The translations under genes were made by a program, and so were the position numbers. Positions 1 to 64,000 of a DNA stretch of 64,000 nucleotides are shown here, one piece after another (position 1 is the stretch's first letter; every line of letters starts with the position of its first letter). The notes under the pieces are model-generated. The model was not told the DNA's origin. It did no database searches and was given only the letters and a program-made list of their open reading frames with translations. Origin of the DNA: Linyphia triangularis (Eukaryota > Arthropoda > Arachnida > Araneae > Linyphiidae); contig OZ021732.1 in the NCBI GenBank assembly GCA_963978545.1, forward strand, positions 60,736,714-60,800,713, read 5' to 3'.

Positions 1-1044
1 TCAATTTTAAATTTCATGGAGTATTCCGAGCAAAAATGTGAAAAACATAATAAATGTCCTCACCTTCGATTAATTTAAAAATTATATCACATAAATACGT
101 GGTGAAACAAAAAGAATGAAACTTTTGATACATTTTGGAGATTATGCATTTAAATTTTGAAAAAGCTACTTCTGATATAAACAGACAAGCGAAATAGGGA
201 CTTTACTTAAATTTTTTTTTTAATTGTAAAATGTTAAGAGCGATATATTCTTTTTATACATATGTACCTAGAATGCTAGCGTAAGATGCTAGACAGAAGA
301 AGAAGAAAAACTTTGAAATATAAATTTATTTTACTTCAGATAGTTCGGTCCAACCCTTTACGTCTCTATAGTGTCTACTCATTATATAGTAACAAAACCT
401 TTCATTTTGAAGGTGCATTCCCCTTTTTCTCTTCACAACAGGACTCTGCCTTCCTCTATCGCTCACTTCACGGGCGTCTTCGAAAGGGACAACACAGTCC
501 ATTGCAAAGAAAAAAAGAAAAAAAAAGTACGCGTGCTGCAAGAAAATCGCATCGGTCACGAACTCCGGTGGCTGACCTCTTCGTCTTCATAACACACAAC
601 GTGGTTGCTCCAGGGTCCGGCAACAGCAGTATATTCTCACGCTGTGCTACAAAAGCTGGTCCTGCGGTTTTCTTGCATCTGTTTGACCGATAGATGGGAG
701 GAGTCGATTGAGAACCCTTTGGAGATTAAGCTTAACTAATCAGCGAAAATAAAAGCGGTCTGAGAAAGTCGATGTTTATTTGAAAGAAATTCATACATTC
801 GACATTCAGCAATAATAGAATAAACATTTGTTACGTTTGTAGATATCTGGGAAAATTTTAAGTGTGGTTTTCACACAGTTGTACTTTACTGCTTCAGGAT
901 ATACAGGCTATTTTGAGGAAGGAGTTCAGAGTTTCGAAGCCTGTAGACATTACATTACTTGAACCACCACACGCGCCAAACATCATTAATTTTAAACTTC
1001 CACATTGAAATTAAAAACAGATGTAAAATTGGTGCTTGAATTTA

Positions 1045-1075
<31 letters not shown>

Positions 1076-3502
1076 GTTCTTTGGTAATCTCTAGCTTGAA
1101 ATATACGTTTCTTGAACAAACAAGTTTTCCGATATAATCTGTATAATACAAATGTATTTTATTGGTTTTTCTACTAGATCGTACAACTATTTATCGATTT
1201 GAAGGGGAGAGAAGTTATAAATTCCACCTATAAAAAATCTACTAAACGCATTTTTAGAATAAAGATAAAGTAAATAAAATTAGTATCCAACCAGTTGACA
1301 GTAAAAAGCTTCTATGCCTTTTTTTTTCTTTTCCCCCTACAATTAATCTAGAAGATTTCGTCACAGATGGGTATTTTTCTACAGTTTAAACACTAAAACA
1401 AGAATGCTCTTTGGTCCAAACATTAAAATACAAATTTTAACATTCGTTCAGCAGCGTACCTTTGGCATTACGCATGTTTCACCTGAACAATAAAGCACGT
1501 CGAAAGTGACATGCGGCTTCTTTTGTCATTGCTAGAGAATCCATCATTAAAAAAAGCACCTGCGCTCATGGTACTCAACATCATTTACGAAGTTCTTCAA
1601 CTTTGTGGGAAAGGGCTTGCTGCCAACTTCTTTGCATGGTTTAATGCATTTTTTTTTTTTTTAAATTAATACAACTTCAATGCAATGTGAATTTTGCTAA
1701 AAATAATCATATTAAAATGAAATTTCTCTCTAAAACAGGTAGTGAACCCTTTGTTGCATTATTACCATGGAAAAGAAAAGTTTATTATTTTTTTCTCAAA
1801 ATATGGTGATATATGTTTAGAAATTTCTTTGTTTCTTACAAGTCAATTTCATGGCTGTCTTAACTTCAACAACTTCAGTATGCTAACACTTATAATCGTA
1901 GAACTTTGAAGCCAGTGCTTTACTTAGAAGTTCGTGGCCTAAGGGTAAATGGAATTCCAAAGAGCCCTTCAAACTAACATGCATATGTTTTTCTTTCTTT
2001 GAACATAAACAACAATTTTACTTCAAATTTGTATTACAACTAAGAATAAGAATACACTTAACAGTTTTTATACAAGGCTTTTCCTGAACAGTGTTTGCCT
2101 TTCCAGCCATTTACGTTGAAAATAGCACCCTTTCTGGCCTTTTATGAAGGAAAAAAAATGCCTTTGCAATTTTTTTGTTTTTTTTAATTTAGGTGAATAA
2201 TTTTTTATAACCAATTGCTAATTCATTTATATAGGACAAAGGCCGAGTTTTTTAAATCAGAATATTCCTTGTGATGTCATGAATCTGTCAACAATTATTA
2301 CTGTTATATTTGGTGATACACTATTCTCTGTCTGACATTGGTAAAGCCTAAAAAGACAAATTAGCGGTTGATTCATTCAAATTTTAGAAATGCTCTAATT
2401 TTAATTATAACGTACTATTTACAAGCAAACTATTACGTACATATTACTGTGCAGATGATTTTTAATATTTTTAATAAATTTCTCAGTTTCATTACAGCAG
2501 ATAAGACTAGCATTTTATATGGACGTTTCAGTATTTTAACGTTGTTTGACTTATACATTTAAGTTAAACTAAAAAAGTTTTGAATTTGTGCTCTTTGGAA
2601 CATTACTTTTTTTTAAAAAATCAATAATTTAAAAATATTTATTGTGGTTGAAAAATAAAACAATATAGAAATTATGGCAGACAACTGGTTACAAATTTCG
2701 AAATTTGCAATAAAAATGCCCTTGGAAACAGGATTTTCCCTTTTTTGGAAAATAGCAGCAGGCCCTTTTCCATTTCTAGGATTATGTCTGCTGGGAAGAA
2801 GACTGCCGTAATTTATAACTTTTTAATTTTGTATTAGACACATCTGAAATCAGACTTTAATAGAAAACTGACATAATTTTGATTCCAACATCATAGACAA
2901 AATAAGGTAGATTATGGTGGAAAATTAGGTCAAAGATTAGGAGGTCTGTGCAACCGCCTACCATGATGCCAACCCAGACCATCTCCTTGTCTTGGAAACA
3001 ATGCTCTTTCATGATGTTTGTTTCATTAAAAAAAGAGTACCACGCTTTCTCCAGATTGTGGTATGACGAGAATCAGTTTCTAAACTGAATCTGGACTCTT
3101 CACTTAACATGACATTCTCCATTGTTGGTTGTTACTCCATGGCTGATATTCTAATTTTCATTATAAACACATATGTTCGTTTATGGGATGATGTCAGGCA
3201 GTTACAAATTGAATGGCCAGCATAGATTAACTTGTCCAAGTTTCCTGTAAACAGCATGCTCGAAACCAAGACTTGTGGCAGTTTCAAGGACTCAACTAAG
3301 TTGACTGACCAAGATCTTTCTCTACTGTCGTGCAGTAATCTTGAAGTAAAATGGTTGTTACATTTCACAACCCGACTTTTGGCCAAGTTTGGGTTCAAAT
3401 GAAAATTAAGCAACTTTCTCGCCTTTGTTTATCGTTGAATAGCGCTTCCCAGAAAAAAGTTATGAAATTTTTAACACATTTTTCAATAGTCTCTGTGTCT
3501 CA
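1..3502. other. AT-rich spacer without a recognisable gene
   Basis: I see no gene I can name here. Between about 400 and 715 the base composition is more balanced, with open frames on both strands, which could be a non-coding or 5' exon, but no splice pair or protein family is evident. A 29-base T run lies at 1047-1075. The remainder is low-complexity AT-rich DNA. Confidence 0.6.
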
Positions 3503-3690
3503 CTGATTGGTTGGTTTGTACACTCAATAACCTATTTCTATTTGCTAAAATGGCAAACCAGGTCGCCACCTACAGCATAACATAGATTCCGAACTACCAA
3601 CGAATATCCATGCCTAACCCAGGTTTCGAACCCGCCACTTTTGGTATGTGAGGCCAGAGCGCAAACAACAAAGTCATCAGGTGGGCTGTG
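3503..3690 (-). mobile_element. tRNA-derived SINE, family II, copy 1
   Basis: Read on the minus strand this stretch holds an RNA polymerase III B-box-like motif, GGGTTCGAAACC, at about 3622-3634. It ends in a conserved tail that reads on the plus strand as TGGTTGGTTTGTACACTCAA. A second copy with the same order of blocks lies at 14098-14262, which shows that this is a dispersed repeat. The shared blocks are the tail, a TTCCGAA segment, an ACGAAYATCCA segment and the B-box region. No clear target-site duplication was found, so the ends are approximate. Confidence 0.55.
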
Positions 3691-6480
3691 TCTTACTGAA
3701 GCTGTTTCATAACTAGGTACTTCGACAAGTGCCATTGTTATGGTTTTGGAGATACCTACTAAAATAATTTGCAAACACACAATGTTTAACATTAGTCTCA
3801 CAATTCTTCACAAATAATTTTGAGCTATTGTATCCACGTTAATGCCTTCTTTTCAGTATTTTGCAAATTATTTAAAACTTTTGGACATGAGTGTGCTATA
3901 GTATCAGCTAAAAGCTAACTTTTTAAAAAAAGAGAGAGAACAACACCCATTGTAAACTAGCCTGATAACCACACTGATTGGCTTCATTCTCACTCACGAC
4001 CAAACCCTTAGTACCTAATAAAGCTGTCTTCATACTCTTCTTAATGTTTTCTAAGCTTATTTTTAGGTACAGTGGAACTAGCAAATCTTATCCTACCAGT
4101 TGTCTGGTTTAAACAATAATTTACTTTGGGTGTAAACAACGTAAAAAAAATCTTTTGGCTATGAATTGGGTTGAATGTTATCTGGCATAAGAGCTACAGG
4201 ATCATCATTACCCAACAAGATCTAAATTATTGAAAGCAGTCTAGGTGCCAAAGAAGGAATCCTTTCCAAAAAGTCTTTTGAGAGGAAACTGCATAACAGT
4301 TGTTCCTTGAATGGAAAAAAAACCCTCAAAAATTCATACCTGGCAGACCATGAGATAAAGATACAATGTAATCAATCACTATTGTGTCAATTCATTATTT
4401 TAATCAGACTGCTGAGTGTCCATGCACTGAGTGCAAGCATTTTAAAAACTTAAGAGCTGCAAGTCAGGCTGTTTGGTTAATAGCTACTAATAGCCTGGTT
4501 GGATTGGTCACTGTTGGATTACGAGATTCAACCAACTATGTATCTAAATGTAGAATAATGAGAGATACCATGTTAATCAGCTATAGTTTTTCAAATAAAT
4601 ACAATGTTACAGCAGCAGCAGTCATATAACGATGTAGATTGGGTGCCCCACCACAAAAAAATACTTCAGGCCCCCTAACTGTTATTTTCTAAATTGAGAA
4701 TGGTTACTTAAGCAAAAAGTTACCCCCTTTCCAAATTTGTTTTTGAAATCTAGAATTATTATTTTATTGCTTTAATGTCAAACATCACTATCTACACAGA
4801 TAGAGTTTTGTAGCCTGATGTTCTTAAAGTAAAGGAAAAATAAGTTCTATTCAAAGTCAGATAGTTATAAATCAGCTTCTAGTTAATTAAAAATATAACA
4901 AAACTAGAAACTGAGTTGCAATTGCAACTACATGACAATAACTTTTTTTTTCAAGTTCTTAGAGAACATTGTCTACAGAATTGTATGTATATAAATCAAG
5001 TTTTTTGACATTCATAACAATTTTTGCTATATGGTTGTAATTAAAAAATTTGTTGCAGAAATGTGTAAAAATAGAGTGATCTCTGGTTTTTAGCAAGCAC
5101 CCATGTCAGTTTACAAGGTCTCTTATGAGCGCAAATATATATACATAGGATGTATATATATTGTTACATTTTTAGGACCCGTTATGTTATGAAACATGCT
5201 TTCGATGAGATTTCATCTAAAAACATTTAACAATTCAATCAGTACTACCATTTTCAATTATCCCCGAAATTAAACACGTTATTCCACCCACAAAAGCTAA
5301 ACACATCGTTCAAGCTTGCCAAAATTTAAACTTATTGGGTTGCAATAATCAAATCTAACATCAAGCAGAAATACAGTATGGAATTATACAAAATACAGTC
5401 CAGAATCATTCAAAATACATGAGGCGAAAAAGTAAAATATTTATAATTTTGTGGATTTCCAATTTTTTCACTGTGACTTGTTTTAAATGTTGCCACATAT
5501 AGTTGTAAAATATTTGTTTTTTGTTAAGTTATATGAAAAATTAAAGAGGCTGCATTTAATTTTTTTACAAAAGCCTCTATATGACAATGTTAGCAAATGG
5601 AATTATGGTAGCTTTAAAGTTATTGTTCAACATCATTATCATCTCAAACATAAAAGAAGTGTTATAAAATCTCTTCAATATAAACAAATACTAGTACATA
5701 GGCACCTGGTGATGTTTGGTAATTTTGTTTGTAAGTTAAATCCTTTAATTTTATAGCTAACTACTGAATTATATATTTATAACTTTTTATGAAGTTTTAG
5801 TGCAATCATAAATAGTACTAAACTCTATTTTAACTCCAAAGTTATCAAGATCCTACACTGTATTTGCCTGCATCCAAATACTAATGGTAGAATGTGTTTC
5901 TACTGACAACTTAAATTACAACAGATATAGCAGACCCGTACTGATGCACTATAGAAACCTGATGATTTCTGCTAATTTCTAGCACTTAAAAAAACACATG
6001 AACACTATTTTAAAACTGAATATAGCGTGGTATAAAAAGATAACGATTTGAAGACATTTATCTTTAAAATATAGACAGAGAAATTTATCGAATATTGAAA
6101 TGTCCATATAGTGCATCTGTACCAACGTATCTAATAATTGCATATTGAAACAGCGCTTAACACCTTAAGAAATCCCAAAACAATTAAAAAGAAATTGAAT
6201 ATATACAGACTTAGCATTGAATAACAACACATGTGTGAGTAGATACAATTTACCCTAAGTAACAAACACTTCAAAACCAACATTTCCCTTCAATTTAACA
6301 GCTCATCAAAAGAAAGAAAAAAAGTTTTTATCCTTCATTTTTTTTCTGCAAATACAATTCTTACAATCGAATAAAATTGGACAATGTACTTTTTTTTCAA
6401 CAACCTTAATATTTCAAAAATAAAATATGATTATCTATGTGATCGCCGGCCCATCAAAACAAACTGTAATCAACGAAATT
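3691..6480. other. AT-rich spacer, nothing recognised
   Basis: No gene, known repeat or RNA gene could be supported. The small open frames inside are short, low-complexity and without family signatures. Confidence 0.55.
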
Positions 6481-6486
6481 TGAAAC

Positions 6487-6664
6487 TTACCTCCTCAAAA
6501 GTTGTGAATATACCCTGGATGCAAGCTATAATCCCAAATACCAAAATAAATGTCAACGAAACACTAATCACACACGATATAGTAATTAAAAAACTTTTAT
6601 GAAAACATCCCAAAGCGTCATATGGTACAACTTCAAAACAAGTTAATATCGTATAGCAACACAC
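6487..6664 (-). CDS. possible exon with one membrane segment
   Basis: On the minus strand an open frame ends at a consensus splice donor: GAG then GTAAGT, with the donor GT at about 6485-6486. The deduced peptide has a run of about 23 hydrophobic residues (FLITISCVISVSL followed by TFILVFGIIACI) after a Cys-containing stretch. It would read as one transmembrane helix. There is no in-frame ATG upstream before a stop, so this would be an internal exon, or a 5' leader exon whose open frame is accidental. No neighbouring exon was identified and the family is unknown. The sequence on the upstream side (6670-6850) is less AT-rich than its surroundings, as at a 5' end. Confidence 0.22.
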
Positions 6665-6849
6665 AACTTTTCAGTAGTCAATCCAGTACATATCTTCCGT
6701 AGGTTTGCTGCAAATTTCCTTTGAAGCATGTCGCCAAATGAGACACCTGTTGTCGCCAAATTTGTATTTACCGTTATGGCGGAACGGAAGGGAGGAGAAA
6801 TTGTAAGGATGGGAAACTTCCAGACTACACATACATAAATAATCGACAC

Positions 6850-7208
6850 CGGTTTATTTTAGGAGTCTTATCTACATTTACAAAATCTGTATTAAAAAAA
6901 CATCAGTAACAGTTTGAAATTTTGACCTTTTGTTTTTGTTTTTATGGTTGATTGGCATTGTAACAATTGGGCCGGTGCCTTTCAATTTCAATCTAATAAT
7001 CATATCCAAACGAGGATGAAATTTTTTTTACCAGAAAAACCAATTTGTAAATAAAAATATACCCAACGAAATTTCAATTCGCAACAAAAATAGAAATATG
7101 TGGGCAAGGTAAATATGTCCGTTTATAAGCATTTTTATACGATACCAAAAGGTGGTCCTTATATGAGGCCAAAAATGAAATTTCATCCGATTTTAACTCT
7201 CATCTCCT

Positions 7209-7241
<33 letters not shown>

Positions 7242-7667
7242 CCATTTTGACCTATTTTGACAATGTGCCAAATTTTATTCCGATAAATTAATATTAACAC
7301 GGGCAGCAACGAGCCTAAAGTAGTTAAAAAGATGAATAAAATTAAACTTTTTGAAAAATTTAAATTACTTCGGATTCGATTGCACAGATCAGATTTTTTC
7401 CCTTTTGACAATGTATTAAGTTTTATTATAATAAGTTAATATCAACCTCTGCCACATTGATATTGAAAATGATAAAAATGAACAAAAAACATCCAAAAAT
7501 GTTTTCCATAAACAAGAACTATGCAAAATATTCATACAATTCAACAAATAAAGGTAATATAACCTTTATACAACAAAAATTGGGAATTTTTAGAGATATT
7601 TTTATGTATATTAGCGTACTGTTTGAATCGACAGTCCACTCGTCTCAAAACGTGCTCCCCCCCCCTC

Positions 7668-7717
<50 letters not shown>

Positions 7718-8080
7718 GTACTAAACATTTTTTATTAACTTAAGCTCTCTCTCTCTCTCTCTCTAGAATAATTTACTACACGAAGATTTTTTAAATTTAT
7801 GTTTGACATGTTTATAAGAAAATGATTGCTTTCAATAAGTGGGCGATACGTTTTAAAACCCCATTTAAGTTCCTTATACAGGTTCAAACTTTTGAATGAT
7901 ACAAACGACAATTTTTTAATCTAAAATGACAAATATATTAAAGATTAATCATATGATGTAGATTTTTATTATTTATAAAAATCTATTTAGGTATTTTATT
8001 TATAACTAGCTGAATATCCGTGCTTCGCTACGAAATTTTAACATGTGCAATGATTTAGCTAGCTGTGAGGCCTCGTGTTG
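6850..8080. repeat. spacer with simple repeats
   Basis: Contains a T run (7211-7241), a C run near 7658, an AT dinucleotide tract (about 7673-7714) and a CT tract (about 7745-7764). No gene is seen. The open frames across these tracts are low-complexity translations. Confidence 0.8.
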
Positions 8081-8088
8081 CGCAAATC

Positions 8089-8330
8089 TTTCATTGGTGT
8101 ATAGGTCCCAGTTTTTGGCGCTTCGCTCGCAGGAAGGTTCATCGCTAAGCAAAATAGAGTTCGCTTCGTTCGCTGAAAAGTTCATTGACACATAAGTACA
8201 GGCTTATTTCACTAGTTGAAAGGTTCATTACTATGCAAGAATAGGCTCGTTTCTCTCGCTAAAAGGTTCATTGTTGCGTAAGCATAAACTCGCTTCACTC
8301 ACTAAAATTTAATTGCTACGTAAAGCCTTA
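8089..8330. repeat. 43-bp tandem repeat, about 5 copies
   Basis: Four consecutive units begin at 8137, 8180, 8223 and 8266. All are 43 bp and start GTTCATYG or GTTCATTA, with a CTCGCT or TCGCT-type segment near the end. A partial unit follows at 8309 and a longer, diverged unit precedes at 8089. The array sits directly after a stretch (8008-8035) reading AGCTGAATATCCGTGCTTCG. From memory that resembles the ends of dispersed repeats in other invertebrate genomes, so the array may belong to a mobile element. Confidence 0.75.
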
Positions 8331-8429
8331 ATATTAGAACCCTCTCCCCTGTCGAAAAAAAAATAAAAAAATCACCGTTAATACAATAATACAACACCTC
8401 TTTAAGAATATTTTAACACGTGTTATTGG

Positions 8430-8990
8430 AATTAGAAGGCCAAAACTACTTATGTTGAAACTTTCAGAGCTCTAGGCCAATTAAAAGTCGCTTTTCGTGA
8501 AAATATTAATTAAAAAAATTAATTCAAAAACAAATTAAAATTTTAACATTCTTTTTGTCAAAAGTCCAATTAGAAGGCCACAACTACTTATGTTGAAAAT
8601 TTCAGACCTGTAGCCGTATTAGAAATCGCTTTATAAAATATTTATTAATTAATTAAAAAAATTAATTAAAAAAGAACTAAATAAAAATGTGAAATTCTGT
8701 TTTTCAGAAGTCCAATTAAAAGGCCAAAACTACTTCTGTTGAAATTTTTAGAGCTGTAGCTCTATTAGAAATCGTTTTGTAAAATATTTATTAGTTAATT
8801 TAAAAAATTTAATTAAAAAAGAACTAAATAAAAATTTAATATTCTGCTTTCCAACAGTCCTATTAGAAAGCTAAAACTACTTATGTTGAAAATTTGAGAG
8901 CTGTAGCCCTATTAGAAATCGTTCTGTAAAATATTTATTAATTGATGAAAAAAATTAATTAAAAAAGAATTGACTTTACTAATTAAATAA
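8430..8990. repeat. ~142-bp tandem repeat, four diverged copies
   Basis: Units start at about 8430, 8568, 8714 and 8861 with AATTARAAGGCCAMAACTAC. Each continues through a GAGCTGTAGCYCTATTAGAA-like block and then an AATTAATTAAAAAA-like tail. Unit lengths are 138-147 bp. Divergence between units is moderate, so the array is old. Confidence 0.8.
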
Positions 8991-9254
8991 ATGTCACCGG
9001 TATTACTTCTTAAACTGCGCAATATATTTTAAACAAAAAATAACTTCAAATTAAAATCGACACTGAATTAAATGTGAGAAGTCGCGAAATACTAGACTTC
9101 TGCCACTCTCCTCCCCCCCCACAGAAGTGTACTAAAATTTCATCTCCTTAATACCCCTTTCTGAGTGAAGTTATGCCATTCTGCAATAATTTATTAGCAT
9201 TTGAAAGCTGACCGTGTTTATGTAACGTACAAGTGAAATGGTTAGCAAAACAGC

Positions 9255-9596
9255 ACAATACAGTAAAAGGCGATTTCAAAATGCGAACTTCAAGCTCGTT
9301 ACTGTATAGATAAATCACTTTTAATTTTAAAAAAAAATGGCCATAATAATCTTTTTATAGTCAAAGGGAAATGTTGGTTGGTAAAAATTAAGAAATTTGA
9401 AAGTTTAAAAATAAAGACCACTCTTCGCAATACAGTAAAATGTGGCTATATAATGGAACTTCAAGCTCGTTACGGCACGGTTAATCACTTTTAATTTTAA
9501 AAATATTGGTCACATTAATGTTTTTCTAGCCAAAGGAAAAATTAAGGGGTGAGAAAACAGAAATTTGAAAGTCAAAAAATAAGGACCACCCTAATG
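9255..9596. repeat. ~171-bp tandem duplication, two copies
   Basis: Two consecutive copies share CAATACAGTAAAA at the start, ACTTCAAGCTCGTTAC in the middle, ATCACTTTTAATTTTAAAAA next, and AATAARGACCAC at the end. The first begins at about 9255 and the second at about 9429. Together with the 43-bp and 142-bp arrays this makes three different tandem families in 1.5 kb. Confidence 0.7.
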
Positions 9597-12040
9597 CCAC
9601 ATATATGAAGAGAAAATAGTGCTGGAATATTGCGTTTTATACAGAAAAATGCAGGGAGCTCCCACCCCCTTAAAAAGTACTGCGGAAAGTAGTAACTTTT
9701 CGGATAAAATTTCAAATCAGAGAAATCGGTTCATTTTTTGCTTCTCTTTCTTATAAACCGTTTTCCTTACTTCAGTTGTATTCTTGTTAAACTGTTTATA
9801 TGAAAATCAGACTCCTTTTGAAAATGTGGAAAAGGGGATGCTGTTTTAAATAAATGAAGAAATTGTATAGAACAATTAGAACTTACAACGTAGTGGAACA
9901 ATTATATTGCTTCTCCAACAAGCACCTAATCTGGCCATGGGGGCTGCGTAGGCAGAATTATTTACAGTGGCAGTGGAAAAGTTGTTAAAAAAAAAAAATT
10001 CAAACCTTGGTATTTCAAAAATGCTAATTGAATTTCTTAAGGAAATATAATTTATCTTTAGACAGTATTTTTTTTTTTTTTTTTTTAATTTTAATAATTA
10101 AATTAAAATATATACTATATGGCACCAACCTTCAATTTCTCCATTACTTTTTCTTACCTTTTTTTCAATTTTAAGTCAGAGGAATGTAATTGCACTCAAG
10201 TGCACCTTTTTGCGGGACGCACTTGCGAAGTTCGCATCATCTAATCACCAACAGACTTGGGTATTGCAAAGGACCATATGTTAAAAAAAATAAACATGCT
10301 TATATGAAAATTTAGATGTACTATGTATTATATAATTTTGTTATAAATACTTAAAACTAAAAATGAATGTGTATAAATCCGTCATTTTACACATTTATTT
10401 TTAGAGTGCATACTTTACTCTATTCTGTTGTCTGTGATCTCAACTATAGAGTTGAAATTAATAATCACTAAACATAACTGAAGAGAAATATACATATTGG
10501 AATAAACATTATAATACTAAATTATGTGTTTTCATGGAAACACTTGAACACTTCATATACACAATTGATTGATAATTTGCATGAGTTATGAATATTCTAG
10601 TACCCGATATTTATATGCATCAATTATAATATCTAGTACAACCTGAAATTAATTAGAATATAATAATCTTTATAAGCACAGACCAATCGTCTGCAAATAT
10701 TTTTATTAAATCATAGTATAAAAATATATAAGAATTTAAGACGCTTTTAAAGTTTAGATAACACACCATGTCAATAAACTACTTTAAATACCTTCTAATG
10801 CAACAATTTCGGAAAAAGAGTCTTACGATGGCGTTTTTTTTCCCCTTTTAAGTTATATTTCGTCTATTTTTCTTTTCTATAAAACGAAAAACTTGTGTTA
10901 TGAAATTACTGTCGACAAGTAAGAGGAGATAAGCCAAGGAATGTGCTAACTCAGACCATCGTTTCGAAATGTAATATTGGAACATTTAAGTTCAAATCAC
11001 AAACAGTGAATTCATGAAAAAAAAAAAAAATCTCAGAAGCATTTTTAATTACGCAATGCTATATCAAGTCACTCTCTTTTGAGTCATAGAATTCATATTC
11101 TCAGTTTTCGACACTTAATAATGGCTCAAGTAAATTTTAGTTCATTTTCATCTTCTATTTCCAGCTTAGAAACAAAACCGACTTATTATTTTAAAGTTGT
11201 TTTATTGTTATTTGTGGAAGTGATAACATTTGTTATAAGTATTCAATATCACGAAAAAACTTGGTATATAAAGCTAACATGGTACATAACTATTAATAAA
11301 AGTAGAAACATGGAATATTCAGACCATTAACACGTACAAATCATGTCGATATCCATGTCTTTCTATCTGTCCGGAATCAGATATAAAATGCTGTTAAACA
11401 ACGCGAAACTTTTGGATGCTATGAAATAAATTTTGAAGGAAAATTACCCCTTACAGGGCAAAAATAAGGTTTTAAAGAAAGGGCTAACTTTTAAATGAAC
11501 TTCTTGTTAAAAATTTAGGTAACTGCATATGGGTAATTCAAAATAAGAAGATGATAATTTTTTTATGAAATAAATTGGATTAACGTCAAAATTCAGTGGG
11601 GACTACTAAGCGAACTAAGTGATGAGTAATGTTGGGAACGGGTGCTCTTTTTGCATTCCAGATCGTTCTTAAAGTATTTTATTTTCCAAAGTATGCATTG
11701 CAGTCCGTCTCATAACTGACACAGGCAAAATATTGCACCAAATGAAATTCAGCAATAAAATACAATCTTTATTTTAGCATTTATTATTTATAAAAAATCT
11801 ACTGTACAAAATTACCAAAAAATTATAAATGCAGTTTTTAAATTGGAAAAAACAATGAAATTTTACTATATTATAGCTATATACATTTTTATATGATAAA
11901 TTATTCTAATTTCAAAGTGGGGAAAGAAAAAAAAAACATTACCTTTAAACAAATTTAAGTTAAAACCAATCGACTAAGTTATCGGCGCTAAAGTCACACA
12001 ACTACATTAGTAGTTAACATTACAGCAAAGAAATAAATAA
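9597..12040. other. AT-rich spacer, nothing recognised
   Basis: A T run lies at about 10068-10086 and an A run near 11018. No gene or repeat family could be supported. Confidence 0.55.
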
Positions 12041-12043
12041 CCA

Positions 12044-12135
12044 ATGGAAAAAGCATATTTGTCGATTATAGTAACTTCGTGAGGGGGGGACTACTTTCTG
12101 TGACTAAATTACTATTATCGACAAATATGCCTTTC
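12044..12135. repeat. short imperfect hairpin
   Basis: A ~30-base inverted repeat: GGAAAAAGCATATTTGTCGA at 12043 pairs with the reverse complement of TCGACAAATATGCCTTTCC at about 12118-12136. The loop is ~30 bases and contains a G run. It could be a miniature foldback element, and no target duplication is evident. Confidence 0.6.
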
Positions 12136-12540
12136 CCAGTTGCTTTTCCATTTTTTATTTTTATACAGTTTTATTCACATTCTACTAAAATATTATTTAT
12201 TTACTGCTGAATGCAAATTTATGTAACTATTATCAATATCTAGCAACTATATTTTTACTTAACATCGTCACCTTTTTATTTGCTTTTATTTTTAAAATAT
12301 TCATACATTATTTCTTTTTGAATTCATAGTTGCAATGGAAAGAGCTAAAGACATTTCCCAGGAATAAAATAAAAACTTTAAATTTAAAAGCAGATGTTAA
12401 ATCAGTTAAAGAAATTGCAAAGATTGTGAGGAGATTCGTGCACAGTATTTATACAGTTTTATCATTCAATTCTGAACGGAAGGAGAGGGGGGGGGGGGTA
12501 CTAGAAACCTGAGAAAATCTTCAACCCGAGAAGATCAAAA

Positions 12541-13318
12541 TCCCCCAAAAAACACTTTTGAAAAGTAGAAGAACCACCAACCTCAAAAATACAAAAAACT
12601 TTCTTGCAATAAAAAAACCATAAACATGATGAAAATTTTCAACCACAAATACAGTGATATAAAAAATGGCCAACCTCTGATTACAACTCTAGGTTGTGAC
12701 TCGCTTAAGAATGTATGCTTACTTAGTTTATTTTTAAAATTTAAGTTCCGCTCCCATAAAAATTTACGCTGCTTGAGGTTGGCACCCGTCATAGGAATAT
12801 TAACAATGCTTGCGTTTAAACTAATTTATGGTATATTGAACTAATATTCGAGTTTATGATTTCATTTGGATAGGTAGGAAATACAAAGTGGTGTAAATCT
12901 TCATGTTCATGTAACTTTCAAAATAGTATAGAGAAACTGTGCTCAAACGCTTGCATTTGAATCTTTATTAAGAATTTTTTAAGTTGGAAACTGAAGTGTT
13001 TGTGGTAAGCTTTTGTTTGGTTGATACATACATTTTGGAAAGTTTTTATTGTGTGGTGGGTTTTAAAGGTTAGTAATTAAGACGGGCTTCAACCTCAAGC
13101 AGCGTAAATTTTTATGGGAGCGGAACTTAAATTTTAAAAATAAACTAAGTAAGCATACATTCTTAAGCGAGTCACAACCTAGAGGTTGGCCATTTTTTAT
13201 ATCACTGTATTTGTGGTTGAAAATTTTCATCATGTTTATGGTTTTTTTATTGCAAGAAATTTTTTTGTATTTTTGAGGTTGGTGGTTCTTCTACTTTTCA
13301 AAAGTGTTTTTTGGGGGA
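12541..13318. repeat. inverted repeat, ~240-bp arms, ~290-bp spacer
   Basis: The left arm (12541-12790) is the reverse complement of the right arm (13081-13318) with few mismatches. The main difference is an extra ~12 bases (GATTACAACTCT) in the left arm near 12678. Each arm contains an open frame that is the mirror of the other, which explains matching peptides on both strands. A transcript through this locus would fold into a long double-stranded stem. Whether it is a transposon remnant or a hairpin-RNA locus cannot be told from sequence. Confidence 0.9.
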
Positions 13319-13379
13319 TATCAGAACTTTTTTTAAACAATTTTTTGAATTTGTCCGTTTAATCGTTTTTCTATTTATC

Positions 13380-13990
13380 ACCTATGGCACACCTGGTACC
13401 AGGTTGGTTGGTTGTTTTCAGATTATCTTTCGCCGTCAGCAACACGAGGGCTATAATGCGCCGAAACATTCGTCATTAGACAAGCCAGCATACATTTACA
13501 AACACCCATGCCTAACACGGGACTCGAACCCGCAACCTCGCGGTCCAGAAGCTAGCACGCTAACCACTATACCGTTTGGTCGGTCACACCTGGTACCAGG
13601 AATATTCATAATTCTTCAAACTGAGTTCGACGATACCTTACATGTAATAATTATCTTTAAAATTGATAAACCGGAAGTGGTACCAATAGCATACCTGCTG
13701 GTACTTTAAACATTCATAATTCGTCAAAACAAAAGTCCAACATGCCATATTTATCTTGGAAATTGATAAATCGAAAATGGTACTACCTATGCTATACCTG
13801 GTACCTTAAACATTCATAATTTTTCAAGAGAAGCCCAACGACACCCAACATGCCATATTTATCTTCAAAATTGATAAACCAGAAGTAGTACCACCTATGG
13901 TACATCTGGTACCATGAATATTCATAATTCTTCAAGTTGAGTTCAATGATATCTTACATGCCAAAATCTACTTGAAATTTTTCAAATTGG
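13380..13990. repeat. ~105-bp minisatellite, about four units
   Basis: Units carry the block CCTGGTACC followed by ATTCATAATTCTTCAA-like sequence, then a TTATCTT..AATTGATAAA block. They recur at about 13390/13590, 13689, 13791 and 13899. The first unit is split by the SINE at 13404-13584. Many units contain GGTACC, so the array is rich in KpnI-type palindromes. Confidence 0.75.
13404..13584 (-). mobile_element. tRNA-derived SINE, family I, copy 1 (minus strand)
   Basis: A full-length element is bounded by a perfect 16-bp target-site duplication, CACACCTGGTACCAGG, at 13388-13403 and 13585-13600. On the minus strand the tRNA-related head has an A-box-like TATAGTGGTTAGCG and a perfect B box, GGTTCGAGTCC. 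It is followed by a body with GTTTCGGCGCATTATAGCCC and a CAACCAACCAA tail. Two further copies are at 29959-30142 and 41367-41549. It is not a tRNA gene, because the head is fused to a constant non-tRNA body in all three copies. Confidence 0.95.
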
Positions 13991-14097
13991 TTGAATGTGG
14001 ACGGCAGTAACCATCAAAATCGACCACGAACGAGTAATAGAAACTTAAAGAAATACGATGCCATCGACAAAGAGCCTGTCTGCCAAGTTTCAGCTAA

Positions 14098-14262
14098 ATT
14101 GGTTAGTTTGTACGCTCAACGACCTATTTTAGTGCATAATAATGACTAATAAGTCCGGGACCCACAGCTTAACGTGGATTCCGAATCACAACGAACATCC
14201 ACACCTAACCCAGGAATCAAATCCGGCACCTTTAACATACAAGGCCAGAGAGTTCATCCTAT
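14098..14262 (-). mobile_element. tRNA-derived SINE, family II, copy 2
   Basis: It has the same block order as the copy at 3503-3690: TTGGTTAGTTTGTACGCTCA at the tail end, then GTGGATTCCGAATC, AACGAACATCCA, and a degraded B-box region (CAGGAATCAAATCCGGC on the plus strand). The B box has lost its consensus GGTTCGA, so this copy is more decayed. The ends are approximate. Confidence 0.55.
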
Positions 14263-15479
14263 TGAAAATTTATTCTAATAAATTGTTACAAATAAATATT
14301 ACAAGTTTTTTACAGTCTAATTATTGCAATATAAATTATTTTTACTATGCCAAGCATTATTTTGGTTCACATAATAACCCATTGATATTTGACAAAATTT
14401 AAAATATTTTCTTAACAACAATTTTAAAATTCATCATGAAATTTTAATTTTGATGATATATGATTCTACGATTTCATTTTACAACGAAAATTAAACAAAA
14501 TCAACACATCTTTAAAAACGAATGACATTTTAGCAATCCATTAGCCAATTACAATGCGTGTTTCATTTAGTCCCGCTGTAATGAATTGACTGTGACGTCA
14601 GCTCGCATAACCTCCACATTTGTACTTTGCAATTCAGCCCATAGTATCTTGCAACACAATGTGATTATTTTCATTTTTAAACGGAGCTTTTCCGAAATTA
14701 AAATGTTTTTGAAAGTTTTCTCTCTCTATATTATCATACAGTTCAAATAACACATGCAATTTGAAGAACAAATATTTCTCTTTAATTCTGTCTCTTCAAA
14801 AATTAAATTATTTCAATTTTAAAGATGTTATAAGCTATATAATCATAGTCTAATTCGTTCTGCCTATACTATTACATTAAGCTCATTCTCACTTAAGCCT
14901 AACATGTCGGAAAAACTAACTTCGAAATGATAGCAAACCTGTTTGGCAACTTTTGGCATATATATCTGAACTACAATTACATGTTAATCGCCTTTATCTG
15001 TCGCCAAATTATGAAATGAAAAAAAGTGGTTTTAAATTAATTAAAAATAGAAAGAATTATTTAATGAAGTTTAAACCAGCGTAGGATTTTAAGTTGAAAC
15101 ATTCCGCGTCCTATAATTCAATCCGTTTGAAGATCTATAGCTTAGTTAGGGCTGGACGTTTGTCTAAAATTTTACATCAAAATCGGGCTAGAACTCCTTT
15201 TTTTATTTCGTTTTGGAAATTTCAATATTTTTTTTCTTCGTTGTCTTTTATCCTAGGTACTCAATTTTTTTTCTTTGAAAGATATCACCGAGTCGAATCT
15301 ATGGTATTTTTTGTATAATTATGTGAAGTTTCGTAAGCGCGTTAGAAAATAGTCAATTTCGGCTTTTTCGCTGGAAGTTGTGCAGAGAATAGATACTTAC
15401 TGCCGTTTCTGCCTTTTTAAGGTTGGCGGCGAAACGACCGTTTCGTCTGATATGTTAATAATGGTTTAAATTAAAGCTA
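14263..15479. other. spacer with one CRE site
   Basis: No gene is recognised. A perfect TGACGTCA palindrome lies at 14593-14600 in a less AT-rich patch (14560-14650). Open frames near 15094-15318 have no family signature. Confidence 0.5.
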
Positions 15480-15974
15480 TGTCTTTGTGACAAATTGGCA
15501 CAACTGTTGCTGTATGAAAAGGTACTGTTAATAAAAGTATTAAAACTCATGAAAATATTGTCTACAAGAAAACGAAATAAAAACAATTTTTGATAGAAAG
15601 GTATAAAACCAGTGGTAGAAGTGGTGAAAAAAAGGTGGGGGGACACCTAAAATTTGGTGACAAGTGCCCCCCCCCCCCCACTTCCACACTTCCCTTCTCC
15701 CATCTTCAACCATAAACTTTATAAATTCGTAACTTATAATAAAACTATTAACTAGTAAAAAAATAATTTATACTTCCTTACATTAACATTAAACGAGGGT
15801 CCAAAATGTATTGTTATTTTAATGAATATTCGGCGACTTAGTTTTTTTACTTGGAAGTAAGAGATAAAGTTAAGTAATAATTCAACGTTAAATACATAAC
15901 TGTTTATTTAGATATAAATAATACTTATAAGTGTGCGTACTTTCATGAAATTAAATTAATAAAGAATTCTAAAA

Positions 15975-16011
<37 letters not shown>

Positions 16012-16808
16012 AGCTTGTATTTATATGAAACAAGAATAGAAATTTAACTTAAAAGAAAGTTCCTCCAAAGTTAAAAGTTGACCAAGTGTAACTGTGTTTG
16101 TTAGTAAAAATAATATCTTTATAAAAAGTTGTACAATACATTTTTATAATAATATGATATACATACCATAAATACTTTTAAAGTTTTCAAATGTAAAAAT
16201 AAATATCTTTTTCACAGTGTCGCTACATTTAAAGGTTAATGTTATTTTTCATTAGTTGTTTTTAGGCGGATTGAATGCTTTTAAAAGTGGGGGGATGGAT
16301 TTCAGTGTTTTTAAAAGTGGGGAGACGCATGGGTATTTTCTTGAAAAGTGGGGGGACGCATCACCCCGCGTCTACCCACACTTCTAGCACTGTATAAAAC
16401 ACAACTTTTAAAATGGGCTAGAATTCTTATGTCTTATGGTGAAAAGTGGTTATCAGTTTTTGCAGTGAGGAAAAGCATGGAGCTTTGATGGACCCAATGG
16501 ATATGCAGTTACCAAGGACAAAGAGATTTAAGAAAAGAACCAATGAGTTTTTTTAAGTAGGCAAGTTGATGGAGGAAGAGCAGAACTCATGGAAATTTTT
16601 TGATTTTAATGATCAAACATTTCTAGAATTTTCAAGTGGAAGAATAAAATCTGAGGACTATCAACAAATACTCAACGAGAATTTAGTGCCTTTTCTGGAC
16701 TTAAATGGAGGATTGGATTGCATTTTCCTGCAGTCCGTACATCAAACTCATAAAAGCTTGGTTGCAGCAAAAACAAACAAATACATATACATGTATCAAA
16801 ATTTGTAA
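15480..16808 (+). pseudogene. decayed Tc1/mariner transposase, interrupted
   Basis: The second half is recognisable. At 16410-16465 WARILMSYGEKWLSVF matches the region just before the second catalytic aspartate of Tc1-like transposases. A frameshifted SEEK follows. Then comes WSFDGPNGY at about 16477-16504, equivalent to the family's FDGPDGY block. From 16563 a frame gives FLEFSSGRIKSEDYQQILNE and then NLVPFLDLNGG, the usual segment before the last catalytic motif. The final QQDNAPxH-type motif is LQSVHQTHKS, so a catalytic residue is lost. At least two frameshifts and several stops break the reading frame. A possible N-terminal part lies at 15480-15601, split off by the hAT-like MITE at 15610-16392. 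The copy is dead. Confidence 0.8.
15610..16392. mobile_element. 783-bp hAT-like MITE
   Basis: The terminal inverted repeats are CAGTGGTAGAAGTG (left) and CAGTGCTAGAAGTG (reverse complement of the right end). The element is bounded by a perfect 8-bp target duplication, TATAAAAC, at 15602-15609 and 16393-16400. An 8-bp duplication with CAGTG-type ends is the known signature of the hAT superfamily. The right subterminal region repeats CCCCCACTTTT-like blocks three times, as expected for transposase binding sites. No transposase is encoded. A 31-base T run (15977-16007) lies inside. The element inserted into the Tc1 pseudogene, so it is the younger of the two. Confidence 0.92.
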
Positions 16809-16810
16809 TT

Positions 16811-18905
16811 TTTTGCAGTAGAACTTGTATAAATATAAAATGCTATATAACATAGATTGTCTTTCATTTTTTGAATTTACTATATTGCTTCCACAATTTT
16901 AATTTTTTGGCTATATCTACAGATTTGAGACAGACTGTTCTACCCTTGTAGCCAAGGACAACTGTATTCCAAATTCTAGTTTTATTCATCTTCTGGTCTC
17001 TAAAATAGCAAACTTTGTTATGTGAACTCCTTTGCGTCGCGTGTTCGATGGTATTTCTTAGGAATCTCCCATAACAAATTATATTCGTCCCCGTAATTGG
17101 CTTGTGGACTACTTAATATTCAAATTTCTATAGTTTGCAGGCCTTATAAGTGTTCGAAAATCGTATTCATTCAGCGTTCCTTAAATATTGAACGTTCCGA
17201 AATAAATTCGTGTACCCTACTTGAATTCCAAACTTTTTGCTTCTTCTGGACTTGGGAAAAAAATTATAAATGCTGGAAACGCGAATTCTTTTGACGTTAT
17301 AAGAAGTAGTATTTCGCTTTCCAAAATATTTTCATGCCCGGCCTGTGAAAACTAATTAGAATTATAAATTTCAGCTTTCTAAGTCATCTGAGTTCCAAAA
17401 TATCAATATAAGAAACACATATTCTTTTTGTGATCCAAGGCTCCTTTGAATAATTTCGCGTTCCAAAACAATATAATTGTGCAACCATCTGGGCTATAGC
17501 CATCCTGAATCGTCTGGGTAAGGAGATGTTTTTAGTGGGACAGCGGAAAATATTTAATTTTTTAAATGGAGGGATTTTTAAATATAATTCGCTCCCATCC
17601 AATTATCCTATAAAATAACTTGGTAAAGTGTGTTATTAATTCGAGGAAATATCTCCGTCTCAATGTTATTTTTGTTTTTTTGTTTGTTAAAAAGAAGAAT
17701 TTTTTAATAATAGTATGATTTTTGACGTTAAAAAAATTATAATTTTTTAATTGAATTATGTTTTTGGCTTTAACGTGAACTATTCTGTATGAAGGTAGAA
17801 TAATTAAACACGATTTATTATTCTCTACTACACAAGCACGGGTATTATGAAACCACCAGTAGGTTTGTCAGCTGTGAGGGGACTTGGATGACCCTCAGAT
17901 CCTTGTGAGGGTTTCACTTGGGATTGCCATGCATGGAGCAACAATCCCATTCGTGAAAGATACCCGTATGTCTTCTTTTCTTGATCGCGACAACGACGAG
18001 ACTTGGTGACATATGCTCATTCTTTCTTTTGTTAGAGAGCGGGAAAGGGGGGGGGGGGGATACACAAAAATTAAAAGAGTCATCGTATGTTTTAGTTCTA
18101 TTTGATGGGAGGGTGGGAGCCATTATTATTGTTTTTATGAAATATTTGACTAGAACCGAAAAACGAAGTAAAGCTTAAGTGACCATTTGCTCATCGACTT
18201 GTTGACCCAACCGTTTGGATTTTTAATGAACTAAACGTGTTGTGAGCTCCTTCATACTATGCAAAATTAATTCTGTAGTTGCTTTTCAAAAAAGTAAATT
18301 TTCATGCAGATCATATCATGACCATGTTTGTCGATTTATTGTTGTTTAAAGTCCTAAAAACTCACTCAGATAAAAATAATGATTTTGAGACAAGAAAATA
18401 TTAATTTTCTTTTACAATAGTTAAGTTTATCCCCTCCTCAAATCTTTTCACCTCAATGCAAATGAAATCATGTCACAAACTGCAGATTTCTTGAACAATA
18501 AATTATCAAATGGAATGATTCAATATTATGTTCTTGCACATTTCCCGTTGTTTAGGCGAGATTCTTAAAATTGTACCGTATCAATATTGTAGATTAGAAT
18601 TAAAGATAATTAAAAAAAAAAAAAAGTATGACGGAAAGAGTGAGTGGGTGACTATTCGCTTTAGCTCTTAATCACCCTCACTGGCTATTTTTTCTTACTT
18701 GTCAATTCAATCTGATATGATGTCAATGAAGAATTATAAAAATCAATTTTGTTTTCATATTCGTGTTTATTATTCGATGTATAGACATGCATGAAAAAAA
18801 AAGGGTAATTATCAATAAGCGGTATGCTTAATTAATTCCTAAAAATCATGGCCTTATTTTAAATTCTACCGTGTTATAGTGAAGGTGTAATCAATCATTT
18901 AATGC
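16811..18905. other. AT-rich spacer, nothing recognised
   Basis: Contains a G run near 18049-18060 and a small imperfect palindrome around CCATGCATGG at about 17928. No gene or dispersed element is supported. Confidence 0.5.
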
Positions 18906-18909
18906 ATTT

Positions 18910-18911
<2 letters not shown>

Positions 18912-18953
<42 letters not shown>

Positions 18954-18979
18954 TTTTTTTTTTTTTTTTTTTTTTTTTT
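18912..18979. repeat. ATT trinucleotide repeat followed by T run
   Basis: About thirteen ATT units (18912-18950) run directly into about 28 T residues (18952-18979). Confidence 0.97.
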
Positions 18980-20900
18980 GTACTTACAGACAGAGAAGTT
19001 TAATAAAAATGTGTGAATTATACGTATAATTCGTTCGAATTTGGTTTTAAAACGATATACAACATATATTTAGTCAATTTAAATTTTTATTTTATTACTT
19101 TAAAGCTATTTGCTATTGAAAGGGAAAAGAATTCTTCTGTAGTAATTTGTCATCGTAGCTGTTGAAATATTGGGCGTAAAGTGTAAACAATACGTTAATC
19201 GAAAATATTCTGTTATAATGTTTACTGTAACATTTACGATGTACAACTTAGTTTTTCATCAATTTAAACTGCACTTCTTTTTTTTTCTCCTTTTTTTTTT
19301 TAATATTTTACGACATGCTTTTAAAAAATTAGTAGAATCTGAAATGAAATGTAACACAATTCAAAGTTGAATAAGAATGCAAAATAATTAAAACAATACA
19401 AAATAAATATTAAAAAATTATGTTTAACATTAAAACCATAGGTTTAAATATAAAAATTGTATAAAACTAACATGACGAAAAAGATTAAAGTGTTAAAGTT
19501 AAATAAAATAGATAAGGTTTAAAAATCCAATATCATTTAAAAATGAGAAAATATTTCAATAGGGACTTTTTTAATTAAAGCTTGCAATTGTGCTGTTAAA
19601 ATATTTAAATTATTGATTGTTAAAAGCAGGTCATACAATTAAAATATAATGAAAAATAAAATCAGTTTGATATAAATGATTGACAATATTCAAGGACTTA
19701 TTAAATTAAACGCGAATGTATAAGTTAGGAGTTTAAATTGGTAAAAACTAAGGATACATGAATGAATAATAACTTAAATATGCTTTGCGGTAAAACTATA
19801 TCAATCCATTTACCTGTTGTACACATAATAATAAAAGACTTGTGGAAGCAGGTATTAAAACACACACAAGGTGTGCAATGTTTTATTAATATTATTTTAA
19901 TTTCATTTTTTATATATAAATTACTATTTAGGCATGTCTGAAGTCAAGAAAAAATCACTTTTGAATGTATGAGTTCTTCATAGTAAAAGACTTAATGTTA
20001 GAAATGATATGAGCATCACCACATTTCAAGCAAACATATAACTACTCTGGATGTTATTTCTTCAATTAATGGAAATAATGTACTATATTGAAAATGCATC
20101 TAGTACTACTGCTGATGTATCATCTTCCAACGAGACAAAACAGTCTGAACTAGATAATTTAGTAGATAGCTTAGAAAATTGAATTTATTTAAAATTGTTT
20201 AAGTTTCCTCAAGATCCTAAATTTTGAAATTTCAGTGTAGAATTTTTTTAAAGAAGGGGGAAAGGGGAAGGGGATTTGAGGAATGGATCAACTGTGCGTT
20301 CCTTGCCATACTTCTAAAAAATAAGTTCCCGCGCCACTGATTTTAGCCCTCTTTTTTAAGGTCTAACCAGGGTTGTAGAGCTAAAGAAGTTTTACCAGTA
20401 CGTAAGCTTCCTGATCGTGGCGGTAACCCCACCTACAGCTGGGATTTTTAAACTATAAAATGCAAATTCACTGTATTTTACATAATTTACTATACTAAAA
20501 GAAGCCAAATACTCTTAATTTAAGTATTTATTTTCTCACTTACTAATATCATAATACATGCATAAAGATTGTTGAATTTTTATTAATTAATTAAAAAAAG
20601 TGGTGGTTACCGTACCAGCTCTCAAAAAAGTACAGGCCCCATTATACCCCTGGGTCTAACTCAAAGACATGTGAAAATAGAAGATGAACAAATTTTGCAG
20701 AAAATCACCAAGTTCACCTAGATTAGAGCTTAACGTCATTTTTTTTTCTTGAATATATTCTATCTTGTCATATAATTTAAAGGAATTCTAAATTTATCAA
20801 CTCATAACTGAACTCGAATTAAAATGCAAATGAAAGAAACTGCAAACAAAGCAAGCTCCAATCTAAATAATTTTGCCACTGTTTTCAAACAAACAAAAAA
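18980..20900. other. AT-rich spacer, possible repeat end at 20339
   Basis: No gene is seen. The segment ending GCGCCACTG at about 20330-20339 looks like one end of a hAT-type element (reverse complement CAGTGGCGC). No partner end or target duplication was found upstream, so no element is called. Confidence 0.45.
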
Positions 20901-20929
20901 TAGTACACATTTTTCTGAATGAAAACAGG

Positions 20930-21180
20930 CAGCACTACTTGCGATTCTAACAGAAAGACCCGCCAAACACGTTGCAGTCACGTGGTGTTCGCCCACGCGG
21001 ACTCCACAGGCAGAAAGAGGCCCTATTGGCGGAGAAAAGGGGGAAAGGAAATGCCAACACCTGTACAACCGACAGGCATTCCATGCCATGTAGACTTCCG
21101 AGCGCCGCGTAGCGGACACTCACCTGTTGAATCTTGCAGAGGAAGAAAGATGCACTTCTACATTTGGCGATAAATCTCAC
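20930..21180 (-). promoter_or_regulatory. GC-rich patch with possible 5' exon and donor
   Basis: This is the most GC-rich stretch in its neighbourhood. On the minus strand, sequence ending ATTCAACAG abuts a consensus donor GTGAGTG (GT at 21122-21123), as at the end of a 5' exon. The following ~150 bases carry a CACGTG E-box (about 20979-20984) and CCAAT-type sequence (CGCCAATAG) near 21022-21030. This could be the promoter-proximal part of a minus-strand gene whose later exons I could not find. Overlapping open frames on both strands are not convincing proteins. Confidence 0.3.
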
Positions 21181-21419
21181 TCATTGTATTTCCTCTCTTA
21201 TTGTAATGATTGCTCTTCAAAATTCGAGTCTCTCTAATTTTTAGAACCAGAACAGAACCATTTATAACTGACGTTTACGATTTTAAAAACTCGTGTCACT
21301 CGGCCATGTCGTAAAATGTTTATTTATTTAAAATATTGTTATTGTTGATTTTAAATTTTTGCTGGCGGCCCAAATATTCAAAATAATCATTAATTAAATT
21401 TTAATAATTATTGTTAATT

Positions 21420-21495
21420 ATAAAATAATTCCAATAATTAATAAAATAATTCCAATAATTAATAAAATAATTCCAATAATTAATAAAATAATTAA
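21420..21495. repeat. 21-bp tandem repeat, ~3.5 copies
   Basis: Units of ATAAAATAATTCCAATAATT plus one base begin at 21420, 21441 and 21462, with a partial unit from 21483. The units are identical, so the array is recent. Confidence 0.95.
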
Positions 21496-21499
21496 TTTG

Positions 21500-22790
21500 A
21501 ATAATCAAATAGTTTGATATTTAATATATTTTATTTAAATATTTACTTAGCAATATTTCAATAATTAGTGTTATTTATAAATTAATTTAATTATTAAATT
21601 GTTTTAGTAATTAGCCTAATCAAATAAGATTGTCTTTGTATCTACAATTTATCCTTGCTTTGAGTACACTTGGTTTACCTAAACTGATTGATAGTTCGTT
21701 CCAAAAACCAAAGAAAATATAAATTGCAAAATAAAGAATGTCTAGGTATAAAACTAGAATGTTTATTAGAAATTGAGTACGTCTTTGGAGGTATTCCCAA
21801 CTAAGTACACTCTCAGAGATTTTGGGAACAGTCTACACATTTTTTAAATTCTTTTTGGAAAAGTATTCTCCTCAAAACTTTTTTTTTACATTTCAACTTT
21901 TCAATATTTCAGATTTCTATAATAATATAATTAACAGATAAAAAATATATTCGGTAGCCATCTAAACGCTTCTTGAAGTTCTAACCTTGATAACAAGATT
22001 CTAGAATTAGTGTTTTAATCCTAGTCAGCAACTCAGTAGTTCTACGAATTTGAATATATCCCGAGGAGGTACGAAATGAGTTCTCTGAAAAAACATAAAA
22101 ACACCTGTAATAAGGAATTCTATTCCATTTACATTAATCAATAAATCTTACTAGAAGTCAAATAATGTAGCAGAAGTCTGTTAATATAAACAATGAGTGT
22201 TATCAAAAGAAGGCACCAACAGGTGTTCATAATGAGATTCAGATACAACTAGCATAATTAACATTTCAGTACATTGCAGAATTCTCTCGTTTAACTTGCA
22301 ACACAGCTTATTTTACGATGTAATGATAGTCGTTAGAAACATCAAATTCATGTATTAATGAAAAATTAACCACACGTGATTATTCATACATTTTTTATGT
22401 GTACAATTTTTCAACAACATTTCTCTATGGTGTTTGGTGTTCACCTTTATAGGTAAAATTGGAATACTAATAAAATCCTTTAAAAACCTGTTTGATTGTC
22501 CGAAGCACTAATAGTTAAAAAACTCGTGAAGTGGGTGGAAACACGTCTATTTCCGGAATTAGGCATTAGAAAAAGAAAAAAAAGTTTAAAACTGTTACTC
22601 CTTCAATTTTGAAGCATTTTAAAATAAATAAATTCTGTAACTTCTTAATACTTTGAAATAATAAGCTTTTTGATCAAACATTCGGATTTTTAAAAATTTC
22701 TGATTTATTCAGATTAAATGTCCGGTGTGAAATATTTGGCTAGATGGGAATACTCCTACTTGATCTTTTTTTTATTTTCTATTTCTCACC
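21500..22790. other. AT-rich spacer, nothing recognised
   Basis: No gene, element or RNA gene could be supported. Confidence 0.5.
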
Positions 22791-22794
22791 CTCA

Positions 22795-22951
22795 TCCTGA
22801 TAGTGTTAGTATTATCGTCCATAAAAATAAGTTTGAATATTGTTCGAAAAATAAGTTCGCTGAAAACATTTCTTCAAGTGGTAATTTATCTTCAAGTCTA
22901 TAAACAACAGTGAGTTCATCAAACACTTTCTTTTTTACAATTGCAGCGACA
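22795..22951 (-). CDS. possible terminal coding exon, unknown family
   Basis: On the minus strand a good acceptor, TATTCTTTCACAG, ends at 22952. It opens an in-frame stretch of about 51 codons ending in TGA at about 22795. The peptide is mixed in composition rather than AT-biased: IVAAIVKKKVFDELTVVYRL, then EDKLPLEEMFSANLFFEQY, then a hydrophobic C-terminus SNLFLWTIILTLSG. It looks like real protein more than its neighbours do, but I do not recognise it, and no upstream exon was found. It could be a fragment of a host gene or of a mobile element. Confidence 0.25.
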
Positions 22952-23313
22952 ATCTGTGAAAGAATATGGATCAAAGTTATTTTGAATCGAATAAAATTTA
23001 TTATTAAATAAATGTTTTATTATTTTAATCGTTTCAGTTATACTGCAGTTTTATTTACCTTATTCGATTCATCATAAATATTTGAAGTTATTTCATGTCA
23101 TGGTAGCTATAGATTTATTTCAAATATGAAAGGGATATTAATTCAAGAGTATGCGCCAAATAGTAAATAGAATTTGAAGCTCTAGGCAGCGACAACGAGG
23201 TATGAAGACATTTCAAGCAGTTTCGATCGGAACTTTCGGATATTAAAAAATATTGTTATCCTCGTCCAGTACTGTGTATAATGTATAGAGTGCTGTTCTA
23301 AATTTTGTTATAT

Positions 23314-24036
23314 TGTTACGAATTTCTGTATATTTGTAAATATTTAGTAGTATTAATCAGGTAAAAAGATAAATTTATGTACATTTCGCATAAAGCAGTG
23401 CAATAGTTTGTCTTACTTCGCTTTCCTGCAATGTGTCACCTAATGCTTGAAAACGAGTTTTACAGAGATAAAGCTGGAAAACGAGTTTTACATGGAGAAG
23501 GCCATTTAACATTATGGTTAATGGCAATCTTGCCAAGTTGGCGAGATAGAGCCAAGTTGGAGACGGTTTTGGCCACTAATTTTAGTTGCCAAATGTCGCC
23601 AAACATTTTGACCATTTGGCGACATTTTCGGTTCCCATGTACAAGTATAGGGCTTTTCGACTACGATCTGGAAAATCCTCCAAATTTCTATCTCTAGAAG
23701 ATTCACGAACGATAGACTTTCCTATATAAGGCCGGCCGTGAGTTGAGTTAGTGAGTTATCGAGTTAGTTGTCTCTCAGTGAGCCTTCAGAGTAGTTCCAA
23801 AAGCGAACTGTATTGCAATGTCTTTTGCCGCAATTTTAGCATTTGTGTATCAAGTTTTTAACTGCAGTTTTGTGCTCCATTGTTGTGTAAAGAGCTGTAT
23901 TGAATCTACTAGAAGGAGAAGTTATGGAGTTGTAAAAGAATCTGCGAAGAGTAATATTGGAATAAATTTCTGCAAGTTTTGATCTGCTTTGGCTTCAAGT
24001 CTTTCGAACCCATCCACGCAACAATATTTCTAAACA
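23314..24036 (+). mobile_element. gypsy-like long terminal repeat (solo or orphaned)
   Basis: The segment begins TGTTACG and ends CTAAACA, matching the TG...CA rule. It contains a TATA-like CCTATATAAGG at 23721-23731, a likely transcription start region just after it, and a polyadenylation signal AATAAA at 23961-23966. Seven bases after the end comes TGGAGGTCGTGGC, which begins with TGG as a primer-binding site would. No gag or pol coding follows within the next kilobases and no second LTR was seen. This is therefore either a solo LTR or the 5' LTR of a deleted element. I could not confirm a target duplication. Confidence 0.5.
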
Positions 24037-25750
24037 TTACTGTGGAGGTCGTGGCTTTGCATTTGAACCAAATTCGATGGGTAATTTCAGGTATTTCCGG
24101 CTGAATTTTAACTTTTTTACTAGTACCACCTTACTGTACCGAGTCTTTTTAATTTGTTTGAACTGAATTATTTTATATCTGATTGAGTTCCTGTATGTCT
24201 GAATGGATTATGTAATGGGTTCCATAATTCGCCATAAAGTGTAATTTGATGGGTCAAATGAAAGCTGTTTATTGAAGGGTAACAGCATTAGTAAATTTTT
24301 AATTTAATTAAATTCCGACCAGATCATCAACTCCAATCGATAGTAAGTGATTTTGCTTTATATTTTTATTCAATTTAGAATAATTTTCTACATTTTTAGC
24401 GTATTTCGGCAATTCTCTCCTCATTTTCCTTCCCATTGTTGGTAATGGAACTTTTTTTTAATTTATTGCATTTTCAGTATGAATCGCCAATCATTGATTA
24501 AACTTTTTATTTTCGAGTATCGCTTTTAATCAAAAAATGTGTTACTAAAAATATTTTCTTCTTGTTCTGCATTCCTTTCGACTTGTGTCCTTGTGCAATG
24601 TGGTGTTCTATTAGTTGAGCAGAAGTCATCCGATTCAGGGTTCTGTTTCTCACTTTTGGTGACGGTCTTGTAGAAAGTGTGGCTCGTTGATGCGTATCCA
24701 TTTGGAAGAGTCCCATTACCCATCTCCCCCCCTACCTGCTGCTTCTGGGTCTATTAGATGAGTCACAGGAGCCCTGGGGCGTAGGAAAGAAACCGCAAAA
24801 CTCAAGACGCCGGGACCAGTTTATTATTTTTTTCCTAACAAACAACTCAGCACAACCCCAATTTTTTTTTCTTTTTTCATCTTTATTTTTTATTTTTATA
24901 TTACCATCCTTCTTGAGATTGCAATGGAAACGTAGATGGTCTGCCTCCACCTGGGGCGGGTAGTAGTTCAGTGAGCTTCTTCATTACGTGACTAAGAGGA
25001 TCGATTAATTTTTGTTTTAATTCGAAAGTTTTGAAGCAGTTTTAAAAGCTATATTAGAGTATTTTTTTTTAAAGCATATTTTTGAAAATAAATAATCCTT
25101 TACGTTGATTTTAAATAACGAGATGTTTTGATATTTTGTGTGGTTACAAAATAGCATGATTTTAATAATTCTTATCAAAGCACTCCGCAAAAGCTCGATT
25201 GATTCTAGAACTAATAAGCAAAATGTCTGCTATGAAGGATATTTTTGAATACTTACCTTCAGGAATTTTTAGTTGAAAAGTTTTATTGCATCCATTGCAA
25301 TTGCTATCAAATCTTACCTTTAAAACTTTTTTTGTAGACAAAAAAGCGTAAATGTAATAAATAATTAGTTCATTAGAGTTTGATGAAATAATGGCTATAA
25401 TATTGGAGACGTACATAAATTACGTCACGAAAAGTTGAATTAATTTTACCAACCCCATCTGTTTCAAAAATTAAAAAAAAAAAAAATATTTATTTATATA
25501 ATTTTGAAATTAACTCAGACGTGCAAATTAAAAAGTTACTTCAGTTAATTAGTTTTACGTCACACAAGAGATCACTTTCACCCCTCCCCCCACCCCTCTC
25601 CCCTCTCACTCCTCAGGACACGGTCCAACTCTGATATATTTGAGTTTTGGGATACTTTGAGGTACAAAATAAGATTTCAAATACTTGCAAATTGAAATTC
25701 TTCATTGTCTCAATTCGGCGCTTCTACATTTTCTCATGGTTTGCTATAAT
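24037..25750. other. spacer with a balanced-composition patch
   Basis: Between 24570 and 24965 base composition is more balanced and open frames exist on the minus strand (24507-24716 and 24732-24950). A peptide RMTSAQLIEHHIAQGHKSKG is seen but no family is recognised. An AP-1-type TGAGTCA lies at about 24759. Pyrimidine-rich tracts lie at 24720 and 25580-25615. Nothing firm can be called. Confidence 0.4.
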
Positions 25751-25756
25751 ACATCA

Positions 25757-26540
25757 ATTTAATACATATATAAAGTGGCGTTTTGACACGAATTCATAGA
25801 AAGGCCATGAAATTGGATCTGGATCAAAATTGGTGAATTTTTTATTTTTTTTGGAGAATTACAAAATAATTACTTGAGGAAATCTTGTCATTTGTTATAT
25901 TTAATACCTATGTATAGTGGAGTCTTGATTCGAAATTATAAAACGGCACTGAAATTGGATCTTGGTGAAAATTAGTAGAATTGTAAAAATTGAAGTATAT
26001 TGTAAGAAAATTTTGGTGAATTTTAACTCAAAAAGTTACCATAGGAACGTATTGTCACTTGGAAAATTTAATACTTATATATAGTGGAGACTTGACACGA
26101 AATTATAGAATAGCAATAAATCTGTGTAAAAATTGGGGAAATTAAAAAAAAAAAAAAATTAAGAAAAATTTGACCAATTTTCAAAAAGTTACCATAAGAA
26201 AATGTTACAAAAGCTGTAAAATTTAATACTTTTATACAGTGGAGGCTTCAAGCGAAATTATTGAACGGATCTGGAACAAAATTGGTTATAATGTGAAAGT
26301 ATTAAAATTTTAAAATTTAATATTTTTAAAATTTTAAAAAAATTTGGCTCTTAAAATGTTTATTTACACTCCCTAACATCATCTAGGCATTCAGTGTTAA
26401 ATTTGATTTTGTCAAGTCCAGATTTAACACTGAATGTTAAATAATTGTAAAAGTATAAAAATTATTGAACGGCCCTGAAATCTGGGGCAAAACTGGTTAT
26501 AATACAAAAATATTAAAATTTAATATTTTCAAAATTTCAA
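25757..26540. repeat. ~155-bp tandem repeat, four to five diverged copies
   Basis: Units start ATTTAATAC at 25757, 25899, 26066 and 26221 (spacings 142, 167 and 155). They share ATAGTGGAG.CTTGA, CGAAATTATAGAA and a GAAATTGGATCTGG-like block. A fifth partial unit lies near 26455. Later units carry the phrase AAAAAGTTACCATA. The copies are clearly related but diverged. Confidence 0.75.
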
Positions 26541-27387
26541 AAAATTTTATCGCTTAAAATATTTACTTACACTTCCAAACATCATTAAGTCTCCGAAATT
26601 GTAAAAGTCAAAATAGTGCTTTAAACAGATTAGTTAAGCAGTATTTTTAATAAATGAAAGTACATAAACTTACAAAATTGGAAATTTAAAGGACAACTTG
26701 TCATAGAAGTTTCTTGAGAATTTGTGCTAGAAGTTATGTGCTGTTATGGACGCCATAACGATTCTGCAATGATACTATATCATTTTTTTCGTAACCTAAT
26801 CAAAAACAAAACGAGTTTATAGATATTCTAAATTAACTCACACTTAAAAAAAAAAAGAAGAAGAAGAAAAAAAAAAAAAAAAAAGAGGAACACATCCATG
26901 ATGGGCCTAACTTTTTTAGCTTACAAGTAAAATTAAATTTTTATATTATTTCCTACCATTCGTTTATAATTGCAAGTTTCATGCAACGATATAATTTTTA
27001 CTGTCCATTTATTTTGCTGTGATTTTATACTTGATGAAAGCTCCCTTTGATACTTTTCGCCTGTCTTTTACACATCGAACCTGTTACATAATTTTCGACT
27101 GAACGGAAAGTATTTCAAATACACTTTAAATTCTCCATAAGCGTAAGTGTCCTGAGTAGATCTACTTCGATAACCTCAGCGGACGGTCGGGAAATCATGT
27201 TACCATTTTTATGAATCTACAGCTTTATAAGAGTGGTAGATAGTGAACAGGATTATGGTGATGACAATTTTAAAATTTAATTTAAATAGTTTTAAATTTT
27301 TTTAATTCTTGTAGGTATTGCACATAAGCTTCTGGTTAATAAACGTTTAGAAAGAATCCAAAACAAATTTTATTTTTAATTTTAACT
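26541..27387. other. AT-rich spacer, nothing recognised
   Basis: An A/G-rich run lies at about 26846-26890. No gene is supported. Confidence 0.55.
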
Positions 27388-27623
<236 letters not shown>

Positions 27624-29820
27624 GTGTTTCTGATTTGAAACTGTAAACGTTGGTGTGACTGTAAGTTTAAACAATATTAGGAAGAAAATATTGTAAGTTA
27701 TAATCCTTAAAAATGACTTTATATTTTTCTATGCTGGCGTTAAATTAAACATTTTAAATTACCATCTTAATCTAGTTAAATTTTAGATCTAAAAATTAGA
27801 TAATAACATTAAAATTACGATTTTTTTAAATGACTAATTTATATTATTATTTGGCTTTAAAGAATATCTATATCGGGAAAACATATAACCCAATATATAA
27901 ATTAGTTTTAAATAGCATAAGTAATGTTAAATGATGTACAAATAATACTCTTACCCGAATAAAAAATCTATATGTAAATTACTATATTCAAACGAAATAA
28001 TTACAGCAATCAAGGAATTAATCTGTTGTTCCTTCCAATCAAATTTCGATTAAGACGTTTTTCTCTTTTAACGACCGATTTGATTCCCACAAAATTCCCT
28101 TTTTGTACAATTGAGGACTAGAAATAGAAAACGACTGAAGTCCAAAAAAAGAAATTTTTTCAGGTGAGCCGAAAAAGGAAAAACACTCGCATTTGGTACT
28201 TAAGACTATGACCAAGTATCAGATAGAATTTGAACTATGGCTACCGCAGTTCGCAATTTGGCGTTCTCCACTTTGTTTAGCTTAGTCTTTAGGGCATTTT
28301 TCCTTAAAAAAAGATTTTCGATTTTTTTTTTCTGTACTTAGATCGTTTTCCATTTCTAGTCATCAATTATAAAACTTTACTGTAGCACACGGAAGAGATA
28401 TATGCTCAAAAATACTTAAATTGCAAAGTGGCCATGTAATAATCGAGCTCTATTATCACAGTAACATGAAAGTTATCAAGCAACTTATTTGTAACCGTAT
28501 TGGCCGTACACGTGGAGATTACCGATATTAATTACTGTCCACCACTCAGATAACACCACTCAAGTAGTTTTCGACTTTGAACTTCTTTAATGGAAATATT
28601 AAATTGTCTTATTCCGTTTAAAGGTTGTGGTGGATGTTTACAGTCGTAGTACAAAGTTCTCCACTCCAACAAAAGGCACGAATCTTACAGAATGACTCTT
28701 TGTTTACAAAATACTCATTAGCATACTTTCTGTATTGCTGTGGTTAATCTGAGGATTAGAAATAAATACTGACGATTGTGTTTGCGATTTTCTTGGGATG
28801 TCTGTAGAATTTAGTAAACTTTGAGTGGTCGGGGGGGGGGGGGGGAGTGCGAATTTTTTATCATGTTGGTGCAATCACGCTAGCACCACGTGGACAAAGA
28901 GTGAGCGAAAATAAAACCGTGATTTAAAATTTTATTTAGTGGAAAAAAAGAACTTTTGAAATTATTAGGACATAACTAATCAGTTTTTAAAAAAAGGGAA
29001 AAATGTTCAAATTAAGGACATCCAAATATTTTTTTAAGGTTTTATTACAATTCAAATCTGCGTGTCACACAGATGTATATTTTATTGAAAACAACTCTTC
29101 TTCTAAATGGTCAAATGTTTCTTTTAGAGGTGTAATAGTTTCAGAATTAAATTATGCATTGCGACTTTTCAATCGAGTGCGATGGAGCATAGCGTATTCA
29201 AAATTCGTTGAAGCATCGTCCAACTACTCTGTATTGGAGAGAAATAAAAGGGGGAACAAATATTCACAGTCTTTTATATGGACTGGAATAACCTCATAGA
29301 TGATTAAGATCATTCTTTACTCTTTTAAAATTGGTCGAAAAGAAAGCCAGACAAAGAAATGATTCTTCTATTAGATTCCACTTAACGTTCAAATCAGATT
29401 CAGTAGAATTAGAGTTGATTAGTTACGAATAGGGTGTTTTGCACGACATTTACGTAACACACAATGGAAGGCGTGGTGCTTATGAATGCTGTGATTGAAT
29501 AAGATTGATAGTTTTTAAATCCAAGGAGTAATTCATAGATGACCAGTCCCATTTTGTTTTGTATCACTAAGAATCTCAATAATTATGGTTTTTATTGAAG
29601 GAAAGGGTGGTTAATAGAATTTGTGCAAGGGAGGATATGGACATTATCTTTTAAATAAGTTTAAACATAAGCAATTTTTTTTTTAATTTCTTTTCGTAGT
29701 TCTCTTGGTTTAAATAGCTCTCCCATTATATATCAAAGTCAAATATACCCCAATTTATTGAAGCTAGTGTCATTTCATTAATAGGTTACCATTTTCAGAA
29801 AAAAAATGTGCCTCATATTT

Positions 29821-29855
<35 letters not shown>

Positions 29856-29945
29856 ATTTTAAATATAGATGCTCACTTTCGAGGAAAAAACATCAAATTT
29901 CAATTTGTAAAGAATGTTATTTAATTTTATGTACTAGTGGTGAAG
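27624..29945. other. spacer, nothing recognised
   Basis: A 16-17 base G run lies at about 28830 and a 29-base T run at 29823-29851. The frame at 29003-29299 is open for 98 codons but matches no family I know and has no convincing splice or promoter context. Confidence 0.45.
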
Positions 29946-29958
29946 CTAAAAGTGTTAG

Positions 29959-30142
29959 CGGCCGACCAAACGGTATAGTGGTTAGCGTACTAGCTTCTAG
30001 ACCGCGAGGTTGCGGGTTCGAGTCCCGTGTTGGCATGGGTGTTTGTAAATGTATGTTGGTTTGTCTAATGACGAATGTTTCGGCGCATTATAGCCCTCGT
30101 GTTGCTGACGGCGCCAGATAATCTGAATACAACTAAACCAAC
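29959..30142 (+). mobile_element. tRNA-derived SINE, family I, copy 2
   Basis: A full-length plus-strand copy is bounded by a perfect 13-bp duplication, CTAAAAGTGTTAG, at 29946-29958 and 30143-30155. The A-box-like TATAGTGGTTAGCG and B box GGTTCGAGTCC are intact, so the internal polymerase III promoter could be functional. The tail reads AATCTGAATACAACTAAACC. Confidence 0.95.
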
Positions 30143-30155
30143 CTAAAAGTGTTAG

Positions 30156-31540
30156 AAAATTGACCATTTTTATAAAATGTTAGGCATCTAATAATGTGCA
30201 CTAATGTCTATAACCTATTTATATGAAAATGTGTGTAGTGCATAAAACCGTAGAATGTATACGTTGATACATTTACGACATAAAAACTGGAAGAAAACTG
30301 TGAAATTTATACTTTGTGTAGAAAATTAGAATTAATATAGAAAAATTTATATTTTTTAAAAATTCATCTTTTTTTTCATTTGTTTATTTTAAGTAAGAAA
30401 AGTGTAAAAGAACAATATTTCCCTAATAATATTTCAAAAAGTATTATTTTTAGAACTAAAAGATTTAGTTAAATAAACTCATTAAGATTGGTCTTTGCGG
30501 ATAATTACTTTTATTTTGTGAATCTTATTATTCTTATTCTTCATTAAATAATTTATAAGGATAAAAGATTTTAAATAACTTAAACTTTTAATAATAAAAT
30601 CTTGTAATAATACCAAAGGATAGTATATGTATATGCTTTTAGTAAAATACTATTCTAATGGAAATATATATGGTAAATATTAATCTATAGCAACTATAAA
30701 AGAGTAATTTCTTTCCATATATGCTTATTTATTGTATAGAATAACTAAGGGGTTTGGCCCCTTCTCGCTAACGATCGCCAACCATCTCAAACTTTTATAA
30801 TCTAATTTTTTTAAAAAACACCACTTCGAAAATATTTGGAATATAATATTAAAAAACGAATTGACTATCGATTACTACCGCTATGAACGTTATTTGATGA
30901 TTAATTTGTAACTTGTATAAACAAACCAGCATCTGATAGCCTTGAGGCTAAAAGAGCTAAGCGTACTTTAATAACACCTTGCATAATATACTCGTCACTG
31001 ATTATTACTTCATCCTAGTATTCCTATGTTTTTATTTTTTTATTATCTTGGAGAAACCTTTTGCTGTAAAGTAGTTTGTAACTGCACAGCGAGGTAAGAT
31101 TTCTGACGCTCTTTCATCCTTACGTTCGCAACCATAGAATTTGTTCAAGATAAATGTTGAGATTTGTTTTTGGATTCAAAAGCTTCAAAAGTTATGATAG
31201 CAAGAGTGCGAATAGTTTAGTTAACTTTCTTAAACTTTCACCTCAGCGTAGAACTGATAAAATGCAGTAGGGGGAAAAATTAAATCTTGGCTAAGTATAA
31301 TACTCTAATTTATGGAAATTGAAAGAAAAGTATTAATTTGTAATTTGTGGAACATATTGAATCAATATTGGCTCAAACCGTAATTGCGTTTTCGGTTATA
31401 AATGACGTATTTTAAAAAGTATAATAATTAAATTCAGGATTTAGGGTTAAAAGTGTTAACAATTAGGTTTCCAAATAGAATTACATGGTAGAATATTAGG
31501 GGTTGGTACGAAGTTTCAAGAATTTGCATAAATGAACTAA
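30156..31540. other. AT-rich spacer, nothing recognised
   Basis: A short phrase, AAGGGGTTTGGCCCCTTCTC, near 30748 looks like the end of a dispersed repeat. Nothing else is supported. Confidence 0.45.
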
Positions 31541-31543
31541 CAA

Positions 31544-31990
31544 CCCAAGCAACACACTCATGTTGTTTCTATGTGGTTTTTTGGTGGATACGTTGAAAGT
31601 GAGAAAGGCACATTGTAACCACATTGTATCAATGTGCAATTCCAATGCATTTTTAAGGAAGCTGATATTTTATAACAGATATTAGAAGAAATCAATTTAT
31701 TTCGTATAATTTTTAGGGGTTTTAATTATGTAGTACGAATAAAGTCAGAATTTCGTTTTCTTTACTTTTCTAATGTGATATCACAATGTTGTTTCAATGT
31801 GATATTTCAACCAGACATGAAACAAGTGTCTTCTTTGGTTTTTGGAAAGCCCCAATCCTGTCCAAGAATCATATTAATTGAAAACTTTGGTAAAAGCAAT
31901 TTATAAAAGCAAAAAATAAAAATCCGTTTACTCAATGTGGTTTTTTAATATGGCTTCAATGTGATAATTCAACATTACACCACTGATCCA
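31544..31990. repeat. iterated CAATGTTGTTTCAATGTGG-type repeat, left block
   Basis: It begins CCCAAGCAACAC and immediately CATGTTGTTTC, which mirrors the end of the block at 44255 (reverse complement CCCAAGCAACGC, then CATGTTGTTTC). Copies of an ATGTTGTTTCAATGTGRT-like motif recur at about 31560, 31612-31645, 31766-31805 and 31932-31975. It may be the left end of a large element whose right end is 43684-44255, or a separate copy of the same family. No clear flanking duplication was found. Confidence 0.5.
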
Positions 31991-32082
31991 CGATTTGTAT
32001 CATCCTACGCATGCGCAATACGCTTTTACCTTCAGTGATGACGTAGTTGGCATCACTTTTGAAGTTGATTTGAAACTTGACG

Positions 32083-34267
32083 ATGTCTGTTGACGATTGG
32101 ATTTATGCCTTTTCTGGTAAGTTTTCTTCATTACATTATTAAATTATACTCTATTATTTGCCGGTTTTCTAAATTAGATGTATTTCTATTTATAAATGAA
32201 ATTAGATAATGATGTTCTTATCAGTGAGGTTTGTTGATTTTTGGGACACACGTGTGACATAAATAAAAAAACCTATTGTATATTTCACGTATTTTTATGA
32301 ACTATAAAACTGAATGGGCTATCTTGTAGAAGTATGTTTTTCTAAAACGATTGATCACTGAGAATTAAACATGCTGTATAAATATTATTTCTATACTTGT
32401 TGAAAGAATTTTTGCGGTAATTAAATGAACTAATTCAGTTAAAAAAAACCTCCACCGTAATATTATAAATTGTCAACAGGGCCGGGAATTTATTTCAGGT
32501 GGAATACAGATGTAGTATAGAATATTTCTTAATGTTATATAATATAATTGAAAGTTATGTGATTTTCCACACCCGTAGTCTCTTTAACATGTTTAATTCG
32601 ATCACACATCTGGAAAAGTTCAGGAAATTTGAAGAAAACTTGCTGTAAAATCAGAGAATTTTTAAAAATCTATCAGGGTATTATCAGAAAACTTTATTTC
32701 CTGAATTTTGTGGCCACTCTGTGTAATGTGTTGTTTTAATTAATGTAAAATTAAGTGTTTATTTAAAAACATAGCTGCAAAATGAACTGATGTTTTGTGT
32801 GCAAAAAATGAATTTCTTTCGTTAATTTTCTTTTTCAAGCAGTGATGGATAACAAATTGAGAATTTCTCCCTATCCCACTTGGTAATCAAATCGATATTT
32901 CAAAGTAAGGTTTAAAAAAGACGTCATCAGTGTAAATATATACATGTGCATAAGGATGATACATTTTATAATAGTTATCATATTTTCAGTTTACTGCCAC
33001 CATGTACAACACTGTGGAATGCGGAACAGGTATAGTGCCTGGAATCTGATCGCTGGCTCCTAACAACTGAAACCTATCCTTTTCAGGTACTGTGGTAAAT
33101 TGAAAAGATGCAGTACAGTATAGGATATTTCGCTATTTAAAAATTTACAAAAAGAACTTTCTAAAAAACTAAAATTAGAAAGTGGAATTCTGTTCTTTTG
33201 CAAAAAATATATATATTTTTAAATCTCCCTTTTATGTTATACAGTCGAACAGGGTTGGCATGGTTTAAACCAAATAGTTTTTTCTCTTTTTAAAGATTAA
33301 TTTAAAATTGCACTTTTTTTGTGTGTTTATTTATAATTAGTGTTGTAAATAACTTTTTTAAATAAATCTTATAGTGAAAGTCTATAGAACTTTTTTTTTA
33401 TAAGTATCAAAAATAACTTTTTATATTAATCTAAGTGTTTTATTACTGTTTTATAATAATATTCAAAATTATTAATTAAAATTAAATTATATGCTGCATT
33501 TTAAACTTGTTTGTGAAATAGAGATTTTGTGCTTAAATAACTTATTTCTAAACCTTAAAAATATAATTATGTATAACTTATCACCATTACTGATGAATCT
33601 AAGAGCAACATTCCATGTAGAAGTAGTAAACAATTACTATTGTATTATATAGTTTCCATTGGATTTAAAAAAACATATCTCTAAATATAATATTAAAATT
33701 TAATGATTTAATTGTTCACATAAGTAGCAATTGTTTATTTACTTAGTGTAAATGATTTTCAGAAGAAATATTATTTGTTATTTAAACATTTATTATTCTA
33801 GTTAATGTAAAATTTTATTTATAAATATGTATACATTTAAATTAGAAAAGGATTTTAAAAAAACAACAACTTTTAAACAAAAAAAAACCCCATTTTTTTT
33901 TTGGGGGGGGGGGGGGTCCAACTCTGCGGCTAAACTTCATTAACACGAAGTCGATGGGGCCGCTGAAATTGTTTGTGCTAACTGAATAAATTAACGCTAA
34001 GTTTTAAGTACGGAGAACTGCTTTTACTTTGCGTTAAACTGGAGTTAAGGTTAACGGATTTCGCATTAACAGGGTTTGACTGTAATTAGATTTGGGAATA
34101 CTTTTTAGAATAAATTTACTTATTGTATTAGAATTGAACATTCTTCTTTTTTTTTTTCAGTGTTCAGTGGACTTGCTTATACAGCTGTTGTACTTAAACA
34201 GTGTGGCTACAGAACCTGGAAATCAAGAAACTTTTCGATTGTGGAAAAAATCAGGGAATTTTTTTAA
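32083..34267 (+). CDS. putative small two-exon gene, unknown family
   Basis: A first exon at 32083-32116 encodes MSVDDWIYAFS and ends at a consensus donor, GTAAGT, in phase 1. A strong polypyrimidine acceptor at 34160 opens an in-phase exon (34161-34267). That exon encodes V, then FSGLAYTAVVLKQCGY, then RTWKSRNFSIVEKIREFF and a stop, for a 46-residue protein. An alternative in-phase second exon lies at 32990-33063 (acceptor TATTTTCAG), encoding V, YCHHVQHCGMRN, RYSAWNLIAGS and a stop. Just upstream, CGCATGCGC at 32008-32016 resembles the core of the NRF-1 site found at many housekeeping promoters. I do not recognise the protein. Junctions are read by eye only, and chance cannot be excluded. 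Confidence 0.3.
32608..32725. repeat. ~110-bp dispersed repeat, copy 1
   Basis: It shares the order TCTGGAAAA, GGAATTTGAARAA, TCAGGGWATT and CCTGAATTTTGTGGCCA with a second copy at 34469-34575. The ends are approximate. It is probably an old miniature transposon. Confidence 0.6.
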
Positions 34268-34468
34268 TATTCAGGAAAATTTACTGTTACTGTTTAGGGT
34301 ATGTTTTTCCATTATCCCTATTTTGGTACCATTTTCCTGATGATTTGCTGTGATAATCATTAGAAGTTTTAATGTTATGGAATAATTTTAACTTTTAACT
34401 ACCACCAAACCTATTTTTAAAAAATTGGCATATTATCTCTTTAGCATACAAGTTCTATTCGATAAATG

Positions 34469-34575
34469 TGTCAACATATCTGGAAAAATTGGGGGAATTT
34501 GGAAAAAGTTTGCAAGAAGGGAATTTTTTTTAAATCTGTCAGGGAACTTTTTACCTAAATTTTGTGGCCATCATG
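34469..34575. repeat. ~110-bp dispersed repeat, copy 2
   Basis: It has the same block order as 32608-32725, including CTGTCAGGGAA and AAATTTTGTGGCCATC. Both copies are in the same orientation. Confidence 0.6.
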
Positions 34576-34721
34576 TTAAATGACACTGATAGTTCTTTTG
34601 ATAATCCTCTATAATTTATATATTAAGTATAATTTTTTTATTTTTAAATTAGTTTTGCTGTTGTGAACATGTCTGAATTATGGCAGTATTATAACAAGGC
34701 TGCTAGTGGCGTTTACTAAAG

Positions 34722-34986
34722 TGACTATTTTAGCCTCCAGAAAACTTTTTTTGGTAAGAAAAATATCGGTACTTACGTATTAACGCCACTGCAGCTACAG
34801 ATTTGACGGTTTTTCAGTGCCACCAATAAAGAGCAATCTTGTTGTTCGCACGCAGTTATCTTTTGGATTCCTTGTAAGTATAAAACTATAATTCCTTGTA
34901 AGTAATTAAAAACCGCCAAATCTGTAGCTGTGGTGGCGTTAATACGTAGGTACCAAAATTTCCTAATTGAGTATTTTAACCTCCAG
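34722..34986. repeat. hairpin element with 47-bp inverted repeats
   Basis: The arms at 34768-34815 and 34908-34954 are inverted copies with about four mismatches. They start GGTACYTACGTATTAACGCC and include CAGCTACAGATTTG. The hairpin is flanked by imperfect direct copies of ATTTTARCCTCCAG at about 34722-34740 and 34969-34986. The size (~187 bp) and structure fit a MITE or a foldback element. Confidence 0.75.
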
Positions 34987-35769
34987 GCGACTATGTAATG
35001 AAAAATGAGTTCCTGACTTTGAACTGGAAACCAATAGAGAGCATGGCTTCAACTTGGTTGCAGCAGCTCATTTAATTTATCCTCAAAGTAGTAAAGAGTG
35101 TTTTTGAATTTAAAGCAAAATTTGTATGATACAGTAAATTTTTCTAAAAGTATACCGAAGAGTAAAAGGCAACTAAGTTGTTTGAATCTAGAATTTTCAA
35201 AAATTATAATTGGTTTCCTATTGAAATATAACATTAATAAAAACCTATATTATACGTTTTTCCTGTAAATTTTTCTACTCTTCATTTTAGTTTTCAAATA
35301 CTGGGGTGGGAGTAGGCAACATTGGTATTCTGCATCTGCCTTCGAATTTTTTTTACATAATCTACTTTTGATTAAACTATATTGTGTATCGTCATTGCAT
35401 GATATTCTGAAATAAGTCTGTTATTGCCTTAAATGGTCATGTGATCTTTGGTCAGTCCAATGTGCACACCATAATATGAAGGGTGCTTCCGCATACTGGC
35501 ATTGACTTAAAACCATCCAAAACAAGGGGATCGCTTTCAACACGAGAGAGGGATTTTTTTAAGTCATAAAAAAGGGATATTATTTTGATTAATATATTCA
35601 ATCTTTGAATTTGGTTGGCGATTTAAGTAGCAGAGTTGGATTTGAGCATTTTTACACGTCGTATTTCTTTATTATTATTTTTGGCATGGTGTCTACTTTT
35701 AAAAATTGGAAAACAGTTATATCTATATAAATATATGTTTGAATGGTTTTTGTATTAAATAAAGGTAAT

Positions 35770-36214
35770 TTTATTTTAGAGATTATGAAAACAACCAATG
35801 AGGAGGCGAAAGAAGCTCGTGGAGTGACATTAAGGCTGCTGATGGTGACAGAGATGTGGAATATTTTTGGGAATGATATTGAGGATTGTAAACATGGTTT
35901 ATAACATATGGTTCATAAACTTAAATAATTATTTTGTATCTCCTTTCTTATTTTACTGTTATTAAATGGGGTCTTGAAGTTAAGATCCTACTGTTGCTCT
36001 GAATGGGATATGTCATTAAAAATTAGCACATATATATTTAATCATCTTATAATTTTTCATTTGCTGGTTTAAAGTGTGAACTTAAAAACAATTTGAAAGG
36101 TATTTGTACCTATGTAATTGTGTTAGGACCATGTGTGTTACTGTTACATGTAATTATTAATATTTGTTTTATTAACATTTGTTTTAATGTTATGCGTGCT
36201 ATTTTTGAAATAAA
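35770..36214 (+). other. possible terminal exon with polyadenylation signal
   Basis: A TTTTATTTTAG acceptor at about 35779 is followed by a frame reading IMKTTNEEAKEARGVTLRLL, then MVTEMWNIFGNDIEDCKHGL and a stop at about 35903. A polyadenylation signal AATAAA lies at 36209-36214. It might belong to the small gene starting at 32083 or be non-coding. Its connection to the upstream exons is not proven. Confidence 0.22.
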
Positions 36215-38927
36215 ATTATTTTGAACATTATGTAATGATTTATTTTTATAGTTAAAAAATATATATATATATAATTTTTATTCAAATTCGATTAGTTCAG
36301 AGATAATTAAGTAGCAGATATTATAAGTAATTTTAATTGTGGTTCATTGGAGCAAAATTAAATTTTTGTACAGAATAATCCTCTGCATATAAAAGGAAAG
36401 TTTAATTTTTCACAAAATGATATTCTACCTACTAAAAGATGATACATAGTGTAACAGTAGTTGGAAACTCGTAAAGCCAATACTTGGAAAATATTCTAGT
36501 TTTAACTTTTTCTTTTCATTAAATGAGTTTCTATAATGCATATACTCTTAAACTTTACAGTGTTAATAAAACTAAACACATTCATGTGAAAAAAAAAAAT
36601 ATGTGTCAAAACAAGCGCTTAGAAAAGTAGGCAGGATACATTCGCTTCCAAATTTTTTCTGTTATCTATTAAAATACAAAAATCAATAATTTGTTTTGCT
36701 TAAAATTGCAACTTTAAATGGTATTTTGAATTTGAATTTCATAACCCCTTCCGAAAATATGAGCAATATGAAAAAGCAATGTGAATATATATATGTGAAT
36801 ATGAAAAATATGAGCAATACTGTTTTAACATGGGTGTTCCACATTGTTACCACATGCAGGGGCGGATTTAGAGGTCAATCAAGGGGGGTGCGATTATGAA
36901 TGGGAGTGTTTACAGTGGCGGTGATAGTTTGTCAACTTGGGGAAGAAGGGGGAGGAGGGGTATCATCAATTAGTATGATACTATCAGGGTTCAATGAAAA
37001 ATAAAAATTAGAGGGTTTGACAATCCTCTTTTGCACCCCATGTAACAAATTACCCCGAAAATGTAATAAAAAATTAAATTTTAAATATTTAGTATTTTTT
37101 ATTAAACAAAAAATATTTAAGAGCACAAAAAAATATCTCATGCAGATTAGGTGAAGTGTAAAAAGCTCAGCAACCATGAAAATTCAACTTTTTTATACAA
37201 GTTAATTTACCAATACATTTAACATCATAAATCAATTGATGCAGAAAAAGGCGATAGATCTTTTAACAACTTTAGACAACATTGCAGGTACGTAACACTC
37301 TATATTCATAAGGTTTTAATAATTTCCAAAGTTAAACAATTCTTTTCAACTCTGTTTGACATCACATTAGTGAATTAAAATATAAGTTACATAAACTTGA
37401 GACTACACACTATAATATTGGTCACTGCATTCAAATTTGATATGGTATTATTTACTGTTTCCAAATTTTCCTTCATTTAAATGAAAATGGAGAGTTTGGC
37501 GATATTTTTGGCAATAATTTTTACGTGAGACAAGAAAAATAGTAATAATAATAAAAAAAAACGCATAACCGACGAAATTGGTGATGATATTCAATAGACA
37601 TTACACTGTCCTTTTTTGAACGAAAAGCAGAAAGATATCAATAGTTGATGGGCGATGCACAAGGGCAGAGAGCTCTGCGTTAAAGACACACATTTTTCAA
37701 CTTTTTACGCTTTTATCAGATTTCTACGGGAAATTCGGAGGTGGGGGCGATTAAAACACCTTAAGAGGCATTAGATTCATGATTTCACCCTTAAGTGAAT
37801 GCTCAAACCTAATCGTAGGTCCCATGGCTACCACTAGCCCGCACACCAAATTTGAATATCGTACGTCAATTCGTTTAGGAGCTATGCTGACCATGTACGC
37901 ATAGACATTTTATCTAGACCACTTTATTGATATAAGTTGATATTGATAAGCCTTTATTGATAAGCCATATAAGCCCTTTTCATCTTAAAGTTTTATATTT
38001 TCCTTTAGTAGCAAAAATTCTCTAAAAAGACGGATTTTTATTGTACCCAACCTGTACTTTAATATAAATTTTGAGATTGGTTTAACATAACTGTATATTT
38101 TCTCTTATAAATATGATTTAAAAAGAACTTAAATTAGGAAAATGTACTCAAAGCCCTTCTTAAACCGTCAACACACAAATCACCATAATAAAAAAATAAA
38201 AAAAAAGCAGCAGGTTTTTCAAACAATAAACTTAACATTATCTGAAAATTAGTTTGTTTTAACTCTCTGCGTTTTATTCAAATAAAATTCCAAACTAAAT
38301 TAGTTACAGCAGGTGAAATTGTAATAATAATTTTCATATAACCATAGGACCTGCTTTTTCATCACAAGTAGCATCTCTAATCGGTTACATATTGTGTCTC
38401 ATATTAGATATATTAGTAGTCATATTACCATCAATTTTGAGTCACAAACACAAAAACACATTTAAAATTAAAATTAAAAAAAAAAAAAAAAAAAAAAAAA
38501 CATTTAAAAAGATTTTAACATTAAATGATTTAAATTATTTGTAAGTCATCGGTATTGTTCCTAATATTTCAGTAATTTATACTTAAATAATCAACTCGCA
38601 CAAAACAATTTTGGCTTTTATTTAACAGAGCAAATAAAAACTGTCAAAAGCTGCGAATGCGCAATATTTACAAATTTGCAATCTAAGCTGACCAGTTTTG
38701 AAATTACAATATGTTAAATTACTTGATATTCTAGTAGCAATAAATGTTGCTGTACCGGATATTTCCAGATATTGCACCGGAACAACGTTAAATTCTGATT
38801 AGTTTGTTTATCAAGCAGAGAACATCTACCAGATGGTCTTTCAAGGGAAAAATGGACTTCATCTTAAATAAGAGAAACATCAGAAAACTATCAGGAAGTA
38901 GCTCAACAATCGACGCGAGATTACTAG

Positions 38928-39087
38928 TCAAAATTTGTAAAGTGTTTACTCAATTTGAAAACAGACTACAGAGAGCCAAATATTGCTCGATCCGGTGAAT
39001 TTTCGCGAGGTGTGAGATTGGAGCATATAGCAATATTTAAAAACGTGTTTGGCTATGATCCTGAATATTTTGAAAAGAAGTTAAAAG
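38928..39087 (+). CDS. exon-like open segment inside element A
   Basis: An acceptor-like ATTACTAG at about 38920-38927 opens a frame reading SKFVKCLLNLKTDYREPNIA, then RSGEFSRGVRLEHIAIFKNV, then FGYDPEYFEKKLK. It ends at AAAG followed by GTAATA. The peptide is well mixed, unlike chance AT-rich frames. The related element B has a counterpart near 41190-41310 that keeps the TATTTTGAAAAGAAGTT block but is broken by stops. It may be a remnant of the element's own protein or of captured sequence. The family is not recognised. Confidence 0.3.
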
Positions 39088-39557
39088 GTAATATGGAACT
39101 CACTTTATTCTGTTAAGGATAAATTAAATTTTATAATTTACGAAAGCAATTTTGTTTGACATTATCAAAGGGCTTTTATGATTTTGCATATGAAAGGGTG
39201 CAGATACAAAGGGTTAATCCAGTAAAATCAGTTTATTTTTACAAGAATTACATATTGTATTATAATCTATTCATATACTGGTGGTATTGAATTGAGAGTT
39301 ACGTTGATAATTGCATAAAATGCCAAATATGAGTGTATAGTATAAATCACTACTTCTGATTATTCTGTAAAAAATGAAATATTCAAACATATTTAGAAAA
39401 AAAAAAGCAAACGTCTAAACTGAAACAAATTGTTAATGAAATATTACATTTTGTAAAATAAATAGTAACATTTAAAAAATCTTATCATGCTTATATATTA
39501 CTGTCAATTATCTTGCACTGCCATACCAATTGAAGAAACAAAGTCTTGACATCGCAC

Positions 39558-42500
39558 CAGTGGCGGCTCGTGGGTATTAAAAGTGAGGGGGCCCAAATTA
39601 ACAATTGCATGTCATGGGGGGAAGGAAACATGCAAATATCAAGACACATGAATTTCATGTAATTTTGTAAATGTTACTTAAATATATATGGGAAAAGACA
39701 ACAATATAAAACAGTTAAACTATCTAAGCATACTGATATCTGATAAAGTAAATATTTCAATAAAAGGAATTATTATTATACGAAAACGACGCGATGTTTC
39801 GTTTGAGAATGGACGACGTCAAGACGTGAATGTACTTGTACCTTTTGCTTTTGAAAATTAAAAATGAAGCGAAGAATTCCTAGGCAAAAAAGTAAAGTAC
39901 AGACCTCAAATTATTCAATTGAACGTAAAATTACGGCATATCTATTTATAAATTGTTCCGTAAGAAATCCGATACTCATTCAAGATTGAAAATTCCTGAT
40001 TTGAAGCTGTAGCCGCTTTGCACCCTTTTGTATGCGATCTGCACCCCCTTGCCACTGTCTATGCGTTTGAGAGTTTAAATTTTTTATTTATGGAAATTAT
40101 TTTAAGGATCTTCTGGTCTTCCGGGAAGCCTACCAAGAGCTGGACGCTATCTCAATGACCAGTGGTCAGTGATTAGGAACAGCCATAAGTACAATATTAT
40201 CGGAACTCACTGTAAGATTGAAAAAAAAAAAAAAAAGAGTGTTAAAGTTTACCTTTTTGCTCCCCCCCCCCCTCCCCCCCGTTAAATATAAATAGTTACT
40301 CCTAATCATATAATGAAAAGCATGTTATAATTAATAATTTTATTAAATTAAGAATAGAGAACACATTAAAATGAACTCATGTCGATTGGACGAAGTGTAA
40401 AAGCTAAACAGCTTTGAAGATAAAACTTTTTTAATATAAGAAAAGTTACCAATATTTTCAACAGTATAAAACATTTTATGTACAATACAGGTGGCTGGAT
40501 TAGATACCAAGAGTGTAGGAAGCAAAAGCTTTTTTATTTTGTTTGACATAATAATAAATTAAAATACTAATCACAAAAAAATAAGTTAAAGTATGAAAAC
40601 CGATGTCACTCAATTTCTATTCTGTATTTAAGAAAAAGAAAACAAAGAGTTAGGGAAGAGTTATAAAATAAAAAATAAAGTCAAAACCGTGGTTAAAAAT
40701 TCTTTAGAAATCACAGGGGAAAATTTTTCATCAAATATTACATGAATCATAGAAAAAAGAAACAAGAAGAAAAAAAAATGCCGACAGCAACAATTTCACT
40801 TTTCGTAACCTTAGAGTAAATACTTAAATAAATAATTTTATAATATTTTAAAATAATTTAAATAAATCCTTTTAAAGACATCGGTATTGCTCCTAATATT
40901 CAAGTAAATGATATTTTATGAATCAATTCATGCAAAATAATTTTGGCTTAACATTAGAACTAATGAAAAATGCCATTAACTTAGAATGGGCAATATTTAT
41001 AAATTTGCAACCACAGTCAAAGGTATTGTTATATTGACCAGTTCAACAGTTTTAATTTAAATTCATGAAAAAATGAATAATTATTTGATTTGAGGATGAA
41101 TAATTACTTGAAAAACGCATTGCATATGCATCTCAAATTTGAGATGTCTACTTACATTGAAACCAACCTGCAAAACATCCGATGGGGCTCGATTCGACGA
41201 CATTTCACATGCGAATTGAATATATTGCCTCTGGTCAATGAGTTTTGACATAGCGATAGTTGAAAATAGGTATTTTACCATGATTCTTGATATTTTGAAA
41301 AGAAGTTGAGCAAACATGGAACTCGCTTCAAATTTTAATATTTTATTTAATTCAAAATTTATTTTGGCCGACCAAACGGTATAGTGGTTAGCGTGCTGGC
41401 TTCTAGACCGCGAGGTTGCGGGTTCGAGTCCCGTGTTGGCATGGATGTTAGTAAATGTATGTTGGTTTGTTAAATGACGAAATGTTTCGGCGCATTATAG
41501 CCCTCGTGTTGCTGACGGCGCCAGATAATCTGAATACAACCAACCAACCAAAATTTATTTTGAGAATTGGATCCTACCTGAGTTAAGAATAAACATCGTT
41601 TCTTCAATTTTAAGAATGCCCAAATTTTATTTGACAATTTCAAATTGCTTGTATCATTTTGCTTTTTAAAGGTTCATTGTAGGTTCATGATTCAAATTCT
41701 TTACTAAACGCTCATGAAATTTTTTTCTGGTAACAGTAACTAGATTTGCTTTATCTACATTTTACATATTATTTGGGAGAGAGGGAGAGGGGGGAGGGGA
41801 GTTTTGAAAATTCTGTAACTGTGACGTTTATCTTTTAACTTTAACATAGCATTATACGATGGCTTAGTTCTAGTGGAGCCACTTATTTAGAGAAGAACAT
41901 TTTTTATTCTCTGTATAGAAATTCTTCCGTTGATGGCATCGGATTGTAAGTTACGTTAATAGTTTAATAGGATATCAAATATTAATGTGAGACAAATCAC
42001 TTCTTCCGATCATATGGACGACATTTAAATACTCAAACATTTTTCGGGAAAAAATTAAATTTCTAAATAAAAACAATTTGCAGAGAAAATCTTACTCTTA
42101 CATTTTGAAAAACAAAGTGCGAAAATGAATGCAATGGATATTTATTGTAGCCACTTTTTTCGCACCGTCATACTAGAGGACCAACGTGCAATCGCCGTCT
42201 CTACAAAAAATGGCCATTCCTTTACAGAGATGTCCACCCAGAGCAGAGTTATCAGGGATGTTTTAGAAATTTTGTATTTATGCTTTGGCAAAACAGGATG
42301 TCACGTGAAAGTTGCAATCTTATATTCCCTATCGGTTTCAAATTCAAGATCGTCCGAAGAAGGGGTCATTTTGTCCCCAGGAAAACTAGCATCTTTAAGT
42401 CTTTAAGAGAAGGGTCGCTTTTTTGTAGTAATGATTGTGATTGATTAACATTTTTTCGGGTTTATTGCAAGAGCTCGCCCTGCTCCCTTCACAATAGTTA

Positions 42501-42661
42501 ATGTCTAATGACAGAATAAATAAGTTTAAAGCTTTTTTTTTTTAAATATTAAAAAAATCCCACAACAAAACAATATTAACAAGCATATATGTAAGTGGGG
42601 CCAGGGGCCAAAAAAGTGAGGGGGCCCAGGCCCCCCTGGCCCCCTGCACCAGCCGCCACTG
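39558..42661. mobile_element. hAT-like element B, nested in A
   Basis: The termini are CAGTGGCGGCTCGTG (left) and CAGTGGCGGCTGGTG (reverse complement of the right end). A perfect 8-bp target duplication, CATCGCAC, lies at 39550-39557 and 42662-42669. GTGAGGGGGCCC occurs near both ends. The element is 3104 bp, of which 196 bp is a later SINE insertion with its duplication. Blocks of its interior align with element A: about 40310-40500 with 37020-37200, 40860-41080 with 38520-38720, 41940-42110 with 39300-39480, and 42150-42410 with 42670-42960. B is thus a diverged relative that inserted into A. No transposase frame survives. Confidence 0.93.
41367..41549 (+). mobile_element. tRNA-derived SINE, family I, copy 3 (inside B)
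   Basis: A full-length copy has a perfect 13-bp duplication, AAAATTTATTTTG, at 41354-41366 and 41550-41562. The A-box-like and B-box motifs are intact, and the tail ends CAACCAACCA. It is nearly identical to the copy at 29959, so it is likely a recent insertion and the youngest layer of the nest. Confidence 0.96.
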
Positions 42662-43543
42662 CATCGCACGCACACTCCAACTCAAGCAAAAATGACCATT
42701 CCATTCACTTGTCACTTCCACCCAGAGTAGAGGCATTTTAGTAATTTGCAACTCACAATGGTGCAATGTCACGTGCATGGGAGGGGACAGTATGCCCCAC
42801 AAGTTTTATTGCTTTGTGTCCTTAGTTTCAAATTCAAGGTCAAGAAAGAAGGGGTCGTTTTTGTTGAACTTCTGGAGAGAACGAAGGGAAACTTTTCTTG
42901 GTCCTAATTTAGCGATAGCTTCTTCATCGGAACTTCTTACAACCTCTGTAGAATTGCAGTAATGCTATTGTACTGATTTGATCAAAGCTTTTTTTTAATT
43001 AGGAATTAGGCATTTTATTTTCCAATTATAATTAAAGGTTCTTGTTTTTTTTGTTTTTTTGTTTAATATTTTTAGTGCATGATTTTTTGTACGTTTAGGC
43101 GGTGCGATGGCACCCCGATATTAAACCTGTATAATTTATTGCCCTCTGATCAAGAAGACAAGAAGTATACCTGCAGAATGCTAATTGGAATAAAAAACTT
43201 GCCAGTTATTGGTCCCATCTCCTACTCACAAATGAGAAAATCGTGCTGAAATTGAGAAATTTTTTAATGGTATTGTGAGAAATTTTTTAATTTGAGAATC
43301 ACACAAGGGATAAAGATTCGTTGACCGGTACATTGCATGTCATCACAATCGCGATCTACTCGTCCCCTCTCAAGCCTATTCCTTCTACGGATTGTGAAAT
43401 AAGGAGCTCGGTTAGGTGGCTTAAGAATCTGTATTAATGAAACATGAAAAATGTCAGAAAAAGCTTAATTTTGTTTACCCCCTTTAAATCCATCGATATT
43501 GATATTAAATAAAAAATAGATCTTACGAATATTAAAAAAATGT

Positions 43544-43580
<37 letters not shown>

Positions 43581-43675
43581 AATTTGGAGGAAACGGCCAT
43601 TCAAAAATTATTTTGACGAGATACATCATGGGGGGTGCGGTCGCACCCCCCGCACCCCCCCTAAATCCGCGCCTG

Positions 43676-44256
43676 ACCACATGATAGTGTTCACTTTTAC
43701 CAATGTTGTTTAAATATGAATCTTCCACACGAGTGTTCAATCTTGATTCTTGCCAATGTTGTTTCAAGACATACTTTCCAGAAAAACTGTTTCTACAGCA
43801 CTAGTTCTTGGGCTCAAGAACTATAGTGCTGTAAAAACAGCATTATGGGATGTGTGTCTTGAAACAACATTGGTAAGATTCAATATTGAATACTCATGTG
43901 GAAGATTCATGTTTAAACAACATTGGTAAAAGTGAACACTATCATGGTGGTAACAATGGGATGCATCCATGTTGAAACAACATTGACATTCAACGTGGAA
44001 ACCACATGGGCAAAAATGAACACTCTCACGTGGAAACAATGTGACAAATCCACGTTGAAACAATATTGACATTCAACATTGAAACCACGTGATATATCTA
44101 CGTTGAAACAACGTTGGCACACAACATTGCATCCATGCTCCTTTAAGTGAACACTTCCACTTGAAAACAACGTTGCAGTTCCACGTTGAAACAACATTGT
44201 GCATGTTGGTATTTAACGTTGACACCACATTGAAACAACATGGTTGCGTTGCTTGG
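43676..44256. repeat. iterated-motif foldback repeat, right block
   Basis: The outer part (43950-44256) repeats CACGTTGAAACAACATTG-like units about ten times. The inner part (about 43677-43950) is an inverted repeat centred at about 43813, with GATAGTGTTCACTTTTACC at one end and its complement at the other. Sequence left of element A (about 36800-36856, TTTTAACATGGGTGTTCC then ACATTGTTACCACATG) continues the left arm. It matches the complement of 43940-43990, so A landed inside an arm. The end GTTGCTTGGG mirrors CCCAAGCAAC at 31544. Confidence 0.7.
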
Positions 44257-44883
44257 GAAGCAGTCTGTTGAAAAATGCATTTTTGTGCAGAACGATACAA
44301 ACCACATCAAGACAGATGGGTGCAGTTTCTCCTAAGACTTTTAGAACCGAAATTATAGCTATCATTTGGATTACTATTATTATTTATTTTGCCTACTGCG
44401 TACCATCGTGCAATCCCGCGTTAAAAACTGAACCATAGAAAACGTTGTATGTTGACGTGTTAATACTGTTTCATGTATATATAAAAAAATCCTTAAATTT
44501 TGATGTTGTATTGAAGGCAGTTTTGGAAAACAATGCATTTGAAAGTTTCGTGCTAAATTAAATTGTATATATGGCCTATCCCTTCCCAGATTACGGGCAT
44601 TTCATCTTAAAAGTTACTGCTATTATGGGAGAACGTCAGAATGTTTCATTACCACATTTAAAGTCAAGATCATCGTCATGTAAGAAATATTTTACTCTTA
44701 CCCTTCTTCGTAGTTATCTTCATATTCTTTATTTCTCCTTAATCTTGAAAGTAATTTCTACTTTCCACTTCCCTTCTCATTAATAAAGTGTATGGTCCGG
44801 AAGCTGCAACGTGCTCTTCCGCTTTCGAATTCAATACGCAGCTCAACTTCAAAACAACATTCACGAGAATAGCAGCAATTAAT
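44257..44883. promoter_or_regulatory. 5' flank of the sushi-domain gene
   Basis: This region lies between the foldback repeat and the start codon and should contain the promoter and 5' leader. No clear TATA box or initiator stands out. From 44788 the reading frame is open into the ATG at 44884, but there is no earlier in-frame ATG, so translation most likely starts at 44884. Confidence 0.35.
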
Positions 44884-47800
44884 ATGATCAGTTTCGTGCA
44901 GGTAACTGTGCTTTTCGGAACGGTACTACTGCTCTTTCACACATCGATTTCAGCAAAATCAAAAGGTAAAAGTAAGTTTCTCAACCTTTTCTTGGATGGC
45001 GCTATTGAGGATGTTCCGCTATTTTTGTTATTACACAAGACGCGAAATATAAAATTTAGAATTAATATTGATTATTTTAAATTCTTTAAACTTATCGAGA
45101 TTCTGTAATGGCTTTCCACCAAAAAAAGTTTACTTCCAGTTTTTGCTATTATCTTGATCACGCAACGAGATAAGTTTTTCTATTTAATGATGAACAACAT
45201 GTCAAAAGTACCATTAAAGTAAAGCGATTGTGGTAACAACTTATGAGTTCTTATTGATTCTCTCACCATGATCAAATCATCACTTCAGCAGTATAAAAAG
45301 AAACGGAAATAAATTTTTCAATTATAACTAAAAAGAAAAAAAAGTGTAGTTTATTTAGCATATTGTATAATTTGTAATAATGTGTATCATTAGTCACTAT
45401 ACCTATTAAAAAAAAATGTTTATTATCATGCTATAATATTATTTCATTCCTTTTATCATTTCATTTTATATGAGAAATTTTGTGTATGTAAGCTTATTGC
45501 AATGCATACACAAAATCCTTGTGCTACAAAATCCTGGTGGTTTTCCTACTTCTCAAATAATAACACACTTTTATCATTTAAAGAAAATAGTAGCTCCTCC
45601 CATTACTGTGGAATATGCTTGTATTGTCATTATTTTATGAACTTTTAAATATTTAAAATTTCTTAAAACTAATATGGAGTATTGAACTGCCAAAAATTTT
45701 TCAAGGCGAAATGAAAATGTATTCTTCGTGTGTAAATTATTATAAAACAATTTGTAAACAAACAAGAGTTAGTTTGCAATATGTTAAAAACACATATAGC
45801 GATTAATATGTTTTCAAATATTTATTTTTATTCAAGTTCAGCATTAGATTAATAATAAAATAAGCAAATAGTTTCCTGGGTTGGATTTAGGAGGCATTAA
45901 TAACAACAAAGATCTTTTAAAAAAGAAATATTCAGTTATATTTAAAGTGATAACTTTAGAATAATCCTACTTCTATCTTTAAAGCAAAATCAAGTCTTCT
46001 TTTACAATAAAGTAAATGAAAAACTTTTAAGACTTGCATTAATTCTGGAATGGAAGCTATAAATAAAGAGTCTGTATTTAAAAATAAAAACCATCTTATA
46101 GTCTTTAAAATAGTATTCTTAATTATTTTTTTAAGGCTTTTAATATTAATTTAACATACATCAATATACAATCTAAAAGTGTTTTTTATAAAAACTGGAA
46201 TCAAAACTTTAATTTCGACATTTATTGTGGAAATATATGGCTTTTAATTAGATTAAAAAAATTTACTCGTAAATAAGTTCAAAATTTTAGATGTTTAATG
46301 AAAATACTATATCAATAACGATGATTCATGCATATTCTGGCTTAAAGGATGTGGATCTAAACATAATTATTAGTAGAAACAGACAGATTTGCACAAACAA
46401 ACGAAACAAAAAAAAAACCATCAGATTATCTATGGAAATGTTTGTCAAAATAATCTCTTAAAGTCACATGAAATTTATTTTTGATATAACATTCATGAAT
46501 CTAGCCTGAGAAATGACTTTCAAGTAGTAAAAATGAAATTACATTCTACATATACGTATTCCTCATTAGCTCAAACAGAAAAAAAAAATACTAATTTAAA
46601 TACATCCAAGATTATTTTGAAATTTTTACAAATATAGTCTCAGAGAAGACAATACTACTGATAAAAAGTAAATGTTTCATTTTCAGAAACGAGTTGGATT
46701 TTGACAGTCATCGTCACATGAGGGTATTGCTACACAGGCTTTAATTATAATACAACCAGTTAGAATTTCCTTTTTGAACTTTCAGAACTGTATTTGAATA
46801 TACCACTCGCGTTATAATTTGACGAATAATTATAATTTGTTTTTCTTCCATGTCGCAGCAAAAAAACATATTAACTAGGGGTTAGTTGAAGAAACAAGAC
46901 AGACGATAAATAAATGCAAGCGATAATCCAGTTCAGTACAGTAAATCATATCAACAAGACCTTCCATTTAACATATAACACACGTATGTAGTATTTGCAG
47001 TATTGTAGGGAATTTTGATTTGGGAAAAATGGTAGAGAAAGCTTTTGTTGTAGCTTCTCTTATAGTTTTAAGTAAAAGCTAAAAGTAAAAATAAATTGCG
47101 ATTCCCTTTCTTATGAGCATTGATATTTTTTAAATCCTTTATATTAACTACGATTTTGTGTGTGGGTGTGTATGTTTGTCGCTGCCGGGAAATATGCGGA
47201 GGCCTAATTAACCCACTTGCCATAATGCAATCGAGCTGAAACTTGGCCGGTAGATTCGATGTCGAGGACAATGCATTCTACCAAATTTTGGGGTCCTGTC
47301 ACTCTCACCTGTCACTCAAACCTGTCACTCTCACTAAAGGTGGCTTTTAAACACGCTTCTATAATGGCTTCGAAATACAATAAACTCTATTTAATCGATC
47401 ATCGTTGAAACTCTTTCCTGTTGCCAAAATTGTTAACTTTTACTCAAGTTCTATTATCCAGACATAAAGTTTAATTCAAACATGTTCAATTTGGCAATAT
47501 ATAACGACTGAAACCTTTCCCTATTAAGGTTGACGAGACAAAATTTTGGGAGGGCTAATGAACCCATTCTTCGTCTTTCAAACCAGCTGAATCTTGGCAA
47601 ATAGACTTGTTGTAGTTGACAATGTATTCAATCAAGTTTTTGGGGCAAAAAGGAAGTTGGTAAATAGCTCGGAATGAATCTTTTGTTCTTAGTGGTCAAA
47701 CACAATAAAAACTCGATCTGAGCTCAAGAAGTTGCAATTGCACATAAAAATTGGCACTGCATATAAAGGATTTCTATTAAAAACTTTGTTTTTTTGAGTT

Positions 47801-49114
47801 ATATTATTAATTTTTAATTTTCCCGTTGGTTTTGTTACCCCCCTTCCCATTGACTTTCAACTAGACTACGATCTCTATTTTCTCACGTATACTTCTTAAA
47901 TATCTTGTATATTTTTTCTAGAGGCTATTTTTTTTTTTATGACAATCCCTTTTCTTCTCTATATACAAAACCAAAATTGATAAATGAATACCTATTTAAA
48001 GGTTAAGATTTCTGAAGAATAGTTTATTTAAAATAGCACATTGTGTTATTTGTTTAAAAGCCAAAGTTAAATTTTTTTATTTTGGTAGTCTATTGAAGAA
48101 GGCTCTGTGTAAAGGGTATTTTGGTACTCAATAAAAAGGGGACTCTATGTAGGAGATGCATTGACTTGGCCCAGCAATGACATCTTCTACCATAGTACTT
48201 TAGTACTTTAAGAAGAACTCATAGTAAGGGTCATTTCCTACACTCGTTGTATTTCATTTTTCTTGACCCGTTCATTTAGAAACTACTTTGTATAAAACCT
48301 TGAAATTTGGTGAGTAAGTACGAAAATGACCTCTTAATGAACTGACATAAATTAAAAACTTGAAAATAGTCTAATACATTTTATTTTATAAATGAATAAT
48401 AAAAAAGCAAAAGGGTTTCAAATATAAAATAAAATATATGTTATTTTCGAGTTTTTAATTAATGAGATTTAATTAAGTGATCATTTTCGTCATACTCACC
48501 AAATTTATAGTAGTTTCTAATTGGACCTGGTCAGGAGATTGTAACATAACGAGTATAAGAAATTATCCTTACTAGGAATACCTCTTAAACTATAATAAAA
48601 CAATGTATTGTTGTTTTAAAGATGTAGTTCGTCCCTTTAAAAAATTCTCTTTATTATTTGTTAATAAATTGAACTTAAAGGTTAAAGATGTTACTAGTGT
48701 GATGGAAGTACGGAATACGATAAATCAATAGACTGACTATTTACACGAGCAATGTCGTGCCTATGTCTGCTTTCTAACTCAAGTTTCATTAAGTCTTTCA
48801 GCAATAATAATGTCACTCTGGTGAACTTTTTTTTTAAAGTAATTATTCAAAGAAATTTTAACTGCGCATGTTGCGCACTGGCCACTAGTACTAGTTAATA
48901 ACTCTTAACTGTATTTTCCCTTTTCGATTAGCACGAGTGCAGACTTGTCAGCCGTTCCCTTACGCTACTCTGGAACACGGGAGAATCACGTCTTCAGGAA
49001 AACAGAAGTACACTTTCTCCTGCGACCCTAACTACTTTTTAGCATCCCCAAGGCAGGTGCGATGCTGGAGAGGGAAATGGTCATCCACTCGACAACCCCT
49101 GTGCATCAAGTCCG
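44884..49114 (+). CDS. secreted sushi/CCP-domain protein, 5' part (two exons)
   Basis: Exon 1 (44884-44971) encodes a signal peptide. It starts MISFVQV, has a hydrophobic core TVLFGTVLLLF and a small-residue region HTSISA, with likely cleavage after residue 24. It ends at a perfect donor, GTAAGT, in phase 1 (an alternative donor six bases earlier keeps the frame). After a 3960-bp intron, exon 2 (48932-49114) has acceptor CTTTTCGATTAG and donor CCG then GTGAGT. It is phase 1 at both ends, the usual format of a sushi domain exon. It holds one full domain with cysteines at about residues 35, 60, 74 and 87 and the conserved tryptophan at 79 (RCWRGKW), plus a YTFSCDPNY core. Such domains mediate extracellular binding in complement-like, adhesion and clotting proteins. 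There is no stop codon, so the gene continues downstream. The precise family member cannot be named. Confidence 0.8.
44972..48931 (+). other. intron 1 of the sushi-domain gene
   Basis: The intron is bounded by GTAAGT and TTCGATTAG. It is AT-rich. It contains two related segments, AATCGAGCTGAAACTTGGCC at about 47228 and CAGCTGAATCTTGGCAAATA at about 47584. Each is followed by a GACAATG(C/T)ATTC block, and both are related to the complement of 14050-14100, so they are pieces of a dispersed repeat. Nothing else is recognised. Confidence 0.7.
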
Positions 49115-52100
49115 GTGAGTGTCCCAGAATTATATGATCTGAAGGTACTACTAGTTAAGTAAGAACTCATAGTCTGTTGGAAAAATAATTATTTGTATGG
49201 ACTATTTTTTTAATAGAAAGAAAAACACATAAATTAATTTAAAATATCTATTGCACGAAAAAAATTAATAGTTCTTGTCTTGCATCTTTAAAAAAATGTA
49301 TTAAACGGTGCAGTAGTGTGGACTGTCTTAAGAACAAGTCATGTCCGAGTAAAAACAAGAATTTATTTTAGATTCGAAGAAGAAGAAGTGATGTTTGGCG
49401 AGAGGAAAAAGAGCAAAGTCTCAAAATGTAAAAATGTCTAAAGCCTTTTGCCGAAGAGAAATATTTGACTTTTATAAACAAGAGACAAGCGCAAAAGAAC
49501 TGGTTTGCGGCGGTCTAAACAAGATCCGACCGGATTCAATGCGCAACTCACTAATTCCGAAAAACACTAGAAAATACTTAAACGATAAGAGAAGTACTAA
49601 TGGAAATACATTACATATATATTAAAACCTCGAGACCAAATTTATCTGACTTATAGCGCTTTGCTTACATTCTATATTTCAATCCAAACAGCTTTTGAAA
49701 TGGATGTTGGGTAGTATAACCACTACAATAAAACTACTTTTAAAGAAATTCAGTAAAAACAGTTACTTAATTTAATTTTTATCTAAATAAAAAATACGCA
49801 TCAAATTTAAAATAAATATATGAATTACACTTAAATTTAGAAAGATATCAGAAAAATCTTATTTAAAAATAATTTTCCTAGTCTTGGATTCAAAAGTAGG
49901 GGTTTTACCGCAACATCAAATGATGAAATATCCAATGTTGCCTTCCAGATTTTCAGGTAAAGAGGAATGAGTGTCCTGTTCTTTGTATTCTGTGATATGA
50001 AACTCTACGATCATCAAACACCTTTTCAATAACGAATTCACAATCACCTAGATCTTTCAACTTGAAGTGTCTTTAAGGTTTCGATTTATTCTCTTTAATT
50101 TTTTCCCCTTATTACCTTTACCCCACTTTTTTAGTGTTCAGAATTCTAAAGTCAAAAACTAAACACTTTTACAATTACTTCGTTGTTTGTCTGTCCCTGC
50201 GTCTCTCTGAAACACTATACGTTGAATAACGGAGGAACTAAATAGAATATTTAAATTAAATTTTGCGAAAAAAACAACAACAAATAATTCATAACAGATT
50301 ATTCATATGTGGGTCAAAATCACGAAACGTGAATATATGGCTCATCAGGACTTCGATTTTGAAATTTTTTGTAAACAAGTTTGTTATTCCTTATATCTTT
50401 TAATCAACTTATTTTCTATAGGAATTCAAAGTTTGCACGCTAAATTCTAATGTAAGAATTTTTTTTTTCTGCAATAGGGTATTTGACACATTTTCAAAAT
50501 ATGTTCTAAATAAAGCGTATGTCCAAATTAAAAGACACGTATTTTTTCTTTTTCCAAAATAATGCCGCAAAGCGCCAAAAATTGCATTTTAAAATGCAAG
50601 TAGAAGCCCCGCCCCTAAAACGCTGCTCAAAAATCCATCTGAGTGTGACGTCACTATATTCGATAAACAGCATCGTGAATAAGTTTCAAGCTAGATTGTG
50701 TAACAGGGTGAATTTTATATGCTTACCGAAAGTCGAAAGATAATTTAAATTTGATTAATATTTTAAATCGGTTACTCAGACTGAGCGAAGCCAAATGTTT
50801 AAAATAAGTTTTATTGATTTGTAAAATTCAAGTTTATTAAAGTTGGAGTTAGTAGAAATGTACGTATTTCAAATGTGCCAATCGTGTCATTGTTTTCCAA
50901 TAAAACAATATCTACGTTTGTAATTAAAAGATGGCAGCACTAAAAGTGTGGTTGTGTTTTAAAATAATAGATGGCAGCACCACAAAATTAGACAGTAGGG
51001 TGATTCGAAAAAAAGTAATTTTTTATTTTTGAAACGCATGAGGTGAAAAAAGTTGATACACATCTTTATATGAAAAACTGTAAAAAAAATTTAAAAAAAA
51101 ATAATATCTTCCGATCGCGTATTCACCTCAAAGTTTGAAGTAAATACAAAAAATAACTATTTTTCCTAAATTTTTTTATAATTCTAAACGTTATATATTT
51201 GAAAGGCAATAGTTTGCAATGCATAGTGAAAGGGTGGTATAACACAGGAAAACACTATTTCATGCATTTTTAAAACATATATTAATAATTAAAAATATTC
51301 AAAAATACATTTTTTTGTTTAAAAAATGATTTTTCTATAAAATTGATACTAACGTTACTTTTTACATATTTTTTTTTTTTTTAAATTGTTTTATTTACTT
51401 CAAGCATTCACTTCAAAGTTTTGAATAAATATAAAAAATACCCTTTTTCCATCAATTTGTAGAATACACCAATCACTAAATTATCGAGGTACATTAGTTT
51501 ATATTGTGTAGAACTTGGGGAAAAAAGATCAAATTAGTAATTATTCAATAATAATCGTTCTCGCATAACCTTTGAAATATTGATAAGATTGTGTTTTGGC
51601 GGGTTTTAATCTGGGTGGCCTTTCTCGTGGTGCCTTCTCTTCCTTTGAAGCTCATAAACTTACTTGGATCAAAACGCATCCTAACTTATTCATTGGATCA
51701 TAACGCACGTGGCTCTGATTGGATCTGCCATAAATACTGATTGGAAATAATCTGACAGACCAAATTGCACGCTGGGAAACCACTACATTGGGATATATGC
51801 CTTTTATACTCCAATGAACTACCATTCAGACACATATTTAAACACGTAGGTAGTACTACAATTGGACAACATCTTTCAGTGAGATAAAAAAAATTGAAGA
51901 ACCTTAAAAAATTTCCCCTGACTGATTTTTTACGTGTTGAATGTTTAATTCCTCAACTTGAGATGAAAGTACTGAACACAACTCAGTTATATCTTCTTGA
52001 TATTATTACATTAAAAAAAAAATTCTGAAGGACCTAAGAACATATATGTGGCAATTCGATTGTCTCGATACCTCCCTGAATATTTACTGCAAGTTTTAAA

Positions 52101-52900
52101 CTCAGTTATTGGACGAAATGCTTCCTTTCCTCACTAAAAAAAATTTCATTTCGGCAATGATTTTGTACGCAAAGAGATATGTAAAAGAACTGAGGCGTCA
52201 GGTTCTGAAATCGCGAGAACTTTCCTAGAGAAAGACTATCAGGCATTTCAAGACAACTAAACTTAACTTTATTGTAGGTATCCTGTCTGCATTGAGTGGG
52301 CATAATTAATTGGAATGCTCGTAATAGGACCCCTCCTTTGTTAAGAGAAACAAACGGACATTACTTAGTAGAGACTGGCGCATCCGAGGTAGCACAGCTG
52401 TATTGGTGGAAACTGGGAAGACTGGAAAATTGACTAGTTCCAAAATACACGATTTTTTAACAAACAAACCAGTCAAAACCACCACATAGTTTTTTCTCTC
52501 ATAAATATAATATCCCAAGTTTAAAACTGTACATCGGCGTATCAAAACCTCTTCTATATTTTATCCAGAATTGGGCGAGATTGGCTAATATTGCTTCCAA
52601 CGACCGATTCACAACGTTTCACATCGGGATTGGCCTATGTCTGGGGATATTGGCCAGCGTATTTGTGTTACTATGGACCATTGAAATCAGACTTCAACTC
52701 GTTTCCTTGTCACTCACAAGCTGTGGAACGCTTATGTAGAGACAAGACAAAAGTGGGTGGCGCTGACGCAAAAGACGTTAGGACAGCACTTTTTTTTTTT
52801 AAAGATCCGTAATGCCCGACTTTTCAACAAAAATTTCCTTCAAAGTGCATCACTGGGATAGAAAGTTCGAGAAAAAAGTGAACAAAATGAATAATAGCAG

Positions 52901-52904
<4 letters not shown>
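49115..52904. other. spacer or intron with two unusual patches
   Basis: No exon could be confirmed. The frame at 49395-49625 and the patch at 50560-50740 (CCCCGCCCC box, perfect TGACGTCA at 50646-50653) are less AT-rich. The patch at 52560-52800 carries three ATTGGCY sequences (minus-strand CCAAT boxes). It also has a 73-codon frame including GLAYVWGYWPAYLCYYGPLK. No protein family is recognised. GATGGCAGCAC is repeated at about 50931 and 50971. Confidence 0.4.

Positions 52905-52937
<33 letters not shown>
52905..52937. repeat. 33-base A run
   Basis: A pure A tract is followed shortly by the GC-rich repeat block that starts at 52979. It could be a retroelement tail, but no element body is recognised upstream. 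Confidence 0.95.
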
Positions 52938-52938
<1 letters not shown>

Positions 52939-52978
52939 AAGAAAAGTAGTTAGAAAGTGGGGCTCCTGGGCCATGGCG

Positions 52979-53052
52979 GTATGCGGTATGGTATGGTATG
53001 GTATGGGGGCGTGACCGGAAGGGGGCGTGACCGGAAGGGGGCGTGACCGGAT
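52979..53052. repeat. GGTAT pentamer run and 16-bp G-rich repeat x3
   Basis: About four GGTAT units (52986-53005) lead into three direct copies of GGGGGCGTGACCGGAA at 53005, 53021 and 53037. A CCGGAAGT-like (ETS-type) phrase recurs downstream at 53093 and 53108. This is the most GC-rich part of the window. Confidence 0.95.
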
Positions 53053-53053
53053 A

Positions 53054-53790
53054 TGACGTCACAGGAAGTGATATCACAGGATATGCCGTCACCGGAAGTC
53101 GCATGACCGGAAGTGGAGTGGAGTTGTTCCCCTCCTGCTATTGTTTTAGTTTCATTATAAGCTGTTTGTGTATGACGTCACAGTAGGTATGACGTCATAA
53201 TGTGTTTTATATTAAAGTTTAGAGCGATGGCAACACTTTTTAGTTTCGGTTTATCTAACAGACGGAGTTGAGTTGTTCTAGGACTGCTTGTAAACGAATA
53301 AGTTAGAGTGATAGGTTTTTATTGCATGACGTCACAGTAGGTATGACGTAATAATTTGTTTTATATCAAAGTTTAGAGGGATGGCAACACTTTTTAGTGT
53401 CGATTTACCTTTCAGGTGGAGTTGAGTTGTTCTAGGACTGCTTGTAAATGAATAAGTTAGAGTGATAGGTTTTTATTGCGTGACGTCACAGTAGGTATGA
53501 CGTCATAATGTGTTTTATATCAAAGTTTAGAGCGATGGCAACACTTTTTAGTTTCAATTTACCTTTAAGATGGAGCTGAGTTGTTTTAGGGCTGCTTCTA
53601 AACGAATAAGTTAAGAGTGATAGATATTTTTACTAGTGACGTCACAGTGGGTATGATGTCATTATATGTTAAAATTTACGTTTTAAGTGATGATAACACT
53701 AGATATATACCAAATTTAGTTTTCAGGTGTTGGCAACGAGTTCTGATCGGTCAGCTAAATGCTCGCTTGTGACTGATAAGTTTTAAACAT
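53054..53790. repeat. CRE-bearing tandem array, 154-156 bp units
   Basis: Units begin at 53173, 53327, 53481 and 53637, each with TGACGTCACAGTRGGTATGA followed by a second CRE or near-CRE 17 bases downstream. Perfect TGACGTCA palindromes lie at 53054, 53173, 53190, 53327, 53481, 53498 and 53637. Near-matches (TGACGTAA, TGATGTCA) lie at 53344 and 53654. The rest of the unit includes GCGATGGCAACACTTTTTAG and GAGTTGAGTTGTTCTAGG. TGACGTCA is the known binding site of CREB/ATF factors. The first three units are near-identical and the fourth is diverged. A partial unit end precedes at 53113 and another lies at 54436-54510. Confidence 0.9.
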
Positions 53791-54240
53791 GTGACTAAAA
53801 GTTAATTTCTGATTGACTGTTTGGTTTTCTAGCGAGTTACTTACATATCCTTTAATCAAGTTAAAATACCTGCAACAAAGTTACACAAATAAAAAAAAAA
53901 AAAAAAATGTTACATTTGAAAAGTTAATAAAAGTTAAGGCCATTTGCTAAGGGTCAAAAAGAACCCTAACCCCGAGCTACACGTGACATTTCAATATTTT
54001 ACCAAACAATTGTTAAAATATCGACTATCGGACGTTGCCTTCATGGTAACTCATCTACCCACCCCCCTTCCCTAACTAATTTTGAATAAGTTAAGACTTT
54101 AGAATTACAATTAATAAATTTTGAAAAATTATTTAATAAAGGTGAGGACCCACCTCCAGCCCGATACCTCTTTTAGGAAGAATTGGTACCGCCTCACTCC
54201 ACCCTAACAAAAAAAAAATCTGTGAAAAAAAAGCACGAAG

Positions 54241-54540
54241 TATTAAACACGTCTTTCACACTCAGGTATCCAAGTAGAAATGGCGAGACGGCAACAGGTA
54301 GCGTCTATATATGAGGGGTGATCACGTGACTTCACCGACCAATCAGGTTTCACGGTAGAGGGTGCTACTGACTATCGACCCGTCAGAAGGGAGGGGAGCG
54401 AGACTAGGGATGTTTCAACACGCTTCAACGCGTTTGCGAGTTGAGTTGTTGTGTAACGATCTTGCTTGAAACAGTTAAAGTGATAGATAATTTGTTCGTG
54501 ACGTCATAGTGTAGCGAATGGGTTTTTAGCGTAGACAGTT
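54241..54540 (+). promoter_or_regulatory. promoter-like segment next to the CRE array
   Basis: Within 45 bases it holds a TATATA box (54305-54312), a CACGTG E-box (54323-54328) and a CCAAT box (CCAATCAGG at 54339-54347). A unit-end fragment of the array with a perfect TGACGTCA follows at 54499-54506. The CCAATCAGG phrase recurs in the palindrome arm at 56251. Orientation and any target gene are unknown. Confidence 0.3.
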
Positions 54541-54644
54541 GTTGCAATTGGAGTAATTATGAAATTTATTAAATATAAAGATAATATTTAGTAATAATTA
54601 TCAGATTTTATTATTATTATTATAAAAAATAAACTTATAAAAAA

Positions 54645-56220
54645 AAAAGTGAACGTGAAAATTTACTTTGCGAATAAAAATCATGTCTTTAAAATGTGTA
54701 CGAATATCACTAAATAAGAGAAAAAAGTAACATACTTAAACTCTTTAAAATAAATAACTTTAACATTAACGTAAAAAATTTACTTTTCACATAAAAATCA
54801 CTTTAAAATGAGTAAAAATATCGCTAAATAAGAGAAAAAAAGTAACTTACTTAAAATTTCTAAGATAAATATTTAACCTTTACTCGAAAATTCCCTTCAT
54901 ATATAAAAATCACGACTTTAAAATATGACATGCAAGAGAAAAGTAACGTACTTAAACTTTCTACGACAAATAACTTTAACATTAACGTAAAATTTTACTT
55001 TACACATAAAAATCCCGACTTTAAAATATGTAGAAATACCGCTAAATAAAAGAAGAAGAAAAAAGTAACATACTTAAACTTTGTACGACAAATAACTATG
55101 ACATTAACGTAAAAAATTTTCTTCACATATAAAAATCACGACTTTAAAATGTAACGTGTAAGAAGAATTAGCATACTTAAAATTTCTACGACAAATAAAT
55201 TTAACCTTTACGCGAAAATTTACTACATATATAAAAATCATGTATTTAAAATATCGCTGAATAAAAGAAAAAAGTAACATACTTAAACTTTCTACGACAA
55301 ATAACTTTAACATTAACGCAAAAATTTACTTTACACATAAAAATCACGACTTTAAATTTGACATGCAGGAGGAAAGTATAACATACCTATAATTTCTACG
55401 ACAAAGAATTCAAACATTGCCATTCATGTCTTTAAAATGTATAATGACAACTCTAATTTTTAGAAAAAAGAAACACTAAAAATTTACAAGGCAAAGAATT
55501 TAAAATTGAACGTGAAAATTAACTTCACATGTACAATCATACTCTTATATCAACGATAAATAAGATAAAAAAGAAGCTCTAAAAATTTATAAGGCAAATA
55601 ATTTAAATAATACGCGAAAATTTACCACACATATAAAAATTATGTCCTTCAAATGTGTAAGAATAACGCTAAATTAGGGAAAAAGAAATACTAAAAATTT
55701 ATAAGGTAAGGAATTGAAACAATATGCGAAAATTTATTTCACGCATAAAATTTTTATCTTTAAAATGTGTAAGAATAATGCTAAATTAGAGAAGAAAAAA
55801 AAAAAAAATAACATACTTAAACTTTCTTCGACAACAATTTAAACAATACGCGACATTTTCATACACAATTATTTTCTTAGGTTAATGTTAAATAATGGGA
55901 AATTTAACAGAATAAAAATTTCAAAGATAAAGAATTTTAACCTTTACACGAAAATTTACCTCACAAAAATATCATATCCTTAAACTTTAACGTGACAATT
56001 TACTCTTCATATACAATTAAACTCTTAGGTTAATGTTAAATAAGAAAAAAAAAAAAATATACTTAAAATTTCTAAGATAAACATAACGTAAAAATTTCGT
56101 ATCATATGTTTAAAATGTAACATATAAGAGAAAAAAAACTAACATACTTGAACTTTCTATAGCAAAGAATTTAAGCATTAGCGTAAAAATTCACTTTACA
56201 TATAAAATTCACATCTTTAA
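54645..56220. repeat. diverged ~105-120 bp satellite, about 15 units
   Basis: Units repeat the order CGYRAAAATTTACTTYACA, then CATATAAAAATCACGACTTT, AAAATGT, an AAATAAGAGAAAAAAGTAAC block, ATACTTAAACTTTCTACG and ACAAATAACTTTAACATTAA. Unit length varies through small indels and A-run changes. The last partial unit (56182-56220) runs into the palindrome arm and is mirrored at the right window edge (63980-64000). The satellite may therefore itself be part of the inverted duplication. Confidence 0.85.
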
Positions 56221-59200
56221 ATGGGAAGATAAGCAGGTGACGGTAATTAGCCAATCAGGGTAGCGGTAGGTGATACGCCATTCGCCGGCATTTTTAGATC
56301 GGAGGATGAGTCACGCTAAAACTTGTTGGAACAGGTCGGGAGATTTGTACAGCAAGAACAACAGCATCGACGCGCAAGCAGCGGGTGATGCTGTGATGTG
56401 TCAGCAGGTCTTTGAGATTATCGTTTTCCTACTTTGCCGTTTTCATAATGAAATGTTTGTGAAAACTTGGAATGAATAAAGTGGATTTCAAAGACATATT
56501 AGTAAGTGAAGGTAGAATTCGCATGGACTTTCTTCCAAAAAGTAAGATTCACTTGGAGAATTTAAGATCATTTCTACTTGAAAACTTTTCTATTATTTAA
56601 AACATTGAATATTGTTCAAACTCAGTGGGATTATATGCTACAATACGGGTAAAACTTAACAAAATTGTTACATAGAAGAAAAATAGTAAGAGATTTAAAA
56701 TAAATATTAGATATAGATACTCCAAAGAAAAAATTTCACCTCTACTTTTCAATCGGAAAATCAATACAAGTTGGAAATTTATGTTACTTCAAGAAAGACT
56801 TAGACAATTTACTTTGTAATAATATACGGTAAGGTGTCGTATTAACTCGTGCAATACATGCTGACTAAGGTTTATTTTACTTGAAAGGTGAATTGGGGGG
56901 AAATATTAAATAAATTGTAGATATTAAATACATTATAGATATGCATTCAAGTTTTGAAAATCACCTGCAAGACTTTTAAAACATCTTAAGATAAATTGAA
57001 AGAAACTTTTTATACTCTGAAAGGAAATCACAAGTAATTTAGTTAACTTTTTTCATGGTAACACTCATATTCAACGACATGTTTTTAAAATTTAACCTTC
57101 TTTACATGATAATAGTTATAAATTTTTTCAATCTCAGATGCGATATACTATTATTTCTAACATATATGTTACGAATTGTGTAAAGTTTTTAAAAGAGTAT
57201 ATGCAAATCACCAATCAGAAACATAAAAATCTAACATCAATCAAACACACTAAAATAATAAGATATTTTCCTTAGTAGAAATAGTTAACTACTCATGTGA
57301 TGGAATGTACTTAGAAAATTTAAATACTGAAAAAAGTTTGCTAGGCAAACTTAAAGAATATATATTTTTTTTCTTGTGAAAAACTAGCATAAATTTGAAA
57401 AATATAGAGTTTGTTACTACGTAAAATTGAACATCATCTGGACAAACTAAATTATACATGAATTTTTTTTTATTTGAGAGGTGCTGACAATATATCATTA
57501 ATACAGAGATTTTTAACTTCCACCCATAATTTCTAAATAACTTATACATAAATTTCAGAAAACTGAAACGGAATGTGTTTTACAAGACGCTTATTTTGTA
57601 AGATGAATATTCAATATTAATATAACTGAGCAAAGTTCATTACGGAAAAAACTTGTAAAAGATACTTATATTTTGAAAATAGTTTGAAATATCCTTTTAA
57701 ATTTATGAATGCTCGCTTTCGAAAGACACAAATAAAACTGATATTACACATGATAATTAACACATGCATAACATTAATCAAACAAAGTGGAATTTTTATT
57801 GCTTGTGACCGATAACTTTTCAGTGAAGCAGAACTTACATAGGAAATTTGTGCAAACTTTTTCAACTTTTAAACCAAGTATTATGTAAAATTATAAATTA
57901 CGATAGGAAATAGCACACTTCAGAATCGGAACAAGTCTTCTAGTTAAGCTAAATTTATTTCTCAAGGAATTGAAAGCATACCAGACAAGTCCTTATCATT
58001 TCGCATCTTTTCTCATGTTGCAAGAAGACATACTTTGTAAAAGATCGTCGTTGCACTTAACAAAAATCAGTAAAAATAAATGTATTTTCTATGGCAAAGA
58101 TAAAACTTCACAACTTAATTACTGAAATTTAGCTAAGTTGCATATGGTTTATTCACATAACTCGCATATGCTTCGAATGTTGAAATATATTTGTCAGTTG
58201 AAATCAAACTAATCGAAAATAAATGCTACCTACATTTTCAAGTCGGAAATTACTATTAAATAAACTTTACATGTAAAACATTGTCATGTTAAAAAGAAAA
58301 ATCTACAAAAATGTAAATGATAATTTTACTGTTGGTACATAAATGATGAATAATTTATGATTTTATTCTAGGCAAACGTTTTATTGTCTAACAGAGAACT
58401 TAAACTTTAGCAGAAAAATAAAAAAATACAATTTTTATATCCTATCATACTTGTCGAAAATTGAATTTATTAGCTGTTGTAATAGATTTTTATTGTCCAA
58501 ATTTCTATAGTTTTTCTTCCCGGTGCAATAAAATTAAGTTCATGTGTAATAAGTAGGTTTTTTTGATGAATCTTATAAATTTAATGAAATTATTATGACC
58601 TAAGAGATTGAGTGAACTGAATAAATCAATGATGTAAATTTAAACAGTGACTTGAACTGATACATACTATAACTGTAAAGAAGTATGACAAAGTGATAGA
58701 TGAAGTAAAAATAGAAGTTGAATGAAATGTGTTGAAAAAAGTTGAAGACGACAAGAAATTCGTAATTGAGAATTATCATTGACTTATATTAACTTCGTTT
58801 TTCTTGCTTATGACAAGAAAATACACTCTTTCTTATTAAGAACCAACTTGATATCTTATCATAGAATGACAATGATGAAATATCTATACATTAAAAAAAA
58901 AAATACCAAACTTAGACATAGCAAATTTCTTGAAATTCATGTATAATGTGAGAAGTTTTACTGGAAATATAGAAAATACAACATTGAAAGATGTGAATGT
59001 TTCGAAGTACTTTATCAGAAGAAGAAAAAAAAATGCGCTGAGGTCCGTTACAAAAATTTTTAGGAGAAAGTTTAAACAAAATTTAAAATCAAACATGCTT
59101 TTAAGTGGGAACACATATATTAAAACTATAGCACATTAAACAATTTATATTATGTCATCTCGGTATCAAACTGAATAACATGAAAAACAACGGCAAACTG

Positions 59201-60093
59201 AATAAACATGATAATTATCAATATATGTGGAAAAGTTTCCTTTTTTCACATATAAAAAAATAACACATTGACATACGTTAAGATCACGAAACATGCGTAA
59301 TCATATGCCGATAAGAGCAACCAATGTTGCGGGGAGATATTCACTTGATGGTCAATATCCCATGAATAAATTGATTGATTGAATTTCTAATGCTAATTCC
59401 AATAGTATTCCATGTAACTTCAACTTGATATGTTACACCATAGATATATTTATTTTTCAAATATATTGACTTTCAAAAAATCATCCTTCAATATAAGAAT
59501 AATCATAGTAAGAATAAAAGAAAAGATACTAAGCATTGATTTAAAGTGTATTTATTTCGACTTAGCAACAAATCATATGCTTGAAACGAAAATTGCTTCG
59601 AACCAAAGTATAACTATCCAATTTCATTGATTCCTACAAGAAAATTTTTCTCATCTAGTAATTGAATTTTTTTCTCATACACATTATAAGTGTTGTCCAA
59701 TCAGGTGTAGAATAGTTGAAGATATCCGACCTCTTTCTAAATATTAATAAGTCACTGTTGAAAAACTTATAAAAATTTCAATTTAAACTTAAAGGTTTTT
59801 TTTTTTTTATATATATATATATATATCAAAGAATGTTTTCAAGTCAATATATATATTTAAATACGAAAATTTATTCACTTCAATAAATGTATGTTTAAGT
59901 TATAAAACTTGTCGTATGTATTGAAAAATTGTAACTTTTCGTCTTATTCGTATAAATCGATAACTTATATCACTAGTTCTTCATCAATTAATCTCCTAAG
60001 TAAATCTTTCAAAGGTAAAAACATACATATAGCTTTGTCTTTGTAACAAGTTAAATTTTACATGTTTCATGTGAAAGTTACAAAATTTTATAT
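56200..60093. repeat. giant palindrome, left arm
   Basis: Each base at position x pairs with position 120200 minus x across the whole arm, with only a few 1-bp indels that cancel. The outer segment (56200-57380) showed no differences from the right arm by direct reading. About 30 differences lie in 57381-58770, and one (59594 versus 60606) in 58771-60093. The arm is AT-rich, with no recognised gene except a short frame at 56306-56479. The visible arm is limited by the window edge, not by loss of symmetry. Confidence 0.97.
56306..56479 (+). CDS. 57-codon frame in left arm, unknown
   Basis: The frame starts ATG and encodes MSHAKTCWNRSGDLYSKNNS, then IDAQAAGDAVMCQQVFEIIV, then FLLCRFHNEMFVKTWNE and a stop. 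The composition is balanced, unlike the rest of the arm. A CCAAT box (56251-56255) precedes it, and an AP-1-type TGAGTCA overlaps the start (56307-56313). The frame is open upstream to 56270. An identical mirror copy lies at 63721-63894. It could be a real small protein, a first coding exon, or a non-coding leader; there is no family match. Confidence 0.3.
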   Translation: MSHAKTCWNRSGDLYSKNNSIDAQAAGDAVMCQQVFEIIVFLLCRFHNEMFVKTWNE

Positions 60094-60106
60094 GTTTTTC
60101 ATGAAA
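60094..60106. other. palindrome centre (unpaired 13 bases)
   Basis: Pairing breaks at 60094/60106, 60097/60103 and 60098/60102, leaving TGTTTTTCATGAA as the loop. The loop itself contains TTTTCATGAAAA, a short palindrome offset by 1.5 bases. There is essentially no spacer between the two arms. Confidence 0.95.
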
Positions 60107-63100
60107 ATATATAAAATTTTGTAACTTTCACATGAAACATGTAAAATTTAACTTGTTACAAAGACAAAGCTATATGTATGTTTTTACCTTTGAAAGATTT
60201 ACTTAGGAGATTAATTGATGAAGAACTAGTGATATAAGTTATCGATTTATACGAATAAGACGAAAAGTTACAATTTTTCAATACATACGACAAGTTTTAT
60301 AACTTAAACATACATTTATTGAAGTGAATAAATTTTCGTATTTAAATATATATATTGACTTGAAAACATTCTTTGATATATATATATATATAAAAAAAAA
60401 AAAACCTTTAAGTTTAAATTGAAATTTTTATAAGTTTTTCAACAGTGACTTATTAATATTTAGAAAGAGGTCGGATATCTTCAACTATTCTACACCTGAT
60501 TGGACAACACTTATAATGTGTATGAGAAAAAAATTCAATTACTAGATGAGAAAAATTTTCTTGTAGGAATCAATGAAATTGGATAGTTATACTTTGGTTC
60601 GAAGCGATTTTCGTTTCAAGCATATGATTTGTTGCTAAGTCGAAATAAATACACTTTAAATCAATGCTTAGTATCTTTTCTTTTATTCTTACTATGATTA
60701 TTCTTATATTGAAGGATGATTTTTTGAAAGTCAATATATTTGAAAAATAAATATATCTATGGTGTAACATATCAAGTTGAAGTTACATGGAATACTATTG
60801 GAATTAGCATTAGAAATTCAATCAATCAATTTATTCATGGGATATTGACCATCAAGTGAATATCTCCCCGCAACATTGGTTGCTCTTATCGGCATATGAT
60901 TACGCATGTTTCGTGATCTTAACGTATGTCAATGTGTTATTTTTTTATATGTGAAAAAAGGAAACTTTTCCACATATATTGATAATTATCATGTTTATTC
61001 AGTTTGCCGTTGTTTTTCATGTTATTCAGTTTGATACCGAGATGACATAATATAAATTGTTTAATGTGCTATAGTTTTAATATATGTGTTCCCACTTAAA
61101 AGCATGTTTGATTTTAAATTTTGTTTAAACTTTCTCCTAAAAATTTTTGTAACGGACCTCAGCGCATTTTTTTTTCTTCTTCTGATAAAGTACTTCGAAA
61201 CATTCACATCTTTCAATGTTGTATTTTCTATATTTCCAGTAAAACTTCTCACATTATACATGAATTTCAAGAAATTTGCTATGTCTAAGTTTGGTATTTT
61301 TTTTTTTAATGTATAGATATTTCATCATTGTCATTCTATGATAAGATATCAAGTTGGTTCTTAATAAGAAAGAGTGTATTTTCTTGTCATAAGCAAGAAA
61401 AACGAAGTTAATATAAGTCAATGATAATTCTCATTTACGAATTTCTTTCGTCTTCAACTTTTTTTCAACACATTTCACTCAACTTCTATTTTCACTTCAT
61501 CTATCACTTTGTCATACTTCTTTACAGTTATAGTATGTATCAGTTCAAGTCACTGTTTAAATTTACATCATTGATTTATTCAGTTCACTCAATCTCTTAG
61601 GTCATAATAATTTCATTAAATTTATAAGATTCCTCAAAAAAACCTACTCATTACACATGAACTTAATTTTATTGCACTGGGAAGAAAAACTATAGAAATT
61701 TGGACAATAAAAATCTATTACAACAGATAATAAACTCAATTTTCAACAAGCATGATAGGATTTAAAAATTGTATTTTTTCGTTTTTTCTGCTAAAGTTTA
61801 AGTTCTCTGTTAGACAATAAAACGTTTGCCTAGAATAAAATCATAAATTATTCATCATTTATGTACCAACAGTAAAATTATCATTTACATTTTTGTAGAT
61901 TTTTCTTTTTAACATGACAATGTTTTACATGTAAAGTTTATTTAATAGTAATTTCCGACTTGAAAATGTAGATAGCATTTATTTTCGATGAGTTTGATTT
62001 CAACTGACAAATATATTTCAACATTCGAAGCATATGCGAGTTATGTGAATAAACCATATGCAACTTAGCTAAATTTCAGTATTAAGTTGTGAAGTTTTAT
62101 CTTTGCCCTAGAAAATATATTTATTTTTACTGATTTTTGTTAAGTGCTACGAGGATCTTTTACAAAGTATGTCTTCTTGCAACATGAGAAAAGATGCGAA
62201 ATGATAAGGACTTTTCTGGTATGCTTTCAATTCCTTGAGAAATAAATTTAGCTTAACTAGAAAACTTGTTCCGATTCTGAAGTGTGCTATTTCCTATCGT
62301 AATTTATAATTTTACATAATACTTGGTTTAAAAGTTGAAAAAGTTTGCATAAATTTCCTATGTAAGTTCTACTTCACTGAAAAGTTATCGGTCACAAGCA
62401 ATAAAATTTCCACTTTGTTTGATTAATGTTATGCATGTGTTAATTATCATGTGTAATATCAGTTTTATTTGTGTCTTTCGAAAGCGAGCATTCATAAATT
62501 TAAAAGGATATTTCAAACTATTTTCAAAATATAAGTATCTTTTACTAGTTTTTTCAGGAATGAACTTTGCTCAGTTATATTAATATTGAATATTCATCTT
62601 ACAAAATAAGCGTCTTGTAAAACACATTCCGTTTCAGTTTTCTGAAATTTATGTATAAGTTATTTAGAAATTATGGGTGGAAGTTAAAAATCTCTGTATT
62701 AATGATATATTGTCAGCACCTCTCAAATAAAAAAAAATTCCTGTATAATTTAGTTTGTCCAGATGATGTTCAATTTTACGTAGTAACAAACTCTACATTT
62801 TTCAAATTTATGCTAGTTTTTCACAAGAAAAAAAATATATATTCTTTAAGTTTGCCTAGCAAACTTTTTTCAGTATTTAAATTTTCTAAGTACATTCCAT
62901 CACATGAGTAGTTAACTATTTCTACTAAGGAAAATATCTTATTATTTTAGTGTGTTTGATTGATGTTAGATTTTTATGTTTCTGATTGGTGATTTGCATA
63001 TACTCTTTTAAAAACTTTACACAATTCGTAACATATATGTTAGAAATAATAGTATATCGCATCTGAGATTGAAAAAATTTATAACTATTATCATGTAAAG

Positions 63101-64000
63101 AAGGTTAAATTTTAAAAACATGTCGTTGAATATGAGTGTTACCATGAAAAAAGTTAACTAAATTACTTGTGATTTCCTTTCAGAGTATAAAAAGTTTCTT
63201 TCAATTTATCTTAAGATGTTTTAAAAGTCTTGCAGGTGATTTTCAAAACTTGAATGCATATCTATAATGTATTTAATATCTACAATTTATTTAATATTTC
63301 CCCCCAATTCACCTTTCAAGTAAAATAAACCTTAGTCAGCATGTATTGCACGAGTTAATACGACACCTTACCGTATATTATTACAAAGTAAATTGTCTAA
63401 GTCTTTCTTGAAGTAACATAAATTTCCAACTTGTATTGATTTTCCGATTGAAAAGTAGAGGTGAAATTTTTTCTTTGGAGTATCTATATCTAATATTTAT
63501 TTTAAATCTCTTACTATTTTTCTTCTATGTAACAATTTTGTTAAGTTTTACCCGTATTGTAGCATATAATCCCACTGAGTTTGAACAATATTCAATGTTT
63601 TAAATAATAGAAAAGTTTTCAAGTAGAAATGATCTTAAATTCTCCAAGTGAATCTTACTTTTTGGAAGAAAGTCCATGCGAATTCTACCTTCACTTACTA
63701 ATATGTCTTTGAAATCCACTTTATTCATTCCAAGTTTTCACAAACATTTCATTATGAAAACGGCAAAGTAGGAAAACGATAATCTCAAAGACCTGCTGAC
63801 ACATCACAGCATCACCCGCTGCTTGCGCGTCGATGCTGTTGTTCTTGCTGTACAAATCTCCCGACCTGTTCCAACAAGTTTTAGCGTGACTCATCCTCCG
63901 ATCTAAAAATGCCGGCGAATGGCGTATCACCTACCGCTACCCTGATTGGCTAATTACCGTCACCTGCTTATCTTCCCATTTAAAGATGTGAATTTTATAT
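60107..64000. repeat. giant palindrome, right arm
   Basis: Reverse complement of the left arm. It is still in perfect register at the last base of the window (64000 pairs with 56200), so it continues beyond. The open frames found here are mirror copies of those in the left arm. Differences such as 62744 (G, where the left-arm base implies A) are confined almost entirely to 61430-62820. Confidence 0.97.
63721..63894 (-). CDS. 57-codon frame in right arm, mirror copy
   Basis: It is identical at nucleotide level to the frame at 56306-56479, in opposite orientation, with the same CCAAT box (63945-63949) and TGAGTCA flank. The two copies point toward each other across the palindrome. If they are real they would be a convergent identical gene pair. 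Confidence 0.3.
   Translation of the reverse strand: MSHAKTCWNRSGDLYSKNNSIDAQAAGDAVMCQQVFEIIVFLLCRFHNEMFVKTWNE

What the first reader, a model, noticed from the sequence alone, without database searches (positions are those of the whole stretch)
56200..64000. Giant inverted repeat (arms at least 3.9 kb) with almost no spacer
Direct reading shows the right arm is the reverse complement of the left with fixed register (x pairs with 120200 minus x) from 56200 to 64000. The unpaired centre is only ~13 bases. The structure runs off the window, so the true arm may be much longer and could include the satellite and the CRE array. Palindromes of this size are rare, because they are unstable during replication. 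Known examples include sex-chromosome ampliconic palindromes and amplification intermediates.
Basis: seen in the sequence. Interest (0 to 1): 0.9.

Follow-up and report, generated by a model that had tools for sequence, protein, structure and literature searches.

The report
Giant gene-less palindromic jumping DNA
The huge mirror-image DNA at the end of this window is one copy of a dispersed mobile element of about 14-15 kb, without recognisable genes, that is a palindrome from end to end, and its ends look like those of virus-like Maverick (Polinton) transposons.

Summary
The inverted repeat is real and longer than reported. In the assembly (1.35 Gb, unnamed) it runs from window 52945 to 67255, beyond the window: two 7.15-kb arms around a 25-bp centre, unrelated flanks, and a 6-bp target-site duplication (AAGAAA). 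It is not a fold-back artefact or a unique amplicon. At least 40 places on 12 contigs match the centre, each on both strands. In ten copies with both ends located, end-to-end length is 14.07-15.47 kb, and 9 of 10 have exact 6-bp duplications. The ends read 5'-AGTAGTTAGAAA, matching the (AGT)2//(ACT)2 motif published for Mavericks/Polintons. No gene was recognised. In the six copies read in full, arms of one copy agree at 99.4-99.9%; different copies agree at 90-98.5%. Yet 28 of 30 centres read keep one asymmetric 25-mer, so the palindrome is inherited rather than remade at the loop. Best reading: a gene-less, self-complementary Maverick-type parasite, moved by another element's machinery, its arms kept alike by correction in a hairpin or by gene conversion. 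No helper was found: the genome search for DNA polymerase B did not complete. Mobility is strongly supported; the Maverick link and hairpin step are inferred.

The parts
52939..52944 (+). Left copy of the 6-bp target-site duplication AAGAAA (right copy lies just after window coordinate 67255, outside the window)
   Evidence: TSD 6 AAGAAA at the exact element ends
52945..64000 (.). Whole palindromic element; continues past the window end to window coordinate 67255 (G000:C13:60789658-60803968), 14311 bp
   Evidence: self reverse-complement match of the locus, 99.47% over 14318 columns; (length)
52945..52956 (+). Element terminus AGTAGTTAGAAA; (AGT)2 as in Mavericks/Polintons
   Evidence: only exact copy in the window; end motif in PMC8097293
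53005..53670 (.). Subterminal tandem arrays: 15/16-bp units, then 154-bp units, with TGACGTCA (CRE) sites
   Evidence: tandem repeats; 8 CRE sites in each own arm, 53054-54499 in the left arm; 2 CRE sites in window 1-52944
54650..56222 (.). Degenerate ~105-bp satellite array inside the arm
   Evidence: (nhmmer with the unit)
56223..60088 (.). Inner part of the left arm, no gene recognised
   Evidence: (six-frame Pfam of 56200-60100: only a sub-threshold DUF285 match, E 0.012)
57404..58766 (+). Tract where the left arm differs from the right arm (27 of 28 substitutions, 5 of 6 indels); the right arm here equals both arms of the C4:75.70M copy
60089..60113 (.). Centre TATATGTTTTTCATGAAAATATATA; 5 bases (60099-60103) unpaired in the fold
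60114..64000 (.). Inner part of the right arm (arm continues to 67255 outside the window)

Best explanation
It is one copy of a dispersed family of mobile elements, without recognisable genes, that are palindromes from end to end (about 14-15 kb, arms 7.0-7.8 kb). SHOWN: dispersed copies, precise ends (AGT)2//(ACT)2, 6-bp target-site duplications, no recognisable gene in the window's copy, arms of one copy far more alike than arms of different copies, one inherited asymmetric centre. INFERRED: it is a parasite of a Maverick/Polinton-type element. A helper's protein-primed DNA polymerase would start at the (AGT)2 ends and its integrase would insert the product with a 6-bp duplication. Because the element is self-complementary, any displaced single strand folds into a ready-made 7-kb duplex hairpin with both origins side by side. 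Mismatches between the arms are corrected in that hairpin, or by later gene conversion, and correction stops a few bases from the loop, so the odd centre survives.
For: At least 40 places on 12 contigs; all 40 scored match over practically the whole 401-base probe on both strands (only 40 of 833 candidates were scored). End-to-end length 14.07-15.47 kb, mean 14.75, sd 0.39, in ten copies with both ends located (six read through, four by their ends). 6-bp TSD in 9 of those 10; chance of one by base composition about 6e-4. Ends AGTAGTTAGAAA: in own, c8, c12 and c10 the limit of the palindrome itself fell on this motif; in the other six the motif was used to find the end, and the TSD is the independent check. 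This matches the commonest vertebrate Maverick end motif, which comes with 6-bp TSDs (PMC8097293: passages, and section 7); PMC10045372 (passages) also gives 6 bp for Polinton. Arms 99.43-99.90% alike within a copy against 90.1-98.5% between copies, gaps not counted, in 6 copies. CRE counts are equal in the two arms of 4 of 6 copies and vary between copies from 0 to 15. 25-mer centre identical in 28 of 30 centres read. Within-copy divergence (5 copies) is 0.07-0.33 of between-copy divergence (4 copies) in ten bins along the arm, as if arms started alike. No Pfam match at cut-off in six frames of the window's left arm.
Against: No helper element was found: searches of the genome for the Pfam family PF03175 (DNA_pol_B_2) did not complete. 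None of the genes that define Mavericks was recognised, and Pfam was run on the window's left arm only. The longest ORF exceeds the longest of 20 base shuffles in 2 of 6 copies (c8 137 aa against 114, c12 122 against 117), so a short unknown gene is not excluded. 6-bp TSDs also occur in other superfamilies (IS3EU, Dada: recalled, not looked up). The end motif was published for vertebrates; the host here is unnamed. Arm differences are clustered against a uniform model in all 6 copies (P 0.0123 or less), and own's tract shows exchange with another copy, so conversion after insertion takes part and a single clean start is not proven. CRE counts differ between arms in c4b (11/13) and c5 (8/14). 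Size constancy may reflect recent common descent instead of packaging. One of the ten copies (C3:62.69M) has no TSD, unequal arms and unlike termini.
Confidence: 0.62

Rival explanations
1. A palindromic cut-and-paste element (foldback/MITE-like) mobilised by an unrelated DDE transposase that makes 6-bp duplications; the arms are homogenised only after insertion by ordinary gene conversion between neighbouring arms.
For: 6-bp TSD and lack of recognised genes do not single out Mavericks; own shows a 1.36-kb tract that most simply comes from conversion or recombination with another copy; subterminal tandem repeats recall foldback elements; arm differences are clustered against a uniform model in all 6 copies (P 0.0123 or less).
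Against: (AGT)2//(ACT)2 plus 6-bp TSD is the published Maverick signature. Foldback arms are reported at 1-2 kb at most (PMC1952172, passages). No edge effect in arm homogenisation once compared with between-copy divergence; part of the clustering follows from fast-changing arm extremes.
Confidence: 0.25
2. Assembly or library artefact: fold-back reads or two haplotypes joined head to head.
For: Fold-back reads are common in some long-read libraries (PMC12870357, Results and Discussion: about 0.55-0.6% of ONT genomic reads; virtually none in its PacBio HiFi data); raw reads of this genome were not available.
Against: 40 of 40 scored places match on both strands around one centre, and 28 of 30 centres read are the same 25-mer; 9 of 10 copies with both ends located have TSDs; flanks of own, c8, c12 and c10 are unrelated left and right. 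An artefact would give unrelated centres and mirrored flanks.
Confidence: 0.02
3. A one-off chromosomal palindrome (ampliconic or amplification product) that later became repeated.
For: Size and arm identity resemble ampliconic palindromes (recalled).
Against: Places on 12 contigs with exact ends and TSDs in 9 of 10 copies tested.
Confidence: 0.02
4. Remade by snap-back: a nascent strand folds at the TTTTC-CAT-GAAAA hairpin and copies itself, as in snapback defective viral genomes, so the second arm is new in each cycle.
For: Explains near-identical arms in each copy and equal CRE numbers in both arms of 4 of 6 copies; snapback genomes are described for AAV (PMC8235507, abstract start in a search listing).
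Against: By reading, copying past the loop would give GAAAACATATA, a symmetric centre; 28 of 30 centres keep GAAAATATATA opposite TATATGTTTTC.
Confidence: 0.09

Closest known systems
Maverick/Polinton self-synthesising transposons (Polintoviruses)
   Same: Ends 5'-(AGT)2//(ACT)2-3', 6-bp TSDs, similar total length (12.7-24.6 kb for intact vertebrate elements, PMC8097293; here 14.1-15.5 kb).
   Different: No polymerase, integrase, ATPase, protease or capsid gene recognised; inverted repeats are 7.0-7.8 kb and make up the whole element instead of 46-1447 bp.
Foldback (FB) transposons
   Same: Long inverted arms with subterminal tandem repeats, mostly non-coding.
   Different: Arms several times the 1-2 kb maximum cited in PMC1952172 (passages); no middle segment; FB TSD length (9 bp) is recalled, not looked up.
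Anopheles gambiae 2Rj 14.6-kb inverted-repeat insertions (PMC1952172, passages)
   Same: Similar total size, no coding capacity, arms over 99% alike.
   Different: 5.3-kb arms with a 4-kb spacer, not flanked by short TSDs (8-bp sequences in inverse orientation are discussed), found at the two breakpoints and not as full copies in the reference genome; here no spacer and at least 40 places.
Snapback (self-complementary) defective genomes of AAV (PMC8235507, listing only)
   Same: Defective double-stranded genomes in a snapback configuration.
   Different: Those are virion DNA of a parvovirus; these are integrated, with TSDs and Maverick-like ends.

Membership tests
Maverick/Polinton | 6-bp target-site duplication | tested here: met
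   9 of 10 copies with both ends located
Maverick/Polinton | End motif (AGT)2//(ACT)2 or (AG)3//(CT)3 | tested here: met
   The palindrome's own limit falls on AGTAGTTAGAAA in own, c8, c12 and c10; in six further copies the motif was used to find the ends, and 5 of those 6 have a TSD exactly there. Motif from PMC8097293
Maverick/Polinton | Protein-primed PolB, retroviral-like integrase, ATPase, capsid genes in the element | tested here: not met
   No Pfam match at cut-off in six frames over the own left arm; longest ORF in six copies 93-137 aa. So it is not an autonomous member; at most a non-autonomous derivative.
Maverick/Polinton | Helper with the same ends in the genome | not tested
   Genome-search requests for PF03175 and for the end pattern did not complete
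Foldback transposon | Long inverted arms with tandem subterminal repeats around a spacer | tested here: inconclusive
   Arms and tandem repeats present, but no spacer and arms of 7 kb
Assembly fold-back artefact | Flanks mirror each other, no precise ends, no other copies | tested here: not met
   Unrelated flanks with TSD; 40 places

The most novel reading that the evidence does not exclude
A heritable satellite of a virus-like transposon whose entire genome is one self-complementary palindrome: it carries no genes, keeps to a helper-like length (perhaps filler for packaging), replicates by a protein-primed polymerase through a 7-kb hairpin, and uses that hairpin to keep its two arms identical.
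Probability: 0.35. Interest if true: 0.88.

Novelty: new variant of a known kind. Interest (0 to 1): 0.74.

Why it matters
Long perfect palindromes with no spacer are expected to be unstable: PMC1952172 (passage) cites a rise in recombination of up to 17,000-fold for a perfect palindrome of 1-kb repeats in yeast. Here a genome carries at least 40 palindromic places, and the six read in full have 7-kb arms that are 99.4-99.9% alike. That gives many natural replicates for asking how a eukaryotic genome tolerates, copies and homogenises giant palindromes. If the Maverick link holds, it would also show virus-like transposons being parasitised by gene-less, self-complementary satellites.

Tried and rejected
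Rejected: fold-back or haplotype artefact; ampliconic palindrome (same calls); a protein-family or RNA-family explanation (the microRNA matches are below their gathering scores and follow from the hairpin); matches in phage records (none). Edge effect in arm homogenisation: looked real until compared with between-copy divergence. The arm as a continuation of the satellite: inconclusive (the arm gave more weak matches than a shuffled arm, but other parts of the window gave stronger single ones). Protein search with the ORF at 41084-41494 gave nothing. A first arm comparison misplaced a gap pair and over-counted differences; one search replaces it. Literature searches. Those listings (up to 25 rows each, open-licence library only) showed no paper on a fully palindromic transposon of this size, and the exact phrases for a non-autonomous Polinton or Maverick gave no paper; most subscription journals are not held. 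Papers opened but not relied on: PMC13265396 (outline and abstract), PMC6431247 (passages), PMC2836005 (passages).
Full report
Observation. The finding is in the sequence. At the register x <-> 120200-x, 3482 of 3900 positions pair without gaps, against at most 1473 at the 20 other registers tested. With gaps, 56200-64000 matches its own reverse complement at 99.03% over 7808 columns. The start 56200 is simply the mirror image of the window's last base. Folded as one DNA strand, 60020-60180 forms one long stem with 5 unpaired bases at the tip, z-score -22.9 against 200 shuffles.

Extent. The window is G000:C13:60736714-60800713 of a 1.349-Gb, 369-contig assembly without a name. Fetching the right flank shows one palindrome from window 52945 to 67255, 99.47% over 14318 columns. 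Its arms take in the CRE array and the satellite. Just outside lie unrelated flanks and the duplication AAGAAA.

Dispersal. A 401-base probe of the centre matched 80 times, which is 40 places on 12 contigs, each on both strands, at 95-100% identity; only 40 of 833 candidates were scored, so 40 is a lower bound. Nine further copies were fetched at +-10 kb. Five of them (c8, c12, c4b, c5, c10), and own, show both ends; in the other four (c4a, c14, c1, c2) both ends were not found in the fetched span, c4a and c2 because another copy seems to be inserted in an arm and c1 because of a 3.6-kb insertion. For ten more copies only two 841-base end stretches each were fetched: four showed the motif at both ends, five at one end, one at neither. 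So ten copies in all have both ends located: end-to-end length 14.07-15.47 kb, mean 14.75 kb, sd 0.39 (the four were not read through). Nine of ten have an exact 6-bp target-site duplication: AAGAAA, ATTACT, ATGGGT, AACGTT, TTCCTC, TGTGAA, ATGGGT, ATTGTA, AGTAAA. The tenth (C3:62.69M) has unequal arms, unlike terminal modules and no duplication, as a recombinant would. One of the nine, c5, also has unlike terminal modules and unequal arms (about 7.09 and 7.62 kb) but keeps its TSD.

Family signature. In own, c8, c12 and c10 the palindrome's own limit falls on AGTAGTTAGAAA; in the other six the motif was used to find the ends, so only the TSD next to it is independent there. Intact vertebrate Mavericks most commonly carry 5'-(AGT)2//(ACT)2-3' ends and have 6-bp duplications (PMC8097293: passages; section 7). 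PMC10045372 gives 6 bp as the Polinton length (passages). That is two published Maverick features met. The genes are not: six-frame Pfam scans of the own left arm found nothing at cut-off (for 56200-60100, for 41201-56200). The only sub-threshold match inside the element is DUF285, E 0.012; weak Sushi and DIP2-like matches lie outside it. The longest ORF of the six full copies is 93-137 aa; in four of six it is within the range of 20 base shuffles, in c8 (137 against 114) and c12 (122 against 117) just above. Other copies were not scanned with Pfam. It is therefore not an autonomous Maverick; whether it is a derivative moved by one is inference.

Arm homogeneity. In the six full copies the two arms of a copy agree at 99.43-99.90%, while arms of different copies agree at 90.1-98.5% (gap columns left out). 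CRE counts match between arms in own (8/8), c8 (0/0), c12 (15/15) and c10 (10/10), and differ in c4b (11/13) and c5 (8/14); between copies they range from 0 to 15. In ten bins along the arm, within-copy divergence of the five copies other than own is 0.07-0.33 of the between-copy divergence of four copies, without the rise at both extremes that raw counts suggest. This fits arms that start alike at insertion and then collect mutations. Against a purely clean start, the differences are clustered against a uniform model in all six copies (P 0.0123 or less); part of this follows from fast-changing extremes, part may be later conversion.

The window's own copy. Outside the 25-bp centre its arms differ by 28 substitutions and 6 indels, 27 and 5 of them between 57404 and 58766. 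There the right arm is 100% identical to both arms of the copy at C4:75.70M, while the left arm is 96.6-98.5% like the arms of the nine copies compared. Most simply, the left arm has taken in a tract from another copy that was not read. Outside that tract the 7.14-kb arms differ by one substitution and one 2-base microsatellite indel, so this insertion is recent or was recently homogenised.

The centre. Of 40 places, 30 centres were read: 10 and 20. In 28 the 25-mer is TATATGTTTTCCATGAAAATATATA in one or the other orientation; own has one change and L036 two. By reading, one strand of the common form can fold as TTTTC-CAT-GAAAA with a G opposite a T just outside; only own's version was folded by a program. 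If the second arm were remade by folding at this loop, the G would be copied into a C and the centre would become symmetric. It has not. So the palindrome goes back to one ancestor and is inherited whole, and the homogenising process stops a few bases from the loop.

Mechanism. I think most likely a Maverick-type helper supplies integrase and protein-primed polymerase; displaced strands fold into 7-kb hairpins, in which mismatches between arms are corrected. Shown: dispersal, ends, TSDs, no recognised gene, paired arms, inherited centre. Inferred: the helper, the hairpin and its repair. The narrow length range, similar to Mavericks (12.7-24.6 kb in PMC8097293), would fit a packaging limit but also recent common descent. 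The helper search (PF03175) and the end-pattern search did not complete by the genome machine, which is the main gap.

Comparison. Foldback elements share long arms and subterminal repeats but are cited with arms of 1-2 kb at most; the Anopheles 2Rj insertions have 5.3-kb arms, a 4-kb spacer and are not flanked by short TSDs (PMC1952172, passages). Snapback AAV genomes (PMC8235507, listing only) show that snapback defective genomes exist. My searches listed no fully palindromic transposon of this size, within an open-licence library and the rows shown.

Noticed in passing
window 43676-43951: A smaller through-centre palindrome (276 bp, 87% identity), perhaps a hairpin-type MITE, next to GTTGAAACAACATTG-like repeats.
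   Followed up: partly
window 48204-48592 and 34761-34961: Two older-looking through-centre palindromes at about 70% and 69%, so inverted structures without spacer of several ages sit in this window.
   Followed up: partly
window 12540-12793 and 13078-13319: Inverted repeat, 93% over 254 columns, with a 284-bp spacer; perhaps a short transposon with long inverted ends.
   Followed up: no
window 29768-30118 (+) and 41084-41494 (-): Two ORFs whose peptides look like opposite readings of one short repeat, perhaps a tRNA-derived SINE (the SINE idea is recalled, not tested).
   Followed up: no
window 27388-27623: 59 copies of TAAA, 95% matching.
   Followed up: no
G000:C14:109683701 and 109694049: Two palindrome centres only 10.35 kb apart, closer than one element length, so one or both may be truncated or recombined.
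   Followed up: no
L011-L012 (C4:75.70M) and L027-L028 (C2:59.95M): Copies of the element apparently inserted into arms of other copies, judged from element ends inside a palindrome.
   Followed up: partly
L013-L014 (C8:54.21M): A copy with the same ends and centre but a different subterminal region without any CRE site.
   Followed up: partly
element termini, bases 13-22: Variable terminal modules (for example GTGGGGCTCC, ATGACAGTCC, TTGGGCATCC) differ between copies but agree at both ends of 8 of the 10 copies with both ends located; c5 and C3:62.69M differ.
   Followed up: partly
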